This document shows positions 1 through 64,000 of a DNA stretch of 64,000 bases, in pieces. How positions within the stretch are numbered: the first letter of the stretch is position 1; each line of letters opens with the position of its first letter. Made by a program: the position numbers and the translations under genes. The notes beneath the pieces are model-generated. The model was not told where the DNA came from. It saw nothing but the letters and a program-made list of their open reading frames with translations, and did no database searches. Location: NCBI RefSeq assembly GCF_024296685.1, contig NZ_CP100763.1:124001-188000 (forward strand), written 5' to 3'. Source of the stretch: Natrinema marinum (GTDB lineage: Archaea > Halobacteriota > Halobacteria > Halobacteriales > Natrialbaceae).

Positions 1-453
1 ATGTCGGTCGCCGGCAACATCAAGCTGTTTACGCTACCGAACAGCATCGTCTCGCTGCGCGGCGGCGCGAGCGAGAAGGAGATCTACGAGTACGCGGCTC
101 GCATCGACATCGAAGAGCATCTCCACGAGATGCCGGACGAACTGCCCCACGCGGACGTCCGCCGGCTCGAGATCGCCAAGGCGCTGGCGACCGAGCCCGA
201 GCTGATGCTTCTCGACGAGCCGTTCGCCGGGATGAACCAGGCGGAGATCGGTGAACTGGCCGCCCAGATCGAACGCTTCCGCGAGGCTGGGATGACGATG
301 GTCGTCGTCGACCACAACATGGGCGGGCTGATGGAGCTCGTCGATCGGGTCGTCGTGCTCAACAACGGCGACTTCCTCGCGGAGGGCACGCCCGACGAAA
401 TCGCTGCGAACCAGCGGGTCCAGGAAGCATACCTCGCTGGGGAGGGACTCTAA
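1..453 (+). CDS. livG: Branched-chain amino-acid ABC transporter ATPase LivG, C-terminal part
   Basis: This is the C-terminal 150 residues of an ABC ATPase that powers branched-chain amino-acid (or urea/amide) uptake. Walker B LMLLDEP is at about residues 68-74 and the H-loop histidine at about 105. The Walker A half lies before the window, so the methionine at base 1 is probably internal. The signature region reads LPHADVRRLEIAKAL instead of the usual LSxGQ form, which I believe is common in haloarchaeal LivG. The stop overlaps the next start as TAATG, so it is an operon partner of the LivF gene. Confidence 0.85.
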   Translation: MSVAGNIKLFTLPNSIVSLRGGASEKEIYEYAARIDIEEHLHEMPDELPHADVRRLEIAKALATEPELMLLDEPFAGMNQAEIGELAAQIERFREAGMTMVVVDHNMGGLMELVDRVVVLNNGDFLAEGTPDEIAANQRVQEAYLAGEGL

Positions 454-1172
454 TGACCGATCCGATACTCGAGGTCGACGACCTCAACGTCTACTACGGC
501 AAGTCGCACGCGCTGAAAGGTGTCTCGCTGTCGATCGAGGAGGGCGAAATCTACGGCGTGATCGGCCCGAACGGGGCCGGCAAGACGACCATGCTCAACG
601 CCATCGCCGGCTTCGTCGACTACGAGGGCACCATTCGGTACGACGGGACTGACCTCGCGACCGTGAGTCCACAACAGCGCGTCAGGGATGGCCTGATCTA
701 CTGCACCGAGGACCGGGACCTGTTCCCGTACTTCTCGGTCCACGAGAACCTGCTGATGGGCGCGCAGTTCCGGAACGATCGGGGCGCGGTCAAAGACGAC
801 CTCGCGATGGTCTACGATCTCTTCCCGCGGCTGGACGAACGCCGCGAGCAGGAAGCCGAGACCATGAGCGGCGGCGAACAGCAGATGCTCGCCGTCGGTC
901 GGGCGCTGATGAGCGACCCCGAGGTGTTGATGCTCGACGAACCGACGCTCGGGCTCGCACCAGTGATCATCGAGGACATCGGCGACGCGCTCGAGACGCT
1001 GCAAACCGAGACCGGACTGACGATCCTGCTCGCCGAGCAGAACTCAACGTTCGCGCTGAACCACGCCGAACGGCTCTCGCTGATCGAAACCGGCGAGATC
1101 GAACTGTCCGGTGACCACGGCGAGTTCACCGACAACGAGTACGTCCGCGAGGCGTACGTCGGCGTCCACTGA
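453..1172 (+). CDS. livF: Branched-chain amino-acid ABC transporter ATPase LivF
   Basis: A complete 239-aa ABC ATPase of normal LivF length. It has Walker A GPNGAGKTT (about 38-46), signature SGGEQ (140-144) and Walker B VLMLDEP (159-165). With LivG it would form the nucleotide-binding pair of a high-affinity amino-acid importer at the cytoplasmic membrane. Translation is coupled to livG through a TAATG overlap. The permease and binding-protein genes must lie upstream of the window. The exact substrate (Leu/Ile/Val or urea/amides) cannot be told from the ATPase. Confidence 0.9.
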   Translation: MTDPILEVDDLNVYYGKSHALKGVSLSIEEGEIYGVIGPNGAGKTTMLNAIAGFVDYEGTIRYDGTDLATVSPQQRVRDGLIYCTEDRDLFPYFSVHENLLMGAQFRNDRGAVKDDLAMVYDLFPRLDERREQEAETMSGGEQQMLAVGRALMSDPEVLMLDEPTLGLAPVIIEDIGDALETLQTETGLTILLAEQNSTFALNHAERLSLIETGEIELSGDHGEFTDNEYVREAYVGVH

Positions 1173-1223
1173 GACTCGGTTCCGGGTCCATTTTTCGCGC
1201 CAGCCGAACGGAGAGCGACGGCG

Positions 1224-1700
1224 TTACTCGGCCGACTCGAGGCCGCCTTGAAACGCCGCGACGGCGTCGCGGAAGTCGTCGGGGATTCTGGTCGGCTCTT
1301 CGGTCTCGAGGTCGACGGCGACCTGCGTGACGGTTCCCTCGGCCAGAATTTCGTCGTCGCGCTTTCGTTTCGCCCGGTGCTCGTACTCGAGACTCGCCGT
1401 TCCGATGTCGGCGACCCGGAGTTCGTTGACGATTTCGTCCTCGAATTCGGCCCCAGTGTAATAGTTCAGTTCCGTGTTGACGACGTGGATCTGCCAGCCG
1501 TCCTCGACCATGCGGTCGTACCCGTAGTCGATCGCACGAAAGAAGGCGGAGACGGCCTCGTCCTGGAACGTGAAGTACTCGCCGTAGAAGACGATACCCT
1601 GCTGGTCGGTTTCGGCGAAACGGACGCGGTTCTCGAAGACGGGTTGGAACGCGGGCCCGTCGGATTCTCGGTTCGGATCGTTCGTGTCTCGGTCTCCCAT
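1224..1700 (-). CDS. Acyl-CoA thioesterase, 4HBT hot-dog fold
   Basis: A 158-aa protein with the 4-hydroxybenzoyl-CoA-thioesterase motif ETDQQGIVFYGEYF near the N-terminus (Asp/Gln in the acid-base region, then the YGEYF helix). This predicts hydrolysis of acyl-CoA esters in the cytoplasm, with unknown acyl specificity. I chose the ATG at 1700 because it gives the usual family length. A longer reading extends upstream but loses haloarchaeal composition. It is a single gene, convergent with livF. Confidence 0.8.
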   Translation of the reverse strand: MGDRDTNDPNRESDGPAFQPVFENRVRFAETDQQGIVFYGEYFTFQDEAVSAFFRAIDYGYDRMVEDGWQIHVVNTELNYYTGAEFEDEIVNELRVADIGTASLEYEHRAKRKRDDEILAEGTVTQVAVDLETEEPTRIPDDFRDAVAAFQGGLESAE

Positions 1701-1791
1701 ACCGGCAACGCCGCCGCAAAGAGCAAAACCGTACCGACCACGGCAATCGATCGCAGTCCGTCGATACGAGTCGCCGCGCCGGAACCGTCCG

Positions 1792-2586
1792 TTACAGCCC
1801 CTCCTGCATCGCCTCGAGGTCCTCCATCGCGTGGCCGCAGATGACTCGCGCGTCGTGGCGGCGCTCGAGGTCTTTGACCGTCCGCAGGCTCTCGAGCCAG
1901 TGGCGCTTGCTCCAGAGGAGTTGGCCACCCATCGGAAGCTTCTGTTCGTAGTTCGCACGCGTGTAGGCCTGATCGCCCGCGAGGATCACGGTGCCGGCGT
2001 CGTCGAGCTCGAGTGTCACGCCGAGCAGGCCGGGCGTGTGGCCGGGGAGGTGGAGCAACTCGAGGCCGTCGAAGAGCTGTCGCCGGTCGCGGTGGACGAC
2101 CTCCCAGTTCAGATCGAGATCGAAGTCGCCGGCGACGTAGGCGTCGTCGCCCGCGTCGGTTTTGACGCTGTAGTAGGCGTGTTTCAGCTCCTTTTCGTGG
2201 ACGTAAACCGGCGTGTCGGTCCCCTCGAAGGCGTAGAGGCCGCCCGCGTGGTCGAGGTGGAGGTGCGTCTGGATCACGCAGTCGATGTCGTCGACTTCGT
2301 AGCCGGCGTCGGCCAGATCGTCCTCGAGCGGCCGGAGGTCGGTGTGTTCGAAGGCGGCGTAGAGGTCGGCGGGCCAGTGGCCGTCGGCGGCCTCGGGATG
2401 GGAGCCGGTGTCCCAGAGGACGGTGCCCTCAGGGTGGTCGATGACGATGTTGTAGACCGGACCCTCTCCCATGATCGTGTCCGGGTTCGGTTCGTCGGCC
2501 GACCCGAGGACGAACCCTTCGATGGTGTTGTTCACGTCGCTGGTGATACGGCCGCGATCGATCGGCGTGAGCGTCGCGTCGACCAT
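1792..2586 (-). CDS. Metallo-beta-lactamase-fold hydrolase, AHL-lactonase-like
   Basis: A 264-aa metallo-beta-lactamase-fold hydrolase. The metal site is readable: HLHLDH at 108-113, His183 in PGHTPG and Asp205 in LAGDQ, i.e. the HxHxDH-H-D dinuclear zinc set. The arrangement resembles N-acyl-homoserine lactonases, but many esterases and lactonases share it, so the substrate is unassigned. It stands alone, divergent from the small membrane-protein gene that follows. Confidence 0.85.
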   Translation of the reverse strand: MVDATLTPIDRGRITSDVNNTIEGFVLGSADEPNPDTIMGEGPVYNIVIDHPEGTVLWDTGSHPEAADGHWPADLYAAFEHTDLRPLEDDLADAGYEVDDIDCVIQTHLHLDHAGGLYAFEGTDTPVYVHEKELKHAYYSVKTDAGDDAYVAGDFDLDLNWEVVHRDRRQLFDGLELLHLPGHTPGLLGVTLELDDAGTVILAGDQAYTRANYEQKLPMGGQLLWSKRHWLESLRTVKDLERRHDARVICGHAMEDLEAMQEGL

Positions 2587-2728
2587 ACGCGACCCACGTC
2601 CGACCGACGCTTATGACTGTGGGAATCGGTGACGCGTTCGATCGCCGGTCGTCCCGACTCGGTGAACAGTCCGCTCTCGCTGTCAATGCCTGCCGTACTT
2701 CTACCCGCCGTCGTGTCGTCGTAGACAC

Positions 2729-2863
2729 ATGGTCAGAGCTTCGACGGTGATTCTCGTCGTCGGCGTCGGCTTGCTGTTCGTCCCGATCCCGCCCGTGGCA
2801 ACGATCCTCGGCGTCATCGTGATCCTCGTCGGTGCCGCCCTGCGGATCTTGACGGATCACTGA
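2729..2863 (+). CDS. 44-aa hydrophobic membrane protein
   Basis: ATG to TGA encodes 44 residues, mostly two hydrophobic stretches (VILVVGVGLLFVPIP and ILGVIVILVGAALRIL) separated by a proline turn. This predicts a two-span or hairpin mini membrane protein. Small genes of this kind are common in haloarchaea. Function unknown. It lies 83 bp before the flavoprotein gene and may share its transcript. Confidence 0.5.
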   Translation: MVRASTVILVVGVGLLFVPIPPVATILGVIVILVGAALRILTDH

Positions 2864-2945
2864 TGGCGCGGCGATCGAGCCGCCCGAACCCCCCCCCTGC
2901 ATCGTTAGGTCCACGTCTTTATTGGTCGGCGTGTGACCATCCCGT

Positions 2946-4229
2946 ATGGCTTCGTCCCCACGCGTCCTCGTCGTCGGTGGCGGGCTCGCCGGCCTCGTCG
3001 CCGCCCGCCACCTCGCCGCAGGCGGTGTCGATGTCACGCTGCTCGAGCGCCGCGAAATCGTCGGCGGCCGCGTCCGCACTGCAGAGCGCGACGGCTACCG
3101 GTTCGATCGCGGCTTTCAGGTGCTGTTCACCGCCTACCCCGCGGTTCGATCCGAACTCGATCTCGAGGCGCTCGACCTCCGGCGGTTCGCGCCCGGTGCC
3201 ACCATCGCCGGTCCCAACGGGCGGTCGACTCTGGCCGACCCACTGCGAGAGCCCGCGACGGTTCCGGCGACGCTATCCAACCCGCACGTCTCCGTCGGCG
3301 ACGCGCTGCGGATCGCCCGGCTCTGGTGGGGGCTTCGGCGAACCGACCCGAACGCGTTGCTCGCGGACGGCGAGGACACCAGTATCGAATCGTACCTGCG
3401 CGAGCGCGGCTTCTCGGATCGGTTCGTCGAGGAGTTCCTCGCGCCCTTCTATGGCGGGATCACCCTCGATCGCTCGCTGTCGACCTCGAGTCGCGTCTTC
3501 GAGTACACGTTCCGGACCCTCGCGGCGGGCGACATCGCCGTTCCCGCTGCGGGGATGGGTGCGATTCCGGCCCAGCTCGCGGACCGCGTTCGCGAGCTCG
3601 GCGGGACGATCGAGACGGAGACGGCGGTCGAGTCGGTCTCGAGCGGTGCCGACGGGCGCGTCGCGGTCGACACGGCGAACGGCGCTACGGAGGTCGACGC
3701 GGTCGTCGTCGCGACCGATCCGCCGACGGCTCGCGAACTGACCGGTGTCGACGCCGTCCCTACGGAGGCGCGAGCCTGCGTCACCCAGTACTACGCGCTG
3801 CCGGCCGATATCGACCTCGAGACGGGGCGGCGGCTCCTGTTGAACGCGACCGACGAAGGGCCGAACCACGTCGTTCCCCACAGCGCGGTCGCGCCGGCGT
3901 ACGCCCCCGACGATCGGACGCTCGTCAGCGCGACGTATCTCGGCGACCGCGCGGAGAGCGATGCGGAACTCGCCGACGAGACGCGGTCGACGCTCGCGTC
4001 GTGGTACCCCAATCGGCGGTTCGACGGGCTCGAGCCGATCCGAACCGAGCGCATCGAGTTCGCCCAGTTCGCACAGCCGCCGGGCTTTCGCGAACGGCTG
4101 CCGGGCGCTCGAGATCCGACGGGCCCGATCTATCTGGCTGGCGATTACACGCGCTGGTCGTCGATTCAGGGCGCGATGGAGAGCGGGCGGCAAGCGGCGA
4201 AGGCCGTGATCGACGATCTGTCGAGATGA
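2946..4229 (+). CDS. FAD-dependent oxidoreductase, phytoene desaturase / protoporphyrinogen oxidase type
   Basis: A 427-aa flavoprotein with an N-terminal dinucleotide-binding motif VVGGGLAGLVAARHLA, then ERREIVGGRVRT, the GGR element of the amine oxidase/phytoene desaturase superfamily. The C-terminus has the FAD-contact motif YLAGDYTRWSSIQGAMESGRQAA. It probably oxidises a hydrophobic polyene or porphyrin-like substrate. The dedicated carotenoid desaturases CrtD/CrtI are longer, so the substrate stays open. A TATA-like CTTTATTG lies about 30 bp before the ATG. Confidence 0.8.
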   Translation: MASSPRVLVVGGGLAGLVAARHLAAGGVDVTLLERREIVGGRVRTAERDGYRFDRGFQVLFTAYPAVRSELDLEALDLRRFAPGATIAGPNGRSTLADPLREPATVPATLSNPHVSVGDALRIARLWWGLRRTDPNALLADGEDTSIESYLRERGFSDRFVEEFLAPFYGGITLDRSLSTSSRVFEYTFRTLAAGDIAVPAAGMGAIPAQLADRVRELGGTIETETAVESVSSGADGRVAVDTANGATEVDAVVVATDPPTARELTGVDAVPTEARACVTQYYALPADIDLETGRRLLLNATDEGPNHVVPHSAVAPAYAPDDRTLVSATYLGDRAESDAELADETRSTLASWYPNRRFDGLEPIRTERIEFAQFAQPPGFRERLPGARDPTGPIYLAGDYTRWSSIQGAMESGRQAAKAVIDDLSR

Positions 4230-4313
4230 ATCGCTTCGTGTCGCATCCAGCCGCCGCCTCGTTTCGCGTGCCAACTGAGCCGTCGATCTGTGGCGGGAGT
4301 GGCCCCGAAATGA

Positions 4314-4335
4314 CGGTGTTGCATTTGCAACACCG
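4314..4335. promoter_or_regulatory. Perfect 22-bp palindrome upstream of a small membrane-protein gene
   Basis: Arms CGGTGTTGCA and TGCAACACCG are separated by TT, with no mismatch. The site lies 85 bp after the flavoprotein stop and 48 bp before the ATG at 4383. A second inverted repeat, CCTATC/GATAGG, follows at 4351-4371. It is either a dimeric-repressor operator or a transcript-end hairpin; the sequence alone does not decide. Confidence 0.5.
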
Positions 4336-4382
4336 GAACTGATGTCGACACCTATCCAACTAGGAGATAGGGTAGATCGTCG

Positions 4383-4586
4383 ATGGCCATTGATGACCTC
4401 CTCGAGGGAACGTCGCTGACCGGCCGCCAGGCTGCGATCATCTTCTTTACCTTCCTCGCCCTGATCATCATCGCAGGATTGCTTCTGATCACGTTCAGTG
4501 ACTTCTTCAGGAATCTGGTGATGTTCGTCGATCCGGCTGGCGCTCGAGTCGATGAATCGACACTTATCGCCGGAGTCGGTGGCTGA
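4383..4586 (+). CDS. Small membrane protein, LTGRQA family
   Basis: 67 aa with an N-terminal amphipathic part containing SLTGRQAAIIFF and then one long transmembrane segment (about 18-40). The same SLTGRQAxIIF block opens the 42-aa protein at 35828, so the two are paralogues. Function unknown. It follows the palindromes at 4314-4371, which are likely its control region. Confidence 0.6.
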   Translation: MAIDDLLEGTSLTGRQAAIIFFTFLALIIIAGLLLITFSDFFRNLVMFVDPAGARVDESTLIAGVGG

Positions 4587-4719
4587 CGCTGTGGGCGCTC
4601 GACGAATGGTTACCTCTGCGCGTCACAGCAATAGACGTTGCCGACCCGCTACGTAAAGACGTACTACCCATGCACCCATGGCAATACATAAAGTCACCCA
4701 ATCATATAATATTTAGACA

Positions 4720-4908
4720 ATGGGTTTAGATTATGACAGGGGAAAGATACGTGGTGAATCAATACAACGGTTTGCAATTGTTATCTCAATCACTGGAGGG
4801 GTGTTCTATCTCGAACAGCCAGTGGGCGGTCCCGGCTTAGCACTAATTTGTGCTGGTATAATTATAAGTTTACTTGGACTGGGAATAGTGTGGTCTGCAG
4901 GAGAATAG
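4720..4908 (+). CDS. Small two-span membrane protein in an AT-rich patch
   Basis: 62 aa with two hydrophobic segments (about 17-32 and 37-57). The gene and its 60-bp upstream region are clearly AT-rich against the flanks, with AT-rich codons (TTA, ATA, AAT) unlike its neighbours. That suggests recent acquisition. A TATA-like ATATAATATTTAG lies just before the start, which fits a nearly leaderless transcript. Function unknown. Confidence 0.5.
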   Translation: MGLDYDRGKIRGESIQRFAIVISITGGVFYLEQPVGGPGLALICAGIIISLLGLGIVWSAGE

Positions 4909-5134
4909 GTTCGGAATCTCTTTTAGCAAGTGTATATTGTCGCAGTTCACCGCGCTGCTTACGAGTCTTAGCCCGTCGCTCGTGATGCCGGCCGGCCCCG
5001 AATAGCGAGCAAACGCCGGTATCTAAACACTGGATCGATACGACAACCAAAAATCAAGTCCCACTGTAGCCGTCCCCGAAACCGGGAACGACGATTCGGA
5101 TCGACACGTAGCCGTGAACGGTCGTAAGCGCCGG

Positions 5135-5854
5135 TCACAGCAGCCGACGCAACTCTCCGAGCGGCGGAAACCAGAGCGTCTCGCCGCTCGAGTCGTCCCT
5201 GACCGCCGGATGAAAGCCATCGGGATTCTGTACGAGCGGCGTCTGAAAATCCCGGCCGCGCATGCCGTTGACCGTCGCACCCGCGGCGAGGCGGGTAAAC
5301 GCCGGGAGGACGAGCACGGCCGCCCCCTCGTAGGCGTCGGGGCCGTAGAGCGCGCAGGGGCGTTTGCGCCCGTCGATCGATAGCGCCGGGTGATCGTGAC
5401 CGACGAAGTACCGCTCGGCCGCCGATTCCGGCGGTTCGTGGCCGTGACAGACGACCGTCTCCCCGTCGGCCAGCCGGTACTCCGCCGCCGTCTCGCCGTC
5501 GAAGGCCGACTCGAGCATCGTATCGTGATTGCCGGGCGTGACGACCAGTTCGGCACCGGCCGCGTCGACGGCGTCGACGAACCGCGAGATGTCGCGGTCG
5601 ACGCCCAGCGGGAGCCGCGAAAACGAGTGGAGCAGGTCGCCCGCCACGACGACGGTCGTCGGCCCGGTCTCCTCGAGCAGTCCCCGAAGGCGCTCGACGA
5701 CATCGGCTCCGTCGTCGAGCGGGGCGTCGACGCTCGAGGCGGCCGCCTTCCCGAGATGAACGTCCGCGAGGACGAGCGTCTCGGCGGCGGGCAGGAAAAC
5801 GGCGCGGTCGCGCACTGAAAACGGCACGTCGACGGCGACGCTGGAATCGGTCAT
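5135..5854 (-). CDS. Archaeal ICC/SbcD-related metallophosphoesterase
   Basis: A 239-aa calcineurin-like phosphoesterase. Visible metal motifs are LADVHLGK (D-x-H), VVVAGDLLHSF (GD), VTPGNHDTM (GNHD) and VCHGHEPP plus FVGHDHP (GHxH-like). Length and motifs match the archaeal SbcD-related family. The substrate is unknown; nucleic acid or nucleotide phosphodiesters are the usual suggestion. Its start overlaps the archaeosortase stop by 4 bp, so the two are co-transcribed. Confidence 0.85.
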   Translation of the reverse strand: MTDSSVAVDVPFSVRDRAVFLPAAETLVLADVHLGKAAASSVDAPLDDGADVVERLRGLLEETGPTTVVVAGDLLHSFSRLPLGVDRDISRFVDAVDAAGAELVVTPGNHDTMLESAFDGETAAEYRLADGETVVCHGHEPPESAAERYFVGHDHPALSIDGRKRPCALYGPDAYEGAAVLVLPAFTRLAAGATVNGMRGRDFQTPLVQNPDGFHPAVRDDSSGETLWFPPLGELRRLL

Positions 5855-6873
5855 CGATCGGTCTCGGGGGCTCGCTCACCGCCGTCGGCGCGGACCTCCT
5901 GCCCGAGTGCGTCCGCGAGGTCGTACTCCGAGCCGGTCAGGACGTAGAGGACGTCCTCGAGGGGTTCGACGACCTCGGGGAGGATGCGGAGGACGAGATA
6001 GGTGATACCCAACAGGGCGACGATCGACAGCGACTGGGCGATGAAGTTGTGCGAGACGAGGTACGAGGTCCGGTTGGCGGGCGCGCCCATGAACTCGGTG
6101 ACGATGTAGACGAAGATGTCCTGCTGGAACCAGCCCCACGGCGAGGCCAGTCCGATGAAGACGTTCCGAGCGAGGTTGAGAAACCAGATGACGCCGATGG
6201 CGAGCGCGAAGGCGACGGCCTTCCGCTTTAGCGGCGCTTTGACTGCGGCGATGAGGCCGCCGAAGATCGCCATGCTGCCGATTCCCGTACAGGACGTGAC
6301 GATGTAGGTCGTCCGGCCGGTCACCGTCTCCTCGGGGTCGAAAGCGAATTGGCTCTGGTACCCGTTCGCACCCTCTTCGATACCGGGGCTGTGGCCGAGC
6401 AGCTCCATGCCGAAGTGGGTCTGTGCGGCGGTCGTCTCGATCAGCCAGCTCTTGACGAACGGGATCGTCTCGACCGGCAGGTAGATCAGGCCCATGAACG
6501 CGACGGCCTTCGAGAGCAACAGCAGCGACTCCCGTCCCTGAACGAGCAGATAGCCGGTGTAGGCACACAGCGGCAGCGCCGCGAGCGTCAGGAGCGTTTC
6601 GATCGGGCTCTTGACCTCGAGGTAGTAGTGGGGGACCATCGTCAGCCAGAAGACCCCGAAGACGACCCAGGCCCCGGCCGCGACGTACCGCGCGAGGTCG
6701 ACGGCACCGTGCCACTCGAGGGCCATCGCGACGACGAACGCGGCGATCGCAATCCAGATGATCGAGTCCGAGAGCGGGATCGAGCCGACGCTCGCGGCGG
6801 GGAACGTCGCGGGTCCCGTCGCGAAATCGGCGACGGCGCTGGAGAGGGCGGTCGTCGCTTGTGGGGCCGGCAT
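5851..6873 (-). CDS. artA: Archaeosortase A
   Basis: A 340-aa polytopic membrane protein with many hydrophobic helices. It has the exosortase/archaeosortase signature: Cys195 in TSCTGIGSMAIFGG and Arg236 in FLNLARNVFIGL, with a third basic residue probably at R268 or H275. ArtA cleaves PGF-CTERM proteins such as the S-layer glycoprotein and attaches them to archaetidyl lipid on the outer membrane face. No PGF-CTERM target is evident in this window. Overlapping the phosphoesterase gene is consistent with co-expression. Confidence 0.9.
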   Translation of the reverse strand: MPAPQATTALSSAVADFATGPATFPAASVGSIPLSDSIIWIAIAAFVVAMALEWHGAVDLARYVAAGAWVVFGVFWLTMVPHYYLEVKSPIETLLTLAALPLCAYTGYLLVQGRESLLLLSKAVAFMGLIYLPVETIPFVKSWLIETTAAQTHFGMELLGHSPGIEEGANGYQSQFAFDPEETVTGRTTYIVTSCTGIGSMAIFGGLIAAVKAPLKRKAVAFALAIGVIWFLNLARNVFIGLASPWGWFQQDIFVYIVTEFMGAPANRTSYLVSHNFIAQSLSIVALLGITYLVLRILPEVVEPLEDVLYVLTGSEYDLADALGQEVRADGGERAPETDR

Positions 6874-7004
6874 ACTCAGGCTAGCCAGATGGACTCTCCC
6901 GCTATCAACTTGACGCCTCCGGACGATCGGCCGATCCGTCGACGACTATCGACCGCGCGTGCGACCGTGTACCTTTTTGCCACCCTGCCGAAAAGGCTAG
7001 CCGT

Positions 7005-7784
7005 ATGGTCGATGTCCTCGACAACAAGCGGGCCGCGACGCGGTTTCGCATTCTCGTCCAGATCGCCGAGCGCCAGCCCGCGGTCAGTCAGGGGGAGATC
7101 GCCGAGGAAGTCGGCGTGACGAGTCAGGCGGTCAGCGAATACATCCGCGAACTCGTCGACGACGGACTCGTCGAGAAGGAGGGACGGTCGCGCTACCGAG
7201 TCACCCGCGAGGGCGTCGACTGGCTCTTCCGTGCGGCCGACGACGTCCGTCGGTTCGCAGACCACGTCACCGGCGACGTGTTGGGTGCGATGAGCGAGGA
7301 CGCCTACATCGCGACCGACGACATCGAGGAGGGCGACACCGTCTCCCTCACCGTCGAGGACGGCCTGCTCCACGCGACCCCCGGCGGCGAGGGGCCCGCA
7401 ACCGGCATCGCGACGACCGACGCCGCTGCCGGAACCGACGTGGGTATCACCAGCTTCGAAGGCGTCATGGAACTCGACCCCGGCTCCGTCACCGTGTTAC
7501 AGGTCCCCTCGATCCGCACGGGCGGGAGCCGGGCCATCGACGACGAGACCGTCACCGCCGCCTGCGAAGGCGCCGATCTCGTCGTCGCGACCGGCGTCGA
7601 GGCCGTCGTCGCCTGCCGACAAGCCGGCGCGGACCCCGCCGTCACGTTCGCGGTCGGCGACGTCGCCGCCGACGCCGCCAATCACGGCCTCGCGGTAACC
7701 GCCGTCGCCACCACCGACGCCGTCGGTCGGGTGACCGACGCGCTCCGGGACGCCGACGTCTCCTACGAGGTCCTCGAGGGCTGA
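7005..7784 (+). CDS. MarR/Lrp-type winged-helix transcriptional regulator
   Basis: A 259-aa protein. An N-terminal winged helix (about 10-75, with SQGEIAEEVGVTSQAVSEYIRELVDDGLVEK as recognition region) is followed by a long Ala/Asp/Gly-rich ligand-type domain of unknown fold. Such two-domain HTH proteins are conserved in haloarchaea without known regulon. It is divergent from artA with a 131-bp gap; CTTTTTGCC about 30 bp before the ATG is a possible weak TATA. Confidence 0.75.
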   Translation: MVDVLDNKRAATRFRILVQIAERQPAVSQGEIAEEVGVTSQAVSEYIRELVDDGLVEKEGRSRYRVTREGVDWLFRAADDVRRFADHVTGDVLGAMSEDAYIATDDIEEGDTVSLTVEDGLLHATPGGEGPATGIATTDAAAGTDVGITSFEGVMELDPGSVTVLQVPSIRTGGSRAIDDETVTAACEGADLVVATGVEAVVACRQAGADPAVTFAVGDVAADAANHGLAVTAVATTDAVGRVTDALRDADVSYEVLEG

Positions 7785-7869
7785 GGCCACGCGCCGACGC
7801 CGTTCGTTCCAACGTGTTTAGGCACGGTTCCTTTAACAGTGAAGCGGGACTCATCACGTAGAGCCAGCT

Positions 7870-8232
7870 ATGGAGCAGTCGGACGCCTTCAAGGTGCTCG
7901 CCAGCGCCGATCGGCAGTATATGTTCCACGAACTCGTCGAACGGAACGGGACGAGTACCGTAGACTCGCTGTCGAAACGGGTCGCCGTCCGGCGTCATCG
8001 GACGACCCCCGAAAACGTCACGGATGCGGAGGTCGACCGTACTCGGGTCAGACTCATCCATATTCACCTCCCCCAGTTACTCGAGCGGGGAATCGTCGAC
8101 GTCGACTGGACCGACGGAACGGTCACCTTCGCCGAGGACGCCGAAGTAGAACTCTTACTCGAGGCTGCCGCGGAACTCGACCAGTGGCCCCCGAAGCCGC
8201 GAGTACGCCAGCCGCCATCCGCTCGCTCCTGA
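7870..8232 (+). CDS. DUF7344-type HTH protein
   Basis: A 120-aa HTH domain protein of the DUF7344 type (LASADRQYMFHELVERNGTSTVDSLSKRVAVRR, then RLIHIHLPQLLERGIVDVDW). These haloarchaeal regulators resemble ArsR/MarR folds. There is no membrane extension, unlike the paralogue at 21340. It is a single gene, convergent with the PAC2 gene. Target unknown. Confidence 0.7.
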   Translation: MEQSDAFKVLASADRQYMFHELVERNGTSTVDSLSKRVAVRRHRTTPENVTDAEVDRTRVRLIHIHLPQLLERGIVDVDWTDGTVTFAEDAEVELLLEAAAELDQWPPKPRVRQPPSARS

Positions 8233-8305
8233 GGATCGAATCCGTCACGCAGAACGCGGATAGCGGAGACGAGAAGCACCGCAGACCGGCACCGACCTGT
8301 TTCCG

Positions 8306-9073
8306 TCAACCGATATACCGGAGATCGTCGTCGGTCGGCACGTCCATCTGCTGTTGCTGTTCCATCTCTTGGATCTTGCCGATGACCTCCTCCATCTCGT
8401 CGGCCCGCTCGTCTAAGGACTCGTAGTCGAGTTCGAAGCCGAGCACCGTCTCGAGCACCTCGAGAACGGCGCGGGCGCTCTTGGGATCGACGAGATAGCC
8501 GCTGGTTTCACCCATCAAACAGGTGGCGTCGAAGCCGCGGCGCTCTCCGAGTCCGAGCAGGAGTCCGGAGACGCCGACGATGCCGCCGGCGGGCTCGTCT
8601 TCGCGGAACTCGACGCCCGCCTCCTCGAGGGTCTCGAGGAGCGACTCGTCATTGACGGCGCCGACGACGGCGTACTCTTCGATGAGTTCGCCGGTCGGAA
8701 CGCCGCCGAGCGCGTAGACTTCCGTCGCGCCGAACTCGTCGGCGATGTCGAGGAAGGCGTCGGTCAGCACGTAGTGGCCCTCGTTGGTCTGGGCCTGATG
8801 GTCGCCGGTCAACAAGAGGAGATCGCGGCCCTCGGGTACGTCGACGGCGTAGATCTCGGCGCAGGTCAGTTCCGAGACGCCGTCCTCGACGCTCACCTGC
8901 GGCGGGAACTCTCGAGAGTAGATCCGGCGGACGAGCGTGCTCTCGCCCTCGAGTTCCTCGAGGAGGTGTTCGACGGCGAGGGTGCCGACGTGCCCGACCC
9001 CCGGCAACCCCTCGACGAGGACGGGGTCGTCCAGTTCGACCTCGGCGACTGCGTCGATCTCGAGTTCGTCCAT
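8306..9073 (-). CDS. Proteasome assembly chaperone (PAC2) family protein
   Basis: 255 aa matching the archaeal PAC2/PbaB-type fold: VEGLPGVGHVGTLAVEHLLEEL near the N-terminus, GDHQAQTNEGHYVLTDAFLDIADEF in the middle, and LLGLGERRGFDATCLMGETSGYLVDPKSA. A family role in proteasome assembly is known for relatives; here it is inferred. It is the last gene of the conserved L44e-S27e-aIF2alpha-Nop10-PAC2 cluster, 6 bp after Nop10. Confidence 0.85.
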   Translation of the reverse strand: MDELEIDAVAEVELDDPVLVEGLPGVGHVGTLAVEHLLEELEGESTLVRRIYSREFPPQVSVEDGVSELTCAEIYAVDVPEGRDLLLLTGDHQAQTNEGHYVLTDAFLDIADEFGATEVYALGGVPTGELIEEYAVVGAVNDESLLETLEEAGVEFREDEPAGGIVGVSGLLLGLGERRGFDATCLMGETSGYLVDPKSARAVLEVLETVLGFELDYESLDERADEMEEVIGKIQEMEQQQQMDVPTDDDLRYIG

Positions 9074-9079
9074 ACCGTA

Positions 9080-9259
9080 TCAGCGGCGGCGACGTTTAAG
9101 AGCGCGTCGGTACTCTCCGTGTGGATCCCCGGGATCCAACGGTGCCGGCGCGCTGTTTTCGGCCGGCTCGCCACAGTCTGGACAGGTGTCAGAAAGCGTA
9201 TACACCGGGCGATCGTGGGCCTCGCGCCACGCCGAACAGACCCGGATGTCGGATTTCAT
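9080..9259 (-). CDS. nop10: H/ACA RNP protein Nop10
   Basis: 59 aa. It begins MKSDIRVC and carries the archaeal zinc site Cys8 plus C26-x2-C29, followed by GEPAENSAPAPLDPGDPHGEYRRALKRR, the C-terminal helix that contacts Cbf5. Nop10 is the small structural subunit of the box H/ACA pseudouridylation complex. It overlaps the aIF2-alpha stop at 9259 and precedes PAC2, the conserved haloarchaeal order. Confidence 0.93.
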   Translation of the reverse strand: MKSDIRVCSAWREAHDRPVYTLSDTCPDCGEPAENSAPAPLDPGDPHGEYRRALKRRRR

Positions 9260-10059
9260 TATTCGTCGTCGGTCCGGCGCTTGCGGTGGTACTCGCCGCT
9301 GCCGCCGTGGCCCTCGATCGCGGAGATCGCGCGCTGGGCGCTCTCCTCGAGGTGGGACTCGGCAGTCTTGTAGTTTGGCGCTTGCACCTCGATCCGGTAC
9401 TCCGGTGCGCCGACGTAGCTCACCTCGAGGTCGACTTCGTCGGGGATCGCACCGTTACCCGCGGCGGCCTCCAAGGCCTCGCGGATGCCGTCGACGCCGC
9501 TGGGTGATGGGTTCTCGAGGTCGACGTAGCCGGTGACGTTGACGTACGGCACCGAGACGTTCTCGCGGGCCGTCTCGACGAGCGCGTCGATCTCGTCGTC
9601 GTCGAGATCGGTGTCGGAGAGGGCCTCCTCGCCGTGGATCGCGGCCTGCTTGAAGCCGTCGTAGAGGCTGCCGTGGACCCCGATCAGTTCGTTGGCGATC
9701 GCGGTGTAGTCCTCGTCGTCGATCTCGTCGCCGAAGGCCAGATCCATCCAGTTGTCGGCCTTCTGCTCGTTTTTCCACTCCTGGATCTTATCGGAGCGCT
9801 GGTGATCGTTGACGTCTTTCAGCGAGAGGTCGATCTGCTGGGACCCTTCGTCGACGTCTAGGACCTTGCAGACGACGATCTGGCCCTCGCGGACGTGATC
9901 GCGAACGTTCTTGATCCAGCCGCTGGCGACCTCCGAGATGTGGATGAGTCCGCGCTTGTCCCTGTACTCCTCGAGATCGACGAAGACACCGAAGTCCTCG
10001 ATTTCGTCGATCTTGCCGACGACGAGTTCGCCGGGATCGGGCCAGCCGCTGTACTTCAT
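9259..10059 (-). CDS. eif2a: Translation initiation factor aIF2 subunit alpha
   Basis: 266 aa with an N-terminal S1 RNA-binding domain ([51 protein letters not shown]), a helical middle domain and the C-terminal alpha/beta domain that contacts the gamma subunit. The aIF2 heterotrimer carries Met-tRNAi to the small ribosomal subunit. The length is normal. It is flanked by S27e and Nop10 with overlapping ends, in a translation-related operon. Confidence 0.95.
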
Positions 10060-10229
10060 CGTGACTCTACTGTTTCGAGGATCTCGTGGTCGATCTCGGC
10101 GTTGCCGCCGGTCGGTCGCGCGAGCGTCGTCCCGCAGACGGCGCAGGCGACCTCCGTGGAGGCTTTGCCGAAGACTGTCTGTTCGTTCTCGCAGTCACTG
10201 CATCGAACGCTGTAGAAATTTCCTGCCAT
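10056..10229 (-). CDS. rps27e: 30S ribosomal protein S27e
   Basis: 57 aa with the four-cysteine zinc ribbon C10-x2-C13 ... C29-x2-C32 ([10 protein letters not shown] and ACAVCGTTL). This is a small-subunit ribosomal protein. It overlaps the aIF2-alpha start by 4 bp and follows L44e by 5 bp. Confidence 0.95.
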
Positions 10230-10234
10230 TTGAA

Positions 10235-10516
10235 TCACTCCTGGAACTCGAGTCGGCCGGCGCGCCATCCCTCGCGGAGGTGGGCCTTGCCGCACTCGCT
10301 GCAGCGGTATTTGAGATCGGTCTTCTTGGTCGGCTTCTCGCCCGCGGGCACCTTCGAGAAGCGACCGGAGTTCCCGATCGAGGAGGAGTTTCGCCGGGTG
10401 CGGCGAGCGTCCCATTTCATACCCGAGGAACGGCCGGTTCGGGACTTCTCGACTTCGTGTTCGTGGTGCTCGTTACAGAACGGGCAGTACGTATTGAATC
10501 GGCGTGGCATCTGCAT
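10235..10516 (-). CDS. rpl44e: 50S ribosomal protein L44e
   Basis: 93 aa starting [24 protein letters not shown], with zinc-binding pairs CPFC (11-14) and CSEC near residue 72. It sits near the E site of the large subunit. It is the first gene of the L44e-S27e-aIF2alpha-Nop10-PAC2 operon. A methionine two codons inside is the alternative start. Confidence 0.95.
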
Positions 10517-10672
10517 GGTTATCTCACTTGCTGTGGGCTATGGCAGCGCCGTTTAAAACCCGTTTGGTTCGTCGGCGCGGCGTGCCGTCGTGGCCGCAGT
10601 GGAGCCGCCACAGAGCGGTCAGGTACGCCGATCTCCGAAGCGTTTAATCGTCTCTCCTGTGAACGATCGGCC

Positions 10673-10951
10673 ATGAAGCAGCTCATCATTCACGGCGATC
10701 CCGGCATCCGAAACGGCGCGATCGTTCGGTACGAGGGGGACGACGGGGAATCCGAGGTCGTCTGTTTCGGAATCAATCGAAACGGCGAGTATCACGGTCC
10801 CGACCGGGTCCAGCTCTGGTGTACCGTCGGCCAAGAAGGCGAATACGAGGACTACGAGAAGCGAAACTTTACGCCCCACTTCCTCGATGTCGACCGCGTC
10901 GACGCCGAGGACGTCGACGTCGTCCGTGCGAAAAGCGATCTCGCGGTCTGA
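10673..10951 (+). CDS. HAH_0734-family conserved protein
   Basis: 92 aa: MKQLIIHGDPGIRNGAIVRYEGDDGESEVVCFGINRNGEY... It is an acidic small protein found next to ribosomal genes in haloarchaea; no catalytic motif is visible. A CGTTTAAT box about 30 bp upstream is a good TATA for a short-leader transcript. It is divergent from L44e. Function unknown. Confidence 0.75.
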   Translation: MKQLIIHGDPGIRNGAIVRYEGDDGESEVVCFGINRNGEYHGPDRVQLWCTVGQEGEYEDYEKRNFTPHFLDVDRVDAEDVDVVRAKSDLAV

Positions 10952-10989
10952 GCATCCCGCGTCGAAATCTCGTTTTCCGGCAGCTGTCT

Positions 10990-12252
10990 TCACCACCGTA
11001 TCCTGATCGGCCAGGTGACCGAGACGGTCGGGTCCCGCCAGTGCCACTCGAGGATCGCCCAGGCGATCGACAGGCCGATCGTCCCCACGACGGCGGCCGT
11101 TTCCGTGCCACCCACCCAGGGCGGCAGGACGAACAGCAGCCCGTTTCTGATCCGTGATGGGACGACGCTGACGAGCGGCTGGACGGACCCGGAGTCGCCC
11201 CGTTCCGTTGCCCGGCTCGAGGATAGCTTGAGGGCGGCCGCAGCCTCGCCCCCACCGCTCTCCGGCGGCGTCCCCAGCCGCTCGGCTTCGTAGGGGAGAT
11301 CGACGGTGAGCGATCGAACGATCTCGCCGTCCGTATCGATTTCGAACACTCGGTCGCCGGTAGAACTGGTGACGAGCGTATGGCCGTTCGGCAGGCGATC
11401 GGCGTCGCGAGGCCAGGCGACGGTGGGATGAGTAAACTCCCAGGACTGCACCCACTCGCCATCGCGACGCTGGTACTCGACGATCCGGTCGTTCTCCGAG
11501 TCGGCCACCAGAACGGCTGGACCCCCGTGACTCGCCGGCACGTAGTCGGGATTGTGCTGTTCGTAGAGCACATCGTGGTCGTCTTCGTCGCCGAGCGTCC
11601 ACGATGGCATCACGCCGCTCTCGTTGAGGAAGACGACCCGATCGTGGTTTCGAAGCGAGGCCATCACGCGGCCGTCGGGCAGCAGTTCCACGTCGTTCAG
11701 ATGCGCCCAGTCCCCGTCGTAGGAGCCTCCGCTCTCGATCGGGAACGCCGCCTCGACCTGCCAGCTCCACGTCCGGATCCCGCTCGAGGCGTTGACCCGG
11801 ACGACCGCGTCGTCGTCGAAGTCGGCGACGAGCAGTTCGTCGGTCCCGATCAGGTCGACGTCGTGCCAGCGCCCTTCTTCGGCCCGGTGGCTGTGGAGGC
11901 GCGTCCGCTCGCCGGTCGAGAGGTTCACTCGCTCGACGACGTTTCGCCGGCAGCCGTCACACGTCGCTGGGTGTTCGGTCGCGACGACGACCGTCGCGCG
12001 GGTTCCGGGGACCGGGTCGACATCCCAGTACGTCGCGAACCGGTCGTCGTAGTAGACCGTCTCGCCGCCGTCGGTCGTCGCGAACAACTGGCCGCCGGTA
12101 CCGGTATCCGCGATCTGCTGAGCCGTGACGACCGTTACGTTCGACCAGTCGACGTCGGATCCGGCGTCGATCGGCTCCGCGTATCGCTCGTTGTAGTCGG
12201 CTGTCGCCGTCGCGAACGCTATCCCGAGGAACGCGAGCTGTGAGACGAGCAC
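10990..12252 (-). CDS. Arylsulfotransferase-family membrane protein
   Basis: 420 aa from a GTG start. It has a short hydrophobic N-terminus, then an ASST-like beta-propeller with repeated units (NDVELLPDGRVMASLRNHDRVVFLN, PRDADRLPNGHTLVTSSTGDRVFEID), and two C-terminal hydrophobic stretches. The family may transfer sulfate between phenols or serve only as a propeller scaffold; activity here is unproven. In the same frame an ATG lies at 12294, but a TGA at 12280-12282 follows it. The leader therefore looks interrupted (see findings), and the GTG start at 12252 is a fallback. Confidence 0.7.
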   Translation of the reverse strand: MLVSQLAFLGIAFATATADYNERYAEPIDAGSDVDWSNVTVVTAQQIADTGTGGQLFATTDGGETVYYDDRFATYWDVDPVPGTRATVVVATEHPATCDGCRRNVVERVNLSTGERTRLHSHRAEEGRWHDVDLIGTDELLVADFDDDAVVRVNASSGIRTWSWQVEAAFPIESGGSYDGDWAHLNDVELLPDGRVMASLRNHDRVVFLNESGVMPSWTLGDEDDHDVLYEQHNPDYVPASHGGPAVLVADSENDRIVEYQRRDGEWVQSWEFTHPTVAWPRDADRLPNGHTLVTSSTGDRVFEIDTDGEIVRSLTVDLPYEAERLGTPPESGGGEAAAALKLSSSRATERGDSGSVQPLVSVVPSRIRNGLLFVLPPWVGGTETAAVVGTIGLSIAWAILEWHWRDPTVSVTWPIRIRW

Positions 12253-12294
12253 CAGAGCGATGAGTAGGCGAATTCGTGTTCACCGGCTCGACAT

Positions 12295-12616
12295 GTACCG
12301 TCTCCTCCTCGTCGATTCGGAAAACAGTACTGGACGAGACCGGCGTAGCGACGCTATGAGCGGTCTATAGCCCACTGTTCGTGTCTCGTTCGCGTGGGAG
12401 AACTCGATAGCGCCCGCTCGAGTGACGCGGACGAAACAGCACCGATGAAACAGCGTCGACGGGCGGGTCGTCCGGACGATTTCGGTCGAATCGAAATCGA
12501 TCGTGACGAACTGGCTGAATATATTGAAAATAAATCAAATTTTGGTGACTGATACGCAAAGCAACCGCAAGACGGAAATCAGCGGCGGCGAACAGGTGTG
12601 TACATACGAGACCGAC
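12295..12616. other. Intergenic region before GtrA
   Basis: I see no gene that fits haloarchaeal composition here. The last 100 bp are AT-rich, with AATATATTGAAAATAAAT at about 12518-12535, probably the upstream part of the gtrA promoter region. Confidence 0.4.
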
Positions 12617-13063
12617 ATGACAGATTCCCTCGTTGAGGCGGTCCGAATGCGGGTGCGTGCGCTGTTCTCACCGTCCCGTTTCGGCCAATTCGTTGGGGTC
12701 GGTTTCGTCGGTGCGACCGTCGATATCGTCGTTCTCGCCGTGTTGAGCGACATCACGACCGTCTCGTGGTTCGTCGCGAAACTCGCCTCTTGGGAACTCG
12801 GTATTACGGTCATTTTCGTGATCAACGAACGGTGGACGTTCGCGAGCCACGGTGCTGTCGGGGTCCGAGCGGTTGCCTGGCGATTCCTTCGCTCGAACGT
12901 CGTCCGACTGGGCGGATTAGCGGTGACGTTGGTGGTGCTACGGGTGCTCGTCGCGCAGTTCGGCGTCTGGCTCGTGCTAGCCAACGTCGTCGGGATCGGC
13001 GTCGGCTTCTTCGTCAACTACACCTGTGAGAGCCTCTACACGTGGAAGGTCCACAGGGAGTAG
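12617..13063 (+). CDS. GtrA-family polysaccharide flippase-like membrane protein
   Basis: 148 aa with four predicted spans and the GtrA pattern FGQFVGVGFVGATVDIVVL ... FVINERWTF ... FFVNYTCESLYTWKV. GtrA proteins help move lipid-linked sugars across the membrane. The ATG at 12617 gives the normal family length; earlier starts add composition-poor sequence. There is no glycosyltransferase neighbour, so its partner is not visible. Confidence 0.85.
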   Translation: MTDSLVEAVRMRVRALFSPSRFGQFVGVGFVGATVDIVVLAVLSDITTVSWFVAKLASWELGITVIFVINERWTFASHGAVGVRAVAWRFLRSNVVRLGGLAVTLVVLRVLVAQFGVWLVLANVVGIGVGFFVNYTCESLYTWKVHRE

Positions 13064-13129
13064 CGACAGAAATCCGCATACGGCACCCGAATCACAACCC
13101 TTAACTAGCACACTCGGTTACGAGATGGT

Positions 13130-13204
13130 AGCGGGATGGGATAGCCAGGAGATTCCGGCGGGCTCATAACCCGCAGACCGGTAGTTCAAATCTACCTCCC
13201 GCTA
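13130..13204 (+). tRNA. Initiator tRNA-Met (CAU)
   Basis: A 75-nt cloverleaf. Acceptor stem AGCGGGA pairs with TCCCGCT, with an A1:U72 end. Anticodon loop CTCATAA gives CAU. Three consecutive G:C pairs (GGG/CCC) flank the loop, the mark of an initiator tRNA. T arm GGTAG-TTCAAAT-CTACC. CCA is not encoded. A TATA-like CCTTAACT is centred about 27 bp upstream. Confidence 0.95.
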
Positions 13205-13487
13205 CTTCTCGACGCGAACAATACCGAAGAACGGACCGACGAGTCCCCAGAGCGTCTAATACGACGAGTAGCTGTGAAGAAGGCCACGAGCAACGGCGAA
13301 GAGCGAAGCAACGAGTACCATCGACAACTCGAGCCGGTACCCGTCTGTTTTCGTGTCGATAACTCACGGTATCACCCGCATTCGTGTGATGTATGTCACA
13401 TTTACTGATTTATGTCGTCTTCCACGGATCCCTCGTCCAAAATGAGCAGGGTATGGGTTGAAGAACGTCCGCTTGGTAGCTTACCGC
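13205..13487. other. Region between tRNA-Met and HalOD1 gene
   Basis: No gene is supportable. TCACATTTACTGATTTATG at about 13397-13415 is AT-rich and may hold the promoter of the HalOD1 gene. Confidence 0.3.
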
Positions 13488-13814
13488 ATGGTGTCGGAAC
13501 AGGGAAGCCGGCGCTTCGTCGCCGATGGCGGGTCGACCTTCGTCACGGAGTTCGATTGCGATGAATCCGCAGTCCGTGCGGTCTCACGGAGCCTCGCCGC
13601 CGTGAAAGGGGTCTCCGAGATCGAACTCGAGCCGCTGTACAATCGGGTCGAGGTCGATGCACTGGATCGGATGATTCGGCACGCCAACGGGCGTGATGGA
13701 TCCGTTTTGGTCGAATTTACGATCGAGGGCTGTACGGTTCACGTCACCGACGAGCGAGTCATCCAGATCTGTTTCGACGAGGATGGATCGGCGATGACGG
13801 ACGACGACTGCTGA
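13488..13814 (+). CDS. HalOD1 output-domain protein
   Basis: 108 aa of the haloarchaeal output domain 1 type (SAVRAVSRSLAAVKGVSEIELEPLYNRVEVDALDRMI ... VLVEFTIEGCTVHVTDERVIQI). This domain occurs as a stand-alone or as the effector end of two-component systems; its molecular role is unknown. A TTG at 13458 could extend it by 10 residues; the ATG is preferred. Confidence 0.75.
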   Translation: MVSEQGSRRFVADGGSTFVTEFDCDESAVRAVSRSLAAVKGVSEIELEPLYNRVEVDALDRMIRHANGRDGSVLVEFTIEGCTVHVTDERVIQICFDEDGSAMTDDDC

Positions 13815-13861
13815 ACGGCCGATCGACGACAGCGCGACCTGCGGTGACGCTCGCCGGGCGA

Positions 13862-14389
13862 TCACCGCTCGAGGACGATTTCGGTGCGGTCGACGAGCCC
13901 CCGGTCGGCGGCATCGTCTCGAGTGAGGCGAACGGTGATCGTGTAGCTGCCGGCGTCGACCGGCACCCACTCGTCTTCGGCGACCCGGATCCGCTGGGAC
14001 CACTGCCGGCGGAAGTGTTTGCGCTCGCGCCGGGCGAAGTCGAACGCGGTCGGCCGGTCCGGCAGCGCCGGTGGCTCCCGAGACGCCTCGCGGTCGCCGT
14101 CGACGGCCCAGGTCCAGCGGATCGGCGACTCGGTCCGCAGCCGGAGCGGGACGGGGAGCCGGTTGCGAAACTCGACGGTGATCGCGACCGGTTCGCCACG
14201 CTCGTATCGGCGTTTGTTCGTCGAGACGGTGACCGCGAGCGCCCGGTGGCGCAGTCTCGTCGGCGTGAGCGCGTGGCTGAGCGCCGCCCAGTCGACCGAC
14301 CGGCCGCCGCGCTCGCCGTCCGGCGTACCGGACGCGAACGGCTCCTCGCCGGTCCGCTCGAGCGGACCGGCGTCATCACGTCGGCTCAT
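13862..14389 (-). CDS. BsuPI-like beta-sandwich protein, end of dipeptide ABC operon
   Basis: 175 aa. The core (about 48-172) is a beta-sandwich with [26 protein letters not shown] and a [16 protein letters not shown] stretch, as in the BsuPI/DUF7974-like group. No signal peptide or catalytic residues are visible. It overlaps the DppF-like ATPase gene by 14 bp and ends the transporter operon, so a role linked to that importer is an inference from context only. Confidence 0.6.
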
Positions 14390-15719
14390 CGGACGGTCCC
14401 TCGAGCGATGGGGCGTCGTCGTTCGGATCGGGCGATGCCTCGAACCGCTCGTCGAACCGGTGGCAGGCGATCGGATGGTCGGCTGACCCCGGTTCCAGCG
14501 GCGGCTCCGTCGTCTCGCAGGGCGTCTCGAACGCCGACGCGAGCCGATCGCGTGCGGTCTCGAGGTCGCCCGCGGCGGCGGTCTCGAGCGCCGCCGCGAG
14601 GGCGGCGTCGGCGTCGGGATCGGAGAGCCGCTGCGGGATCCCGGTAGCGTCTCGGATCGCCGCCGAAACGTCCTCGCGGCTCTCGACTCGAGGAGACAGC
14701 ACGTCGAGTCCCGCGCCGGTCGCCACCGCGTCGTGGAGCCGGCTCCGAAGCGCCATCACGGCCCGGAACGCGTCCGTCTCGAGGTCGTATTCGGCGGGCG
14801 GGATCACCTTCGGACAGCGCGGGTGGAACCGGCAGCCGGCGGGCGGGTCGGCCGGCGACGGTACGTCCCCCTCGAGGACGATCCGGTCGCCGACCCAGCG
14901 GGGGTCGGGTTCGGGGATCGCCGACAACAGTGCCTCGGTGTAGGGGTGTGAGGGGGCGTCGAAGACCGCCGCGGTGGGCCCGGTCTCGACGAGCGTCCCG
15001 AGGTACATGACGGCCACGCGGTCGGCGACGTGCTCGACGACCGAGAGATCGTGGGTGATGAAGAGGTAGGTGAGCCCGAACTCCGTCTGGAGGTCGGCGA
15101 GCAGATTGAGGATCCCCGCCTGAACCGAGACATCGAGCGCGGAGACGGGTTCGTCGCAGACGACCAGATCGGGTTCGACGGCGAGCGCGCGAGCGATGCC
15201 GATCCGCTGGCGCTGGCCACCGGAGAACTCGTGTGGGTAGCGGGTCGCGTGGCCGGCCTGCAATCCGACCGTCTCGAGCAGGTCCCGGACGCGCTCGTCG
15301 CGGCGCTCGGGCGGGACGACGTCGTGAACGTCGAGGGCTTCGCCGACGATGTCGCCGACGGTCAATTTCGGGTTCAGGCTGGCGAGCGGGTCCTGAAAGA
15401 CGTACTGCACCTCGCTCCGCAGCGCCCGGAGTTCGGAGCGCGAGCACCCGGTCAGTTCCCTGCCGCGGTAGCTCACGGAGCCGGCGGTGGGCTCGAGTAA
15501 CCGCACGAGCGTTCGGCCGAGTGTCGTCTTACCGCAGCCGCTCTCGCCGACCAGGCCGAGCGTCTCCCCGGCGCGAAGTTCGAGGTTGACGCCGTCGACC
15601 GCCCGGACGGTCTCGCCGCGGCCGAGCAGCCGCTCGAGGAGGCCGTCCGCGGTGGTAAAGTGCTTCTCGAGGCCTTCGGCGCGGAGCAAGACCTCACCGT
15701 CCCCGTCGCTCGCCGTCAT
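14376..15719 (-). CDS. Oligopeptide/dipeptide ABC transporter ATPase, DppF type
   Basis: 447 aa. Walker [10 protein letters not shown] (58-66), signature [15 protein letters not shown], Walker [13 protein letters not shown]. The oligopeptide-transporter C-terminal domain carries [11 protein letters not shown]. About 100 residues follow the usual end, an acidic/alanine-rich extension with [17 protein letters not shown]; part of this is a common feature of haloarchaeal DppF. It provides the second ATPase of the importer. It overlaps the previous ATPase gene by 4 bp. Confidence 0.9.
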
Positions 15720-16813
15720 TTCGACTCACCCGACTGGCGTCGCTCGCAACGGTCTCCGTCCGCGTCAGTCCCCTCGTGGGGGTTGTCTCGAACCCGGACC
15801 TCGTAGTCGAGTCCGTCTTCGAGGTCGCCGGTGTACTCGAGGCAGGCGGCGACGTGGGCTGCGGGATCGCCCTCGTCCGGATCCCCCGATGCCGTCTCGA
15901 CCAGCGGCGGACGACGGCGCGCACAGACGTCCTCGGCGTAGGGACAGCGCGGGTGGAATCGGCAACCGGTCGGCGGGTCAACGAGGCCGGGCGTCGTCCC
16001 CGGAATAGTCGCGAGGCGCTCGCGGTCGTCGCCGAGCCGGGGCGTCGCGGCCAGCAGCCCGACCGTGTAGGGGTGTTTCGGGTCGTAGTACAGCTCCTCG
16101 ACCGGCGCGCGCTCGACGATCTCGCCGGCGTACTGGACCAGCACCCGATCGCACAGTTCCGCGACGACGCCGAGGTCGTGGGTGACCAGCTGGATCGCCG
16201 TCTCGGATTCGATCGCCAGATCCGCGAGGAGTTCGAGGATCCCCGCCTGGACCGTCACGTCGAGCCCGCTGGTCGGCTCGTCGCAGATCAACAGCGCCGG
16301 ATCGCAGGCCAGCGCCATCGCGATGAGGGCCCGCTGTTGCATGCCGCCGGAGAACTCGTGGGGGTAGTCCGAATAACGCGCCGCGGGCTCCGGGATACCG
16401 ACCCGCTCGAGGAGGGCGATCGCCCGGTCGCGGGCCGCGTCGTCGCCGACGCTCTCGTGGGCGCGGATCCCCTCGGCGATCTGCTCGCCGACGGTGTACA
16501 CCGGGTTGAGCGCCGCGCCGGCGTCCTGAAAGACCATCGCGATCTCGTTCCCGCGGAGCGCGCGGAGTTCGTCGGCAGAGAGCGCGAGCACGTCGCGGCC
16601 ACGAAAGCGGATCTCGCCGCCGACGATCTCGCCCGGACTGTCGAGCAGGCGAAGCACGGCGAGGCTGGCGGCGCTCTTGCCGGCCCCGCTCTCGCCGACC
16701 AGCCCGACCGTCTCGCCGGCGCGGACCTCGTAGCTGATGCCGTCGACCGCGCGGACCGGGCCGTCCTCGGTGTAGTAACGGACGGCGAGGTCCTCGACCT
16801 CGAGCAGCGCCAT
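15716..16813 (-). CDS. Oligopeptide/dipeptide ABC transporter ATPase, DppD type
   Basis: 365 aa from the ATG at 16813. Walker [10 protein letters not shown] (40-48), signature [15 protein letters not shown], Walker [14 protein letters not shown]-terminal [15 protein letters not shown] region. It pairs with the DppF-type ATPase under the DppB/DppC permeases. Overlaps at both ends (1 and 4 bp) imply tight translational coupling. Confidence 0.9.
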
Positions 16814-17901
16814 CAGCGAAGCCGCCCCCGTTCGTCGGCCACGTCCCGGCTCGGATCGAGCGCGTCGTTGAGCCCGTCGCCGACGAGATTGATCGACAGC
16901 ACGAACAGGAAGATCGCAAGGCCGGGGAAGACGGTGACGTGCCAGTCGCCCCGGATCAGCGAGTCTCGGCCCTGCGAGAGCATCGCGCCCCACTCGGCAC
17001 TGCCGGGCTCGAGGCCGAGCCCGAGGAAGCCAAGCGCTGCCGCGGTGAGGACGACCGTGCCGACGTTGAGCGTCGCCTGAACGACGACGGGCGCGACGGC
17101 GTTGGGCACGACGTGCCTGCGAAGGATCGTCCGATCGGGGACGCCGAGTGCCCTGGCCGCGGTGACGTACTCGCGTTCCCGGATCGAGAGCACCTCGCCG
17201 CGCAACAGCCGAGCGTAGCCGACCCAGCCCGTGAGGACCAGCGCGACCACCACCGTCCAGAACCCGCTGCCGAGGACGGGAACCGGCTCGAGGATCGGGA
17301 CGAGCGCGATCGCCAGCACCAGAAACGGGAAGGCATAGAGGACGTCGACGATGCGCATGAGTATCTCGTCGGCCCAGCCGCCGAAATAGCCGGCGGTCGC
17401 GCCGAGCGGGATGCCGACGCCGAGGGCCAGCACGACCGCGACGAGGCCGATCCCCAGCGTGTACCGGCCGCCGACGAGGAGCCGCGAGAAGATGTCCCGG
17501 CCCGCCCAGTCGGTTCCGAACGGGTGGGCCGCAGAGGGCGGGGCGTTCGCCGGGCCGACGAACGTCTCGCCCGGCCCGTAGGGTGCCAGCGAGAACGGCT
17601 GGAGTGTGATCGTCACCTGCGCCGTCGACACCTCGATCGGTCGGGCGAAAAGCGCCAGGACGGCCATCGCGGCGATGACGCTCAGCCCGGCCACCGCCGC
17701 ACGGTTTCGCCGGAACCGCCGCCACGTGCTCCGGAATCGCCGACGCCTCGGTCGATCGCGCTGCGATCCCGTCGCCCGATCGGACGCCGTCGCCGGCGTC
17801 GTCGAACCCGTTCCTGACTCGTCGAATCGGTCCGCGACGGCCTCCTCGAAGCCGACGACGCGAACCCGGCCGCGCTCGGTAGTGGGCTGTCGATCGCTCA
17901 T
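16813..17901 (-). CDS. ABC transporter permease, DppC type
   Basis: 362 aa. A 60-residue Arg/Asp-rich N-terminal tail precedes the first membrane helix (NRAAVAGLSVIAAMAVLALF). The binding-protein-dependent permease EAA loop is visible as EYVTAARALGVPDRTILRRHVVPNA. It forms half of the membrane channel with the DppB-type protein. It overlaps the DppB gene by 4 bp. Confidence 0.88.
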   Translation of the reverse strand: MSDRQPTTERGRVRVVGFEEAVADRFDESGTGSTTPATASDRATGSQRDRPRRRRFRSTWRRFRRNRAAVAGLSVIAAMAVLALFARPIEVSTAQVTITLQPFSLAPYGPGETFVGPANAPPSAAHPFGTDWAGRDIFSRLLVGGRYTLGIGLVAVVLALGVGIPLGATAGYFGGWADEILMRIVDVLYAFPFLVLAIALVPILEPVPVLGSGFWTVVVALVLTGWVGYARLLRGEVLSIREREYVTAARALGVPDRTILRRHVVPNAVAPVVVQATLNVGTVVLTAAALGFLGLGLEPGSAEWGAMLSQGRDSLIRGDWHVTVFPGLAIFLFVLSINLVGDGLNDALDPSRDVADERGRLR

Positions 17902-18851
17902 CGTTCGTACCTGATTCGCGGGTCCAGAACCGCGTAGACGATATCGACGAACAGGTTCGCGAGGACGATCGCGACGCCGACGAGCAGGACGGCCGCCTGA
18001 ATCACCGGGTAGTCCCGCCGGAGGATCGACCGGACCAGCAGGCGCCCGATCCCCGGCCAGGAGAAGATCTGCTCGACGACGACGGCGCCGTCGACCAGGA
18101 ACGCCAGCTGGAGGCCGGCGATGGTGACGACCGGAAGCAGGGCGTTCCGCAGGACGTGTTTCAGGATTACCGTCCGTTCGTGGAGTCCTTTCGCACGCGC
18201 GGCTCGAACGTAGTCGGCGTCGAGTTCCCCGAGCATCGACGACCGCAGCAGCCGGGTGATCAGCGCCGCCGAGGCGGTGCCGAGGGTGATCGTCGGCAAC
18301 AGCATGAACTTCGCGGTCGCGAGACTCACGAGGGGCGCGTCCGGCGGGATGACCCGGAACCAGCCCAGATGGACGCTGAAGACGAGCAACAGGACGAGGC
18401 CGAGCCAGAAGTTCGGCGTCGCGATCCCCGCTAGCGCGGCGATCCGGCTGAGTTCGTCGGCTGGTTCGCCGCGCCTGACCGCCGCCACGATCCCCGCCGG
18501 AATCCCGACCGCGAGCGCGAGCAGCCACGCCGCCACGCCCAGCGCGACCGTCGCCGGCAGCCGATCGGCGATCGTCGTCGCGACGTTCCGGCCGGTGATC
18601 ACCGACTCGCCGAACTCGAGGCCGACCGCGTCGCGCAGCCACAGCAGGTACTGCTTCCACACTGGCTCGTCGAGGTGGTACTCGGCCCGGATCGACGCCT
18701 CGACCGCCGGGCTGACGTCCCGGTAGCCGGTGAGCACGTCGACCGCGTCGCCCGGAAGCAGGTGAACGAACGAAAACGTCAGTGCGCTAACGCCGAGCAG
18801 GACCGGCACCGCGACCGACAGCCGCCTGACGACGTAGCGACCGAGCGACAT
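17898..18851 (-). CDS. ABC transporter permease, DppB type
   Basis: 317 aa, six predicted spans. It starts MSLGRYVVRRLSVAVPVLLGVSALTFSFVHLLPGD, the standard DppB opening, with the EAA loop DYVRAARAKGLHERTVILKHVLRNA. Five bases separate it from the binding-protein gene upstream, so the five transporter genes form one transcript. Confidence 0.9.
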   Translation of the reverse strand: MSLGRYVVRRLSVAVPVLLGVSALTFSFVHLLPGDAVDVLTGYRDVSPAVEASIRAEYHLDEPVWKQYLLWLRDAVGLEFGESVITGRNVATTIADRLPATVALGVAAWLLALAVGIPAGIVAAVRRGEPADELSRIAALAGIATPNFWLGLVLLLVFSVHLGWFRVIPPDAPLVSLATAKFMLLPTITLGTASAALITRLLRSSMLGELDADYVRAARAKGLHERTVILKHVLRNALLPVVTIAGLQLAFLVDGAVVVEQIFSWPGIGRLLVRSILRRDYPVIQAAVLLVGVAIVLANLFVDIVYAVLDPRIRYER

Positions 18852-18856
18852 GGCGG

Positions 18857-20503
18857 TTAGTTCGGACGAACGTACTCCTCGGCGATCCGCTCTCGGAACG
18901 ACTCGCTGACGTACTCCTCGAGCATCGGCGAGATCGGCGTGTAACCGATCTGGCCGATCCCGTAGTAGACGTTCTCGAGGATCCGCTCGCGCGGGATCAA
19001 CATGTTACAGCCGCGGCGCACCGACGGCTCCGAAAACGGCGGGAGATAGACCGGATAGAGAACCATGTCGAAACTGCCGCCGACGCGGCGACCGACGCCG
19101 TAGCCGTCGCGGCCCTCGAGGTCGGCGATGCTCGCCGAGGGGACGCCGTAGCTGAAGTGGATGTCTCCGGCCTCGAGTGCGGCCTGCCGCGACGATTTCT
19201 CCGGGATGATCTCGAGGCGGACGGTCTCGATCGGTGCCGTCGCCGGGACCGACTTGCTCCCTTCGAACCAGTGGTCGTCGAACCGCGTCAGCCGCCAGTG
19301 GTTGCCGCTGTCGTGTTCAGCGAACCGGTAGGGACCGGTCCCGATCGGTTCCGACTGGAGGTCGTGTTCGCCCTCGATCGCCGCCATCGGGACGATCGGC
19401 ACGTTGAACAACGCCTGCTCGAAGGGGCCGTACGCTCGCTGGCAGACGATATCGATCGTGTGCTCGTCGATGACCTCACTGGTCTCGTACCAGTCGTAGA
19501 CGTCGCCCTCCCGTATCGTCCCCTCGTATCGTTCGAGCGAACCCGCGACGTGGTCGGCGGTGAGTTCCTCGCCGTTGTGAAAGCGGACGCCCTCGCGCAG
19601 GGAAAACCGATATGTCGTCTCGTCGAGTTGCTCCCAGTCGGTGGCGAGCATCGGTTGGAGCTCGCCGTCGAAGTCGATACCGAGGAGTTCCTCGTAGATC
19701 AGCGCCGTCGCCTGACTCGAGACGGTCCCGTTGATCTCGACGGGATCGTAGTTGGTCACGTCACTGCCGAGATCGCCGATAAATTCGGTCGTCCCCTCGA
19801 GTTCGGTGTAGACGCCCGCCCAGGGCGCGTAGATGGCGTAGTACGAGCCCGGCCGGAGCGGGTACGTCTCCCAGCCGCTGACGACGCCGCTGTCCCAGAC
19901 GTGAGTCGCTTCGCGAAAGCGGACGAACGACGCCGGCGAGTCGGCGACGAGCCGTTCCTGCAGGTTCCGATAGGTCTCGACCCGTTCCTCGAGGTCGGTT
20001 TCGGTCAGACCCGCGTCGATGTACCGGTCGACGGCGTCGTCTCCGTAGTGGCCGACGTTGAACCCGTTCGGCGTCCAGTTGTCCGAGTGAAACAGCATGT
20101 CGACGTAGTCACTCGGGTCCCAGCCGCCGGTCCAGCTCGCGACGAACATGGCGTTCTCGTCGTTCTCGGCTGCGCCGACCATGAGGTCGACGTGGGAGCC
20201 GAACTCTCGGCGCTCGACCGAGACGTCGAAAAAGCCCGTATCGTTGAGTTCGTTCGCGAGAAGCTGTGCGAATTTCTCCCGCTCGCTGTCCTCGGTGATG
20301 GCGATCGCCGTCTCGAAGGGGGGATCGATCCCCGCCGCCTCGAACCCCTCTTGAATCAGCTCCTCGGCGGGACTGTCGGCTGTCACGCTGTTGAACTCGA
20401 TACAACCCGCCAGTCCGGCGATCCCGGCCGCTCCCGCTCCTTTCAGGAGTGAACGCCGTCTCAATAGATCGCGCTCACCGGTCCCGACACTATCCCCTGC
20501 CAT
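18857..20503 (-). CDS. Peptide/nickel-type ABC substrate-binding lipoprotein
   Basis: 548-aa SBP family 5 protein. The N-terminus shows a Tat motif RRRSLL (15-20), a hydrophobic stretch and a lipobox ending AGC with Cys34, so it should be exported folded and lipid-anchored outside the cell. The rest carries DppA-like blocks (TYRFSLREGVRFHNGEELTADHVAGSLERY; IGTGPYRFAEHDSGNHWRLTRF). Substrate (peptides, sugars or metal chelates) unknown. First gene of the operon. Confidence 0.9.
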   Translation of the reverse strand: MAGDSVGTGERDLLRRRSLLKGAGAAGIAGLAGCIEFNSVTADSPAEELIQEGFEAAGIDPPFETAIAITEDSEREKFAQLLANELNDTGFFDVSVERREFGSHVDLMVGAAENDENAMFVASWTGGWDPSDYVDMLFHSDNWTPNGFNVGHYGDDAVDRYIDAGLTETDLEERVETYRNLQERLVADSPASFVRFREATHVWDSGVVSGWETYPLRPGSYYAIYAPWAGVYTELEGTTEFIGDLGSDVTNYDPVEINGTVSSQATALIYEELLGIDFDGELQPMLATDWEQLDETTYRFSLREGVRFHNGEELTADHVAGSLERYEGTIREGDVYDWYETSEVIDEHTIDIVCQRAYGPFEQALFNVPIVPMAAIEGEHDLQSEPIGTGPYRFAEHDSGNHWRLTRFDDHWFEGSKSVPATAPIETVRLEIIPEKSSRQAALEAGDIHFSYGVPSASIADLEGRDGYGVGRRVGGSFDMVLYPVYLPPFSEPSVRRGCNMLIPRERILENVYYGIGQIGYTPISPMLEEYVSESFRERIAEEYVRPN

Positions 20504-20664
20504 TGGCGTGGGATTCAGAACCCGACACTATATTCCTTGTGATGGGACGCCTCCGTTCGGTTCCGAAACGCCCTCTAAGCCCCGATGACGGCCGCGAACG
20601 CGCTATCTTTCTCGAGAGACAGCGATCTTCGACGGCGGTCGCCGGGGTGTGGCGCTGTTCGTGG

Positions 20665-21234
20665 CTACTGGTCGCCTTCCTCGTCAACGATGACGACTTC
20701 GCCGTCGACGACGTCGACGTTGATCAGCGTCTTGACGTCGTAGCCGGCGTCGTCGACCTTGTTCTCGCCGCCGACTTTCTTGATGACCGCCACCGTGTCG
20801 ACGACCTCCGCGCCGATCTCGTCGAGCGCCGACAGCACCGACGCGAGCGTCCCGCCGGTCGAGAGCACGTCGTCGAGCACGAGGACGCGTTCCCCCTCGC
20901 GAACGTCGTTGATGTACATCTCGTTCTCCGAGTAGCCCGTCTTCTGGGAGATCGCGACCTCGTCCTCGAGGCCGTACTCGCGCTTTCGGATGACGGTCAG
21001 CGGGATGTCGGTCATCAGCGAGACGGCCGTCGAGATGTGAATGCCCATCGCCGCGGGGGTGACGATCCGGTCGACCTCCTCGAGTTCGGCCTTCCGGATG
21101 ATTCGGATGACGATCTCGCGCAACAGCGTCGGGTCGAGCTTGGGGAGGCCGTCGCTGATCGGATGGACGAAGTAGTGGTAGCCGTTCTTTTCGATGATCG
21201 GCGCGTCGAGGAGAGACCGCTTGAGCTGATCCAT
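20665..21234 (-). CDS. hpt: Hypoxanthine/guanine phosphoribosyltransferase
   Basis: 189 aa with the PRPP-binding motif [14 protein letters not shown] (117-130) and N-terminal [12 protein letters not shown] typical of the archaeal Hpt/adenine-PRT-like family. It salvages purine bases to nucleotides in the cytoplasm. It stands alone between the transporter operon and a membrane HTH gene. Some relatives act on adenine, so the base is not certain. Confidence 0.88.
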
Positions 21235-21339
21235 GTCGTCGGTCGGAGGGAAGCGGAGTAAAAGTTGACGATCCGCCGAGCGCTCGCCCGGCCTGCCGCA
21301 GGTCCGGTTCGGAGCTCGCAGTTGCGCCGACAGCCCGTC

Positions 21340-21978
21340 TCACTCCTCGGTGCTGTAGCTGAGTTCCGGCGGCTGATCGCCGTGACCAAGCCGCATGTTC
21401 CGCTCGTGGTAGATGTGAGCGGCCGCGGTGAGCGTGAACGTCCCCGCGATGAGGGCCGTCCACGTCAGATCCGCCAAGAGCGTGAGCGGATAGATCTGCA
21501 ACCACAGCGCGGCGACCAGCGCACAGCTGATCGCGCCCAGCGAGAGGTAGAGCTCGCGCCAGGCGAACTCCCGGCCGGGGACGATCTCGAGGTAGACGCT
21601 GATATCACGCGTTCGCTCGGTGGCCTCGATGACGCCCAGATCCGAGTCGAAACAGAGAATGCCGGCCGTGTCCATCTTCGGGAGGTGCGTCTGCTGGAGC
21701 GTCGTGTAGACCCGCTTTCGCTGTTCTGGCGTGACGCCCTCGAGCGTCGTATCGTACTCCCAGGCGGCGACCTGTTGGGCCAGATCGCCGAGTTCGACGG
21801 GGCGGTCGTCCTGTTTGAGAAACTGGAGCACGTACCGTCGTCGTTGGTTGCGCAACACTTCGAAGATCTCGCCTTTGGTGAGGGGATCGTCGTCCGCGTC
21901 GGGACTGGCGTCGCCCTCGTCGACGTCGCCGCCGGCAGGTGCGTCCGCAGTGCGTTGCTGCTGTGCCACGTCGATCAC
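21340..21978 (-). CDS. DUF7344 HTH protein with two C-terminal membrane spans
   Basis: 212 aa. An acidic N-terminal tail, then an HTH domain (EIFEVLRNQRRRYVLQFLKQDDRPVELGDLAQQVAAWE ... RKRVYTTLQQTHLPKMDTAGIL), then two hydrophobic helices (about 145-185) and a short tail. A membrane-tethered regulator is implied. It is a paralogue of the soluble protein at 7870. Target unknown. Confidence 0.75.
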   Translation of the reverse strand: MIDVAQQQRTADAPAGGDVDEGDASPDADDDPLTKGEIFEVLRNQRRRYVLQFLKQDDRPVELGDLAQQVAAWEYDTTLEGVTPEQRKRVYTTLQQTHLPKMDTAGILCFDSDLGVIEATERTRDISVYLEIVPGREFAWRELYLSLGAISCALVAALWLQIYPLTLLADLTWTALIAGTFTLTAAAHIYHERNMRLGHGDQPPELSYSTEE

Positions 21979-22093
21979 CTCGAGGTGCCGGCCGGTGCCG
22001 GTGATTTATTCGCGTTCAGACCTGTTCGAAGACCCATTAGTTCGGTCGGATGAACCGCACCCATATAGTTCCCGTGACGAACTCACCGATCGA

Positions 22094-23266
22094 TCAGGCG
22101 CCGGTCGAACCGCCGCCCAGCACCGCGGCGATCGAGTCGGCGATCTCGCCGCCGAGGCCGGCTTTCGTCCCTTCGTAGCGGGCGGCGTCGGTCGCGTGGA
22201 CCAACAGTGCGTTCGTCTCGTCGGCACCCATCACGCTCGCGTCGTTGGCGACGACGAACGCGAGGTCCGCTCGCTCGAGCGTCGTCCGGGCCTGCTCGAT
22301 CATCGCCGCTTCGTCGCCCGAGGTCTCGGTCTTGAAGCCGACGATCGGCAATTCGGGGTAGTCGGCGCGGATCTCGTCGATCAGCTTCGGCGTCGGCTCG
22401 AGCTCGAGGGTGAGTTCCTGCCCCGATCGGATCTTCTCGTCGCTCGTTTCGACGGTGTAGTCGCCGATCGCGGCCACGGAGACCATCGCGTCGGCGTCGG
22501 TGCAGGCCTCGCGCGTGGCCGCGAGCATTTCGTTGGCACTCTCGACCCGCCGAACGTCGGCGTAGGGCACGTCGGGGCCGTCGTGGACGAGCGTCACGTC
22601 CGCGCCGCGGACGTAGCTGGCCCTCGCGACGGCCCGGCCCATCTTGCCCGACGAGCGGTTGGTGATGATCCGGACGGGATCGATCGACTCACTGGTCGCC
22701 CCGCTCGTGATCACGACGTGCTCGCCCGCGAGCGGTCGGTCGCCGGCCGCGCGGGCCACGTCGCAGACGATCGCCTCCTCGCTGGCGATCTTCGCTTTCC
22801 CCTCCTCGATGCGCGGGTCGACGAAGTCGACGCCCCACTCCGAGACGGTGTCGATGGCGCGGAGTACGCCGGGGTGGTCGTACATCGGTTCGTGCATCGC
22901 GGGCGCGACGACGACCGGCGTGTCGGCCCCGAGCGCAGTCGTGGCGCACGTCGTGACGGGCGTGTCGTCGACGGCGCCGGCGATCTTGCCGACCGTGTTG
23001 GCCGTCGCGGGTGCGACGAGGAATACGTCGGCCCAGCCGTCGTAGCCGCAGAGTTCGACGTGTTCGACGCTGCCGGTGATCTCGGTGACGACATCGTTCT
23101 CGGTGGCGAACTCGACGGCCCAGGGGTGGACGATCCCCTGTGCGCTCCCCGTCATCACCCCGCGAACCGCGGCTCCGTGGCGTCGCAGCTCGTGGGCGAG
23201 TTCGACCGTCTTGACGGCCGCGATCGACCCCGTCACCCCGAGCGCGACGTTGACTCCCTCGAGCAT
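22094..23266 (-). CDS. coaBC: Bifunctional phosphopantothenoylcysteine decarboxylase/ligase CoaBC
   Basis: 390 aa. The N-terminal flavin-dependent decarboxylase half starts VNVALGVTGSIAAVKTVELAHEL with the PAMHEPMYDHP loop. The C-terminal synthetase half shows ITSGATSESIDPVRIITNRSSGKMGRAVA, the CTP/phosphopantothenate site. It makes 4'-phosphopantetheine for coenzyme A in the cytoplasm. Length and domain order are normal. Confidence 0.93.
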   Translation of the reverse strand: MLEGVNVALGVTGSIAAVKTVELAHELRRHGAAVRGVMTGSAQGIVHPWAVEFATENDVVTEITGSVEHVELCGYDGWADVFLVAPATANTVGKIAGAVDDTPVTTCATTALGADTPVVVAPAMHEPMYDHPGVLRAIDTVSEWGVDFVDPRIEEGKAKIASEEAIVCDVARAAGDRPLAGEHVVITSGATSESIDPVRIITNRSSGKMGRAVARASYVRGADVTLVHDGPDVPYADVRRVESANEMLAATREACTDADAMVSVAAIGDYTVETSDEKIRSGQELTLELEPTPKLIDEIRADYPELPIVGFKTETSGDEAAMIEQARTTLERADLAFVVANDASVMGADETNALLVHATDAARYEGTKAGLGGEIADSIAAVLGGGSTGA

Positions 23267-23327
23267 TCGTCTGCTATTCCCTCCCGGGATGTGTTAAGCG
23301 TAGCGAGGCGTCGCCGAAACGCGCGCC

Positions 23328-24083
23328 TTACGGTTCGCCGCGACGACCCTCCTCCTCGACCGCGAGGTCGACCCGTTCGCCGAGCCACTCGAGGGCCCGA
23401 TCGACCGTCTCGGGGTCGGTGCCGGTCACCTTCAGCCGGTTTCGCCGCTCCGTGGCGGGGTAGCTGCCGATCGTCACGTCGAACCGCTCGCGAACGCCGT
23501 CGATGGCCGCGGCCATCGACCCCTCCGGCTGGGGCGTGTACGCCACCCGTGAGACCGCGTCGCCGCTGAACTCCCCGGCGACGCGCTCGAACAGCGCCTG
23601 CATCTCCGCCGGCACGCCCGGGAACGCGTAGACGTTCTCGAGGACGCAGCCGGGACAGAGCCCTTCGGGGTTGAGTACCGGTCGACTCCCCGCCGGCAGG
23701 GCCGCCCAGGCGTCGACGTCGAAATCGAGCTCCTCGGCCGTGACCGTCTCCGGGTCGAGCCCTCGATAGTCCGCGACGGTCTCGAGGACGTCACGACGAA
23801 CGGACTCGTCGACGACCAGCTCGCGGTCGAACGCGTCCGCGAGCGCGTCGGCGGTGACGTCGTCGTGGGTGCCGCCGAGCCCGCCGGTCACGATCGCAGC
23901 GTCGACCGCGCTCGTCCACTCGCGGATCGTCGTTGCGATTCGGTCGCGGTCGTCCGGGATCGTCAGGATCCGATCGACGGTCGCGCCGCTGTCGGTCAGC
24001 CGGGTCGCGAGCCACTGGGCGTTCGCGTTCGCGATGTCCCCGGCGAGCACTTCGTCGCCGACGGTGAGGATGGCGACCTCCAT
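23328..24083 (-). CDS. CinA-like molybdopterin-binding-domain protein
   Basis: 251 aa from the ATG at 24083. It has the MoCF_biosynth/CinA N-terminal pattern MEVAILTVGDEVLAGDIANANAQWLA and VTGGLGGTHDDVTADALADAF (the GGLGxTxDD motif). The family includes nicotinamide-nucleotide amidase relatives and molybdopterin adenylyl transferases; which applies is unknown. An alternative start at 24146 adds 21 residues. It is close to coaBC on the same strand. Confidence 0.8.
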   Translation of the reverse strand: MEVAILTVGDEVLAGDIANANAQWLATRLTDSGATVDRILTIPDDRDRIATTIREWTSAVDAAIVTGGLGGTHDDVTADALADAFDRELVVDESVRRDVLETVADYRGLDPETVTAEELDFDVDAWAALPAGSRPVLNPEGLCPGCVLENVYAFPGVPAEMQALFERVAGEFSGDAVSRVAYTPQPEGSMAAAIDGVRERFDVTIGSYPATERRNRLKVTGTDPETVDRALEWLGERVDLAVEEEGRRGEP

Positions 24084-24146
24084 CGACCGACTCGAGGCGG
24101 GCAGACGGCAAAAGGATACGGTCCGAGGCATCTCCGTCTCTGCCAT

Positions 24147-24492
24147 TGCAGTATTAGTCGCACATCTCCTCTCTTTCGACCGACCTTGTAACGAGCGCTC
24201 GATACAGGGGGAAACGTCTCTCGTCGACCCAACGAACCGCCTGCGGTGGCGCGCGCTGGACCGCGGTGAGGCACTGACGAACCGCGGTATATCACTGCGC
24301 GAGGGATGAGCGAACGAAGTGAGCGAGTCGGCTGGGGAGGGCGTGACAATCCCCTCTGTCCACGATCGCAGGACGCTTCGTCTTCTTCATCCTGAGCAGA
24401 ACGCACCGTTCAATCCACGGAAGTAGTGAGCAAACTCACCGTTCTGGCTTCGGGCTATCGGTCACGTATAGAACGCGGGCCACCAACTGCTG
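24147..24492. other. Intergenic region without supportable gene
   Basis: No open frame here has haloarchaeal composition. It contains the G/A-rich GAGCGAACGAAGTGAGCGAG block (about 24308-24327), a kind of spacer sequence frequent in haloarchaeal genomes. Nothing else is visible. Confidence 0.35.
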
Positions 24493-25230
24493 TTAGTCTT
24501 CCACGACGCTCGGATGCATCGTCGGCTCCTCCTCGAGCGGCTCCGCGAAAGCCTCGAGCAGCCGCTGCCGGGCCTGTTCGTCGCGCTTCCGTCGTTCCGC
24601 GTCGTCGATCTCCTCGCAGCCCGGCGGGACTTCGCGGCCGCGGCCGGTGAAGTAGCCCTCGGGGACGACCCAGTCGTGATAGAAGTTGGCACCCGAGTCG
24701 TGGATAGCCGCGAGCCCGACCTTCGCGCCGTGGCCGGCCGCGACGATCGTCTGGTGGGGTTCGTCGGCGAGTCGGCCCGCCGCGTAAACGCCGTCGACGG
24801 CCGTTCGCCCACCTTCGTCGACGGAGACGAAGTGCTTGCTCCCGCGCTGGATGCGACCCACGTCCAGCGGGACGAGGTAGTCGCTGTCGGACCACGAGGC
24901 CGCGATCACCCGGCGGGCCTCGAGCGGGTCGCCGCCTTCCGTCTCGAGGACGAACCCGGCCTCGAGATCCGTTTCGTCTACGGGTTCGACCCGTGTCACA
25001 CGGCCGAGTTCGAACGCGACGCCCGAACTGCGGGCCTGCTCGCGGCTCAACTGCAGATACCGGCGGGCGTCGACCCCATCCGGGAAGCCGGGGTAGTTCT
25101 CAAGGCTGGCGTTGCGCGCGAGGATCGATTCGCCCCCGTCGACGACGAGGGTGTCCAGTCCCGCGCGGGCGGTGAAGATCGATGCGGCGAGGCCGGCGAC
25201 GCCCCCGCCGACGATGCAGACATCTCGCAT
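24493..25230 (-). CDS. Thioredoxin-reductase-like FAD oxidoreductase
   Basis: 245 aa with an N-terminal FAD motif VCIVGGGVAGLAASIFTARAGLDTLVVDGG and a C-terminal GVYAAGRLADEPHQTIVAAGHGAKVGLAAI block like thioredoxin reductases. The CxxC redox pair and the NADPH domain of true TrxB are missing, so it is a shortened family member. Reaction unknown. The C-terminal tail is acidic. Confidence 0.75.
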   Translation of the reverse strand: MRDVCIVGGGVAGLAASIFTARAGLDTLVVDGGESILARNASLENYPGFPDGVDARRYLQLSREQARSSGVAFELGRVTRVEPVDETDLEAGFVLETEGGDPLEARRVIAASWSDSDYLVPLDVGRIQRGSKHFVSVDEGGRTAVDGVYAAGRLADEPHQTIVAAGHGAKVGLAAIHDSGANFYHDWVVPEGYFTGRGREVPPGCEEIDDAERRKRDEQARQRLLEAFAEPLEEEPTMHPSVVED

Positions 25231-25386
25231 GGCCGCCGGTTGATCGGCTCGAGTATAGAAAGTTGCCGTCTCCGCTCTCGCCGTAGCCCGCGTCTCTGCC
25301 CCCGCCGGAGCCCACGAAACGGTCGATCTCGCAGTCGTGTAGTGCCACCGACAGCATTTTGATCCGCGACGGAAAAGCCTCGACTA

Positions 25387-26574
25387 ATGCTGGTGGCCCT
25401 CGCGTTTCTCGTCGCGCTCGCGGTCGGTCCGTTCCTCGCCTTCCGTGCGTTCGCTCGTCGCGTCGAGTCGACGGCCGAACCCGTCGAGGACCGGCTACAC
25501 CGGTTGAACCGCGTCCAACAGATCGGTGGATTCGCGCTGCCGATCGCCGGCATCATCGGCCTCTACGCGCTCGGTCTGCTGGATCGGACGACGGCACTGG
25601 TCGGGACCACGGGGCCCGAACTGTTCGGGCTCGCCGTCCTCGAGTTCGGCGTGATCATCCTCGTCACGTTCGGGGTCGCCGCGCTCCCGCTGGTCTCGAT
25701 GGCCCTTGGAACCTATCCGACGGTGCGGTCGCTCCGCGACACGTCGGCGTCGATGTGGACGGTCGCGAAGGGCGTCCTCCTCGTGATGGCGGCCAGCGCG
25801 GTCTCGGTAGCGGTCGCGCTCGCCGGCTTCGTCGCGATCACGTCCGTCGTCGGCTCGTCGCTGCCCGTGCTCGTCGGCGCGCTCGGACTGATCGTCTTCG
25901 TCTCTTTCGGCCTCTCACCGTATCTCGTCTTGATCGCACAGGATCGCGTCCCGCTCGAGGGGGCGCGCCGCGAGCGCGTCGAGCGGCTCTGTGAAGACCT
26001 CGGCTACCGGCCGCGGGGCCTGTACCTGCTCGAGGGCGAGTCCACCAAGACCGCGAACGCGCTGGTCGCGGGCACCGTCCCCGGCTTTCGGTACGTCTTC
26101 CTCACGGACTATCTGCTCGCGGAGTGCGACGACGACGAACTACGCACGATCGTCGCCCACGAGTTCGGGCACGTCGCCGGCCGCCACCTCTGGCAGCGCG
26201 GGCTCCTGACCGTCGCCGTCTTCGGCGGTTGGATGGTCGGCGTCCAGCGCTTCGGCATGGGCGGGCTCGAGGAGCGGTTCGGCTTCCTCGGCTTCTTCCT
26301 TCCGTTTATGACGCTCTACGCGGTGTACCACGTCGGTTTCCTCGGCGGGCTCGCGTGCTGGCAGGAGTTCCGTGCCGACGCCTACGCGGCCCGGGAAGCC
26401 GGCCGCGAGGCGACGGTCGCCGCCCTCGAGACGCTCGCCGACGCGAACGACACGCGACGCGAAGCGGGACTGCTCTACAGTCTCGCGACTCACCATCCGC
26501 CGATCGGGGACCGCATCGACGCGCTTCGTGACGGCGGCAGCAGCGAGCGGTCGCGGGCGGCGCCGAGCGACTGA
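25387..26574 (+). CDS. M48-family membrane zinc metalloprotease, HtpX-like
   Basis: 395 aa with four or more membrane spans. The zinc motif HEFGH (258-262) sits in IVAHEFGHVAGRH, and the downstream glutamate is in CWQEFRADAYA. HtpX/Ste24-type enzymes cleave misfolded or prenylated membrane proteins. The topology (spans before and after the catalytic site) fits. An ordinary single chromosomal gene, followed by an SRPBCC-domain gene. Confidence 0.88.
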   Translation: MLVALAFLVALAVGPFLAFRAFARRVESTAEPVEDRLHRLNRVQQIGGFALPIAGIIGLYALGLLDRTTALVGTTGPELFGLAVLEFGVIILVTFGVAALPLVSMALGTYPTVRSLRDTSASMWTVAKGVLLVMAASAVSVAVALAGFVAITSVVGSSLPVLVGALGLIVFVSFGLSPYLVLIAQDRVPLEGARRERVERLCEDLGYRPRGLYLLEGESTKTANALVAGTVPGFRYVFLTDYLLAECDDDELRTIVAHEFGHVAGRHLWQRGLLTVAVFGGWMVGVQRFGMGGLEERFGFLGFFLPFMTLYAVYHVGFLGGLACWQEFRADAYAAREAGREATVAALETLADANDTRREAGLLYSLATHHPPIGDRIDALRDGGSSERSRAAPSD

Positions 26575-26656
26575 CGGCGGGCTCGCCCGTGTGACTCGCG
26601 TCGGTTTCGACCAGTCGAAGAGTAATCCTTACGTTCGAACCCGCCGTACGACGGCT

Positions 26657-27178
26657 GTGGACAGAATTCTCCTCAGTACGCTCGCCCATCGATCACCCGA
26701 GGAGGTCTTTCCGTACGTGCGGTCGTTCGCCGACTATCCGCGGTACACCGACCACCTGAAGGAGGTCCGAATCAACGGTGACGGCGGCGTCGGCTCCGTC
26801 TACGACCTTCGACTGGCGTGGTGGAAGCTCGCCTATACGGCGCGCTCGAAAGTCACTGAGATCACCGCGCCGGAGTCCCTCCGGTGGCGACTGGTCAACG
26901 ACATCGACGCCCGCGGGGAGTGGCGCGTCGAACCCGAACCCGACTCCGCGCCGGCGGGCGCGGAAACGGCCAGTCGGATCTACTTCGAGGCGGTCTACGA
27001 CCCCCACTCGGCCGACGAGAACGCGATCTCGCTGCCGCGGTTCGTCTCGCTGGATTGGGTCGTCCGGAAGGTCGAGCCGAAACTGCTCGACGAGGCCGAG
27101 ACCGTCGTCGAGCGACTGGTCGCGGACATCGAGGGTCGCCGCCGCAAGGTCGAGTTGACGATCCACGAGATGCCGTAG
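26657..27178 (+). CDS. SRPBCC-family (START/polyketide-cyclase-like) protein
   Basis: 173 aa from a GTG. It opens ILLSTLAHRSPEEVFPYVRSFADYPRYTDHLKEVRI, the start of the SRPBCC ligand-pocket fold, and ends with a helix (LLDEAETVVERLVADIEGRRRKV). A helix-grip protein of this type binds a hydrophobic ligand or takes part in quinone biogenesis (COQ10-like); not resolved here. Confidence 0.75.
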   Translation: MDRILLSTLAHRSPEEVFPYVRSFADYPRYTDHLKEVRINGDGGVGSVYDLRLAWWKLAYTARSKVTEITAPESLRWRLVNDIDARGEWRVEPEPDSAPAGAETASRIYFEAVYDPHSADENAISLPRFVSLDWVVRKVEPKLLDEAETVVERLVADIEGRRRKVELTIHEMP

Positions 27179-27187
27179 AGACGCCGC

Positions 27188-27382
27188 TCACTCCTCGGTT
27201 TCGAGTTCCTCGACGCGCTGCTCGAGCGATTCGATTCGTCGGTCGTCGCTGCGGCCGACGATGACGACCTTCCAGATCGCGACGATGACGACGATCGGAA
27301 TCGCGAGGAAAAACAGGAGCGTCACGACGAGTATGATCAGTTCTGGTGGGCCCATGCCGCCGGGGACGAACGCGGGTAGCAT
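27188..27382 (-). CDS. Small membrane protein with C-terminal coiled coil
   Basis: 64 aa with one long hydrophobic span (about 13-42), then a charged helix RIESLEQRVEELETEE. This is a common haloarchaeal type, annotated only as membrane protein. Function unknown. Confidence 0.6.
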   Translation of the reverse strand: MLPAFVPGGMGPPELIILVVTLLFFLAIPIVVIVAIWKVVIVGRSDDRRIESLEQRVEELETEE

Positions 27383-27601
27383 ACGGATTTCTCAGTCGAG
27401 AGTTCGCATACAATTTACTATTCATCATTCCTCGAGCGACCGATCCGCGGACGCGCTCGACCGGGGTCGGGGACGGGTGTGGCGAGTGACGCCATCGCGC
27501 GGACCGTCAGGGCGAACGCCCTTACCGCTCGAGAGAAACTGGCCTGACATGAGTCCCATCGTCATCGACTCGAGGCCACGACCCCGGCGGGTGAGACGCG
27601 G

Positions 27602-28939
27602 ATGCGCGTGATCGTCGTCGGTGCGGGGCAGGTCGGTTCGAACATCGCCGAGAGCCTCGCCGACGAACACGACGTGATCGTCGTCGACATCAACCCCGAC
27701 AAGGTCGATTCGATCACCTACTCCCTCGACGTGTTGACCATCGAGGGCGACGGGACCTCGATCGAGACGCTCCAGAAGGCCGGCATCGAGAAGGCGGATC
27801 TGGTCATCGCGAGCACCGACATCGACGAGACGAACATTGTCGTTTGCGGTGCGGCGAAGGCCGTCGGCTCGCCGTTTACGATCGCACGAGTCAAGAAGAC
27901 GAATCTCCTGCGTACCTGGGAGCACTCGGCGGGCGCGTTCGGCGTCGATTTCATGGTCTGTACGAACCTCCAGACCGCGGAGACGATCGTCCGCATCGCC
28001 GGTCTTCCCGGCGCACACGACGTCGATTCGTTCGCCGGCGGCCTCGTCCGCATGGCCGAGTTCGAGGTGGTCCCGGAGAGCCCCATCGCCGGCGAGACCG
28101 TCTCGGAGGCGGACCGCTACGAGTCGCTGACCTTCGCCGCCCTCCTGCGGGACGACGATGTCGTCATCCCGACCGGCGACACGGTCATTCGAGCGGGTGA
28201 CGCCGTCGTCGTCATCGGTTCCGGGGAGAGCGTCCGCGCGTTCGCGGGCTCGCTGACGCCCGAACCGTCCCTCGAGGACGTCAACGAGATCGTTATCGTC
28301 GGCGGCGGCGAGATCGGCTATCAGACGGCCCGGCTCCTCGAGGCGGAGGGGATCGACCCGCGACTCGTCGAGCGCGACCCCCAGCGAGCGCGGACCGTCG
28401 CCGAGGAGTTACCGGAGACGCTGGTCCTGCAAAGCGACGCGACCGACATCGACTTCCTCGTCCGGGAACACGTCGGCGAGTCCGATCTCGTCGTCGCCGC
28501 CCTCGAGAGCGACGAGAAGAACCTGCTCGTCTCCCTGCTCGCGAAACGGATCGGCGTCGAGCGCACCATCGGCGTCGTCGACGCCGGGGAGTACGTCGAC
28601 CTCTTCGAGACGGTCGGAATCGACGTGGGCGTCAACCCGCGGCTCGTGACCGCCGAGGAGATCACCCGGTTCACGCGCGAACGGGAGACCGAGAACGTCG
28701 CCATGCTCGAGTCCGACCGCGCGGAGGTCCTCGAGATCGAGATCGATCGCGACAGCCTGCTGTTCGAGAATCGCATCGGAGGGGCGATGGGAGAACTGCC
28801 CGACGGGGTCGTGATCGGAGCGATCACCCGCGACGACACGGTGATCACGCCGCGGGGCGATACCGTCATCGAGGGCGGCGATCACGTGATCGTCTTCGTC
28901 GATACCGACGTGTTAGACCAGGTCACGAGGGCACTGTAG
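27602..28939 (+). CDS. trkA: Trk potassium uptake regulatory subunit TrkA
   Basis: 445 aa built as two tandem RCK units. Each has an NAD-binding Rossmann motif (VIVVGAGQVGSNIAESL at the start, IVIVGGGEIGYQTARLLE in the middle) followed by a TrkA-C domain. It forms the cytoplasmic gating ring for a TrkH-type channel. No TrkH gene is nearby. High K+ uptake is central to the salt-in strategy of haloarchaea. Confidence 0.92.
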   Translation: MRVIVVGAGQVGSNIAESLADEHDVIVVDINPDKVDSITYSLDVLTIEGDGTSIETLQKAGIEKADLVIASTDIDETNIVVCGAAKAVGSPFTIARVKKTNLLRTWEHSAGAFGVDFMVCTNLQTAETIVRIAGLPGAHDVDSFAGGLVRMAEFEVVPESPIAGETVSEADRYESLTFAALLRDDDVVIPTGDTVIRAGDAVVVIGSGESVRAFAGSLTPEPSLEDVNEIVIVGGGEIGYQTARLLEAEGIDPRLVERDPQRARTVAEELPETLVLQSDATDIDFLVREHVGESDLVVAALESDEKNLLVSLLAKRIGVERTIGVVDAGEYVDLFETVGIDVGVNPRLVTAEEITRFTRERETENVAMLESDRAEVLEIEIDRDSLLFENRIGGAMGELPDGVVIGAITRDDTVITPRGDTVIEGGDHVIVFVDTDVLDQVTRAL

Positions 28940-28948
28940 CGTCGACGA

Positions 28949-29995
28949 TCACTCGCCTGTGACTCGCGCGCCGACCTCGAGCCCGTTGCACAGCGCCGCG
29001 TGGAGCCGTCCCTCGCCGGCGACCCAGTCGCCGAGACAGTACAGTCCCTCGCGTTCGGCCCGGTCGAGGGGCTCGGTGGCGACGCCGTCGTCCGGTAGCG
29101 CGTACCGCCAGCCCTGATGGTCGGTCCAATCGGGCTCGCGCAGGCGGTCGTCGCCCAGCAACCGGGCGGTCATATCGGCGAGGCGCTCGAGGTTCGCCGC
29201 CGGCGGCTCGTCGTAGCGGTCAGCCGACCACTCGGGGCTGGCTTGGACGATCAGCAGCGACTCGCCGTCGGGGACGTGGCCGGGTTTGCACTCCTCGCGG
29301 CTGACCCAGCCCACGTCGTGGTCTTTGTCGGCGTTGACGAGCGCGTAGTAGGGTCGCTCGAGTTCGAACGGGTAGTGGAAGACGCCTGTCCAGATCGTTC
29401 GGTAGGGGACGGCTTCGGCGGCGTCAGCGAGCGGTTCGCGGACCGGAGACTCCCAGTCGGCCGAGCGCACCAGCTCGGCGGTCTGGGGGGCCGGCGGGTT
29501 CAGCAAGACCGCGTCGAAGGGCCCCCACCGCTTGCCGTCGGCGTCCTCGAGTTGCCACGTTTCGTCGTCGCCGCCACCGCCACGAATCACCGTTTCGGCG
29601 CGCGTCTCGCGGTGGACGGTCGCGTCCGTGCGGGCAAACAGCCGCTTTGCGACCTGCGTCAGCCCCTGTCGGTAGGTCCACTTGTGGTCGTCGCGATCGT
29701 CCCCCTCAGTGACCGTTCCGTCCGCGTCGAACGTCCAGACCGGGTCGGAAATCTCGACCAGTCCCTCCGTCTCCAGCGTGTCCGTAACCAGTTCGACGAC
29801 CCGCTCGTCGTCGGACTTGAGGTAGTTCGCGCCGTACTCGTAGATCGCGTCCTCGCGCCGCCTCGTTGCGGCGCGCCCGCAGAGCCCGCGGGACTTCTCG
29901 AGAACCGTGCTGTCCACCTCGATCGACGCGTTCGCGAGCGTATGGGCCGCAGCCGCGGCGGCCGCCCCCGCACCGACGATTCCGATTCGAATCAT
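28949..29995 (-). CDS. FAD-dependent amine-oxidase-like oxidoreductase
   Basis: 348 aa from the ATG at 29995. FAD motif IGIVGAGAAAAAAAHTL (Gly-x-Gly-x2-Ala), then LEKSRGLCGRAATRR and a C-terminal GLYCLGDWVAGEGRLHAALCNGLEVGARV. It resembles the RenA-like/NAD(P)-binding amine oxidases of cyanobacteria and haloarchaea. Substrate unknown. Convergent with trkA. Confidence 0.8.
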   Translation of the reverse strand: MIRIGIVGAGAAAAAAAHTLANASIEVDSTVLEKSRGLCGRAATRRREDAIYEYGANYLKSDDERVVELVTDTLETEGLVEISDPVWTFDADGTVTEGDDRDDHKWTYRQGLTQVAKRLFARTDATVHRETRAETVIRGGGGDDETWQLEDADGKRWGPFDAVLLNPPAPQTAELVRSADWESPVREPLADAAEAVPYRTIWTGVFHYPFELERPYYALVNADKDHDVGWVSREECKPGHVPDGESLLIVQASPEWSADRYDEPPAANLERLADMTARLLGDDRLREPDWTDHQGWRYALPDDGVATEPLDRAEREGLYCLGDWVAGEGRLHAALCNGLEVGARVTGE

Positions 29996-30071
29996 GGACG
30001 GAGATGAAACTCGCGGCCTCAAGTAAACCGGCCCAAACAGCGGCGGTCGTCGGGACGAAAGCGGCGGGCTC

Positions 30072-30671
30072 CTACGTCATCGATTCGAACTCCCGTTCGA
30101 CCACCCGCTCGGCCCGCCGCCGCGGCGTCGTGGCGCCGACGGCCACGAGCTCGCACCGGGACGCGCCGTCGTGGCGACAGCGGCGTTCGTACACCTCGAG
30201 GCGCTGGTCGTAGTGGTCGGCGATCCCCTCGAGTAACCCCATCGCGACCCGGCAGAAGCCGCGTTCGGAGCCGTACGTGATGACGATCACGTCATCGTCG
30301 AGCCGCGTCGCGGCGATCGCCGGCGGCTCGTACTCGAGGGTTTCGCCGTTTCGGAGCGCCCGGTGGATCGTCCCCTCGACGTTTTCGATCAGCTCGAGCG
30401 CGTCCCAGTCGTCGTCGATATAGACGCCGTACATATCGACGAGTGTCGGGACGACGTACCGGCCGAAGGTCCGAAGGAGTTCGGACTGCTCGATTCCCGA
30501 CAGTTCCACGGCGGCCTCGACGAGTGCGACGAGATCCTCGTCCGGATACGCGGAGACGGGCGTGTAGTGGACGCTGCCCACGTCAGCCTCCTCGCGGATC
30601 TGGTTCCACGTCGTCTTGTCGTACGTCTCGACGACGAAATGTTTCAATCCCGTGAAGATGATTCCGTGCAT
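30072..30671 (-). CDS. H-NOX-type heme NO-binding domain protein
   Basis: 199 aa. It starts MHGIIFTGLKHFVVETYDKTTWNQIREEA as H-NOX domains do. It carries the heme-propionate motif Y-x-S-x-R as YGSER (in ITYGSERGFCRVAMGLLEGIADHY) and a candidate proximal His in GTIHRALRNG. It should bind heme and sense NO or O2 if those residues function. No cyclase or kinase partner is adjacent. An AT-rich promoter region lies upstream at about 30740-30760. Confidence 0.75.
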   Translation of the reverse strand: MHGIIFTGLKHFVVETYDKTTWNQIREEADVGSVHYTPVSAYPDEDLVALVEAAVELSGIEQSELLRTFGRYVVPTLVDMYGVYIDDDWDALELIENVEGTIHRALRNGETLEYEPPAIAATRLDDDVIVITYGSERGFCRVAMGLLEGIADHYDQRLEVYERRCRHDGASRCELVAVGATTPRRRAERVVEREFESMT

Positions 30672-30957
30672 ACGTGCTGTGTCGTTCCGGTCCGGTGCCG
30701 TCGGCACCGGCCTGTACCCGAACGTGACTATCGTATCCGAATTGGTTTAATATAAAAGTGTCCCTGAACGATGTCCGCCGACCCGACGAGCGCGAGCGGC
30801 GAGAAAGCGACTCGAGCGGCGTGGTCACCTCGTCGGCGGCGGGGAGGCGCTCGGCGGCGCGTTCGACCGCGGTTCGTGACACAGATCCCGCGTCCGGACA
30901 GTCACGGCGGCGGATCGATCGAACGGCTTTTGCAACGTCGGCAGGTAGGACCGGGCG

Positions 30958-31758
30958 ATGGACGTACTGATCGTCGGCGCGGGGTCGATGGGGACGTGGT
31001 TCGGGGAGGCGATCGACGCCCGAGTCGCGTTCGCCGACGTCGACGGCGACGCCGCGGCCGCCGCGGCCGAGCGAGTGGGGGGTGCGGTCGCCGACCTCGA
31101 GGGCGAGGAGCCCTACGAGGTCGTCTGTCTCGCCGTGCCGATGACTCACGTCACGGGGGCGATCGCCGAGCAGGCCGACCGGGCCAAGCACGCGATCGTC
31201 GACGTTTCGGGCGTGATGGAACCCGCACTTGAAGCGATGGAGCGCCACGCGCCGGACAAAGAGCGGGTGAGTCTTCATCCCCTGTTCGCGCCAGAGCGCG
31301 CGCCGGGTTCGATCGCCGTCGTCCGCGACCGATCCGGCCCGGCGACCGACGACCTCCTCGCGGCGCTCGAGGCCCGCGGCAACGAGTTGCTCGAGACGAC
31401 GGGCCCGGACCACGACGGCGCGATGGAAACCGTGCAGGCGGCGACCCACGCCGCGGTGCTCTCCTTTGCCCTCGCTGCAGAGTCGGTCCCCGAGGGGTTC
31501 GAGACGCCGATTTACGAGGAACTGCGGACGCTGGCCCGGCAGGTGACCGCCGGGACGCCGCGGGTCTACGCCGACATTCAGGCGACGTTCGACGGGGCCG
31601 ACGCGGTCGCCGATGCCGCCGCCGACATCGCCGCCGCCGACCCCGAGGAACTCGAGGCGCTGTACCGAGAGGCGGCGGCGAACTGGCACGGCGAGCGGAG
31701 CGCGGACCGCGCCGAGTCCGAGCCGGACGGTGACGAGTCCGGGGGTGATGGTGCGTGA
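30958..31758 (+). CDS. tyrA: Prephenate dehydrogenase
   Basis: 266 aa with an N-terminal NAD(P) motif VLIVGAGSMGTWFGEAI and the conserved SLHPLFAP substrate loop. It converts prephenate to 4-hydroxyphenylpyruvate in tyrosine biosynthesis. It overlaps the next gene start (GTGA), suggesting coupled translation with the methyltransferase. Confidence 0.88.
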   Translation: MDVLIVGAGSMGTWFGEAIDARVAFADVDGDAAAAAAERVGGAVADLEGEEPYEVVCLAVPMTHVTGAIAEQADRAKHAIVDVSGVMEPALEAMERHAPDKERVSLHPLFAPERAPGSIAVVRDRSGPATDDLLAALEARGNELLETTGPDHDGAMETVQAATHAAVLSFALAAESVPEGFETPIYEELRTLARQVTAGTPRVYADIQATFDGADAVADAAADIAAADPEELEALYREAAANWHGERSADRAESEPDGDESGGDGA

Positions 31759-33335
31759 GCGACCAGCGCGAGGCGATCCGCTCGAACGCGAAGTACCTGC
31801 GTAACGTCCGGCCGATCGATCCCGAGGAGATTTGCGAGTACGTCGAGGGCAGTCCGCACCCGGCGGTTGTCCGTCAGCAACTCCGCGAAGATGCGGCCGC
31901 CCTCGGCCTGCTCGAGCGCGACGACGGCACCTTCGTCCCCGTCGGTGACGACCCCGTCACCCCTCTCCATGGACCGGTCGAGCGGTTGCCGGCCGACTAC
32001 GAACGTCGGCTCGAGGACCTGTTGGCCGACCGGTACGGCCCGAACTGGAACGAGGGACCGTCCGGCGACCTTCTCCGATCGACGATCCGCCGGTTCAAGG
32101 CCGACTACCTCGAGGGTCGGCCGGTCGAGTATGACGACGACGCGGCGGCCGGCTACGCGATCTACCACCTGCCGGGCTACTACGCCGCGGTCCAGTACGC
32201 CCTCGACGATCTCGCCGAGCGGGGCCTGCTAGGTCGCAATCTCCGCGTCCTCGATATCGGCGCGGGCGTGGGCGGCCCCGCGCTCGGCCTCTGTGACTAC
32301 CTGCCCGACGACGCCCTGCTCGAGTACCACGCGATCGAACCCAGCGCCGCCGCGGACGTGCTCGAGGAGCTGCTCGGGGCGACGGGGCGAAACGTCCACG
32401 CGACCGTTCATCGAACGACCGCCGAGGCGTTCGACCCGGCCGAGGCTGTCGGCGCTGGTGGGGACGCGGGTGACGAGTTCGACCCGACCGCGCCGGACGA
32501 CGGCTTCGATCTCGTGCTCGCCTGTAACGTCCTGAGCGAACTCGACGAGCCCGCCGCTGTCGCGCGGTCGCTCCTCGAGACGCTCGCGCCCGACGGGACC
32601 TTCCTCGCGATGGCGCCCGCCGACAAGAACACGAGCATCGAACTGCGCGAGGTCGAACGGCGCCTCGAGGGTGAGCGGCTGTGGGACCGCGACGAGTTAC
32701 CGGTCGAAGCGGACGACGAGGACGACGCCCCCGTTCACCGACGCGGCGAGGTCACCGTCTACGGCCCCGCGGTCCGACTCTGGCCGGGGGCGATCCCGTC
32801 GGACCGCGGCTGGTCGTTCGACGTGCGACCCGACCTCGAGATTCCGGGATTCCAGCGGCGACTCGACGAGGCCGCATCGGCCGACGACGCGCACGATCCC
32901 GGCGAGTTCGTCAACGTCGACGTGCAGTTCTCCTACTCGCTGTTGCGACTCGACGGCCGACGGCGGATCGACATGGCCCTCGAGACCAGCGAGTGGGCGA
33001 AGATGGCCGAGATGGACCGCCACGTCACCAACCGGATCGATCTCGTCGCGGCGAAACTCAGCCGCTCGCTAACCGGGGACGGAAGCGACGCCAACGGAGG
33101 CGGCGGTCGCGGTGACAGCGGCAGTGCGAACCCGCTGTTCAAGATCAGCGACGGCAGCGAGGCCGTCGACCACTACGCCGTCGTCACGAACGAAACCGCG
33201 CTCAACCGACCGCTGCTCGAGGCCGACTACGGCGACGTCTGTTCGTTCGAGGGCACCCTCGCGCTCTGGAACGATGACGAGGAAGCCTACAACCTCGTCG
33301 TCGACGAGGAGACGATCGTCGATCGCATCGCCTGA
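31755..33335 (+). CDS. Rsm22-like class I SAM-dependent methyltransferase
   Basis: 526 aa from a GTG start. An N-terminal helical part precedes the SAM motif VLDIGAGVGGPALGL and later VLACNVLSELDEPAAVARSLLETLAPDGTFLAM. The wide central domain and long C-terminal part match Rsm22-type ribosomal-subunit methyltransferases. The target rRNA base is unknown. Overlap with tyrA is by 4 bp. Confidence 0.75.
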   Translation: MSDQREAIRSNAKYLRNVRPIDPEEICEYVEGSPHPAVVRQQLREDAAALGLLERDDGTFVPVGDDPVTPLHGPVERLPADYERRLEDLLADRYGPNWNEGPSGDLLRSTIRRFKADYLEGRPVEYDDDAAAGYAIYHLPGYYAAVQYALDDLAERGLLGRNLRVLDIGAGVGGPALGLCDYLPDDALLEYHAIEPSAAADVLEELLGATGRNVHATVHRTTAEAFDPAEAVGAGGDAGDEFDPTAPDDGFDLVLACNVLSELDEPAAVARSLLETLAPDGTFLAMAPADKNTSIELREVERRLEGERLWDRDELPVEADDEDDAPVHRRGEVTVYGPAVRLWPGAIPSDRGWSFDVRPDLEIPGFQRRLDEAASADDAHDPGEFVNVDVQFSYSLLRLDGRRRIDMALETSEWAKMAEMDRHVTNRIDLVAAKLSRSLTGDGSDANGGGGRGDSGSANPLFKISDGSEAVDHYAVVTNETALNRPLLEADYGDVCSFEGTLALWNDDEEAYNLVVDEETIVDRIA

Positions 33336-33386
33336 GCGGCTGCCGGAAGCGGTGGGCTTTTCGCACCGCCGCCCGACCGGCGTGAC

Positions 33387-34193
33387 ATGAGCGACGACCT
33401 CGAGATCCTGCTGACCAACGACGACGGGATCGACAGCACCGGGATCCGGGCGCTGTACGACGCCCTCTCCGAACACGCGAACGTGACCGTCGTCGCGCCC
33501 GCCGGCGACCGAAGCGCCTGCGGCCGGTCGCTCTCTCACGAAGTCGAGGTCGACGACCACGAACTCGGCTACGCGGTCCACGGGACGCCCGCCGACTGCG
33601 TCGTCGCCGGCCTCGCCGAACTCGGCCCCTTCCCCGACCTCGTCGTCGCGGGCTGTAACAAGGGTGCGAACCTCGGCGAGTACGTCCTCGGGCGCTCGGG
33701 AACGATCAGCGCGGCCGTCGAGGCTGCCTTCTTCGATGTGCCGGCGATTGCGACCTCGCTGTACATTCCTGCCGAGGACACCCCCTTCGACCAGACCGCG
33801 GTGACGACCGACGAGTACGCCGAAGCCACGCGCGTGACGACCTACCTCGCCGAACGAGCGCTCGAGGCGGGCGTCTTCGATCACGCGGCCTATCTCAACG
33901 TCAACGTCCCGCTGCCCGACGACGAGCCCGCGCCGATCGAGGTCACGCGCCCCTCCAAGCGCTACGAGATGGATGCCGAACGCGACGGCGCCCACGTCAC
34001 CCTCCACGATCGCGTCTGGGACGATATGAGCCCGGACTCGCTTCCCGACCCCGAGGGGACCGACCGCCGCGCCATCGTCGAGGGCCGCATCAGCGTCTCG
34101 CCGCTGACCGCGCCCCACTCGACGGAGCACCACGAAGTGCTCGACGCGCTCGCCGACGACTACACCGAGGCGGTCGGGACGGCCGACCACTGA
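33387..34193 (+). CDS. surE: 5'/3'-nucleotidase SurE
   Basis: 268 aa. It begins EILLTNDDGIDSTGIRALYDAL and has HGTPADCV and VAGCNKGANLGEYVLGRSGTISAAVEAA, all characteristic of the SurE metal site. It dephosphorylates nucleoside monophosphates. Length is normal. Same strand as the methyltransferase, 51 bp downstream. Confidence 0.93.
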   Translation: MSDDLEILLTNDDGIDSTGIRALYDALSEHANVTVVAPAGDRSACGRSLSHEVEVDDHELGYAVHGTPADCVVAGLAELGPFPDLVVAGCNKGANLGEYVLGRSGTISAAVEAAFFDVPAIATSLYIPAEDTPFDQTAVTTDEYAEATRVTTYLAERALEAGVFDHAAYLNVNVPLPDDEPAPIEVTRPSKRYEMDAERDGAHVTLHDRVWDDMSPDSLPDPEGTDRRAIVEGRISVSPLTAPHSTEHHEVLDALADDYTEAVGTADH

Positions 34194-34499
34194 TGGAGCG
34201 ACCAGCCCGTCTCGCTCGAGCCGCGCCAATACCCCCGCTCGAGCCGGGAAGGCGGTGACTACCGCCAGTATCGAACAACTGGTACGTGGCCCCGCCCGTC
34301 CCGATCGCGTTGGTCGGTGAGCCTGTCGGTCGCGGAAAGTGATAACTGACTTGCGACCCGCAAGGCGGTCGCTATTCCACGGCGGTGCCGTCACGATAGG
34401 TACGACGTGACCGACGCACTCGCGTGTAACCCATGAAACATAAAATCAAGGTAGGTGGGCGTTCAAGCTGTGGTAGTCCCAACGGAGCGTGATCAATAG
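34194..34499. other. Intergenic region before a winged-helix gene
   Basis: No gene is supported. ACCCATGAAACATAAAATC at about 34427-34445 is AT-rich and is the likely promoter area for the gene at 34500, with a leader of about 30 nt. Confidence 0.35.
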
Positions 34500-34895
34500 A
34501 TGGTATTCAGTACACTCTGGACCCGCATTTCGTCTCTCTGGCGCGGCTCGGCCGACGAGACTGCCTCGAGCGAGTCTGCGACGACGGCGACCGGGGAATC
34601 CGGCCAGGAGTCGGATGACGAAACGTTAAGCTACGCCGAAGAGATCGAATACGGCGTCGACGAGCGCGAACTGCCGGACGAGGACAAAATTCTCCGGATG
34701 CTCGTCAAACGCGGCGGCCGCGTCGACCAGTCGACCATCCACGAGGAAACCGAGTGGTCGATAGAGCACTTAGAGGAAGTCATCGATCGCATGGAGGACG
34801 ACGACCAGATCAGCGCGATCACCGTCGGTCGCAAACGCGTGATCTGCCGGCGCGGCTTCGAGCCGAAAGGGTACCGCGGTCATCTCAACGAGTAG
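34500..34895 (+). CDS. Winged-helix regulator with acidic N-terminal tail
   Basis: 131 aa. A Ser/Thr/Glu-rich tail (about 15-45) precedes a winged helix (EDKILRMLVKRGGRVDQSTIHEETEWSIEHLEEVIDRMEDDDQISAITVGRKRVICRRGF). Similar haloarchaeal proteins are transcription regulators; no regulon is known. The GC content is ordinary. Confidence 0.65.
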   Translation: MVFSTLWTRISSLWRGSADETASSESATTATGESGQESDDETLSYAEEIEYGVDERELPDEDKILRMLVKRGGRVDQSTIHEETEWSIEHLEEVIDRMEDDDQISAITVGRKRVICRRGFEPKGYRGHLNE

Positions 34896-35060
34896 TTCGG
34901 TCGGTTTCTGGCGCGAGCCACGAGCAGTGACCGTCGACCGTTCTGCGGTTACTTTCCGTGTCCGGCGCTCGGCCGGCGAAGCGTGGCTCCGCCCCGCTAG
35001 TTGTCCCTCTGTCGGGCTCGCGGGCATCGCAGCCTCGATTCGATTCCGCTGTAATTCACG

Positions 35061-35262
35061 ATCGAGAACCCGTCGGCCCTGGTCGACTACGAGGAGTCCA
35101 ACGACGCCCTCGAGGGTGTCGGCGACGATATAGAGTACATCGAGACGGGCGCCCCGGAGGCGACGGCCCCCGACGCCGTCCTCGAGGAACTCGAGGCGCG
35201 AGGATTCATCGCCAACCGAGAGTCAGACCTGCCCGTCATCACCGAAACGACATGTTTTCGTA
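35061..35262 (+). pseudogene. 5'-truncated acidic protein remnant
   Basis: In frame with 35061 a coding-like acidic peptide reads IENPSALVDYEESNDALEG ... VLEELEARGFIANRESDLPVITETT. A TAA lies just before it and no start codon exists in the open part. The frame then runs into non-coding sequence up to a stop at 35340. I read it as the C-terminal end of a decayed gene. Family not recognised. Confidence 0.4.
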
Positions 35263-35320
35263 GCGAAAACCGTTCGATTGGAAACCTTCTTTTCGCAGTT
35301 TTCCCATCTTCCCGCTGGGG

Positions 35321-35512
35321 ATGGCACACAAAGACGACGTAACGCGGGTACTCGCATCGTGTACCGCCTGTGGCTCCGTCTACGCGGCGCGACAGTGGCC
35401 GGATGGCGAGATTCGCATCATCGGACAAGGCGGCTGCTCCTGTGGTTCGACCGATTTCGAACCCGTCGACGATTCCGACGACGAACCGGAGGTGAGCCCC
35501 GACGAGAAGTGA
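35321..35512 (+). CDS. Zinc-ribbon protein, DUF5816-like
   Basis: 63 aa with two cysteine pairs, C14-x2-C17 and C39-x-C41 (ASCTACGSVY and GGCSCGSTDF), and an acidic tail (DDSDDEPEVSPDEK). A small zinc-binding haloarchaeal protein of unknown role. Confidence 0.65.
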   Translation: MAHKDDVTRVLASCTACGSVYAARQWPDGEIRIIGQGGCSCGSTDFEPVDDSDDEPEVSPDEK

Positions 35513-35827
35513 GCGTCCGGTCGTCGGTTGCCCGTGACGGCCCGCAGCGACCAGTCTGCCGTCCGGAGCGTCCGACTCAGGATTCGGCACGACCCGGACA
35601 AGACTCGGCACGATCCAACTAGCTCTCGATTCTCGATTCTCGACTTCTGACTTGCCGACTCCTGACAGTTCGTTCTCGAGGGGCGGAGCCGCCTGTACGG
35701 CGTCCCCCGCTGTGACGACCGCTGCTCGCAAATCGACTGTCTCTTCTGGCCGACCCGCCTATCGACCGTGACGGGACGAACGCACAGACCACTATAGTTA
35801 AGCGGGAGAACTGTGAAGGCAACGATC
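35513..35827. other. Intergenic region with short repeats
   Basis: No gene seen. Short direct repeats TTCGGCACGA/CTCGGCACGA (about 35583-35613) and TCTCGAT repeats (about 35623-35643) are present. CTATAGTTAAGC at about 35793-35804 is a plausible TATA for the small gene at 35828. Confidence 0.35.
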
Positions 35828-35956
35828 ATGCCTTCAGACGAGTTCCTTGACGGCGAATCGCTCACCGGACGACAGGCTGGCATCATTTTCGCCAGTTTCC
35901 TCAGTTTCATCATCCTCTCCGGGGTCGCGCTGGTACTTCTCAAAGGGCTCTTCTGA
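35828..35956 (+). CDS. 42-aa membrane protein, LTGRQA family
   Basis: MPSDEFLDGESLTGRQAGII followed by a hydrophobic span and a GLF end. It shares the SLTGRQAxIIF block and the overall layout (charged start, one span) with the protein at 4383, so they form a small paralogous family. Function unknown. Confidence 0.6.
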   Translation: MPSDEFLDGESLTGRQAGIIFASFLSFIILSGVALVLLKGLF

Positions 35957-36214
35957 GCCTTCCCTCGAGACGAGAGTGGAGAGGCGTCTTTCCGTCAGGT
36001 GCCGTGATCCAGGTTCAGGAATCGAACTCTGGACTGGCAGCGAATCCAACTCGAGAATACGTCGCGCTCGAGTGTCGAGACAGTCTGGGAACTCTCCAAC
36101 CGCCCCTGGCCGAGAGCTAGTTCACAGCCCCGCGTTTCTATCTGGCCCGTAACTGTTCAAATACAATCATAATAGCAATATTTATCAGCAGTTCCCATCG
36201 TTGTCTTCACGAAT

Positions 36215-36913
36215 ATGTCAGCAGCACACGAACGCACCCAGACCCGGCACCGCGTCTCGACGACCGACGTACCGAAAGTGGCGGGGATTGCAACCGCACT
36301 CGTCGCGGTGAACATCCTGCTGATGTTCGTGGCGAGTTATACGCCACTCGCGGTTCTCGGTAGACTCCTCTTCGCGAATTTCTTCGTCGGCGTCGCGACG
36401 TTCATCGTCACCATCGGTGGCGGGTTCTGGATTTCGAACCGCGGTATCGAAGCCGATGTCCTGCCGTTGGCAGGCGCCGGCGTCGCGCTGATTCAGTTCG
36501 GCTATACGTTGCTCGGCTCCGCGATCCTCGGGCTCGTCCCGTCCGAACTCGTCGTTCCGTCCCTCGCCATTACAACGGTCCTGACGGGACTGCTGACCGC
36601 CGGCGTCGTCGTCCTCGTCTATCGAACCGATCGGTCGTTCGACCGCTGGCAACTCTACTCGAGGGGGCTGTTCGTCGCCGGCTTCGTCGTGGGCGGCGTC
36701 GGCTTCTTCGTCACCCCCGCGCTCGTGCTTCTCGCGTCCGTCCTGTTTTTCCTCGGGTTCGTCACGGACCTCACCTACGAGATCTGGGCGGTCAAGGCAA
36801 ACAGATACGCGAGCACACTCCGGAACGCGATCGGTATCTACGTCGCCGTCATGGGTGTCTTCATCCACATCCTGCAACTCGTGTTACGAGTCCTATCGCT
36901 GCTCGATAACTGA
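36215..36913 (+). CDS. Polytopic membrane protein, Bax1-inhibitor-like layout
   Basis: 232 aa with about seven predicted spans after a short basic start (ERTQTRHRVSTTDVPK). It ends IYVAVMGVFIHILQLVLRVLSLL, which resembles the last part of the Bax-inhibitor-1 family, but the rest is not clearly alike; function is open. It is the last chromosomal gene before the integrated element. Confidence 0.65.
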   Translation: MSAAHERTQTRHRVSTTDVPKVAGIATALVAVNILLMFVASYTPLAVLGRLLFANFFVGVATFIVTIGGGFWISNRGIEADVLPLAGAGVALIQFGYTLLGSAILGLVPSELVVPSLAITTVLTGLLTAGVVVLVYRTDRSFDRWQLYSRGLFVAGFVVGGVGFFVTPALVLLASVLFFLGFVTDLTYEIWAVKANRYASTLRNAIGIYVAVMGVFIHILQLVLRVLSLLDN

Positions 36914-37051
36914 GGTAGTCGTCGCGCCGTAATCGCCTGCGTTTTCTACACTCTACACTCGGCTCTCGGCCAGTGGTCTCTGTGCTCTCCGCGTCCGCTC
37001 GAGACTATCGGCTCACAAGATTATTTCCCTGACCCCGACGGCGAAACAGCG

Positions 37052-37065
37052 ATGGACTCGCCGGG
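37052..37065. repeat. attL: 14-bp copy of tRNA-Ala 3' end
   Basis: ATGGACTCGCCGGG here is identical to 62656-62669, where it covers the last 13 nt of the tRNA-Ala gene plus one flanking base. The two copies flank 25.6 kb that contains an integrase beside the tRNA copy, as for tRNA-targeting tyrosine integrases. Confidence 0.8.
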
Positions 37066-37121
37066 CGGGCAACTGTAAACCTCGGTCATGGTCAATCGCA
37101 GTACAGCGGAGGGATCCGAGC

Positions 37122-37244
37122 ATGACCCGGTACTGCCCGCATTGCGGTGGTCAGATGATCACCGAAACCTCGGCTGGAGGCCTCCCCCGTCGCGTTTGTG
37201 AGAACGGTCCACACGATCTGCTGGAGGTGTCACGCGACCGATGA
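37122..37244 (+). CDS. 40-aa zinc-finger microprotein
   Basis: The reading frame opens MTRYCPHCGGQMI and has C5-x2-C8 plus C26 and H31 as likely zinc ligands. Its stop overlaps the next start as ATGA, which supports translation. It begins 57 bp inside attL. Such mini zinc ribbons are common in haloviruses; function unknown. Confidence 0.55.
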   Translation: MTRYCPHCGGQMITETSAGGLPRRVCENGPHDLLEVSRDR

Positions 37245-37672
37245 GCGCTTTCCCAGAACCAACTGATGGGGAGTCGGTTGACTTCCTCGAGGAACGCGAC
37301 GGCGACACTGAGTCATGGACTCGAGCGGACCCACGAGAGGCGCTGATCGAGTCGTTCGGTCGGTTCGGCTACAAGGTCACGCTCAGAGACGGCGAGGACG
37401 TACACTACTGCGCGCTCGGCCTCGAGGACGACGAGTACCTCGGTCGATGTGACTGCAAGGGCTGGCAGTACCACGACGGGCCGTGCGCCCATCTCTGTAC
37501 GCTCCGAAAGGCCGACTTCCTCGGACTGGTCAGCGTCGAGGCGACCAACGGCAGTCCCGCAGACGAGCACGAAATGTGCCACGCGACAGGCGAGACGCTC
37601 GAGGGAGAGCCACACGACACCGCGATCGAGCAGACTCGAGACTATGAGCAGGAGATGGAGGGTCGCGCATGA
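37241..37672 (+). CDS. SWIM zinc-finger protein
   Basis: 143 aa. The SWIM motif C-x-C-x8-C-x-H is visible as CDCKGWQYHDGPCAH. SWIM domains bind DNA or proteins. Coupled to the genes on either side by ATGA overlaps. It is probably an accessory or early gene of the provirus; function unknown. Confidence 0.7.
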   Translation: MSAFPEPTDGESVDFLEERDGDTESWTRADPREALIESFGRFGYKVTLRDGEDVHYCALGLEDDEYLGRCDCKGWQYHDGPCAHLCTLRKADFLGLVSVEATNGSPADEHEMCHATGETLEGEPHDTAIEQTRDYEQEMEGRA

Positions 37673-37794
37673 CGCGCACGCACACCCGCGCGATAGCCGT
37701 CTCCGTAAGGGTCCCCACCCCCCTTGCATACGAACTGCACTTCCCGACGCCGTCTGCGTATTCACCGGATATGCAAATTGGGGTGAATCGCTGA
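37669..37794 (+). CDS. Possible 41-aa coupled microprotein
   Basis: The frame from ATG at 37669 to TGA at 37792-37794 overlaps the SWIM gene stop (ATGA) and the next start (TGATG). The peptide is unremarkable, with no motif. Translational coupling at both ends is the only support. Confidence 0.3.
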   Translation: MTRTHTRAIAVSVRVPTPLAYELHFPTPSAYSPDMQIGVNR

Positions 37795-38255
37795 TGGCCC
37801 GGATGGATTACGATCCCTCGAGCCGCGTCTCGTTCGGCTGCCCCGACGAGTTGCTCGAGACGCTCGACGAGATCGCCGACCGCGAGGACAAGAACCGCAG
37901 CGAGAAGCTGCGCGAGCTGGTCCAGAACGAGGTCGACGCGAAAGGCGATCTCCACGGCCCCCAGCCCGTGCTTCCCGACGGTGAACGGCTCGCCGACGCC
38001 TACCGGATGCTTCACCAGCGGGCGTCGGCTCCGCACAAAAGCAAGCGTCGCGTGACCCTCGAGGCCGCGAAAAACAAGCTCTACGACAACGATACACCGA
38101 AGAGCGCCGTGCTCGATGAGATTATCAAGCCCCTCGAGAGTGAGGGCTACGTCTCAGTATCGCCGGGCAACCAGGTCGTGTGGGTATACGTCCGACCGAT
38201 GCTCTACACCGACGGTGAAGACATCGTCGAGCCGGGAGAGGAAGCAATCGCGTAG
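37794..38255 (+). CDS. Ribbon-helix-helix regulator with C-terminal winged-helix-like part
   Basis: 153 aa. The N-terminal part (RVSFGCPDELLETLDEIADREDKNRSEKLRELVQNEV) fits a ribbon-helix-helix DNA-binding fold. The C-terminal half (AAKNKLYDNDTPKSAVLDEIIKPLESEGYVSVSPGNQVVWVYV) looks winged-helix. Likely a provirus regulator. It ends convergently with the virion operon, 63 bp away. Confidence 0.6.
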   Translation: MARMDYDPSSRVSFGCPDELLETLDEIADREDKNRSEKLRELVQNEVDAKGDLHGPQPVLPDGERLADAYRMLHQRASAPHKSKRRVTLEAAKNKLYDNDTPKSAVLDEIIKPLESEGYVSVSPGNQVVWVYVRPMLYTDGEDIVEPGEEAIA

Positions 38256-38318
38256 CGCCGTCGCTGATTTCATTTCAACTGATTCCCGATCGTCATCCGG
38301 TCTACGGTCTGCAGCTAC

Positions 38319-38594
38319 TCATTCGTCGATTATCTGGTTCGCTCGTACAATAACGTATATCAGAACGAGTCCAGTACCGACTGCGAGGATAAACTGGCTT
38401 ACGAGTATGAACAAGAAGCCGAGCCCGGAGGTCAATCCTAGTAGGCCGTCAAAAACGATCCGAAAAACGAGAGGGATGAGAGCGACCAAAGCAACGGCTC
38501 CAATGAGCCTCGCAAGGGGTATTGCTTCTTTGATGAGCTGAGCGGTATCGAGTTCTCCGGTATCGGTATCGACGAACGGTCTGGAGGGCGACAT
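38319..38594 (-). CDS. Small membrane protein ending the virion operon
   Basis: 91 aa with two hydrophobic spans (about 23-43 and 57-85). It is the last gene transcribed in the structural module and could be a virion membrane or lysis protein; nothing decides. No known homologue recognised. Confidence 0.55.
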   Translation of the reverse strand: MSPSRPFVDTDTGELDTAQLIKEAIPLARLIGAVALVALIPLVFRIVFDGLLGLTSGLGFLFILVSQFILAVGTGLVLIYVIVRANQIIDE

Positions 38595-38639
38595 CTGTCA
38601 AAGAAGATGTGCTCATAATAATATATTTTGCGACCTGTA

Positions 38640-39329
38640 TTATCTGAGCGATCCGCCCATGCTAACGCTGTTTCCGGCGTACAGGCCCTTCAACTCGCGC
38701 GGCTCGAATACGAGGACGACCTCGTTCTCGGTCGGGCCGACCTCGACATCGACCGGCGTGTACCACGTATAGTCGACGCCTTTCCGCCCGGAACTCGCCA
38801 CGAGGACGAAGTCGTCGTAGTTCGAGCGGAGGGTGTAGACGGTGAACGTCCCGTCATCCGCGACGGGGCCGACCGTTGGGAGATCGCCCATCGCCATGAT
38901 GTACTTCGCATCGCCGAGCGGATTCCCGTCAGTATCGACGGCTATGCCCCTGAGAGAGCGGAAATACGAGCCAGGAATGAGCGTGGTTTGCTCGAGGCCG
39001 CCACCGAACGGCGAGCGCGTTCGGGGAGATCGCGCCGAAGCCGCCGGGCCGTAGTCGAGCGCGTTGAACGCGACCGTCTGCCGAAGTGGGTCGGTTCCGG
39101 GGCCGAGGCGCGAGGTCGTCGTGAGCGCGGTCGTCGGCTCCGGATCCGGCGGTGGTCCGACCGCCCTGTTCCTCCTCGTGGTCGTCGTCATGCCATCGCT
39201 TGCTTCGGCTTCGAACGCGACCGTCTGCCGGAGTGGGTCGGTTCCGGGGCCCAGACGCGAGGTCGCCGTGAGCGGTGTCGTCGCTACCCCACCATCGCCC
39301 ATCGCGGCGGAGGTAGTGAGCGTCACCAT
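38640..39329 (-). CDS. Spike-like virion protein with repeated segment
   Basis: 229 aa. The N-terminal part contains two copies of TSRLGPGTDPLRQTVAF at a 49-residue spacing; the C-terminal part (about 120-215) is beta-rich with LRGIAVDTDGNPLGDAKYI, resembling a carboxypeptidase-regulatory-like domain. It occupies the place of the SH1 spike gene VP6. Function as a host-contact spike is inferred from position and repeats. Confidence 0.6.
   Translation of the reverse strand: MVTLTTSAAMGDGGVATTPLTATSRLGPGTDPLRQTVAFEAEASDGMTTTTRRNRAVGPPPDPEPTTALTTTSRLGPGTDPLRQTVAFNALDYGPAASARSPRTRSPFGGGLEQTTLIPGSYFRSLRGIAVDTDGNPLGDAKYIMAMGDLPTVGPVADDGTFTVYTLRSNYDDFVLVASSGRKGVDYTWYTPVDVEVGPTENEVVLVFEPRELKGLYAGNSVSMGGSLR
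39066..39274. repeat. Two 62-bp repeats at 147-bp spacing in spike gene
   Basis: 39066-39127 and 39213-39274 differ at only 4 of 62 positions. They encode the same peptide block in the same frame. The intervening 85 bp is unrelated in sequence. It is a recent internal duplication or gene-conversion product within the spike gene. Confidence 0.8.
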
Positions 39330-39331
39330 GC

Positions 39332-40342
39332 TTATTCGTGCCTCAGGCCGGCGCTCACGACGTTGTTGGTGCTCGCGCCGGACTTTTTGAATATCTTGTA
39401 CGTGGTGCTATCGTGAGTGAAGTCGTCGCCGTGGGCGCCACCCTCCTGATAGTCGTTTGGGATGGCCTCGCGGAGATAGGCAACCGGTACGTCCTGGCTG
39501 GTGTTGTTGAAGGCCGCCGGGTAGCGGAAGAAGAACGTATCGTCTTCGCTCGAGGGGTTGATGATTCCCCAATCGGCCTCCTCGACGGGTGCTGAGGGGT
39601 ATCCCACTCGATCCACGTTCCACGTTCTCGCTCGGGTCCAGTAGGAGTCGAAGCCGTAGGCGATACTGTGGCAGCGGTGCGTGGTTTGAGTGAGCGCGAC
39701 GAACGGGACGGCGGTATCGTTGAAGAACCGGTTATCAAGGTACTCGAAGACCGTGATAGAGGCGATGCCGTTGTTGCCGTCGTTGTTGTTCCAGAGGCCG
39801 ATATTTAGCCCGTCGGAGTTCGCCGAAATGACGTAGCTCACCGAGTTGCCTCGGATCGTGTCGCGGCTCAGGTTATTCGAGCTCCCCCACACGCCGAACG
39901 TTCCGCCGTTCCATCTGTCGTAGCCCTCGTTATTGCGGTCAGCGTAGGTATCGGTGAGGTAAAATCCCACGCCGTCCCTGAGGTTGCCGTCATCGGCGCT
40001 CTCGACGTTCGTATCACCCGCCGGGTGATGTTCAGTCGCGTCCCAATCTGAGGAGTACACGAACCGGATTCCCGACACGTCGTCGTTGTCGTGATTGTCG
40101 TATCGGGAGCCATGCAGGTACATGAGGAGGAACGTCCCGGTGTTGCTGTCCTCGAGTACCCGAGCGTTGTTGTGCCAGTCCGTGTCTTGTGGCGTCGATC
40201 CGTCGTCGTTGCTGGCCTTCGCGGTGCCGTCGTTCACGACGTAGCTGTCCGCGTCGGACCAGTTGCTAAACGACGTGAGGGCGCCTGCTATGTCGTCTAC
40301 AAGCGTTGCGTACGTCGCCGTCTTCTCTCCGATTACAGTCAT
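39332..40342 (-). CDS. Beta-rich virion protein, VP3-like position
   Basis: 336 aa, rich in Asn/Asp/Ser and aromatic residues, no membrane span and no cleavage signal. It starts MTVIGEKTATYATLVDDIAGAL, a start reminiscent of tail or spike adapter proteins. Its place before the repeat-bearing spike gene matches VP3 of SH1, the larger spike protein. Function inferred from position. Confidence 0.55.
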   Translation of the reverse strand: MTVIGEKTATYATLVDDIAGALTSFSNWSDADSYVVNDGTAKASNDDGSTPQDTDWHNNARVLEDSNTGTFLLMYLHGSRYDNHDNDDVSGIRFVYSSDWDATEHHPAGDTNVESADDGNLRDGVGFYLTDTYADRNNEGYDRWNGGTFGVWGSSNNLSRDTIRGNSVSYVISANSDGLNIGLWNNNDGNNGIASITVFEYLDNRFFNDTAVPFVALTQTTHRCHSIAYGFDSYWTRARTWNVDRVGYPSAPVEEADWGIINPSSEDDTFFFRYPAAFNNTSQDVPVAYLREAIPNDYQEGGAHGDDFTHDSTTYKIFKKSGASTNNVVSAGLRHE

Positions 40343-40815
40343 TTGTTGGCTTTGACGATTACCTGCGTGTCGTTCGTGCTGTCACTGCGCTTGCGAATCC
40401 AGACGCTCGAGGCACCGAGGCCGCCTTCTGGGGCTTCGTGATACGGTGCGTTCCCCGGCTCGAGCGGGATCTTCCGGTAGTCGCCTTCCGACCGGAATGC
40501 GACATAAATCGGCTCGGTGAATCCCCAGATTGTGACCGAGGTCGCCGAGAAGCCCCAGTTGAGGCGTTCCTCGTCCGTCGAGGTCACCGGAAGCGGCTCC
40601 TCCGTGACGAAGTACGGGGCCTCCTGGCTGTCCTCCGACTGGTGGTCGATCGCCTCGAGGGCGTTCTCCCCGCGCTGCTCGAGCAGTTGTGCGAGTAGCA
40701 GTCGGTTGGTGTCGTTTTCGACGAGATCGTCGGGCCACGATGTCGCCTCGAGGCCGTACTTCGCGAGAATGCGCTCGACCTGGCTATCCGGGCCGAACGT
40801 CGAGCTGCCGACCAT
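40339..40815 (-). CDS. Conserved virion-module protein
   Basis: 158 aa from ATG at 40815. N-terminal half helical (ERILAKYGLEATSWPDDLVENDTNRLLLAQLLEQRGENALEAI), C-terminal half beta-like with WGFTEPIYVAFRSEG and VWIRKRSD. It overlaps neighbours by ATGA at both ends. The C-terminal half recalls small phage minor tail or baseplate proteins; the role is not known. Confidence 0.55.
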   Translation of the reverse strand: MVGSSTFGPDSQVERILAKYGLEATSWPDDLVENDTNRLLLAQLLEQRGENALEAIDHQSEDSQEAPYFVTEEPLPVTSTDEERLNWGFSATSVTIWGFTEPIYVAFRSEGDYRKIPLEPGNAPYHEAPEGGLGASSVWIRKRSDSTNDTQVIVKANK

Positions 40816-41030
40816 CAGGCATCCCCCTCCTCTGGCTCGCCGCCGTCGGTCGCGACCGTCCGGACATCTCGACGGAGCGCCTTCAGCGTCGCCGTGTGTT
40901 CGTGGATTGCCTCGAGCCATTCGTTCCGTTCATCCCGTCGTTCGCCGCGTTCCTCCCGATAGAGTTTGTACATGAGGAGGAACGCGACGGTTGGGAATCC
41001 GAAGTTGTTGAGCAGCGTCGTCGGCTCCAT
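40815..41030 (-). CDS. Small membrane protein, holin/BhlA-like
   Basis: 71 aa. One N-terminal span (TLLNNFGFPTVAFLLMYKLY) followed by a charged helix. This layout is typical of BhlA/UviB holin-like and small virion membrane proteins. It lies between the repeat protein and the 158-aa protein, where SH1 has VP5 and VP10. Confidence 0.55.
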   Translation of the reverse strand: MEPTTLLNNFGFPTVAFLLMYKLYREERGERRDERNEWLEAIHEHTATLKALRRDVRTVATDGGEPEEGDA

Positions 41031-41031
41031 C

Positions 41032-41823
41032 TCAGATCAGCCCTCCGGCGAAGTCTGCTGCGCCGCCGACAAGATCCTGACCTGCGTCGACTGCTCCGTC
41101 GACAGCGTTGCCGCCGTGCTCGACCGCACCGTCGACGACATCGTCGCCCGTTTCGACGGCCCCGTCGACGGCGTCGTCACCAGTCGAGATCATGCCGCCG
41201 AAGAGGTCGCCGCCGGTGTCGACCACGCCGCCGGTGAGGTCGCCCACGAGGTCGCCGGTACCGTCCGCGGTATCGGTCGCACCGCCCCAGATATCGCCGA
41301 CCACGTCGCCGTAGAGATCGCCGGCGCCATCTGCAGCGTCTTTCGAGCCGCCCCAGATGTCGCCGAGCACGCCGGTGGTCCCGCTCCAGGCATCGCCGTA
41401 CATATCGCCAGTGCTGTTGGCGACATCTTTCGAGCCGCCCCAAATGTCACCAATAGCGCCGCCGATTCCGCCGGCAGCGTCGGTCGAGCCGTCCCACACG
41501 TCGCCGGCTGCACCGCCACCGCCAGCGGCCGCGTCTTTCGAGCCGCCCCAGAGGTCGCCGAGTGCGTCACCGAACCCAGACGCTGCCTCACCGGCACCGT
41601 CGAAGAAGCCGGTGAACCGATAGACGACGTAGGCGAGCGCGATCGCGCCGACTGCGAGTGCGACGTTGAACCCCTGACTGTTCTGAGCCGCGTCGCTCAC
41701 GTCGCTCGAGACGTTGCTCACGGCGTCGGCAGCAGGGTCGGCGACATCACCGACCGTGTCGACCGCTCCACCAGCCTTGTCAACGGCTTCGCCGGCCGCA
41801 AGCGCGGCTGCAGGACCCGGCAT
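41032..41823 (-). CDS. VP2-like repetitive virion membrane protein
   Basis: 263 aa. A hydrophobic segment (about 52-69) is followed by six GD-x-W-x-G units (about 89-182) and then an 11-residue repeat (GDDAVDGAVET type, about 214-255). Such periodicity predicts amphipathic or fibrous structure along the viral membrane. SH1 VP2 is a repeat-rich protein at the same place in the operon. Assignment to VP2 is positional and structural, not by alignment. Confidence 0.7.
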   Translation of the reverse strand: MPGPAAALAAGEAVDKAGGAVDTVGDVADPAADAVSNVSSDVSDAAQNSQGFNVALAVGAIALAYVVYRFTGFFDGAGEAASGFGDALGDLWGGSKDAAAGGGGAAGDVWDGSTDAAGGIGGAIGDIWGGSKDVANSTGDMYGDAWSGTTGVLGDIWGGSKDAADGAGDLYGDVVGDIWGGATDTADGTGDLVGDLTGGVVDTGGDLFGGMISTGDDAVDGAVETGDDVVDGAVEHGGNAVDGAVDAGQDLVGGAADFAGGLI

Positions 41824-41903
41824 TAGCTCACCTCCATGTCGATACCGTTCGTGGGGCTCGGCACGGCAATCTCGCCGGCGAGCCCGTGCGTGTGTCCGAT
41901 CAT
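41823..41903 (-). CDS. 26-aa coupled microprotein
   Basis: ATG at 41903 to TAA at 41823-41825. Its start overlaps the preceding stop (ATGA) and its stop overlaps the next start (TAATG). No motif. Support is only the double overlap inside a virion operon. Confidence 0.35.
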   Translation of the reverse strand: MIGHTHGLAGEIAVPSPTNGIDMEVS

Positions 41904-42094
41904 GCTCGAATCGTGACGAAGACCAGTAGCACCACCTGCAGTGCGAGCAGGGCGATCATGAGGTCGTCCTGCGTCCACTGCGTCCCGGCGACGAGCTGCT
42001 CCGTCGGGCTCGAGGGCGTCGCCGGCGTCGAGGTAGTCGTCGCAGTGACGGCTACCTCGCCCGGTCCAGTGCCGTCCGAAAGGCCACCCTGCAC
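41900..42094 (-). CDS. VP13-like small membrane protein
   Basis: 64 aa. A Thr/Pro/Ser-rich N-terminal part precedes one C-terminal span (LMIALLALQVVLLVFVTIRA). The position between the second capsid-protein gene and the repeat protein matches SH1 VP13. Function inferred from order only. Confidence 0.5.
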   Translation of the reverse strand: MQGGLSDGTGPGEVAVTATTTSTPATPSSPTEQLVAGTQWTQDDLMIALLALQVVLLVFVTIRA

Positions 42095-42100
42095 GATGGA

Positions 42101-42838
42101 TCACTCTCGAACTCCGATCATGTCCTGCTTGACCGCCGCACCGAGCCCCTCGATACGGGCCTCCGTCTGGAACCGCGGCAGCGACAGCAGGGCGTTGCGG
42201 GCTCGAGGTGTCCCGTTCGTCCGCTCGGGTGCCTCGAACGCGACGGTATAGGGCGCGTCGACGACGACCTGCAGCTTGAACTTCCGCGGAAGGTACGGCT
42301 GTAGCGGCGTCCGCTCGAAGCCGAAGCGAACCTCCTGTTGCGCCTGGTCTCGCGTGTGCAGGATCGCCGTCTGCGCCTCCTTGAGCGTCTGATTGACTTG
42401 GCCGCCCGCTCCGGGCGCGGTCTTGCGGATCTCGACCGATGCCGGATCGCGCGGGACGTAAAAGACGTCGAGGTCGGTGTCGGTGCTCGTCGACGTGTAA
42501 TCGAACGAGTTGCCGGCGAAGTCGACGCTGTCCGGTTCGACGACCGTGCCGTCCTCGTAGAGGACAAACGATTCGGTCGACGGCGAGTCGATCGCGTTGT
42601 GCGAGAGGTCGAACGTTTCCTGCTCGTCTGCCGTCCCGTTGGTGGTGAAGTGCTCGTACGCCGGGAGGACGAGTCGAAGCTCGCTGTCCGGGTCGTCTCG
42701 GAGCTGGAGCGGCCGACCGAGCTTGGTTTCAGCGACGACGCTCGCCTCGTCAGGGGTACCTTCCTGGATTGTGAACTCGCGGAGGGTGAGGCTCCCCGGA
42801 ACCCAACTGGCCTGCTTGAGTTTGTGTTTGATCGCCAT
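42101..42838 (-). CDS. Major capsid protein candidate, VP4-like
   Basis: 245 aa, no signal peptide or span, moderately acidic, with beta-strand-rich sequence (LVLPAYEHFTTNG; FKLQVVVDAPYTVAFEAPE). SH1 VP4 (about 232 aa) is the larger of two single-beta-barrel major capsid proteins and follows VP7, as here. Overlap with the VP7-like gene is one base at 42838. Assigned by order, size and composition. Confidence 0.7.
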   Translation of the reverse strand: MAIKHKLKQASWVPGSLTLREFTIQEGTPDEASVVAETKLGRPLQLRDDPDSELRLVLPAYEHFTTNGTADEQETFDLSHNAIDSPSTESFVLYEDGTVVEPDSVDFAGNSFDYTSTSTDTDLDVFYVPRDPASVEIRKTAPGAGGQVNQTLKEAQTAILHTRDQAQQEVRFGFERTPLQPYLPRKFKLQVVVDAPYTVAFEAPERTNGTPRARNALLSLPRFQTEARIEGLGAAVKQDMIGVRE

Positions 42839-43329
42839 TACTCGAGGTCCACCTCCGCCAGCGCCGACTCCTCGAAGTAGATCTCACTCTGTGAGTGGTC
42901 GATCTGGGCCGACGAATCGACGAGGATGTACGCTTCGTCGATGTCCCTCACCTCGAGCTTGTTGCCCTTGAGCTGGTGTTTGACGGCGTCGACCTTGCGT
43001 TCGTCCTGCTGGTCGGAGACGCTGTTCTTGATGTAGCTCGCGATCGTCGCCTTCGGGTCCGAGACGACCTGAATGCTCTCGTCGGTCGGGGACTTGTAGC
43101 CGAGTGCGAGGCGCGTGTTCGCCGGGAGCGGGTTGCCGTTCGAGTCGTTGAACTTGCCGTAGATCGGTAGGCCGGATTTATCGCCGACGCTGACGGCGTT
43201 CCGGATGAGTACCCCGACACCGTCTTTGGGGCTGATCGTGAGGACAGGCGTGAGTTGATCGCTGATGTTGGTCTGCGTGGTGACGTACTTGCTCACGTCA
43301 CCGAGGGCAGCGTACAACGAGAGGCTCAT
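42838..43329 (-). CDS. Major capsid protein candidate, VP7-like
   Basis: 163 aa: MSLSLYAALGDVSKYVTTQT ... It has the conserved DGVGVLIRNAVSVGDKSGLPIYGKFND block and a DEAYILVDSSAQIDHSQSEIYF end. Size and order fit the smaller SH1 major capsid protein VP7, which pairs with VP4 to build the capsid. It is coupled to neighbours (stop/start at 43329-43330 and one base overlap at 42838). Confidence 0.7.
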   Translation of the reverse strand: MSLSLYAALGDVSKYVTTQTNISDQLTPVLTISPKDGVGVLIRNAVSVGDKSGLPIYGKFNDSNGNPLPANTRLALGYKSPTDESIQVVSDPKATIASYIKNSVSDQQDERKVDAVKHQLKGNKLEVRDIDEAYILVDSSAQIDHSQSEIYFEESALAEVDLE

Positions 43330-43605
43330 CTACGCCAGCACCTCGTTGATCATCCCCTGGGCATTGAACCGTTCGGCGGCCTCGCGGACGACGAACGCGC
43401 CCGAGCCGAGGGTGAACGCTCGGTTTCCGACGACCATCTCGCCGACGGCCATCCCGCCGATGCCGAAGATTTCCGACGGGAGCATCGTCCCCGTCGCGGT
43501 GTCGACGAGGTACGGTGCGAGGTAGCCGCCTGCGACCATTCCAACGTCCATCCACACATCACTGTCAGTCAGGACCTGCGTGGCCTGATCGAAATTCATC
43601 GCCAT
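43330..43605 (-). CDS. VP12-like small virion protein
   Basis: 91 aa with two hydrophobic stretches (VGMVAGGYLAPYLV and IFGIGGMAVGEMVVG). It lies directly upstream of the VP7-like gene, as VP12 does in SH1. It is the first gene after a promoter at 43634-43640. Role inferred from position. Confidence 0.55.
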   Translation of the reverse strand: MAMNFDQATQVLTDSDVWMDVGMVAGGYLAPYLVDTATGTMLPSEIFGIGGMAVGEMVVGNRAFTLGSGAFVVREAAERFNAQGMINEVLA

Positions 43606-43633
43606 GCGAGTCCAATCAACCGGCCGAATTCGG

Positions 43634-43640
43634 ATATAAG
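43634..43640 (-). promoter_or_regulatory. TATA box of the virion structural operon
   Basis: On the minus strand the box reads CTTATAT. Its centre is about 27 bp upstream of a start that would lie 5 nt before the ATG at 43605, a near-leaderless arrangement usual in haloarchaea. Confidence 0.5.
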
Positions 43641-43832
43641 AGCGCGTCAGGACCGCAGTCTGTTGACGTAGCTGGTGGCGGTGTGCGGTGATCTGCAGTC
43701 AACTGCTGTTGCGAGACGACCCGTCCTCCAAAACTCTCGTCTCGTATTTGGAGTGGGACCGTCTTAGACACCAGTAATCAAATTGGTTTAAGAGCGATAT
43801 GATTAACAGGCCGGGGTTCGTGGTATAGTCAA

Positions 43833-44990
43833 ATGCGGACTCGAGAACTTCCGGAAGAGGCCCCCGGGCACTATCGCGAGTCTCATCCACATCCATACTA
43901 CATCCCAGACAAGCTCCCTCTCTCGACACGGATCGATGTCGACGACGAACTCACGGAGCTTCTCGCCGATGCGTCCTTTCAGCTCGGCCGAATCGACGGT
44001 ATCAGTCCAACCGTCGATTTCTCACCGGTACTCTACACGTCTCTCGTCCGGCTCGAGGCCGTCGAGACCGCGGAAATAGAAGGAGCTGATGTCGACGTGG
44101 ACGAGGTATACGCCCACCATACTCGGACCGGCAGAGACGAGAACGTCGATGTGAGTCGGGACTTACAGGAGGTTCTGAATGCCGAGCGCGCCCTTCAAAA
44201 GGGATTCAACGCGATCAAACAGGGCGAGCCGATAACGCTCGAACTCCTCCAGTCGCTTCACGAACTGCTCCTCGAAAACGTTCGCAACGAAGGTGAGGTT
44301 GTCGGAGACTGGCGGACGACTGATGTCCACCTTCCCTCTCCGTACGCCAGCCAACCGCCGTTCGTTCCCCCGCCGCACGGATCGGTTCCCGAGCTGATGG
44401 ACTCCCTGGAGACGTACATCCAGATGGGCGGCCAACATCACCCGCTCGTTGATCTCGCAATTACACATTATCAGTTCGAGACGATTCATCCCTGTGAGGA
44501 CGGGAATGGTCGGCTTGGTCGCATTCTCATCGTGTTGCAACTCTGCGCTGAAGGATACCTGAGCGAGCCGTATCTCTATCCGAGCGCCTATTTCAATCGC
44601 AACAAGCAGGAGTACGTCGAGAAGATGCGCGCTGTGAGCGAAACCGGAGACTGGCGAGATTGGATTACGTTCTTCATCGAAGGGATCGAGGTACAGGCGC
44701 GAGACTCGTACGAGCGGACACAGCGGTTGATGGACCTTCGGCGCGACTACGAACAGCGGTATCCGCATCAGAAAACGAGCCATCGCCTCGCGCGGGGCGT
44801 CTTCGACATGCCGTACTTCACTGCCAACGATGTCCAAGCGGAGTTCGATGTCAGTCGACAAACCGCGTATAACGCCATCGAGGAGTTAGTGTCCGACGGT
44901 GTTCTCGTCGAGACGACCGGCAACCAGCGGAATCAGGAGTACAAAGCGATCGATATCTTCGACATCCTCGAGAGAAGGCCGGATCACTAG
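43833..44990 (+). CDS. Fic-family protein with self-inhibitory motif and wHTH
   Basis: 385 aa. The Fic motif HPCEDGNGRLGR (219-230) keeps catalytic His219. The inhibitory motif TAEIEG (79-84, S/T-x3-E-G) lies before it, so this is a class II, self-restrained Fic enzyme. The C-terminal 60 residues form a winged helix (ANDVQAEFDVSRQTAYNAIEELVSDGVL). Fic enzymes AMPylate or otherwise modify proteins; its target is unknown. It is on the opposite strand inside the virion operon, so it is cargo, probably a toxin or defence gene. Confidence 0.85.
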   Translation: MRTRELPEEAPGHYRESHPHPYYIPDKLPLSTRIDVDDELTELLADASFQLGRIDGISPTVDFSPVLYTSLVRLEAVETAEIEGADVDVDEVYAHHTRTGRDENVDVSRDLQEVLNAERALQKGFNAIKQGEPITLELLQSLHELLLENVRNEGEVVGDWRTTDVHLPSPYASQPPFVPPPHGSVPELMDSLETYIQMGGQHHPLVDLAITHYQFETIHPCEDGNGRLGRILIVLQLCAEGYLSEPYLYPSAYFNRNKQEYVEKMRAVSETGDWRDWITFFIEGIEVQARDSYERTQRLMDLRRDYEQRYPHQKTSHRLARGVFDMPYFTANDVQAEFDVSRQTAYNAIEELVSDGVLVETTGNQRNQEYKAIDIFDILERRPDH

Positions 44991-45006
44991 CTTGGAGATC
45001 GTGGGT

Positions 45007-45192
45007 TCACTGCCCGCTACGTCGTCGGACAGAACTGCTTCGGGTGTCCTCGAGATCCTGCTCGAAGTCCGCCATCAAGGCCCCAACGACATCGGCCCGC
45101 GAAAGTTCGTGACCGCGACGGTCCTCGAGGTGGTTTTGAATCCGTTCGAACTGATCGGCCTTGCTCCCGCGGAGCGTGATGTCGGTTCGCAT
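45007..45192 (-). CDS. Small ribbon-helix-helix-like protein
   Basis: 61 aa: MRTDITLRGSKADQFERIQN... with a ribbon-helix-helix-like pattern. It ends 17 bp from the Fic gene end and follows the ATPase gene by 6 bp. It may regulate the operon, or act as a Fic partner; neither is shown. Confidence 0.45.
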   Translation of the reverse strand: MRTDITLRGSKADQFERIQNHLEDRRGHELSRADVVGALMADFEQDLEDTRSSSVRRRSGQ

Positions 45193-45198
45193 CGTGAG

Positions 45199-45987
45199 TT
45201 AGTCGTCGAAGGGGTGTTTGATCCGGACCCGGTCGCTGCCGTAGTGCGTGCTCTCGAGCGTCCAGTCGCGTGAATCGATACGTCTGAGCGTCGTGTCGTC
45301 TGAATAAATCCACTCGGAGCCGATCGTGTTCCCTTCGGCGTCAGTGAACCGCTGCAGCGTCAGTGGTTCGCCATCGACGAGCAACTCATCGGGAAGCGTC
45401 CGCGGACAGGTCTCGGCGTCGGCCTTGTGAACGTCAGCCGGGTACTCGACGATCCCGCGGACCTTATCGAGGTCGTTCCCGCTGCCGAAGCCGCCAAGCA
45501 TCGACGCCTGACACTGCGAACAGATGTCCTCGTCGAGTTTCGCGAAGCGCTGGGTGACCCACGCGACGCCCATTCCGTCACCGTGCCACGTCGTCGCGAG
45601 CGTGTCGAAGGCATCGGGATAGCCCTTGTCCTGTGGTGCGAGCCGATGAGCCTCGTCCAAGCCCAGAAACGTGCGTTCCTCGAGTTGGGCAAGCGCCTCA
45701 ATCGCCGTCGCGATCGCCTCACGCCAGGTGTCGTCGGTCATTCCGTCACGGGCCAATTGGAGGCTGCCGTTGTCTTCGAAGATCTGCCGCCACTCGGACC
45801 GTGACAGCTCCTCCGTTCCGGGTCGAAGTGGGAGCCGCTGCAGCAAGCCCGACTCAACCAGTCCGGTGTACTCGTCCTTGTAGTCGACGAGGACCGTTCG
45901 ATCGTACTCGGGCGCGTTGCGCTCCGTGTACGCCTGCAGGCCGTAGCTCTTCCCCCAGTTCGTGCGAGCACCGAACGCGAGATTCAT
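45199..45987 (-). CDS. A32-like genome-packaging ATPase
   Basis: 262 aa. Walker A is A7-R-T-N-W-G-K13-S14 near the N-terminus (FGARTNWGKSYG), and Walker B is TFLGLDEAH with D111-E112. The HerA/FtsK-like packaging ATPase is the most conserved gene of SH1-type viruses and PRD1-like lineages. Start chosen at ATG 45987, which overlaps the upstream stop (ATGA). It should power DNA packaging into the procapsid. Confidence 0.8.
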   Translation of the reverse strand: MNLAFGARTNWGKSYGLQAYTERNAPEYDRTVLVDYKDEYTGLVESGLLQRLPLRPGTEELSRSEWRQIFEDNGSLQLARDGMTDDTWREAIATAIEALAQLEERTFLGLDEAHRLAPQDKGYPDAFDTLATTWHGDGMGVAWVTQRFAKLDEDICSQCQASMLGGFGSGNDLDKVRGIVEYPADVHKADAETCPRTLPDELLVDGEPLTLQRFTDAEGNTIGSEWIYSDDTTLRRIDSRDWTLESTHYGSDRVRIKHPFDD

Positions 45988-46568
45988 CGATCCTCCGAGT
46001 CGACGGCGTCGGTTACGTCGCGAATCCCCTGCTCGGCCATCTCGAGACCACCAGCGAGGGCTTCCTCGAGGACGGCCTGCTGTCGCTCGTCGGACCACTC
46101 GACGACGGCCTCGCGGAACGTCTCGAGGTCGTCGACATTGAAGCGGGCCCGAACGTGGGCCGTCGCAAGTTCGTCGACGCCGCCCTCGACGCCCTGCTCG
46201 CGGTAGCGGTCGGCCCACGTCTCTTTGGTCGTCTGCCATTCCTCGTCGGTGAGGTCGGCGTACTGGGCGGCTTCGTCGGCGTTGTCGATGTCGATCGCCT
46301 CCTGGACGTACCACGAGGGAAGCGACTCATCGACCATCGCGAGCGCCATCGAGCGGATTTGCTCGACGCGGTCGTCGACCGACGGCAGCCCCTCGAGTTG
46401 GTCGACATCAGCGTCGACGGCTTCCTGCAGGTCGGCGACGGCTTCCATGATTCGCCGCTCGCGGTGGGCGACGATCGAGAGAAACGCCTCGGCCTGCTGG
46501 CTCTGGAAGAACTTCGTCGCGAGGGCCTTCCGCGGATCGCCGCCGGTCGCGAGATTTCGGAGGTTCAT
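45984..46568 (-). CDS. Conserved protein upstream of packaging ATPase
   Basis: 194 aa, strongly acidic and mostly helical (AEAFLSIVAHRERRIMEAVADLQEAVDADVDQLEGLPSVDDRVEQIRSMALAMVDESLPSWYVQEAI). No motif recognised. It overlaps the ATPase start by 4 bp and the upstream gene by 4 bp. A scaffold or packaging partner is a guess from position only. Confidence 0.5.
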   Translation of the reverse strand: MNLRNLATGGDPRKALATKFFQSQQAEAFLSIVAHRERRIMEAVADLQEAVDADVDQLEGLPSVDDRVEQIRSMALAMVDESLPSWYVQEAIDIDNADEAAQYADLTDEEWQTTKETWADRYREQGVEGGVDELATAHVRARFNVDDLETFREAVVEWSDERQQAVLEEALAGGLEMAEQGIRDVTDAVDSEDR

Positions 46569-47077
46569 GCCTCCACCTCCGCGGTGGCTCCGCTCATAGA
46601 GTCGATCGCCCCGTCGAGCATCTCCGTGTCCTCAACGAGGACCATCACGGCGAACAGCGATGTCATCGCGACGAGGCCCTGACCGGGCCCGAGTTCCGAG
46701 CTGCCACTCAGGTTCTCTCGGTACCACTGGTCCATGTACTCGTCGAGGTCGAGTTCCTTCGCGAGGTCTGCGTACTCGTCGATCACCGCCGAACGGTCGT
46801 CGACACCCGAGCCCATCCGATCCTGGCTGATGGCAGCGCCGGCCCCGAGCGCCCGGCAGTAGACGTGGCCGACCGTCTTCCGGTCGCCGGTGCTGGCCCT
46901 TTCGTCGGTGTCGTTCGGCTCGTCTGCCGGGTCGTCGACATCGACATCCTCACCATCAGCGTCTTCGGAGTCGGCTGCCGCGACCTGCTCGGCGATTTCC
47001 GGATCGATCTCGGCGTAGGACTCTTCCTCGAGTTCAGCTTCCGGTTGGCCGTCGGCGTCGTCCTGGTCGTTAGTCAA
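46565..47077 (-). CDS. Acidic conserved virion-module protein
   Basis: 170 aa from a TTG start at 47077 (GTG at 47086 is the alternative). A very acidic N-terminal half (about 1-70, Asp/Glu/Ala-rich) precedes a C-terminal part with a hydrophobic stretch (LVAMTSLFAVMVLV). Its start lies 5 bp before the upstream gene's stop. Function unknown. Confidence 0.45.
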   Translation of the reverse strand: MTNDQDDADGQPEAELEEESYAEIDPEIAEQVAAADSEDADGEDVDVDDPADEPNDTDERASTGDRKTVGHVYCRALGAGAAISQDRMGSGVDDRSAVIDEYADLAKELDLDEYMDQWYRENLSGSSELGPGQGLVAMTSLFAVMVLVEDTEMLDGAIDSMSGATAEVEA

Positions 47078-47729
47078 CGAGACCACCCCCGGCTTCGCGG
47101 TCGATGTCGTTGCCGCTCGAGTTGTCCTCGTCGGATGTCGGAGTGGTCGAGTCGACATCGATCGTGTTCGACCGCCGACGCCGCCACAGCAGGATCAGGA
47201 TGGCCACGGCGACAGCCGCTCCGATGAGGATGGCAGTGGCTCGGAGACTCGGGCCGCTGCTCGAGCCAGTGCTCGAGGCACTCGAGGGGCTGCTTTGACC
47301 CCCTTGAGTGGCCCCTTTTTGCTGGTCGTTTGGCTGCTCGTCTGGGTCCCACGGGTCGGTGCTGTCTGCGGGTTTCACTTGCTCGTCTCCCTGTTCGTCG
47401 TTGCTCTCGTCAGTCGAGTCGCTGCTCGAGGGGCTGGGTTCACCCCCTTCGTTGCTGCTTGTTGCCTGCTCGTCTGGCTGCTCGTTGCTGCTCTCGGTTG
47501 CTTCGGGTTGCTGCTCGTCGCTGCTCTCGACCCCGTCGCCGTCTGCGCCTTCGCTGCTGGTCGGTGCCTCCTTCCAGGCCCCTTCGCCCCTCGCTCGCTG
47601 GTGGTCGTCACCACTCTTCGCGTTGATGTGGCTCCTGACCGCCTGCCTCGAGGCGAAGGGTGGTTGCTCGTCGTTCCATTCGTCTTCGTGTTTGTCGCAC
47701 CCCTCAACGGGGCAGAAGTAGTCGGTCAT
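47070..47729 (-). CDS. Zinc-finger, low-complexity, membrane-anchored protein
   Basis: 219 aa. The N-terminus has a C2H2-like finger (C6, C11, H34, H43). It is followed by about 115 residues of Ser/Asp/Glu/Gln repeats, one span (ATAILIGAAVAVAILILLW) with an RRRR stop, and an acidic tail. The layout suggests an envelope protein with an exposed flexible stalk. No homologue recognised. Confidence 0.5.
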   Translation of the reverse strand: MTDYFCPVEGCDKHEDEWNDEQPPFASRQAVRSHINAKSGDDHQRARGEGAWKEAPTSSEGADGDGVESSDEQQPEATESSNEQPDEQATSSNEGGEPSPSSSDSTDESNDEQGDEQVKPADSTDPWDPDEQPNDQQKGATQGGQSSPSSASSTGSSSGPSLRATAILIGAAVAVAILILLWRRRRSNTIDVDSTTPTSDEDNSSGNDIDREAGGGLVD

Positions 47730-48052
47730 CAGTAGGATCCAGTAATGTAGCGGGCGAGTCGGCAGTTCTTCAGCGTCCGCGAGTGGCCGTCGTAGCCACC
47801 GGCCGGTTCGGTCTGTTCGAGGGACGAGCGCTCAAGGACATCCTCGAGGTCGGGCGTGACGTGCCACGATTGCTGGCCGACGGGAGTGTCGACCCAGACA
47901 ACTGGCCAGTCGGCGTGCCAGTACCAGCCAGCGTTCTCTCGTCCCCAGGTGAGTTTGATCGCTCTTGCGTAGGCGATCGCGAGGAGATTTCGGTCGTGAT
48001 AGACATCGTCAATTTCCTTGTCATTAGTCGGTGGTGGGTTGTCTGCACCCAT
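47729..48052 (-). CDS. First gene of the virion operon, unknown
   Basis: 107 aa from MGADNPPPTN. It contains a W-rich block (WGRENAGWYWHADWPVVWVDTP) and no known motif. A longer reading from ATG at 48097 adds 15 non-acidic residues, and its start fits the TATA spacing of the palindromic promoter at 48121. The start is therefore uncertain. It overlaps the zinc-finger gene by one base. Confidence 0.5.
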   Translation of the reverse strand: MGADNPPPTNDKEIDDVYHDRNLLAIAYARAIKLTWGRENAGWYWHADWPVVWVDTPVGQQSWHVTPDLEDVLERSSLEQTEPAGGYDGHSRTLKNCRLARYITGSY

Positions 48053-48120
48053 GCTCAGAGGGATTCGTGAGCGACTGATAGCGGTCGGGAATATCATAGT
48101 CTCGTACTGGTGAGACCAAT

Positions 48121-48128
48121 GTTTAAAC
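48121..48128. promoter_or_regulatory. Palindromic divergent TATA, GTTTAAAC
   Basis: The 8-bp palindrome contains TTTAAA readable in both directions. Its centre is 27 bp from a start at about 48097 on the minus strand and about 27 bp from a start at about 48152 on the plus strand, 5 bp before the ATG at 48157. A GTCTC/GAGAC inverted repeat (48099-48116) lies beside it and may be an operator. Confidence 0.45.
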
Positions 48129-48156
48129 AGGTTCAGGACCAGTTAGGAACGTAGCC

Positions 48157-48354
48157 ATGCCGATCCATCAGTTGACACAAGTTGGTCGTACGTCGGGCGG
48201 TGTTGTACTCCCGAAAAGCGAGCTTCGGGCGCTTGGATTGGTCGACGAAGAGGGGAACGTGAAAGATCAGCCAGTGCGGGTGACGCAGACAGATGCAGGG
48301 ACGTGGGAAGTTTCCGTGATCGATCCGAATGATTACCCGAAGCTGGAGGCATAG
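48157..48354 (+). CDS. AbrB/SpoVT-like small regulator
   Basis: 65 aa: MPIHQLTQVGRTSGGVVLPKSELRALGLV ... resembling a swapped-hairpin AbrB/SpoVT DNA-binding domain, as in antitoxins and halovirus regulators. It is opposite to the virion operon across the palindromic TATA, so it may control it. Confidence 0.55.
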   Translation: MPIHQLTQVGRTSGGVVLPKSELRALGLVDEEGNVKDQPVRVTQTDAGTWEVSVIDPNDYPKLEA

Positions 48355-48357
48355 AAC

Positions 48358-48501
48358 GTGACCGATCAGCCCACTCTTCCAGAGGACGATGAACTCGAGG
48401 ATATGGATTCCAACGAGGTCCGCGAGCGACTGCTCCGATTTATCGTCAAGCGAGATATGGACCGCCACCGCGATGTCTACGACGCCTTAGCCAACGAGTA
48501 G
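48358..48501 (+). CDS. 47-aa coupled protein after AbrB-like gene
   Basis: From GTG at 48358, the second codon after the AbrB-like stop, to TAG at 48501: 47 aa, mostly helical and charged (SNEVRERLLRFIVKRDMDRHRDVYDALANE). No motif. Close spacing with the upstream gene is the main support. Confidence 0.4.
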   Translation: MTDQPTLPEDDELEDMDSNEVRERLLRFIVKRDMDRHRDVYDALANE

Positions 48502-48530
48502 TCGATTTCGCGGCGAAACTTCTTAGCCGC

Positions 48531-48549
48531 TGCATACACGATGCATACA
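48531..48549 (+). promoter_or_regulatory. Two TGCATACA repeats before the VapB-like gene
   Basis: TGCATACA occurs at 48531-48538 and 48542-48549, an 11-bp period (about one helical turn), ending one base before the ATG at 48551. A repeated half-site on one DNA face suits autoregulation by an antitoxin-toxin complex. Confidence 0.45.
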
Positions 48550-48550
48550 T

Positions 48551-48748
48551 ATGAGTACATCCATCCGTGTCTCGGACGAGACGAAAGCAAAACTCGACCG
48601 CCTCAAGCGCGACGACGAGAGTTTCGACGAGTTACTCGAGCGATTGGCGAGCGACGAAGAGCCGATCACCGTCGGTGCATGGGATTCGGATACCGCCGAC
48701 CGGGCCCGCGACGCTATCGATCGATCGCGTAAGAGCTTCGAGCGATGA
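48551..48748 (+). CDS. vapB: VapB-like antitoxin
   Basis: 65 aa. The N-terminal MSTSIRVSDETKAKLDRLK is ribbon-helix-helix-like. It overlaps the PIN-domain gene by 4 bp, the standard antitoxin-then-toxin arrangement. It should bind and neutralise the PIN ribonuclease and bind its own promoter. Confidence 0.75.
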   Translation: MSTSIRVSDETKAKLDRLKRDDESFDELLERLASDEEPITVGAWDSDTADRARDAIDRSRKSFER

Positions 48749-49140
48749 CGTTTCTCGATTCGTCGGTCATCATCGACATGCTCGAGGGCGTCGATGAAAC
48801 TGTTGCATTCGTCGAATCACAAGATGAACCGTACCTCACGTCGGCGATCTGTGTCTACGAGGTCCTCGCCGGAACGCTCGGCAGCGGCGACACCGATCTC
48901 CGGGCGGAGCGCCAGCACTTCGGCGGCGTCCATTCGCTTGAGTTCAACGAGGAGATCGCGCTCGAGGCAGCTCGGCTACAAGACGAACTCCTCTCCGATG
49001 GCGACCGGATGGCCGTTCGCGATTTGATGATCGCGGCGACCGCCCGTTCGACCGGCGATCACCTCGTCGTTGCGGATTCGGACTTTCAGACGGCCGCGCT
49101 CGAGTCGAAAATGGAAGTGACGAATCTTCGGGACGATTGA
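48745..49140 (+). CDS. vapC: VapC-type PIN-domain ribonuclease toxin
   Basis: 131 aa PIN domain. The acidic metal site is readable as D5 (FLDSSVIIDML), E39 (YEVLAG), D93 (VRDLMIAATA) and D111/D113 (VADSDF). VapC toxins cut tRNA or rRNA. Paired with the gene before it. It is likely to stabilise the element. Confidence 0.85.
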   Translation: MTFLDSSVIIDMLEGVDETVAFVESQDEPYLTSAICVYEVLAGTLGSGDTDLRAERQHFGGVHSLEFNEEIALEAARLQDELLSDGDRMAVRDLMIAATARSTGDHLVVADSDFQTAALESKMEVTNLRDD

Positions 49141-49145
49141 TCCCT

Positions 49146-49170
49146 GTCCGCGAAGCCGGTCCTCGAGGAC
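49146..49170 (+). repeat. Possible degenerate cassette-boundary site
   Basis: GTCCGCGAA-N10-GAGGAC, 25 bp, just after the VapC stop. It resembles the 26-bp family (one mismatch in the left block, two in the right block, one base shorter). It may mark the left end of the cassette region, but chance is not excluded. Confidence 0.25.
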
Positions 49171-49274
49171 ATTTCAAGCGGGATAGGGGCCAATATCTGA
49201 ACGAACGACTCAGTCTTTCATGTTCTGTAGAGACAAAACTGGGCTTCGAGGACACCAGAATTTGCTAGGTACAA

Positions 49275-50174
49275 CTACGTCGATTCAGTAAGTCGCCGAA
49301 CTTTTGAGCGAAGCTTTGTCTTTGAAATTCCGCCTCTGTCGGCTTTCGCGTGACATCCGGGACACAGAACAATCAGGTTGGATGGCTTATTTGGACCGCC
49401 TTCGCTACGTGGTTCGATATGATGGACCTCTGGTTGATCAACACGCTCACCACACCACTCGCACTGTTGATCAGCTCGATCAAAATACAACTCATCCTTC
49501 AGTGATTGTGGTGCAGGCGGTGTCCGTTTAGTCTCCCCATTAGATTCACTGTTCGTGGTACTTGATTCCTCATCGCTATCTACCGTCGTGAGGAAATCCC
49601 ATGCTTCACCTGCTCCGCTTGTAGAGAACAGCACGGCAGCCCAACCGAAAATTGCTCCCCCGACCATCACCATCCCGCTACCGAGATAGAACGCTGGTGA
49701 TCCAACGGTAAAGCTAGATGAATAGAGGACAATCAGACCGGTTAGTGATAATGTCAGTGCAAATCCTCCTGGTGGAAGATCCTCAAGCGCATCAGCGAGA
49801 TTTTCATCGACTTCGCCTCCAGAATATCTGAGTTCTGCTCCTCTATTTTCGATATTAGAGTCAACAGCCGGTCCGAAGCTACTGATTGCAGAGGTAGATC
49901 CATTTGCGACTATTTCATCAAATATATCTTTAGCTTCTGAAGGAGAGTCTGCCTCATAACTGGGCACGCCGATAGCAGATCGATCGTTGAAGACAGCGGG
50001 TTCATAGTCAGAAGTAATGATATTAGCCTCTACAGTCTTATCGTATGTTACATCGTAGAGCCCCTCCTCAACCTTCTCAAGTCGCCATTCTCCCTCTCGC
50101 CGTACAACGCCCATGAGAGAAAGGATAGATTCAACCAAAATATAACTTCTGCTGATATTACTTGACTCCGGCAA
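49275..50174 (-). CDS. Membrane-anchored HNH nuclease
   Basis: 299 aa. The N-terminal 130 residues are unassigned, followed by two hydrophobic spans (about 138-152 and 160-184), a Ser/Asp-rich linker and a C-terminal HNH domain (C238-x2-C241, H251-H252, N266, C271-x2-C274-H275). This layout of sensor part, membrane spans and nuclease is of the kind seen in defence effectors; that role is inferred. AT-rich codons set it apart from the core genes. M21 is an alternative start. Confidence 0.7.
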   Translation of the reverse strand: MPESSNISRSYILVESILSLMGVVRREGEWRLEKVEEGLYDVTYDKTVEANIITSDYEPAVFNDRSAIGVPSYEADSPSEAKDIFDEIVANGSTSAISSFGPAVDSNIENRGAELRYSGGEVDENLADALEDLPPGGFALTLSLTGLIVLYSSSFTVGSPAFYLGSGMVMVGGAIFGWAAVLFSTSGAGEAWDFLTTVDSDEESSTTNSESNGETKRTPPAPQSLKDELYFDRADQQCEWCGERVDQPEVHHIEPRSEGGPNKPSNLIVLCPGCHAKADRGGISKTKLRSKVRRLTEST

Positions 50175-50214
50175 ATCGAGTCTGCGAATTATCTACTAGA
50201 GACCAGAGAAGTGT

Positions 50215-50240
50215 GTCCGAGAATTCACTAAAAATCGGAC
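50215..50240 (+). repeat. 26-bp cassette-boundary site, copy 1
   Basis: GTCCGAGAA-N11-TCGGAC, between the HNH gene and the gene at 50360. Outer arms GTCCGA/TCGGAC are complementary. Same length and orientation as copies 2 to 5. Confidence 0.7.
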
Positions 50241-50359
50241 AAGCAATCGGGAACCAGGTTCCAACATAGGGTAACACTATGCCGAGTCTGTCACTCCTAT
50301 TTTTCAGGCTCCTGCGCGGCCATACCCATTAAGGAGGCAACACAACGATATAGAATACA

Positions 50360-50974
50360 ATGGGGCTTGAGTTCACAACAGAACGGATCAAAAACAGTTG
50401 CTATGAATATCGTCAGACGCAGGAGAACAGATCTCCATTAGAGCTTGACGTTGATCATCGATGGGCAGAAGAACAGGAAATCCTACGGAGATTTCCGACG
50501 CAGTTCCAAAACAGTGGCTGTATTGAACAGCCAAAAGACTTCAAAGTTCTTACCCGCTGGAAGTGGGCCGGCCTCTGGTCAAACCATGCTAAAAAGAATT
50601 CCGCTGAGAGAATAGAGCGAATTACTCGTGCAGCCTTTAGCTGGGTTCCAGAATGTTCACCTCAGAGCAGGAATACGATTTTCAAGGATCAGATTGGTGT
50701 TCTCACATGCCTTGAGGGTGTTAGGCCGGCAATGGCATCTGTGATTCTCACCTTTTGGAAGCCAGAGGAATATACGGTTATGGATGAACGAGCTTTGGCA
50801 GCGCTTGCTAATTCTGCTGATGAGAAGTATCAGTGGACGGAACACCAGAAGGCGACCCGAAAACATTACCCAACCTATGTCAAGATTTGCAAACAGATAC
50901 AAGACGATCTCAACAACACCTTCAGTCTACGACAAATTGACCGTGCCCTCTGGGTACTTGGCGGAAAAATCTGA
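50360..50974 (+). CDS. Unknown protein with helix-hairpin-helix-like segment
   Basis: 204 aa. The stretch LTCLEGVRPAMASVILTFWKPEEYTVMDERALAAL resembles the helix-hairpin-helix of HhH-GPD DNA glycosylases and of related uncharacterised proteins. A basic/aromatic N-terminal region precedes it. A glycosylase-like or DNA-binding role is possible but not shown. Codons are AT-rich. It sits between cassette sites 1 and 2. Confidence 0.5.
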   Translation: MGLEFTTERIKNSCYEYRQTQENRSPLELDVDHRWAEEQEILRRFPTQFQNSGCIEQPKDFKVLTRWKWAGLWSNHAKKNSAERIERITRAAFSWVPECSPQSRNTIFKDQIGVLTCLEGVRPAMASVILTFWKPEEYTVMDERALAALANSADEKYQWTEHQKATRKHYPTYVKICKQIQDDLNNTFSLRQIDRALWVLGGKI

Positions 50975-51089
50975 GTGGGACAGTTTAGTGAGTCTCTCAC
51001 CTAACGGCTACCAGGATGCAAGTCTCTTTGTCTGAGAACTGCTACAGGGTCGGACGGACGATCTCGAGTCACCAGTAAGTACAGGGATC

Positions 51090-51518
51090 TCACTGACTGG
51101 TCAGGTCGTTTCGTCTACGGAGGATCGTGTTCCTGAGGCGAGGCAGATAGTGTGTGAGGTCAGTCGTTGTGAGGACGCCGACGAGGTCGCCATCGTCGGT
51201 GACCGGGAGTCGCTGGATCGAGTGCTCTTTCATCAGCATGGCCGCGGTATGGATGTCCTCTGTGCTGTCGATCGTGACGAGTGGCGTACTCAGAAACGTA
51301 GCGACACGAACGGATTCGATATCAGCCCCCGCTGCCACCTGTTGCATGATATCGGACTTAGTGACGATACCGCTGTACTCACCTGTCTCGGGATCGACCA
51401 CGACTGCCGAGCCGGTATCCTGTTCCGCGAACAGTGTCGCCACATCACAGGCTGTCGTCTCCGGCGGAATCGTTCGAACTGACTTTGTCATCACATCACC
51501 GACGATCTGGCCAATCAT
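51090..51518 (-). CDS. Tandem CBS-domain protein
   Basis: 142 aa consisting of two CBS units (VMTKSVRTIPPETTACDVATLFAEQDTGSAVVVD ... FLSTPLVTIDSTEDIHTAAMLMKEHSIQRLPVTDDGDLVGVLTTTDL). It should bind adenosine-containing ligands. Such proteins are common in haloarchaea. It is GC-richer than its neighbours, so it may have a different origin. Between cassette sites 1 and 2. Confidence 0.85.
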   Translation of the reverse strand: MIGQIVGDVMTKSVRTIPPETTACDVATLFAEQDTGSAVVVDPETGEYSGIVTKSDIMQQVAAGADIESVRVATFLSTPLVTIDSTEDIHTAAMLMKEHSIQRLPVTDDGDLVGVLTTTDLTHYLPRLRNTILRRRNDLTSQ

Positions 51519-51585
51519 ACTACTCGTACCTCCTGAAGAGGGTTAACGCTGCGGGGTAAGCATCTGTAGTTATCGCGAGCGCGGT

Positions 51586-51611
51586 GTCCGAGAATCACAG
51601 TAGAGTCGGAC
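51586..51611 (+). repeat. 26-bp cassette-boundary site, copy 2
   Basis: GTCCGAGAA-N11-TCGGAC with GAG before the right block. It lies in the 98-bp gap between the CBS gene start and the end of the next minus-strand gene, 6 bp from that gene's stop. Confidence 0.7.
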
Positions 51612-51616
51612 AAGAG

Positions 51617-52477
51617 CTACTGATTTAGATATGTGAATTCTCCAGCAGGAGGTACTTCTTTCGGGAGTTCATCATCAAAGAGGATGCACCAGCACCCATC
51701 CAGAAAAGTTCCAGCAAACACACGCATCATAGACACGTCTTCTCTGATGGCCCGTTCCATACCCTCCCCAAACGAATAGGCCGTGAGACGGTACAGATCA
51801 TCACCAGCAATGCGTGTTGACTTCAACAGAAGGAGCGTCGTGAGAGGATAGAGGTCAGATAAAAAAGAACCATTCCAAGCGAGCCGTTTGGTATTCTCAA
51901 CGAGTGATCCCTGAGCTGGCTCTTCATACGCGAGAAGATCAATCAACAAAGTTCGGGTACTGATAGCGAGCAATAGAATGAACGTTGCGCCGGCAATCCA
52001 CAAAGAAAGAGCCTCTGCAAGACCCGTTGGAACCTCAAAGTATACCAGACCGAGTGCTGCAAAAGTGAGCATCAAACTCACGCCAAACTCTCCAATATTA
52101 TACTTTTCTGATTCCACAAACTTCCCGCTCTCAAGACCATTTCGAAGGTTCTGACTAACCAGCTCCTGCGTATGTCCTTCACCGAAATGCTTCTCGATGA
52201 GTGCTTCTGCTACCCCGTCCATTACAGTCATAAAATCATCTCGAAGCATCCGAGCACTCTCCGGTGACAGCATAACCCGAACTGGAAGATATGGAATGCC
52301 TCGAAAGAGTACGACCGACCCTATTCGGCCGACTTGCCTCGAAATTATCGAAAGTCCGTACAACGCGCTAGCCAAAAGAAAACGGGGAATTGAGATACAC
52401 GCAAACCAGAATATCCCATAGAGAACTTTTCTATTCATATCCTGACGACTTCCATTTGATGAACTAAGTATTTCCAC
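51617..52477 (-). CDS. Polytopic membrane protein of unknown function
   Basis: 286 aa with hydrophobic spans near 18-40, 130-150 and 155-177, and a hydrophilic C-terminal half with GDDLYRLTAYSFGEGMERAIREDVSMM. AT-rich codons. No homologue recognised. Between cassette sites 2 and 3 with the 133-aa protein gene. Confidence 0.55.
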   Translation of the reverse strand: MEILSSSNGSRQDMNRKVLYGIFWFACISIPRFLLASALYGLSIISRQVGRIGSVVLFRGIPYLPVRVMLSPESARMLRDDFMTVMDGVAEALIEKHFGEGHTQELVSQNLRNGLESGKFVESEKYNIGEFGVSLMLTFAALGLVYFEVPTGLAEALSLWIAGATFILLLAISTRTLLIDLLAYEEPAQGSLVENTKRLAWNGSFLSDLYPLTTLLLLKSTRIAGDDLYRLTAYSFGEGMERAIREDVSMMRVFAGTFLDGCWCILFDDELPKEVPPAGEFTYLNQ

Positions 52478-52623
52478 ATATCGTTTGGCCAGTAAGAGGA
52501 GACCACGTCTCGTTATGGGTAGATCAGCGAAAATAGGGCTTGCTGATCAGTAGACTGAACGGGAGGAATTAATTGTCCGGGAATTGTTATTGATTCGGAC
52601 TGAAGCCACTATCATCTAAGGCT

Positions 52624-53025
52624 TCAACCACCAATATTCAGTAACTCTTTGACTTTTTCCCTGTCTTCGTCATTTCTGATTGGGTCTCCGCTATGAACCG
52701 AATTTGAGAGTCGAATCAAGTGACCTTCTACACGTTCAAGTGTTGAGGGGGCAGGCACCCAAAAAAGAGACCAGAGGACATAACCAGGAAGATCTTCCAT
52801 AACTGCTCTGAGTTCAGCAGCATCATCCCGCAATTCATAGCGTGCTTCGTCAATTCTGCTTTTCTTTCCGGCACCCGGGGAGGAAATTAGGTGGCTATAT
52901 TTAATTAGATCCTTTGCGATTTTCTTCCGTACTTGTCGATATCCACGGAGTGGCCTCACGATAAAATCTTTTACGAGGGCCCCGAAAAATCCAGCAAGAA
53001 CCGCGATACCGATTTCGGTAAGCAT
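52624..53025 (-). CDS. Single-span membrane protein with cytoplasmic helical domain
   Basis: 133 aa. An N-terminal span (IGIAVLAGFFGALVKDFIV) followed by a basic then helical domain (DEARYELRDDAAELRAVMEDLP). AT-rich. No family recognised; single-span proteins of this kind occur alone in genomic islands. Confidence 0.5.
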   Translation of the reverse strand: MLTEIGIAVLAGFFGALVKDFIVRPLRGYRQVRKKIAKDLIKYSHLISSPGAGKKSRIDEARYELRDDAAELRAVMEDLPGYVLWSLFWVPAPSTLERVEGHLIRLSNSVHSGDPIRNDEDREKVKELLNIGG

Positions 53026-53106
53026 GATCCTGCTGTTTTAATCTCAGTTGTTTAAATATACCTGATTATCCAGTAGACTCGTAGTGAGTACGAACCGCAA
53101 GTTCTG

Positions 53107-53132
53107 TGTCCGAGAACTACCGTACTCTCGGA
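53107..53132 (+). repeat. 26-bp cassette-boundary site, copy 3
   Basis: GTCCGAGAA-N8-CTCTCGGAC. This copy has the most extended inverted symmetry: GTCCGAGAA pairs with CTCTCGGAC at 8 of 9 positions, which suggests the ancestral form has 9-bp arms and an 8-bp centre. Confidence 0.7.
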
Positions 53133-53184
53133 CAGGATCAACTTCGATCATGGTCTCGAAGGAGATATTTTGCTTCCCAACTAT

Positions 53185-53210
53185 GTCCGAGAAATCGATG
53201 AAGACTAGAC
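53185..53210 (+). repeat. 26-bp cassette-boundary site, copy 4 (degenerate)
   Basis: GTCCGAGAA is intact, but the right block reads CTAGAC instead of TCGGAC. It is placed 78 bp from copy 3, so the unit between them is empty of genes. Confidence 0.5.
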
Positions 53211-53316
53211 TCCCTGATATACACCGGTAGATTTGGCTTATAAACCCATCGCTGAATGTATTATCGACTAATACTCTTGTTTAAGCCAAATCCGATCATA
53301 GCCTGGTGCGGTCGAT

Positions 53317-53574
53317 ATGACTGAAACAATGATGCTCCGATTCGAAGCTCCGGATTGGATGGATAAGAAGTATGTGAACGGCGAGTGGCAGCACCTCGTT
53401 GGACTAGAACAAGAAGACGAAGATGGAACGGAATACTATAAGCCGGTTCTAGTGAACGATGGGACAGAGCGCTGGTGGGTCTGGAAAGACCAACGACTCA
53501 TGAGCTACGGGCCACAACTTACGACTCGAGAGCGTCAAGTTCTCTCGAAGGTCGTGGACTTCCTAAAAGAGTAA
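53317..53574 (+). CDS. 85-aa acidic cassette protein
   Basis: MTETMMLRFEAPDWMDKKYV ... with several Trp/Tyr residues and a C-terminal amphipathic helix (RERQVLSKVVDFLKE). No family recognised. A gene alone between cassette sites 4 and 5, oriented towards the recombinase. Confidence 0.5.
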   Translation: MTETMMLRFEAPDWMDKKYVNGEWQHLVGLEQEDEDGTEYYKPVLVNDGTERWWVWKDQRLMSYGPQLTTRERQVLSKVVDFLKE

Positions 53575-53612
53575 TCGATGATCTAGACCGAGAAGCCTTG
53601 GTATAGAGGTGC

Positions 53613-53638
53613 GTCCGAGAATACGGACAGAGTCGGAC
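53613..53638 (+). repeat. 26-bp cassette-boundary site, copy 5
   Basis: GTCCGAGAA-N11-TCGGAC with GAG before the right block. It lies 86 bp before the recombinase gene, between the 85-aa protein gene and the recombinase. Confidence 0.7.
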
Positions 53639-53698
53639 AGAATTAGCCCGATCTCCCCCTTGAGGACCACCGAAAGAACTAGATTGCTGGCGTTTTTT

Positions 53699-53722
53699 GT
53701 CCGGAATGCAGGTAACCCGGAC
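53699..53722 (+). repeat. 24-bp recombinase-proximal inverted repeat
   Basis: Arms GTCCGG and CCGGAC with a 12-bp centre, ending 2 bp before the recombinase ATG. It shares the GTCCG/CGGAC ends with the 26-bp sites but has a different middle. It is either an attI-like primary site or an autoregulatory operator. Confidence 0.5.
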
Positions 53723-53724
53723 GC

Positions 53725-54312
53725 ATGAATCTGCAACAGCACGAGAACCGCGACGACATGAAGGTCTGGCTTAGCCAGAACGAAGTAGAACAGTTGCTCG
53801 AGGCTGCCGACGATACCCAGCAGCGGATCGCGTTCGCACTTGGGGCGCGGTGCGGGCTCCGCTCACACGAGGTCCTCGACGTTGCGCCGGAGGATATCGT
53901 CGATACCGACGCCGGGACGATGCTCCGCGTGTGGCACGGGAAGGGAGACAAGTTCCGTGAGACGCCGGTCCCGCGAGATCTCGCGACGACTATCCGGACG
54001 GTCGACGACGTACGCGACGCACCGTCCAGCTCGTCGCTCGTCAAGATCACGAGTACGCGGTCACTCCGACGATGGGTTCGATCGGCGGCCGACCAACTGT
54101 ACGACGAGACGGGAGACGCTGGGTGGGACCATCTCGGCTTCCACGATCTCCGCCGTACCTGGGCGACCGCGCTCGCCTCCGACGATGTTGATCCGCTCCT
54201 GGTCTGTGACTGGGGCGGATGGAACGACCTCGAGACCTTCCTCGAGCATTATCGGGGTAGCTACAGCCCCGAGGCGCAACAGCGAGAGCGAGGAAAAGTA
54301 GACTGGCTGTAG
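53725..54312 (+). CDS. Minimal tyrosine recombinase
   Basis: 195 aa, so only the catalytic domain and a short leader; the usual N-terminal core-binding domain is missing or reduced. Catalytic residues: Arg46 (CGLRSHE), Lys73/76 (HGKGDKFRETPVP), His140-x2-Arg143 (FHDLRRTWATA), Trp166 (WGGW) and Tyr176 (LEHYRGSY). It directly follows the site family at 50215-53722, pointing away from it. I infer that it recombines those sites. Similar short integrases are frequent in haloarchaea. Confidence 0.8.
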   Translation: MNLQQHENRDDMKVWLSQNEVEQLLEAADDTQQRIAFALGARCGLRSHEVLDVAPEDIVDTDAGTMLRVWHGKGDKFRETPVPRDLATTIRTVDDVRDAPSSSSLVKITSTRSLRRWVRSAADQLYDETGDAGWDHLGFHDLRRTWATALASDDVDPLLVCDWGGWNDLETFLEHYRGSYSPEAQQRERGKVDWL

Positions 54313-54321
54313 GAACCTCGT

Positions 54322-55533
54322 TCAGTCCGCGAAATCCAGCGTTGCTTGTTTGGCGTAGCCACCGATCTCCGTCCGCTTGTCACTGAATTCGTCCGGGGTC
54401 ATGGCCCCACACCGCAGCTCGTAGATTCGCTCTCGGTCGGTCTCGGTGAGTTCGTCGCCATAGATGCTCTCTCTGAGATAGTAGCCGAGAGCCTCGCCGA
54501 GATACGGCGGTACCGCGTTGCCGATCTGCTTTCGAATCGAGACGAGGCCGCCGTCGAAGCGGTACGTATCGGGGAACGTCTGGAGCCTCGCGCCTTCGCG
54601 AGGGGTGAGTCCACGATCTTGGAACGGGTGAATACACCGTGCGCTCGAGGGTTTCGACATATTCGACGTGATCGCGACCGCCGGTTCGTCCGAACTGAGA
54701 CGAGAGTAGGAGTTGTGATAGCCGGAGGAAGGCTGTAGCTCGTCGGGAATGGCCGTTCGGTTCCCCCCATCGGGGATGTGAGAAATCATCTCGACCATGT
54801 CATCCGAGTGGCTCGCAGCGATGTGAGCAGACAGTTCCTCGCTACCGTTTCTGAGATCCTGTTGGAGAAGCGTCTGGGGCTCTGCGTCGTACTCCGTGAT
54901 CTCTTCGCCGGGACCGACCTCCGGAAGGTCACCGATCCCGTCCATTACGCCGGGCGTCCGCACTGGGTTCAACTCGAACCCGTCAAACGGATGCTCTCGG
55001 ATGTCCTTTTTCGTCGCGATCGCGACAAGTCGACGTCGGTGCTGTGGGACGCCGAAGTCGGATGCTTTGACGACCCTGTGGGTCACGTCGTAGCCGATCA
55101 GATCGAACGACTTCTCGACAGCTTCGAGGAACTTCCCGTCAGCGGTATTCTGGATGCCGCGGACGTTCTCGAAGAGCGCCGCGTCGGGCTCGAGTTCGTT
55201 CACCCAGCTGATGAAGTTCGTAAAGAGATGGTTCCGATCGTCGGAGCCGTCGGGGCTTACGACTTCGGAGAACCCCTGACACGGGGGGCCACCCGCGACC
55301 AAATCAATCGTGTCCTGACCGACGAGGTCGACGATTTCATGGTTACCAACATCCCGGATATCTCTCGTGATATCGTCCGGCTTTAGACCGTCTCGGTTCT
55401 TCGCGAACGTAGACCTCGCGTCCTCGTCTACCTCGACGGCGTGTTCCAATTCAAAGCCGGCTCTCTCCAACCCGATAGAGAGCCCTCCTGCGCCGGCAAA
55501 TAAATCAACGTAGGTAAGAGTCCGGTCACCCAT
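54322..55533 (-). CDS. DNA (cytosine-5) methyltransferase
   Basis: 403 aa with motif I LFAGAGGLSIGLERAG (11-26), motif IV GGPPCQGFSE with Cys85, ENV motif at 122-124, and the C-terminal motif RLQTFPDTYRF region. It methylates C5 of cytosine in a specific DNA site; the sequence is unknown. Paired with a divergent PD-(D/E)XK protein, it looks like a type II restriction-modification system. An ATTAAATA box (55558-55565) fits a leaderless start at 55533. Confidence 0.9.
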   Translation of the reverse strand: MGDRTLTYVDLFAGAGGLSIGLERAGFELEHAVEVDEDARSTFAKNRDGLKPDDITRDIRDVGNHEIVDLVGQDTIDLVAGGPPCQGFSEVVSPDGSDDRNHLFTNFISWVNELEPDAALFENVRGIQNTADGKFLEAVEKSFDLIGYDVTHRVVKASDFGVPQHRRRLVAIATKKDIREHPFDGFELNPVRTPGVMDGIGDLPEVGPGEEITEYDAEPQTLLQQDLRNGSEELSAHIAASHSDDMVEMISHIPDGGNRTAIPDELQPSSGYHNSYSRLSSDEPAVAITSNMSKPSSARCIHPFQDRGLTPREGARLQTFPDTYRFDGGLVSIRKQIGNAVPPYLGEALGYYLRESIYGDELTETDRERIYELRCGAMTPDEFSDKRTEIGGYAKQATLDFAD

Positions 55534-55557
55534 CTAATAGAGACTGCTGCTTAACCG

Positions 55558-55565
55558 TATTTAAT
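55558..55565 (-). promoter_or_regulatory. TATA box of the methyltransferase gene
   Basis: ATTAAATA on the minus strand, centred 28-29 bp before the ATG at 55533, which makes the transcript leaderless. Confidence 0.5.
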
Positions 55566-55721
55566 CATTCGCCCTCTCGATAGCTCTACCAAAAGTGGTA
55601 TTTCGATGGAAAGTTCTTTAGCGGATGTATTATTGAAGTACACATTACGACTGTAGCTCGTTTCCAAAGGCGATACCGGAGGCGGGTTGAGTGGCAGACC
55701 TCTCGAGGGGGAGATATTAGA

Positions 55722-56903
55722 ATGAGCGTGGACATCACGGACGACGAACAGGAAAAGATCGACGGGTTTCTCTCTGATTACTTCGACGTAGACCTCGATC
55801 AACGTCTCCTCGACTACAGTGAGGACGATAGCGAGGAGTCATCGGTCGACGAAGCCGACGAGATTGAGGAACTTGTCGATCGAACCAGGAACATCTACGA
55901 CGAGCGCGGGAAAGGCTATCTAGGTCTTGCGCTCTCTTTCATCTTGTCCGTCGAGGACCTCTCGCAGGCGGATCCGTGGCTTGCGGAGTTCCAGCCGGAC
56001 CTCAACTGGGAAGACGACATCCTCCCGCGGTACGAACAGAAGGGCGTTGATTATCGGACCGGCCGTAACCTCGACACCCTCTCGCTCCGGTACAACGATC
56101 ATGAGGTCGGAATTCGGGGATGTATCAACGACATCGGTGACTTCTTCCACCAGACAATGAGCCGGACGAACTTTCCGAACGCTCCGGGCCACTACACCGG
56201 CAACTGGAAAGACCACATCGAGGTCCTCGAGTCGTCGTTTGCCCTCTCGAGAGCAGGACGCCGAGAAGCAGCGGAGCGAATCATCGAGCTAGGGCTCGAT
56301 CGCCTGCAGTCGAAGGACTACCCGAGACGGGAGCCCGCGTTCTCACAGCCGTTCCTCGAGATCCTCAACGACTACGAGCGAAAAGACGACAACGAGATGG
56401 GCGGGCTGGCTTACCAGGCGATGGTGTACGGCTACGCGACGGCCGAGTGGACGCATCTATCACTCCGAGCGAGTAGCGTCCGAACGGGATCCTCACGACA
56501 GCATCGGTTCGGGGACATCGACGGCTATCATGGCCCGGACCTCATGATCTCGGTCGAAGCGAAGGACCGAGTCATCGACGAGTCGAATATCGACACCGAA
56601 CTCGGTACTATGATGAAGTTAGCCGAGCGGTCGACTACGATCTCGATCGCTGTCTGTCGGGAGGTCAAAGCAGACGCTCGAGAAACCCTACAGGAGGAGG
56701 GCGTGAAGGTCATCACTGATACGGACCTCCGAATTCAACTCCGAACCTGGGACTACCACAAACAGAATGTCGCGCTTCAGGGGATGGTTCACTTCCTCGA
56801 GCATATCGAAGAGAACCCGACGGCAACACGGCGACTGCTACGGTTCGTAGAAGATATTGATCCGAATAATTCTGCGTTGGCTCATCTCGACAGCGAAAAC
56901 TAA
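55722..56903 (+). CDS. Putative restriction endonuclease, PD-(D/E)XK
   Basis: 393 aa. The motif GPD-x5-EAK is complete: D273, E279 and K281 (GPDLMISVEAKD), preceded by GDID (264-267). The N-terminal half is acidic and helical, with a DRTRNIYDERGKGYLGLALSF block. No recognised type II subfamily. Its divergent position from a C5-methyltransferase, with a 188-bp shared control region, makes it the likely cognate nuclease. Specificity unknown. Confidence 0.7.
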   Translation: MSVDITDDEQEKIDGFLSDYFDVDLDQRLLDYSEDDSEESSVDEADEIEELVDRTRNIYDERGKGYLGLALSFILSVEDLSQADPWLAEFQPDLNWEDDILPRYEQKGVDYRTGRNLDTLSLRYNDHEVGIRGCINDIGDFFHQTMSRTNFPNAPGHYTGNWKDHIEVLESSFALSRAGRREAAERIIELGLDRLQSKDYPRREPAFSQPFLEILNDYERKDDNEMGGLAYQAMVYGYATAEWTHLSLRASSVRTGSSRQHRFGDIDGYHGPDLMISVEAKDRVIDESNIDTELGTMMKLAERSTTISIAVCREVKADARETLQEEGVKVITDTDLRIQLRTWDYHKQNVALQGMVHFLEHIEENPTATRRLLRFVEDIDPNNSALAHLDSEN

Positions 56904-56906
56904 TCT

Positions 56907-57530
56907 CTACTCATTTTCATCTGAATCCAGTCTCCTCTCTGCGATTCTCGGAGTTATCTCATAATCGGTTTCCGAACCTAACATGCTAATCGATACTACT
57001 GTGTCTTCTTCGATAACGTACTCATAAAGAGTTTCAACAGAACCCATGGTATGAAGGTGTACAAAATCTGCATAGGTCCCATCTCCTCTCTTTATTTTCC
57101 TAAATAGTCTCTCTTCATCTGGTTTTGTTCTTTCTACGTCAATATTGAGATCAACATTGTAGAGTTCACCCCGTTCATTTGTGCAAAGGTAGTATGACAC
57201 CCCAAGCGATTCCATAAACAATTCATCGGGATTCTTTCGGTCAACAGACGAATCCTCAATTCCCATATATATGAGCGCAAGCGTCGTTGCAATGTGATCG
57301 ACTTCCTGTTTGAGTAAATCATCGAATATTAACTCTCTGTCTTTTTCGCCAATATTATCAAATACAAATGACAAGTCTTCAAACGATTGTTTCACTTTTT
57401 CTCTTATTCTGTATTTAGCGTCTCTTTCTGCGCTTCGCGTCAAGTCAGAGTCGCCACTTAATACCTCTTCATCTCTAGCTGTAAGTATACCCGTATTCCG
57501 TCGATTGCTCCCATTATCTTTATTAGTCAT
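56907..57530 (-). CDS. Unknown AT-rich gene product
   Basis: 207 aa from ATG at 57530. N-terminal part polar (RNTGILTARDEEVLSGDSDLTRSAERDAKYRIREKVKQSFEDLSFVFDNI), C-terminal part with VVSISMLGSETDYEITPRIAE. AT-rich codons unlike the neighbours. Longer upstream reading lacks coding character. A cluster of CAGAC half-sites overlaps its promoter. Function unknown. Confidence 0.5.
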   Translation of the reverse strand: MTNKDNGSNRRNTGILTARDEEVLSGDSDLTRSAERDAKYRIREKVKQSFEDLSFVFDNIGEKDRELIFDDLLKQEVDHIATTLALIYMGIEDSSVDRKNPDELFMESLGVSYYLCTNERGELYNVDLNIDVERTKPDEERLFRKIKRGDGTYADFVHLHTMGSVETLYEYVIEEDTVVSISMLGSETDYEITPRIAERRLDSDENE

Positions 57531-57541
57531 CGGTATCACTC

Positions 57542-57564
57542 CAGACGTCTGTACTAACACAGAC
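57542..57564. promoter_or_regulatory. Overlapping CAGAC palindromes at the promoter
   Basis: CAGACGTCTG (57542-57551) overlaps GTCTGT-N6-ACAGAC (57547-57564), so three CAGAC half-sites lie between about -12 and -34 of the gene starting at 57530. An operator that blocks TATA-box access is the natural reading. Confidence 0.45.
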
Positions 57565-57632
57565 GAAGACTTATTACATAAATCTACGTAATAGTAGTTA
57601 GAACAGATGTAACTCAAGAAGGGATAGCCTAA

Positions 57633-57821
57633 ACAGGTTGAATCGCCCTGTGCAGCACCCAACCGGCTGCCACACAGGACGGGTGCTGCCCAGGTCGTAG
57701 AAATCACCTTACGGATCGGGTTTGCAGAACCGCAAGGCGATCTATTGCGAGTGGACCTTGTATTCCACTCATTATAGATTTTGCCCCTCGCGGTAGATCC
57801 GCGAGCGACTGGAATGGTCGC
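57633..57821. other. Hairpin cluster, possible structured RNA or origin
   Basis: Gene-free sequence between two divergent genes holds at least five inverted repeats. A 14-bp arm with one mismatch is at 57647-57660/57681-57694. GAGTGGA/TCCACTC is at 57749-57755/57764-57770. CTCGCGG/CCGCGAG is at 57787-57793/57799-57805. GCGAC/GTCGC is at 57805-57809/57817-57821. An alternative ACAGG/CCTGT pair (57633-57651) competes with the first. TTGC/GCAA at 57722-57734 adds one more. Confidence 0.4.
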
Positions 57822-57833
57822 AGATCCAGAAAA

Positions 57834-58454
57834 ATGGGTCGACAACACGTAGAACGAGTAATCCGCCTCCTGAAAGGAGGCAAAGACTGTAGTGGAGAGA
57901 TGATCGAGATCGCACATGGGTTCCTTCGTGAAGGGATCGGTCCCGCTCACGAAGGAATCAAATCCAGTGATACTGAGGCAGAACTCAGTTTATTACTGAC
58001 TTATGATCCAAAAACCTCACTAGATCATCTGCAAGAAGTCGGGCTCATAGAGTCTGACCCAGAAGAAGCCGATGATCTGCGTACTTTCGCTATCGCAGAA
58101 TGGTTAGGAACCGATGGCGAAATCATCAATGGAGAGGTAGAAGATACGGCGGAAGACGCTCTTGAGGCACTTATCGACCACATGCACGCTACTGATGCCA
58201 GCGATTCGCCTGCAATTGCAGATGGTGGCGTGACTCATCGAGGTGTTCTCAAAGATGAGTTCGGCATTGAGCCGGCGAGAATAGAAAACCGACTCCGAAC
58301 CGGCGATCCGGTCAAAACACTTCGAACCGCTGTTTCAGCAATCCAGGAACATCCAGGTCTCGCTACGCGAGGAGACTACGGGATGATAACTTTCCGGTAT
58401 GAGGCGTACCGCTATACACTTACAAGTGAGGCGGTCAATCTCTATCGGATATAG
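57834..58454 (+). CDS. Unknown acidic protein after the hairpin region
   Basis: 206 aa: MGRQHVERVIRLLKGGKDC..., with a repeat-like structure of helical segments (HEGIKSSDTEAELSLLLTYDP; FGIEPARIENRLRTGDPVKTLRTAVSAIQEHPGLA). The C-terminal end resembles a winged-helix segment. AT-rich. Not recognised. A start 13 bp after the last hairpin suggests the hairpins act in its leader. Confidence 0.45.
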   Translation: MGRQHVERVIRLLKGGKDCSGEMIEIAHGFLREGIGPAHEGIKSSDTEAELSLLLTYDPKTSLDHLQEVGLIESDPEEADDLRTFAIAEWLGTDGEIINGEVEDTAEDALEALIDHMHATDASDSPAIADGGVTHRGVLKDEFGIEPARIENRLRTGDPVKTLRTAVSAIQEHPGLATRGDYGMITFRYEAYRYTLTSEAVNLYRI

Positions 58455-58476
58455 GCGCTGAAACAAACCTATGGCC

Positions 58477-58770
58477 TTATTCTCGTAGTATTTTAGGCGA
58501 CGGTTTCGGTCGATTCTCGACATCGAGTTCTCCATCGAGATATTCCTGTCCCTCACATGTGATTTCGTACATGTGACTATCCTCAAAGAGTGGGGCAACC
58601 AGTCCTACCTGAGAAAGCAGTTGACAACGCTCCTTGACCCGCCCACGCGATGCGGTGAGATTGACTGCTCGAGACATATGCCGCGGTGTCGACCACGGAT
58701 CTTCCGAGAGATGCTCAAGGATCCGTTCGTCGAGCGTACACATCCAGCGGGCGGGTTTTCGGTTCGTCAC
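58477..58770 (-). CDS. PhiH1-repressor-like winged-helix protein 2
   Basis: 97 aa with the PhiH1 repressor pattern: WMCTLDERILEHLSEDPWSTPRHMSRAVNLTASRGRVKERCQLLSQVGLVAPL ... YEITCEGQEYLDGELD. Such proteins control lysogeny in haloarchaeal viruses. It overlaps the upstream repressor gene (ATGA) and probably shares its transcript. Confidence 0.75.
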   Translation of the reverse strand: MTNRKPARWMCTLDERILEHLSEDPWSTPRHMSRAVNLTASRGRVKERCQLLSQVGLVAPLFEDSHMYEITCEGQEYLDGELDVENRPKPSPKILRE

Positions 58771-59078
58771 GATTCAGAGGTTTCGCTTGCAGTGGGGCCG
58801 TCTCTCGAGCCGTTTCCATTGAGGTAGACCTCGTTTTCGGCGTCGTACTCCTCGTCGAGATATGCTTCGCCACGTTCAGTGATCGTGTAAACCCCATTTC
58901 CGAGAGGAGTGAGAAGACCATGCTCTGCAAGCTTCTTGCATCTCCGGGATACTGATGATTGAGAGATTCTAATCCCGTCTCGGTCGGTGAGATCTCCTAC
59001 TCGTCCTGCATCCTCGTCTCGAATGATCTCCAGAATACGATCGTCCCAGATAGTCATCCATGTCCCAGATTGTCTCAT
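58767..59078 (-). CDS. PhiH1-repressor-like winged-helix protein 1
   Basis: 103 aa: WMTIWDDRILEIIRDEDAGRVGDLTDRDGIRISQSSVSRRCKKLAEHGLLTPLGNGVYTITERGEAYLDEEYDAE. The same fold as its downstream neighbour, with a different recognition helix. A tandem repressor pair divergent from the early genes suggests a lysis-lysogeny switch. Confidence 0.75.
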   Translation of the reverse strand: MRQSGTWMTIWDDRILEIIRDEDAGRVGDLTDRDGIRISQSSVSRRCKKLAEHGLLTPLGNGVYTITERGEAYLDEEYDAENEVYLNGNGSRDGPTASETSES

Positions 59079-59288
59079 TAAGATCCAAAAACGTATCTAT
59101 GGCCCTAATGATACGGAATATACTGCTAAAAACATAATTAGGCACCGATGACTAACCGTTGCATTTATGCAAGACTAGACTAACAGTGGCTGTACGGAGC
59201 TACCAACTCGGCTGAAGATGACTCTTGTTGGTATGTGAGACCGGGCGGCGTTGGCGCGCCGCCCAGAAGGTAGCTCCGGTGATCTGGA
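59079..59288. promoter_or_regulatory. Divergent switch region with palindromes
   Basis: 210 bp between the repressor pair and the early genes. It contains CCTAAT/ATTAGG (59104-59109/59137-59142) and TTGCAT-TT-ATGCAA (59159-59172), both likely operators, in an AT-rich stretch (ATGATACGGAATATACTGC). Promoters for both directions must lie here. Confidence 0.4.
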
Positions 59289-59663
59289 ATGAATCTCGGA
59301 ACTTCCGTGGGGCATGCACCCCACGCACGGCAAGAGGCATCGCCCTCCAAAAGGTCTGACGCTCGGTGCGCCTGCGGTGCTCGAGCGGACGGCTACGACG
59401 CCGGCAGCAACGAGCCGGTTTGTCAGTCCTGTGCGCACCTCCGCACCGACGGTGGACCTACGTCGGGCTCGCCGGAGGCACGGCGCCAAGCGGATGCACT
59501 CAAGACGATCGCCAGTGAACTGCGGTATCAGAACGCCGTTCTCACCGAGGTTATCGGCACCCTCGGTGCAATCCACGGCCAGGAGATGCGTTCGGCGACG
59601 TCGATCAACACTGCGATCGACGATCACCTGACCACTCGCGACGTGCAGGGGGTGAGCCGATGA
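59289..59663 (+). CDS. Zinc-ribbon protein, first early gene
   Basis: 124 aa with a CxC...CxxC zinc site (CACGARADGYDAGSNEPVCQSCA). The C-terminal half is helical (LKTIASELRYQNAVLTEVIGTLGAIH). It overlaps the next gene by 4 bp. It opens the right-hand early string that ends in the integrase. No known function. Confidence 0.5.
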   Translation: MNLGTSVGHAPHARQEASPSKRSDARCACGARADGYDAGSNEPVCQSCAHLRTDGGPTSGSPEARRQADALKTIASELRYQNAVLTEVIGTLGAIHGQEMRSATSINTAIDDHLTTRDVQGVSR

Positions 59664-60133
59664 ACGGACGCAGCCCCTACACCTGCGATACGCCGGGCTG
59701 CACCAACTGGAAGGAAGTCTTCACGCCCGACGGCTACGTCTGTGAGGACTGCGCGGACGAACTCGCGGAGGACTACGAAGCCGAGCCCGAGCTAGTGGCC
59801 GACGGCGGCATCGCCTGGGGCGACCTCACCGGCTTCCAGCGAGACATCCTCGAGACGATCGCTGGGTTTGAGTCGGTCGGGATGGATCCCTACGGGCTCG
59901 CGATCGAAGAAGACCTCGAGGAGTACTACGGCGAGATCGGCCACAGCCGACTATACCAGAACCTCGACAGCCTGACCGATGCCGGATTCATCGATCGCGG
60001 CGAACTCGACGGGCGGACAAACAGCTACACGCTGACGGCCGAAGCCGAGGCGCTGCTCGAGGAGAGCGTTCATCGACGCGCGGACGCCTGTGGGATCGAG
60101 ATCGCTGCGACCGACGGAGGTGACGAGACGTGA
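59660..60133 (+). CDS. PadR-like winged-helix protein with N-terminal zinc finger
   Basis: 157 aa. An N-terminal C9-x4-C14 ... C28-x2-C31 zinc site (CDTPGCTNW ... CEDCADE) precedes a PadR-like winged helix (LTGFQRDILETIAGFESVGMDPYGLAIEEDLEEYYGEIGHSRLYQNLDSLTDAGFIDRGELDGRTNSYTLT). Common in haloviruses and their proviruses. It likely regulates early genes. Confidence 0.7.
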   Translation: MNGRSPYTCDTPGCTNWKEVFTPDGYVCEDCADELAEDYEAEPELVADGGIAWGDLTGFQRDILETIAGFESVGMDPYGLAIEEDLEEYYGEIGHSRLYQNLDSLTDAGFIDRGELDGRTNSYTLTAEAEALLEESVHRRADACGIEIAATDGGDET

Positions 60134-60477
60134 TCGAAGTCACGGAACTCTCCGACGAGGAGATTGAGGCCGTCGTCAACACGCGTGGCTTCCAGAAGAT
60201 GCTCGCCTACCGGCGGCTTTCCGACGGAATCGACGTACTCGAGGATGAAGACCAGATCTTCGAGTCGATGGTCGCCTCGATCACGAAACAGCACTCGCAG
60301 GTTCGCTCGGAGGAAAGCACGCGCGAGTTCTTCCGGCTATTCCGTGATGAGGTCGCGACGTTCACTGAAGGACTCGCCGACGAGGAACACAGCGCCAACC
60401 GGAGCGACCTTGAGGACCTGATCGTCGACGACGGCGATCGCGACGAGAGGGAGGTGAACGATGAGCGACGACCCTGA
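60130..60477 (+). CDS. Acidic early protein of unknown function
   Basis: 115 aa from a GTG overlapping the previous stop. Helical and acidic (AYRRLSDGIDVLEDEDQIFESMVASITKQHSQVRSEESTREFFRLFRDEVATF). No motif. Coupled at both ends (17-bp overlap with the next gene). Confidence 0.45.
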   Translation: MIEVTELSDEEIEAVVNTRGFQKMLAYRRLSDGIDVLEDEDQIFESMVASITKQHSQVRSEESTREFFRLFRDEVATFTEGLADEEHSANRSDLEDLIVDDGDRDEREVNDERRP

Positions 60478-60670
60478 GGCGGTCACCTGCCGGACCTGCG
60501 GAGGGTCTGCTCGGCGGATCGCGTGGGGCGCAACGGAGGCGTCCTGCTACCGCTGTACCGAGTATCATGCCGGCGAGCACATCGTCCGTACCAAAGACGG
60601 CAGGGAACTCCGACGAGGCGGTGTCTTCCGCTGGCTCCGGAACTACGCCACACGGAGGGCCAGCGCATGA
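60461..60670 (+). CDS. Small zinc-ribbon protein
   Basis: 69 aa with two CxxC pairs (CRTCGG and CYRC) and a basic C-terminus (RRGGVFRWLRNYATRRASA). Likely nucleic-acid-binding. Overlaps its neighbours by 17 and 4 bp. Confidence 0.5.
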   Translation: MSDDPEAVTCRTCGGSARRIAWGATEASCYRCTEYHAGEHIVRTKDGRELRRGGVFRWLRNYATRRASA

Positions 60671-60762
60671 ACGACCAGACTCAGTGTCGAGAGTGTGGCC
60701 AAGATCTCGATGCCGGCTACCTCTGCGATGACTGCGATACCGTGGAGGTACTCGAGTCATGA
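60667..60762 (+). CDS. 31-aa double-CxxC microprotein
   Basis: From ATG at 60667 to TGA at 60762. The peptide MNDQTQCRECGQDLDAGYLC continues DDCDTVEVLES and has C7-x2-C10 and C20-x2-C23, a perfect mini zinc knuckle. Overlaps neighbours at both ends (ATGA). Confidence 0.45.
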   Translation: MNDQTQCRECGQDLDAGYLCDDCDTVEVLES

Positions 60763-61538
60763 TCCGCGATGAGTACCTGCGGCGTCTCCTCGACGCAGCT
60801 CACGTCGACTTGTACCTATCCGCCGTTGACGGGGCTCGTATCTACTGGCCATGGCGGATGCAGCCTGTCCACGAAGCGAGCGAGCGCCATCGCAACGCCT
60901 GTGAGAGCTACGTCGTCGACTCATCGTTCAAGGACGAGTCGATCACCAACGAGGACGCACTCGATACGGCGTACGCGATGGACGCAGAGATGGTCGTTCT
61001 CGCCGATGTCTGGCACGACAAGGACGAGACGGTCACTGCAATCCTCGAGGGTATCGAACTCTACGACGACCACTCCTACGACGGGAAGGTGATTGCTCCG
61101 CTCCAACCGCCACACGACGAGTGTTTTCTCGAACTCGAGGGACAGGTCGACGTGTACGCTGTCGGCGGTGTGAAAGACGCCGGCGATGAAACGCGGATCG
61201 AGGCCGCACGGTGCGTTCGAGATGTCGCTGGTTCCGATATTCACCTACATGGACTCGGATACGGCGCAACGGATGGGATAGTCGACGCGATCCGAGCGGA
61301 TCCTGAACTGCTCGATTCGATCGACTACTCGACGCCGATCCAAAGCGCCAACGGGACCGATGTCGCTCCAGGGAAAGAGCGGATGTCGGTCGTCGCCGCA
61401 CGCGCCGCCGCTCAACTCGTCGAGGATCTGCGGAAGTTCTCGCCCTACGCGGAACAACCACAGCCGGAGGACCTTCGTGGTGAAGGCCAGTCCAGTCTCG
61501 ACGAGGTAGCCGTTCGAACCGATGGAGGTGACCGATGA
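60759..61538 (+). CDS. TGT/DpdA-like TIM-barrel protein
   Basis: 259 aa. An N-terminal VVDSSFKDESI, then VVLADVWHDKDETV, KVIAPLQPPHDECFLEL, DVYAVGGVKDAGDETRIEAAR, IHLHGLGYGATDGIVDAI and LLDSIDYSTP. The order Asp-rich loop, GG-loop, H-x-hydrophobic-G loop and SxD-like end matches the tRNA-guanine-transglycosylase superfamily, and among virus proteins DpdA-like enzymes that insert 7-deazaguanines into DNA. No metal cysteines are visible. The assignment is by pattern only. It overlaps the integrase by 4 bp. Confidence 0.5.
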   Translation: MIRDEYLRRLLDAAHVDLYLSAVDGARIYWPWRMQPVHEASERHRNACESYVVDSSFKDESITNEDALDTAYAMDAEMVVLADVWHDKDETVTAILEGIELYDDHSYDGKVIAPLQPPHDECFLELEGQVDVYAVGGVKDAGDETRIEAARCVRDVAGSDIHLHGLGYGATDGIVDAIRADPELLDSIDYSTPIQSANGTDVAPGKERMSVVAARAAAQLVEDLRKFSPYAEQPQPEDLRGEGQSSLDEVAVRTDGGDR

Positions 61539-62542
61539 ACGACGATCTCGAGCCGATCTCACCACGCGAAGCGGTCGACCTCTACGTCTCTCACCGTGAA
61601 CTCGAGGTGAGCGAGAAGACGCTCCAGAATCACAAGTACCGGCTCGACGCTTTCGTCGAGTGGTGCAACGAGGTCGGGATCGACAACCTCAACGATCTCA
61701 CCGGTCGGCATCTCCACCAATACCGGGTGTGGCGACAGGAGGACGTAAACATCGTCACGCTCCGCGGGCAGCTCGCGACGCTCCGCGTCTTCCTCGAGTT
61801 CTGTGCCTCGATCGACGCCGTCGAACCGGGGATGCGCGAGCGGGTGAAACTGCCGGACGTCGACCGCGGTGACGAAGCGCGCGACGAGATGCTCGAAGCC
61901 GATCGTGGCCACAAGATCATCGGCTACCTCGAGCGGTACAAGCGCGCGAGTCGCGACCACGTCATCATGGCGATCCTCTGGCACACGGGGATCCGCCTCG
62001 GGAGCCTTCGCGCGGTCGACCTCGAGGACTACGAGCCCGACGAGCAGTGCTTTTGGTTGCGGCACCGGCCCGACACGGGCACGCCGCTCAAGAATCAGGG
62101 GCCAGCCGAGCGGGCGATGGCGCTCGACGACTACTACTGCGATGTCCTCGACGAGTACATCCGTTTCCACCGCCACGATGTCGTGGACGAACACGGCCGC
62201 GAGCCGCTCGTCACGAGCGACCAGGGCCGGCTGAGTTCCGGACAGATTCGCTCGGAGGTGTACCGGCTTACGCAGCCCTGTATGGTCGGGGAGTGTCCTC
62301 ACGACCGCGATCCGGCGGACTGCGAAGCCACGGGATACGGTCACTACTACGACTGCCCGAGCAGTCTCTCGCCGCACACGATTCGGCGCGGGGCGATCAC
62401 GTACCAGCTCCGCGAGGACATTCCCGAGAAGATCGTCAGCGATCGGTGCGACGTGTCCTCGGAAGTCCTCGATCGCCACTACGACCGCCGTACAGACCGT
62501 GAGAAGATGGAACAGCGACGCGACTTTATCGAAGACCTATAA
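61535..62542 (+). CDS. int: Provirus tyrosine integrase
   Basis: 335 aa. An N-terminal SAM-like core-binding domain (about 10-100) is followed by the catalytic domain with Arg154 (WHTGIRLGSLRA), Lys186, His281-x2-Arg284 (PHTIRRGAITY) and Tyr316 (VLDRHYDRRT). A cysteine/histidine-rich insert (C249, C254, H256, C263, H270, C274) lies just before the HxxR box and probably holds zinc. It is beside the tRNA-Ala attachment site and points towards it, as expected for the integrase of this element. Confidence 0.9.
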   Translation: MNDDLEPISPREAVDLYVSHRELEVSEKTLQNHKYRLDAFVEWCNEVGIDNLNDLTGRHLHQYRVWRQEDVNIVTLRGQLATLRVFLEFCASIDAVEPGMRERVKLPDVDRGDEARDEMLEADRGHKIIGYLERYKRASRDHVIMAILWHTGIRLGSLRAVDLEDYEPDEQCFWLRHRPDTGTPLKNQGPAERAMALDDYYCDVLDEYIRFHRHDVVDEHGREPLVTSDQGRLSSGQIRSEVYRLTQPCMVGECPHDRDPADCEATGYGHYYDCPSSLSPHTIRRGAITYQLREDIPEKIVSDRCDVSSEVLDRHYDRRTDREKMEQRRDFIEDL

Positions 62543-62655
62543 CCGGAACATGACTCTCACACAAGCAGCTGTCAGCACTGTCGTATCGATAGTCATCAGA
62601 ATACCCTTAGGGAACGGAATTCGGAAAGTAGAGGGCCTGAAGCGCCAAATTTCGA

Positions 62656-62669
62656 ATGGACTCGCCGGG
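62656..62669. repeat. attR: 14-bp direct repeat in tRNA-Ala 3' end
   Basis: Identical to 37052-37065 (ATGGACTCGCCGGG). It covers the tRNA 3' end, so the tRNA gene stays intact after integration. Confidence 0.8.
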
Positions 62670-62728
62670 ATTTGAACCCGGGGCCTCTCCCATGCCAAGG
62701 GAGTGATCTACCTCTGATCTACGAGCCC
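62657..62728 (-). tRNA. tRNA-Ala (GGC)
   Basis: A 72-nt cloverleaf. The acceptor stem GGGCTCG/CGAGTCC contains the G3:U70 pair that identifies alanine tRNA. Anticodon loop TTGGCAT gives GGC. T arm CCGGG-TTCAAAT-CCCGG. It is the integration target of the element to its left. Confidence 0.95.
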
Positions 62729-62970
62729 TCGTGTGCATCCCACAGTTTCCGTCGGGCATAGATAAACCCCTCGAATTTCTCGAGTCCCCGTTACGGTCCC
62801 TCATTCCGGTCGCGGGCTGCCCATCTCTGTGCCCACGGTTCCGTCGCAAATCGTGTGGGTGGTGATCGCTGGACGACCGCGCCGCGCGATTTTGGTCGTC
62901 GACATTGAGCGGCCGCGTGGCCGGTCGCGGGTTGGGAACGTTTTTGCGCGTCTATCGACCATCTCCGACG

Positions 62971-63678
62971 ATGGCTGGGGATCAGGAGCGGAGTCGAGAC
63001 CGAACGAAAAGCGGCGATGCATCCGTTCGTCGCGCCGACGTTCGCGATACCTACGACCGGATCGCGACCCATTTCGCGTCAACGCGGGAGTACGGCTGGC
63101 CCGAGGTTGAGTCGTTCGTTGCGACGCACGCGCCCGACCGCGCTGCCGGCGTCGGACTGGACCTGGGCTGTGGCAACTGTCGCCACGCCGAACTGCTCGC
63201 CGCTCGCCTCGAGTCCGTCGTCGGACTCGACGTCAGCCGCGGCTTGCTCCGAACGGGCCGCGAACGGGCCCTCGAGCGCGGGTTTGCCGTCGATTTGATA
63301 CAGGGCGACGCGGCAGCGCTGCCGTTGTCGGCCGACGCCGTCGATGTTGCGGTTTACGTCGCGACGCTGCACCACCTCCCGACGCAGGGAGCCCGTCGAG
63401 ACAGTTTGGACGAACTCGCGCGGGTGCTCTCGCCCGACGGCCGGGGGCTGGTCAGCGCCTGGTCGACTGCTCACGATCGGTTCGACGAGACCGACGGGTT
63501 CGATACGACGGTCGAGTGGACTCTCCCTGGCGGCGAGCCGGTCGGGCGGTTCTATCACATCTACGCACCCGACGAGTTCGAGGCCGACCTCGTCGCCAGT
63601 GACCTCGAGCTGCTGGAGTGGGAGCTCTCGAGCGGGAACTGTTACGCGACGGTGGCGGGGGCGGCGGCGAGCGAGTGA
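62971..63678 (+). CDS. Class I SAM-dependent methyltransferase, Trm9/UbiE-like
   Basis: 235 aa from ATG at 62971. SAM motif VGLDLGCGNCRHAELLA, then VVGLDVSRGLL, GDAAALPLSADAVDVAVYVATLHHL and a VEWTLPGGEPVGRFYHIYAPDEF end. The pattern resembles Trm9/ABH8-type tRNA methyltransferases, a typical neighbour of tRNA genes in haloarchaea, but small-molecule UbiE relatives are similar. Ordinary chromosomal gene, flanking the element. Confidence 0.8.
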   Translation: MAGDQERSRDRTKSGDASVRRADVRDTYDRIATHFASTREYGWPEVESFVATHAPDRAAGVGLDLGCGNCRHAELLAARLESVVGLDVSRGLLRTGRERALERGFAVDLIQGDAAALPLSADAVDVAVYVATLHHLPTQGARRDSLDELARVLSPDGRGLVSAWSTAHDRFDETDGFDTTVEWTLPGGEPVGRFYHIYAPDEFEADLVASDLELLEWELSSGNCYATVAGAAASE

Positions 63679-63751
63679 GTGGGATCGTTCGACGGCGAAA
63701 CGACGGCCGGTGGCAATTCGCTTGCGGGCGGTCAGGGTGAAAAGGAAGAGC

Positions 63752-63757
63752 CTTAAA
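63752..63757 (+). promoter_or_regulatory. TATA box of tRNA-Gly
   Basis: CTTAAA centred about 27 bp before the first tRNA base, the expected archaeal spacing. Confidence 0.5.
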
Positions 63758-63781
63758 CGTGGAACGAAAACTCGGGAGTGC

Positions 63782-63852
63782 GCGCGGATGGTCTAGTGGC
63801 AGGACCTGAGCCTTCCAAGCTCATGGCCCGGGTTCAAATCCCGGTCCGCGCA
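63782..63852 (+). tRNA. tRNA-Gly (UCC)
   Basis: A 71-nt cloverleaf with acceptor GCGCGGA/TCCGCGC, anticodon loop CTTCCAA (UCC), T arm CCGGG-TTCAAAT-CCCGG and discriminator A. CCA is not encoded. Confidence 0.95.
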
Positions 63853-64000
63853 TCACCGTTCTCCGCATCGTCAGCGTCCATTCGAGCGGAGACTATCTCA
63901 GTGCAGTAAGCCAGCGACCCACGAACAGGCTTCACGCGAAACTGGACGAAACGTGGTTCGTTGCTTCCGGGTTTCCTCACGTAGACAGTACGCGGTCCAT

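Follow-up and report, generated by a model that had tools for sequence, protein, structure and literature searches.

A probable Type II restriction-modification pair of haloarchaea, consisting of a C5-cytosine methyltransferase and a nuclease that appears distantly related to EcoT38I and SacI

Introduction

The described restriction endonucleases to which the nuclease considered here comes closest are EcoT38I (PDB 7e8r, 7edb) and SacI (Pfam family RE_SacI, PF09566), which recognize GRGCYC and GAGCTC, respectively. SacI-family proteins are found among haloarchaea as well, where they display a pattern of GDvE or GDiE followed by ExKDK. A profile of eight of these haloarchaeal RE_SacI proteins matches EcoT38I at 2.3e-33, and they and EcoT38I therefore are one family. 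Like the nuclease that is our subject, the haloarchaeal RE_SacI genes tend to have an apparent methyltransferase gene adjoining them, in this case in eight of the nine loci examined. Six of those neighbors are adenine-methyltransferase-like, at 294-302 aa, and two are C5-methyltransferases, with the ninth locus showing a truncated nuclease frame. Annotated parallels to these arrangements also exist.

Viruses are relevant to this comparison too. Halfgib1 (MW344766) is a pleolipovirus as well as an active provirus of Haloferax gibbonsii (PMC7911831), and the portions available of the paper describing it make no mention of a restriction pair in this virus. With another pleolipovirus, HHPV4I, a virus-coded nuclease is known, i.e., an m6A-dependent HNH enzyme (PMC10101028). 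For the haloarchaeal dcm group of methyltransferases, the sites CGGCCG, GTCGAC, and ACGT are supplied by Fullmer et al. 2019 (PMC6471742) as blast-based predictions.

The locus described here is from Natrinema marinum, within what we refer to as the window, meaning the whole stretch of 64,000 nucleotides that was analyzed (assembly GCF_024296685.1, contig NZ_CP100763.1, positions 124,001 to 188,000 of the forward strand). All coordinates below are those of the window, and labels of the form L023 denote loci. A first-pass annotation had proposed a divergent restriction-modification pair at this locus, with a nuclease that seemed unfamiliar and which was suggested to have, perhaps, a new specificity or to be of a modification-dependent type.

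The Gene Pair

The first gene, here M, encodes a C5-cytosine DNA methyltransferase of 403 aa on the minus strand (54322..55533). Its product matches PF00145 at 7.3e-63 over residues 7-350, TIGR00675 dcm of NCBIfam at 2.6e-50, and PADLOC MTase_II PDLC03234 at 9.4e-104, and the motifs FAGAGG, PPCQG, and ENV are found within it. M is the sole PF00145 match at E <= 0.001 in this 3.77-Mb genome, and with only a single C5-methyltransferase gene so found, any 5mC motif in this organism therefore would be assignable at once.

The second gene, here R, encodes 393 aa on the plus strand (55722..56903) and is identified as that of a restriction endonuclease from its match to PADLOC REase_II PDLC03399 as well as from its co-occurrence with M. 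As a query against its own genome, R recovers itself as sole match. M and R are separated by a divergent control region of 188 bp (55534..55721), and the two relatives closest to the window, L023 and L041, have a gap of 188 bp as well, with homology used to assign the start in L041. The divergent pair as originally claimed is, that is, indeed present, with both open reading frames located as had been described.

Co-Occurrence and Distribution

In a profile search of the class using PDLC03399, R is found in 21 of 391 haloarchaeal genomes, with one of the 21 carrying a stump only. M, given a cut-off for close relatives chosen as E <= 1e-100, is present in 20 of the 391, and these are exactly the genomes possessing full-length R. 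Among 392 genomes drawn from the phylum, 6 have a PDLC03399 match, all of them belonging to the 21 of the class. Further R relatives are found on contigs of Salinadaptatus, Natronomonas, and Halorarius, and R is absent from all 20 of the other genus members listed. The phage collection supplied Halfgib1 only and the plasmid collection Microvirga only, with the same outcome upon use of the Microvirga protein as query, and no R relative was confirmed among the IMG/VR viral contigs scanned.

By blastp on 25 loci, an M homolog is found near R in 23, with full-length M matches among the checked loci displaying 70-90% identity. The exceptions are L027, i.e., Microvirga, and L047 (genome G280), which possesses a 123-aa fragment of R. 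Some of these loci are redundant, with L024 and L030 sharing an identical R and with L026 the same as L038 over 5.9 kb, and merging of duplicates leaves 22 distinct systems with full-length R, the window included. Rather than occurring mostly without methyltransferase neighbors, R in these haloarchaeal systems has M within 4 kb in 22 of 22. The gap between the two genes is 38 to 705 bp in 21 systems, window included, and is 3.9 kb in the remaining one, L029, where it contains McrBC-type genes.

Sixteen of the 22 systems are divergent and six are tandem, with the tandem systems forming one clade in the M tree and in the R tree alike. These trees are of 21 systems, L024 having been omitted, and the M of L029 is cut by the end of its stretch. 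Distances for M correlate with those for R over the 21 systems (Mantel rho 0.31, a value reached in 21 of 2000 permutations), with agreement of the two trees being partial only.

G280 provides the instance of R without M. Its 123-aa fragment of R starts after D265, and that only a remnant of R has been kept is what would be expected were R in the absence of M not tolerated. With Natronomonas sp. CBA1123 (L024/L030), it is instead M that is split, over two frames, with the adjoining R intact, which may be due either to sequencing error or to real decay.

Active Site of the Nuclease

Alignment of 23 R sequences, that is, 22 haloarchaeal proteins plus that of Microvirga, reveals residues which are invariant (23/23), including G264, D265, D267, S277, E279, and K281. 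These residues define a probable catalytic motif, GD(265)xD-x11-E(279)-x-K(281), at R residues 264-281 (56511..56564, plus strand), likewise invariant across the 23 homologs. A PD-(D/E)XK-type motif, as had been claimed for this nuclease, thus is upheld in terms of its conserved E-x-K portion. The string GPDLMISVEAK, from which that claim derived, also is confirmed as present in R. Its GPD, however, probably was wrongly taken as catalytic, as D273, i.e., the aspartate of GPD, is lost in the Microvirga homolog, where it aligns with an arginine, whereas D265 is invariant. EcoT38I, in addition, possesses D, D, E, and K at R positions 265, 267, 279, and 281. Because D265 is invariant and is matched in the EcoT38I/SacI family, while D273 can be lost, D265 would be the likelier metal ligand. 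As judged from these alignments, the active site of R probably consists of D265, E279, and K281.

Kinship of the Nuclease

R had looked unfamiliar because Pfam and NCBIfam supply no match near cut-off, with neither yielding a match over a cut-off for the R of the window. That unfamiliarity nevertheless is not borne out, as PADLOC REase_II PDLC03399, a model without a curated cut-off, matches R at 2.2e-28 over residues 68-377. A predicted PD-(D/E)XK domain resembling that of EcoT38I and SacI, as based on hhalign, a structure model, and fold ranking, covers R residues 204-393 (56331..56903, plus strand).

RE_SacI is the Pfam family which matches the most R proteins (10 of the 23 at E <= 1, with a best value of 0.0061), and in members listed individually these matches always are found around the motif, with GD or DID and then ExKD being in register between R and EcoT38I/SacI. 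A RE_SacI search of the class found three R loci at E 0.004-0.008, under cut-off. Unlike SacI-family proteins proper, no R member reaches the RE_SacI gathering score of 19.3 bits, the best being 17.9 bits, and for the R of the window, L023, and L041 there is no RE_SacI match. Two other Pfam families have best E-values that exceed RE_SacI's 0.0061 in significance, though again under cut-off. One is DUF7599, which in the window's clade matches R residues 309-384 (at values as low as 2.2e-5), and the other is Nitro_FeMo-Co, on the R of L046 (4.7e-5), a copy that is lengthened by a repeated stretch. Such other Pfam matches of R (DUF7599, Nitro_FeMo-Co, EAD2, and others) each involve 1-4 of the 23 members and are sub-cut-off.

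The profile of the R family against PDB has EcoT38I as its best match, at E 0.029. Using hhalign, the R family against the RE_SacI family gives E 5.6e-5 over its whole length, and a second run with the full alignment gives a score of 27.6 and E 3.3e-5. For R residues 216-393 against eight haloarchaeal RE_SacI proteins, the score is 38.3 (E 3.7e-7), while residues 1-215 show no similarity to the RE_SacI set (E 0.69). As controls, reversal of the alignment gives E 0.24, and column shuffles, of which 200 were made with the full-length alignment only, score no higher than 14.1. Removal of Microvirga reduces the score to 18.1 (E 0.0017), and the signal therefore comes in part from the bacterial sequence.

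The structure model of full-length R is poor (pLDDT 48), and in fold comparison with that model EcoT38I is found at ranks 6 and 7 (Z 5.2, 5.1), among unrelated helical proteins. The model of residues 204-393 has a pLDDT of 67.4 and a pTM of 0.69. Against it EcoT38I occupies ranks 1 and 2, with Z of 6.3 and 5.7 which are under the tool's safe level, and with the fold alignment covering 149 residues at an rmsd of 4.3 on this model of pLDDT 67.4. The small subunit of BspD6I follows (Z 4.7) and then MspJI (Z 4.3). Foldseek alone on the R model found no significant match, as was the case also for a BFVD search. Each of these lines is weak, and as combined they constitute fair though not conclusive evidence that the C-terminal half of R probably is nearest to EcoT38I/SacI.

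The R homolog of a plasmid of Microvirga sp. VF16 is 27% identical to the R of the window over residues 116-372 and keeps the invariant residues of the haloarchaeal proteins. It matches PDLC03399 at 1.1e-89, a match that is far stronger than that of the window's R. Unlike the haloarchaeal R genes, that of Microvirga follows not a C5 enzyme but instead a PF01555 N6/N4 methyltransferase possessing DPPY. Going by this single bacterial example, methyltransferases of two types therefore can partner the one nuclease family.

Recognition Site

M residues 236-310 (54604..54828, minus strand) we take to be the target-recognition region, going by the known layout of C5-methyltransferases. Across 21 systems, residues 236-312 display a mean majority frequency of 0.91, the highest mean of the stretches compared, with 64% of positions invariant. 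For residues 313-352 these values are 0.89 and 70%, and the mean is 0.75-0.83 over residues 1-180. As the presumed recognition region is among the most conserved parts of M, this conservation suggests one recognition site throughout the M family. When the same region is compared with its counterpart in the methyltransferases that partner two haloarchaeal SacI-family nucleases, identity is only 0.16-0.17, from which it is likely that the M/R site would differ from theirs.

Greater similarity is seen with plasmid-borne methyltransferases of Psychrobacter (0.48) and Peribacillus (0.47), the highest of the nine outsiders aligned, and two NotI-family partners are at 0.33-0.37. The Peribacillus locus consists of twin C5-methyltransferases plus two REase_II subunits and, among plasmid methyltransferase relatives (6 of 111 matched records), was tied to no known site. 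Avoidance of motifs by carriers was considered as well, using 296 kb from carriers (the window plus 21 loci) versus 99 kb from around SacI-family loci. Palindromes of 4 and 6 bases were assessed by maximum-order Markov ratios, and interrupted ones of 5 and 7 bases by a simpler expectation. The approach is a weak one, with little sequence and with genera that differ, and within these data there was no palindrome that distinguished the carriers, nor was there carrier-specific avoidance of GAGCTC, CTNAG-type, or other motifs. GAGCTC, at 85 observed versus 96 expected in carrier loci, is not clearly avoided, which decides nothing.

Control Region

Located 24 nt ahead of the M start codon, on the M strand, is ATTAAATA (55558..55565, minus strand), which the window shares, without any difference, with both L023 and L041. 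This we presume, from archaeal promoter layout, to be the probable TATA box of M, with the 24-nt spacing fitting a leaderless transcript. A second block (55608..55642, plus strand) is largely kept in these same three systems and may be a promoter or operator for R, while about 75 bases adjoining R are not conserved among them. In the window, no HTH controller gene is found upstream of R. Most of the gap is covered by just one ORF of at least 60 aa, at 55551-55802 on the minus strand, which has a TTG start and a length of 83 aa and is without a Pfam match.

Four of the 22 systems (L035, L039, L043, L044) possess, between M and R and on the R strand, a winged-HTH gene (PF25213). Its length is 100-114 aa and its overlap with the start of R is 4 to 8 bases, with homology used to assign the start in L043. 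In bacterial restriction systems, a controller gene sits in the same place, overlapping the start of the nuclease gene. PF25213 genes are common in haloarchaea, with eight over cut-off in this genome, and adjacency alone therefore is weak evidence. The same position, strand, and overlap as seen in four systems would be better evidence for such a role. In the R tree these four group as two pairs, and in the M tree they are dispersed. Within the portions covered of the controller-protein literature, one review included, a winged-HTH case of this kind was not found, which is not proof of absence.

Mobility and Carriage by a Virus

The pair lies in approximately 12 kb with a GC content of 0.52-0.53, as determined in 4-kb blocks, versus 0.61-0.69 in the other blocks of the window. 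A gene for a tyrosine recombinase of 195 aa follows M, homologs of which are found in L025, L035, L037, and L042, with the Pfam match checked in L025. A search for att sites found no tRNA-sequence repeat bounding the low-GC stretch within the window. Halfgib1 carries the pair divergently, as does the window, with its M 75% and its R about 50% identical to those of the window, and with its R annotated as a 'hypothetical protein'.

Discussion

We hold, with good though not complete confidence, that this pair is a Type II restriction-modification system, one in which R is a distant relative of EcoT38I and SacI. M would methylate the C5 of cytosine in one short site, and R, as a PD-(D/E)XK endonuclease, would cut DNA where that site lacks methylation. 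The pair would move as a unit among haloarchaea, and with at least one pleolipovirus, and it probably stabilizes its carrier, i.e., as an addiction effect, because loss of M while R persists is dangerous. R might instead be a PD-(D/E)XK Type II nuclease that lacks any special kinship with SacI and EcoT38I, the likeness being of the catalytic core only, and this we consider a real if not the favored possibility. All of the matches, after all, are centered on the catalytic region, hhalign is blank over residues 1-215 and falls off upon exclusion of Microvirga, Z values are under 8, Foldseek alone is not significant, and RE_SacI does not match the window's own clade. What such a reading accounts for less well is that EcoT38I/SacI leads in Pfam member count, in PDB profile comparison, and in fold comparison, with alignments which extend over about 150-170 residues and thereby beyond the motif.

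From a different perspective, R could be a modification-dependent nuclease (Type IIM/IV) that acts against foreign DNA marked with 5mC, with M then unrelated or serving some other purpose. Consistent with this, MspJI and AspBHI, which are modification-dependent enzymes, are found at fold ranks 4 and 10 (Z 4.3 and 3.7), and one R member, L025, has a weak match to Mrr_cat (E 0.2, 12.3 bits versus a cut-off of 21). Those Z values, however, are below EcoT38I's 6.3 and 5.7. Neither SRA nor EVE nor any other reader domain is seen among Pfam matches at E <= 1, though this is a search that misses non-Pfam readers and in which HMMER filters remove the majority of matches with E above about 0.1. M, furthermore, accompanies full-length R in 20 of 20 genomes, and were a 5mC-dependent nuclease to reside next to a C5-methyltransferase that is active, the chromosome encoding both should come under attack. 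The modification-dependent type suggested by the first-pass annotation, with no reader domain detected and with so constant a C5-methyltransferase partner, accordingly gains little support, and we view it as highly improbable. Hardly less improbable is that the pair of the window has decayed or fallen silent and persists as a relic. Its location within low-GC sequence that includes a recombinase gene and the absence of R from the 20 other listed genus members would fit with decay, but neither frame is interrupted and no invariant residue has been lost, and L023 and L041 are 83-90% identical with the same layout and a control region that is partly conserved.

Returning to the pair as a Type II system, it very probably is one that is real and ordinary in kind. 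A more speculative reading, which taken jointly is rather unlikely to hold in full, is that the haloarchaeal branch represents a mobile lineage, carried by a virus in the case of Halfgib1, in which the partner was swapped from an amino-methyltransferase to a C5-methyltransferase, and part of which recruited a winged-HTH gene into the controller position. There the winged-HTH gene would be co-transcribed and translationally coupled with R, and would delay restriction in a new host.

What had been a 'hypothetical protein' of haloarchaea and of a virus becomes, then, a restriction enzyme by prediction, for which the active-site residues can be named and the partner is testable. The difference in partner between archaeal and bacterial members, together with a winged-HTH gene in the position of a controller, would bear on how restriction systems may spread and on how they may be switched on.

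Viral Copy and Surroundings of the Pair

The pairing of the C5-cytosine methyltransferase (M) with the predicted restriction endonuclease (R) is found as well, complete, in a virus, i.e., the pleolipovirus Halfgib1 (MW344766; L026:4803-7287), where R is HfxHg1_070 and is annotated as a 'hypothetical protein'. In the window, M is directly followed by a tyrosine recombinase of 195 aa (PF00589; window 53725-54312), one without a usual N-terminal domain, and homologues of about 200 aa are seen in four further loci of the M-R family. The pair itself lies within a low-GC stretch (GC 0.52-0.53; window 48000-60000), which holds also an HNH nuclease gene (window 49275-50174) and small ORFs (window 58477-59078), one of the latter with a weak winged-HTH match.

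Methyltransferase Partners

The bacterial R homologue, that of a Microvirga plasmid (L027:6592-8885), differs in that the methyltransferase preceding it is not a C5 enzyme but instead is of N6/N4 type, with DPPY. Among haloarchaeal SacI-family nucleases (L060-L068), the adjoining methyltransferase is either adenine-type or C5. A Peribacillus plasmid (L092) carries two REase_II subunits (PDLC03564), possibly forming a heteromeric restriction enzyme, along with two C5-methyltransferases, the first of which has a recognition region rather similar to that of the window's M.

Regions and Genes Associated with M and R

In the window's clade of R, residues 309-384 of the nuclease (window 55722-56903), adjoining the catalytic core, weakly match DUF7599 (Pfam; under cut-off). 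For the R of L041, one of the window's two nearest relatives, that match has an E-value of 2.2e-5, also under cut-off. Near M, L032 codes for a small protein (4449-4703; about 85 aa) that is conserved, having homologues in L033, L034 and L046; a Pfam search with the L032 copy returned no match at E <= 0.01. Between M and R of L029 there are McrBC-type genes (964-4583), and it is curious that such a 5mC-dependent system should be found next to a C5-methyltransferase. Four other relatives possess, between M and R, a winged-HTH gene (PF25213) which overlaps the start of R (L035:4497-4841; L039:6100-6408; L043:4599-4910; L044:4546-4848). This is the same position as that held by the controller genes of bacterial restriction systems.

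Follow-up and report, generated by a model that had tools for sequence, protein, structure and literature searches.

The hairpin locus and its surroundings

The window analysed here, a stretch of 64,000 nucleotides, is part of a 3.77-Mb haloarchaeal chromosome. Between two divergent genes, designated A (minus strand, 56907–57530) and B (plus strand, 57834–58454), lies a 300-bp gap that holds a run of hairpins, and this hairpin module adjoins a type II restriction-modification pair. The features considered are as follows.

54322–55533, minus strand: type II cytosine-5 DNA methyltransferase, cargo adjoining the hairpin module
55722–56903, plus strand: type II restriction enzyme (PADLOC REase_II, E 2e-28), cargo
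56907–57530, minus strand: gene A, 207 aa, divergent partner of gene B
57564–57568, plus strand: BRE-like sequence CGAAG of the predicted promoter
57571–57576, plus strand: predicted TATA box (TTATTA), 75 nt before hairpin 1
57647–57694, plus strand: hairpin 1 (H1), with arms 57647–57660/57681–57694, cap CC/GG at 57663–57664/57677–57678 and a conserved 12-nt loop at 57665–57676
57703–57741, plus strand: hairpin 2 (H2), with arms 57703–57714/57730–57741 and analogous helices at other loci
57740–57779, plus strand: hairpin 3 (H3), with outer helix 57740–57745/57774–57779 and inner helix 57749–57755/57764–57770
57787–57821, plus strand: two small hairpins, limited to the window and its nearest relative (L002)
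57834–58454, plus strand: gene B (class B1), 206 aa, 3' of the predicted leader
61535–62542, plus strand: tyrosine integrase of the element, beside tRNA-Ala (62657–62728)

A second integrase gene occupies 53725–54312. A 14-nt direct repeat, ATGGACTCGCCGGG, is present at 37052–37065 and 62656–62669 and matches the 3' end of the tRNA-Ala gene; its two copies are possible attL and attR sites of a 25.6-kb integrated element. The window also contains a 79-nt direct repeat in four diverged copies (41240–41579). Related modules elsewhere are found near type IIG or DISARM-like methylases and UvrD helicases. Searches of the whole window with Rfam and ARAGORN returned tRNAs only.

Structure of the gap

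The elements named in the original prediction are present in the sequence: a near-perfect 14-bp stem (H1), in which 13 of the 14 positions of the 14-nt arms are paired and the exception is T57651 opposite C57690; two 7-bp stems (the inner helix of H3 and 57787–57793/57799–57805); a 5-bp stem, GCGAC/GTCGC, within 57805–57821; and several CAGG elements (ACAGG at 57635–57639, CAGG at 57675–57678 and 57691–57694). The H2 stem and the outer helix of H3 had been missed. An ACAGG/CCTGT pairing, proposed as a competitor of the first stem, can form in the window (57635–57639/57647–57651) but is not conserved. CCTGT reads CCTGC in L002 and L045 and CCTGA in L003, and the upstream ACAGG is seen, beyond the window, in the nearest relative only. 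The interval 57600–57850 (251 nt) folds at −92.5 kcal/mol, compared with −73.0 ± 4.6 kcal/mol for shuffled sequences (z = −4.24; 0/200), and the GC content over the hairpins is 49–60%.

Conservation and covariation in related loci

When 125 genomes of the family were searched at the DNA level, a single close copy was recovered (L002, 90%), together with L003 and L004, two distant loci that match the window at H1 only and have a gene A homologue to the left and a gene to the right. The same hairpin is carried by L014, which was among the best matches of a gene A search in 391 genomes of the class. The A and B proteins of L014 are 100% identical to ones encoded on three plasmids of Halobacterium salinarum (pNRC100, PHS1 and PHS4). 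These plasmids carry the hairpin as well; the corresponding region is 115,513–115,883 of pNRC100 (minus strand) and 23,870–24,240 of PHS4, where H1 occupies 24,029–24,079, and it precedes a gene of 133 aa. A covariance model of H1 built on five loci retrieved L045 (E 0.005), and L017 was seen by inspection to have the same H1 form. H1 was picked by eye in the distant loci; it has the 12-nt loop GGCUnCCACACA in five haloarchaeal loci, and two more share its geometry with other stems. Across this seven-locus core the loop consensus is RGCUNCNACMCA and the cap reads CC/GG, TC/GA or CA/TG, with one C·A mismatch in L014.

The stems are conserved in relatives, and the H1 arms show compensatory changes: 7 of 15 pairs have two-sided changes (0 of 2000 shuffles as high), 93.9% of cells are paired, and covariation is 0.32 compared with 0.14 in shuffles. 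These statistics were recomputed after removal of L046, which had been entered as a leader with a new stem and is a copy of an unrelated dispersed palindrome. For H2, the window and L002 differ by a C-G to T-A and an A·C to A-T change. At the place of H3, L003, L004 and L014 have other stems that are still complementary, and compensatory support is weaker than for H1; pair support for H3 was weak in a MAFFT-based count because the arms were misaligned.

About 20 loci, carried by integrated elements and by plasmids such as H. salinarum pNRC100 and PHS4, have the same layout: divergent gene, TATA box, H1, two or three more hairpins, start codon of gene B. The H1 loop sequence is alike in seven loci only, and model R2 did not retrieve loci outside this core, beyond which the homology of the leaders rests on position and gene order. 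The mean fold z of 20 leaders, anchored on the hairpin, was −3.3 versus −0.2 for 60 intergenic controls (p 2e-10); for a 160-nt interval that stops 40 nt short of B, and so involves no choice of hairpin, it was −2.1 versus −0.7 for controls (p 2e-5). By eye, the AGGG arm of H2 may pair either upstream or downstream in L004, L045, L060, L067 and L069, and such alternative pairing would suit a switch. Rfam gave no family at or above its gathering threshold, and a search of 14 related loci at E 0.05 returned no family either. The conserved folded RNA is previously undescribed.

Several matches were set aside. DNA matches of L005–L009 to 57784–57812 lie within protein-coding sequence as far as read, and those of R1 to L047–L049 and the IMG/VR sequence L107 are apparently coding; both sets were attributed to chance.

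Predicted promoter, spacing and direction of transcription

The predicted promoter would place the start site at about 57597–57603, about 45 nt before H1. A TATA-like hexamer falls within the same 12-nt interval from −75 of H1 in 14 of 20 loci, and 2 of 5000 random shifts were as good. With a strict threshold, a TATA box pointing toward B was found in 11 loci, versus 3–5 for the other orientation, and some of the TATA-like hexamers are preceded by CGAAA, the haloarchaeal BRE (PMC4983044). The H1-to-start-codon distance of B is 153–209 nt, with the exception of L015 (267 nt), and in related loci the structure lies between the predicted TATA box and that start codon. The interval −38 to −22 of B, in which the TATA box of a leaderless gene would have to lie, showed no TATA enrichment. 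A full Shine-Dalgarno sequence, GGAGGTGAT, precedes B in L105 and L065. Mismatches in the helices (45 G-U versus 44 A-C) gave no strand signal, and several minus strands fold equally well or better; we infer the strand from the promoter.

Genes flanking the hairpins

Relatives of gene A are present in 245 of the 391 class genomes. The members tested received no Pfam, NCBIfam or PHROG name, and the AlphaFold model of gene A (mean pLDDT 86.5) had no PDB match at E 0.001. For B1, the gene B of the window, homologues were found in L002 and in L015/L054 (Haloparvum sedimenti). It matched no family, and its predicted structure (pLDDT 45) was unusable, with no fold assigned. Searches of viral contigs with A and B1 gave no matches.

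At most loci B is of winged-helix type. A small winged-helix-like gene (class B2) lies directly 3' of the hairpins in L004, L014, L017 and L045, with strong matches in about 16 genomes and in Haloplanus, Natrinema and Halalkalicoccus plasmids; almost all of these loci have a folded stretch 5' of B2, including ones whose loop and stems are different. The L003 leader is followed by a gene (L003:1678–2349, plus strand) that is unlike B1 and B2 and matches PHROG 18169 (unknown function; E 5e-22). Since B1 and B2 have no detectable homology, a B-specific feedback loop is unsupported. Immediately to the right of B, the window has two neighbouring winged-helix genes (58477–59078; PHROG 2440) that also occur in L004, and because B differs between the two loci, it seems to have been exchanged while its flanks were conserved.

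Eight loci have gene A as the divergent neighbour, and six have an HFX_2341-like CARF/winged-helix protein (PF19810/PF22665) there, so that the divergent partner varies while leader and B persist; the window has family A in this position, and L045 has no gene A within roughly 9 kb on each side. HFX_2341 has been studied in Haloferax mediterranei, in a paper whose title names a repressor of CRISPR-associated genes (PMC11434293).

Three further loci, L018, L030 and L032 (1–3.5 kb), have gene A relatives with another folded leader and another B gene (class B3). Their neighbour encodes a 430–440-aa protein without a Pfam match, which resembles tRNA-guanine transglycosylases by eye only. In these three loci, inspection by eye showed no conserved frame that would make the gap an ORF. 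Family A members in L020–L039 have more core-like chromosomal neighbours and mostly no obvious upstream fold (L030 and L032 excepted).

A proposed structured leader and its alternatives

Because the TATA–H1–ATG spacing is fixed, the promoter points toward B and no TATA box is proximal to B, we read the structured stretch as the 5' leader of B. With moderate confidence, we propose that the gap comprises a promoter and a structured leader of ~230 nt at the 5' end of the gene B transcript, and that the folded leader restrains translation of B; it probably acts in cis. Transcription would begin ~45 nt before H1 and run through H1, H2 and H3 into gene B, which would lack a separate promoter. In its folded state the leader would lower B translation, and a trans-acting factor or ligand reading the conserved H1 loop could shift the fold and so set B output. 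The loop may be read by family A, by a factor of the host or by a ligand; B is an unlikely reader, given that the same loop is found before B genes that are not related to each other: B1 in the window, B2 in L004 and L014, and a third protein in L003. In the wider family, B is usually a winged-helix regulator (B2) opposite family A or an HFX_2341-like CARF protein, on elements often with defence genes, and B1 may itself be a regulator.

The original prediction had offered a structured RNA or an origin. The former is supported by the covariation, by the fold energy and by the constant distance of the predicted promoter. Among its proposals, attenuator or regulatory RNA is the best class, although the RNA would be the leader of gene B rather than free-standing. 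The iteron-like origin finds no support: iteron-like direct repeats, an AT-rich tract and an adjacent initiator, as expected of iteron, orc or RepH-type origins, were not found, no initiator is linked across loci, and the TATA–hairpin–start codon order is fixed, which an origin would not need. The RepH origin requires an AT-rich region and repH (PMC1906834).

Free-standing RNAs of mobile elements offer another reading. Phage P4 CI and P1/P7 C4 are structured antisense RNAs that come from the leader region of a mobile element, and Rfam family RF03163 is a target element of C4. Release of the RNA from the leader in this manner, as a trans-acting sRNA that pairs with other transcripts to provide immunity or copy control while B is just a downstream gene, is in our view unlikely. 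The exposed, sequence-conserved loop and the integrative or plasmid nature of the elements would fit it, as would a weak Rfam match of 57774–57824 to c4-a1b1 (21.9 bits, E 0.0018); however, that score is far under the gathering score of 46.7, 14 other loci have no such match, and the spacing to the B start codon is preserved, for which a free sRNA would have no use. Compared with the P4 and P1/P7 RNAs, the present leader is archaeal, lacks a significant Rfam match and has no complementary targets shown.

Two readings without any role for RNA appear less probable again. The stems could be protein-binding palindromes of a divergent A/B promoter, as inverted repeats between divergent regulators commonly are operators and both B2 and the CARF partners are winged-helix proteins. 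We consider this improbable, since the stems lie well downstream of the TATA box and the arms change compensatorily while the loop stays, the opposite of operator behaviour. Slightly less credence still goes to hairpins that act as DNA, whether as a recombination site or as a rolling-circle origin or nick site like that of the pleolipovirus SNJ2. The element is integrative with a tyrosine integrase, pair types do not tell RNA from DNA, and conserved hairpins on haloarchaeal mobile DNA do serve as origins in SNJ2-like viruses (PMC13107129). In SNJ2 and Rep-Arvir, however, the hairpin origin lies downstream of the Rep gene (PMC13107129), whereas no such Rep was noticed beside the hairpins in a search made without a Rep-Arvir profile; the stretch has no iterons and is not AT-rich, and a DNA role leaves the fixed TATA and start-codon spacing unexplained.

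Comparison with known leaders and significance

The leader reading has its nearest counterpart in archaeal riboswitches, of which the fluoride riboswitch of Thermococcus kodakarensis is mentioned as a natural example in PMC8241225. Both have a conserved folded leader before the start codon and an inferred translational action. In contrast, the present leader has another structure and no known ligand, and it precedes unrelated genes on mobile elements of haloarchaea. By 2021, experiments had established a single natural archaeal riboswitch (PMC8241225). In Haloferax volcanii, 72% of the transcripts that encode proteins have no leader, and control of translation through structured leaders has been described as not typical of haloarchaea (PMC4983044). 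A covarying leader at about 20 haloarchaeal loci, including plasmids of the model species H. salinarum, makes leader-based control directly testable and offers a way into the regulation of mobile elements and of the restriction or CARF genes that they carry. More speculatively, and we would not expect it on present data, the hairpin could represent a novel class of leader RNA, native to haloarchaea, that senses a signal and moves among regulator genes on mobile elements, the same hairpin controlling unrelated B genes (B1, B2 and another) opposite family A or CARF. If true, expression of element or defence genes would be tied to a cellular signal.

A dispersed palindrome

The palindrome that accounts for L046 has the form CCTTGTGCAACA-N20-24-TGTTGCACAAGG. 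About 14 copies occur in genomes of a single haloarchaeal family, Halalkalicoccus among them. Copies were located in L112, L115–L119, L125–L129 and L131–L133 (positions 1501–1550) and at L098:12381–12427. The arms are constant and the loops variable, and the palindrome is possibly a binding site or an IS end.
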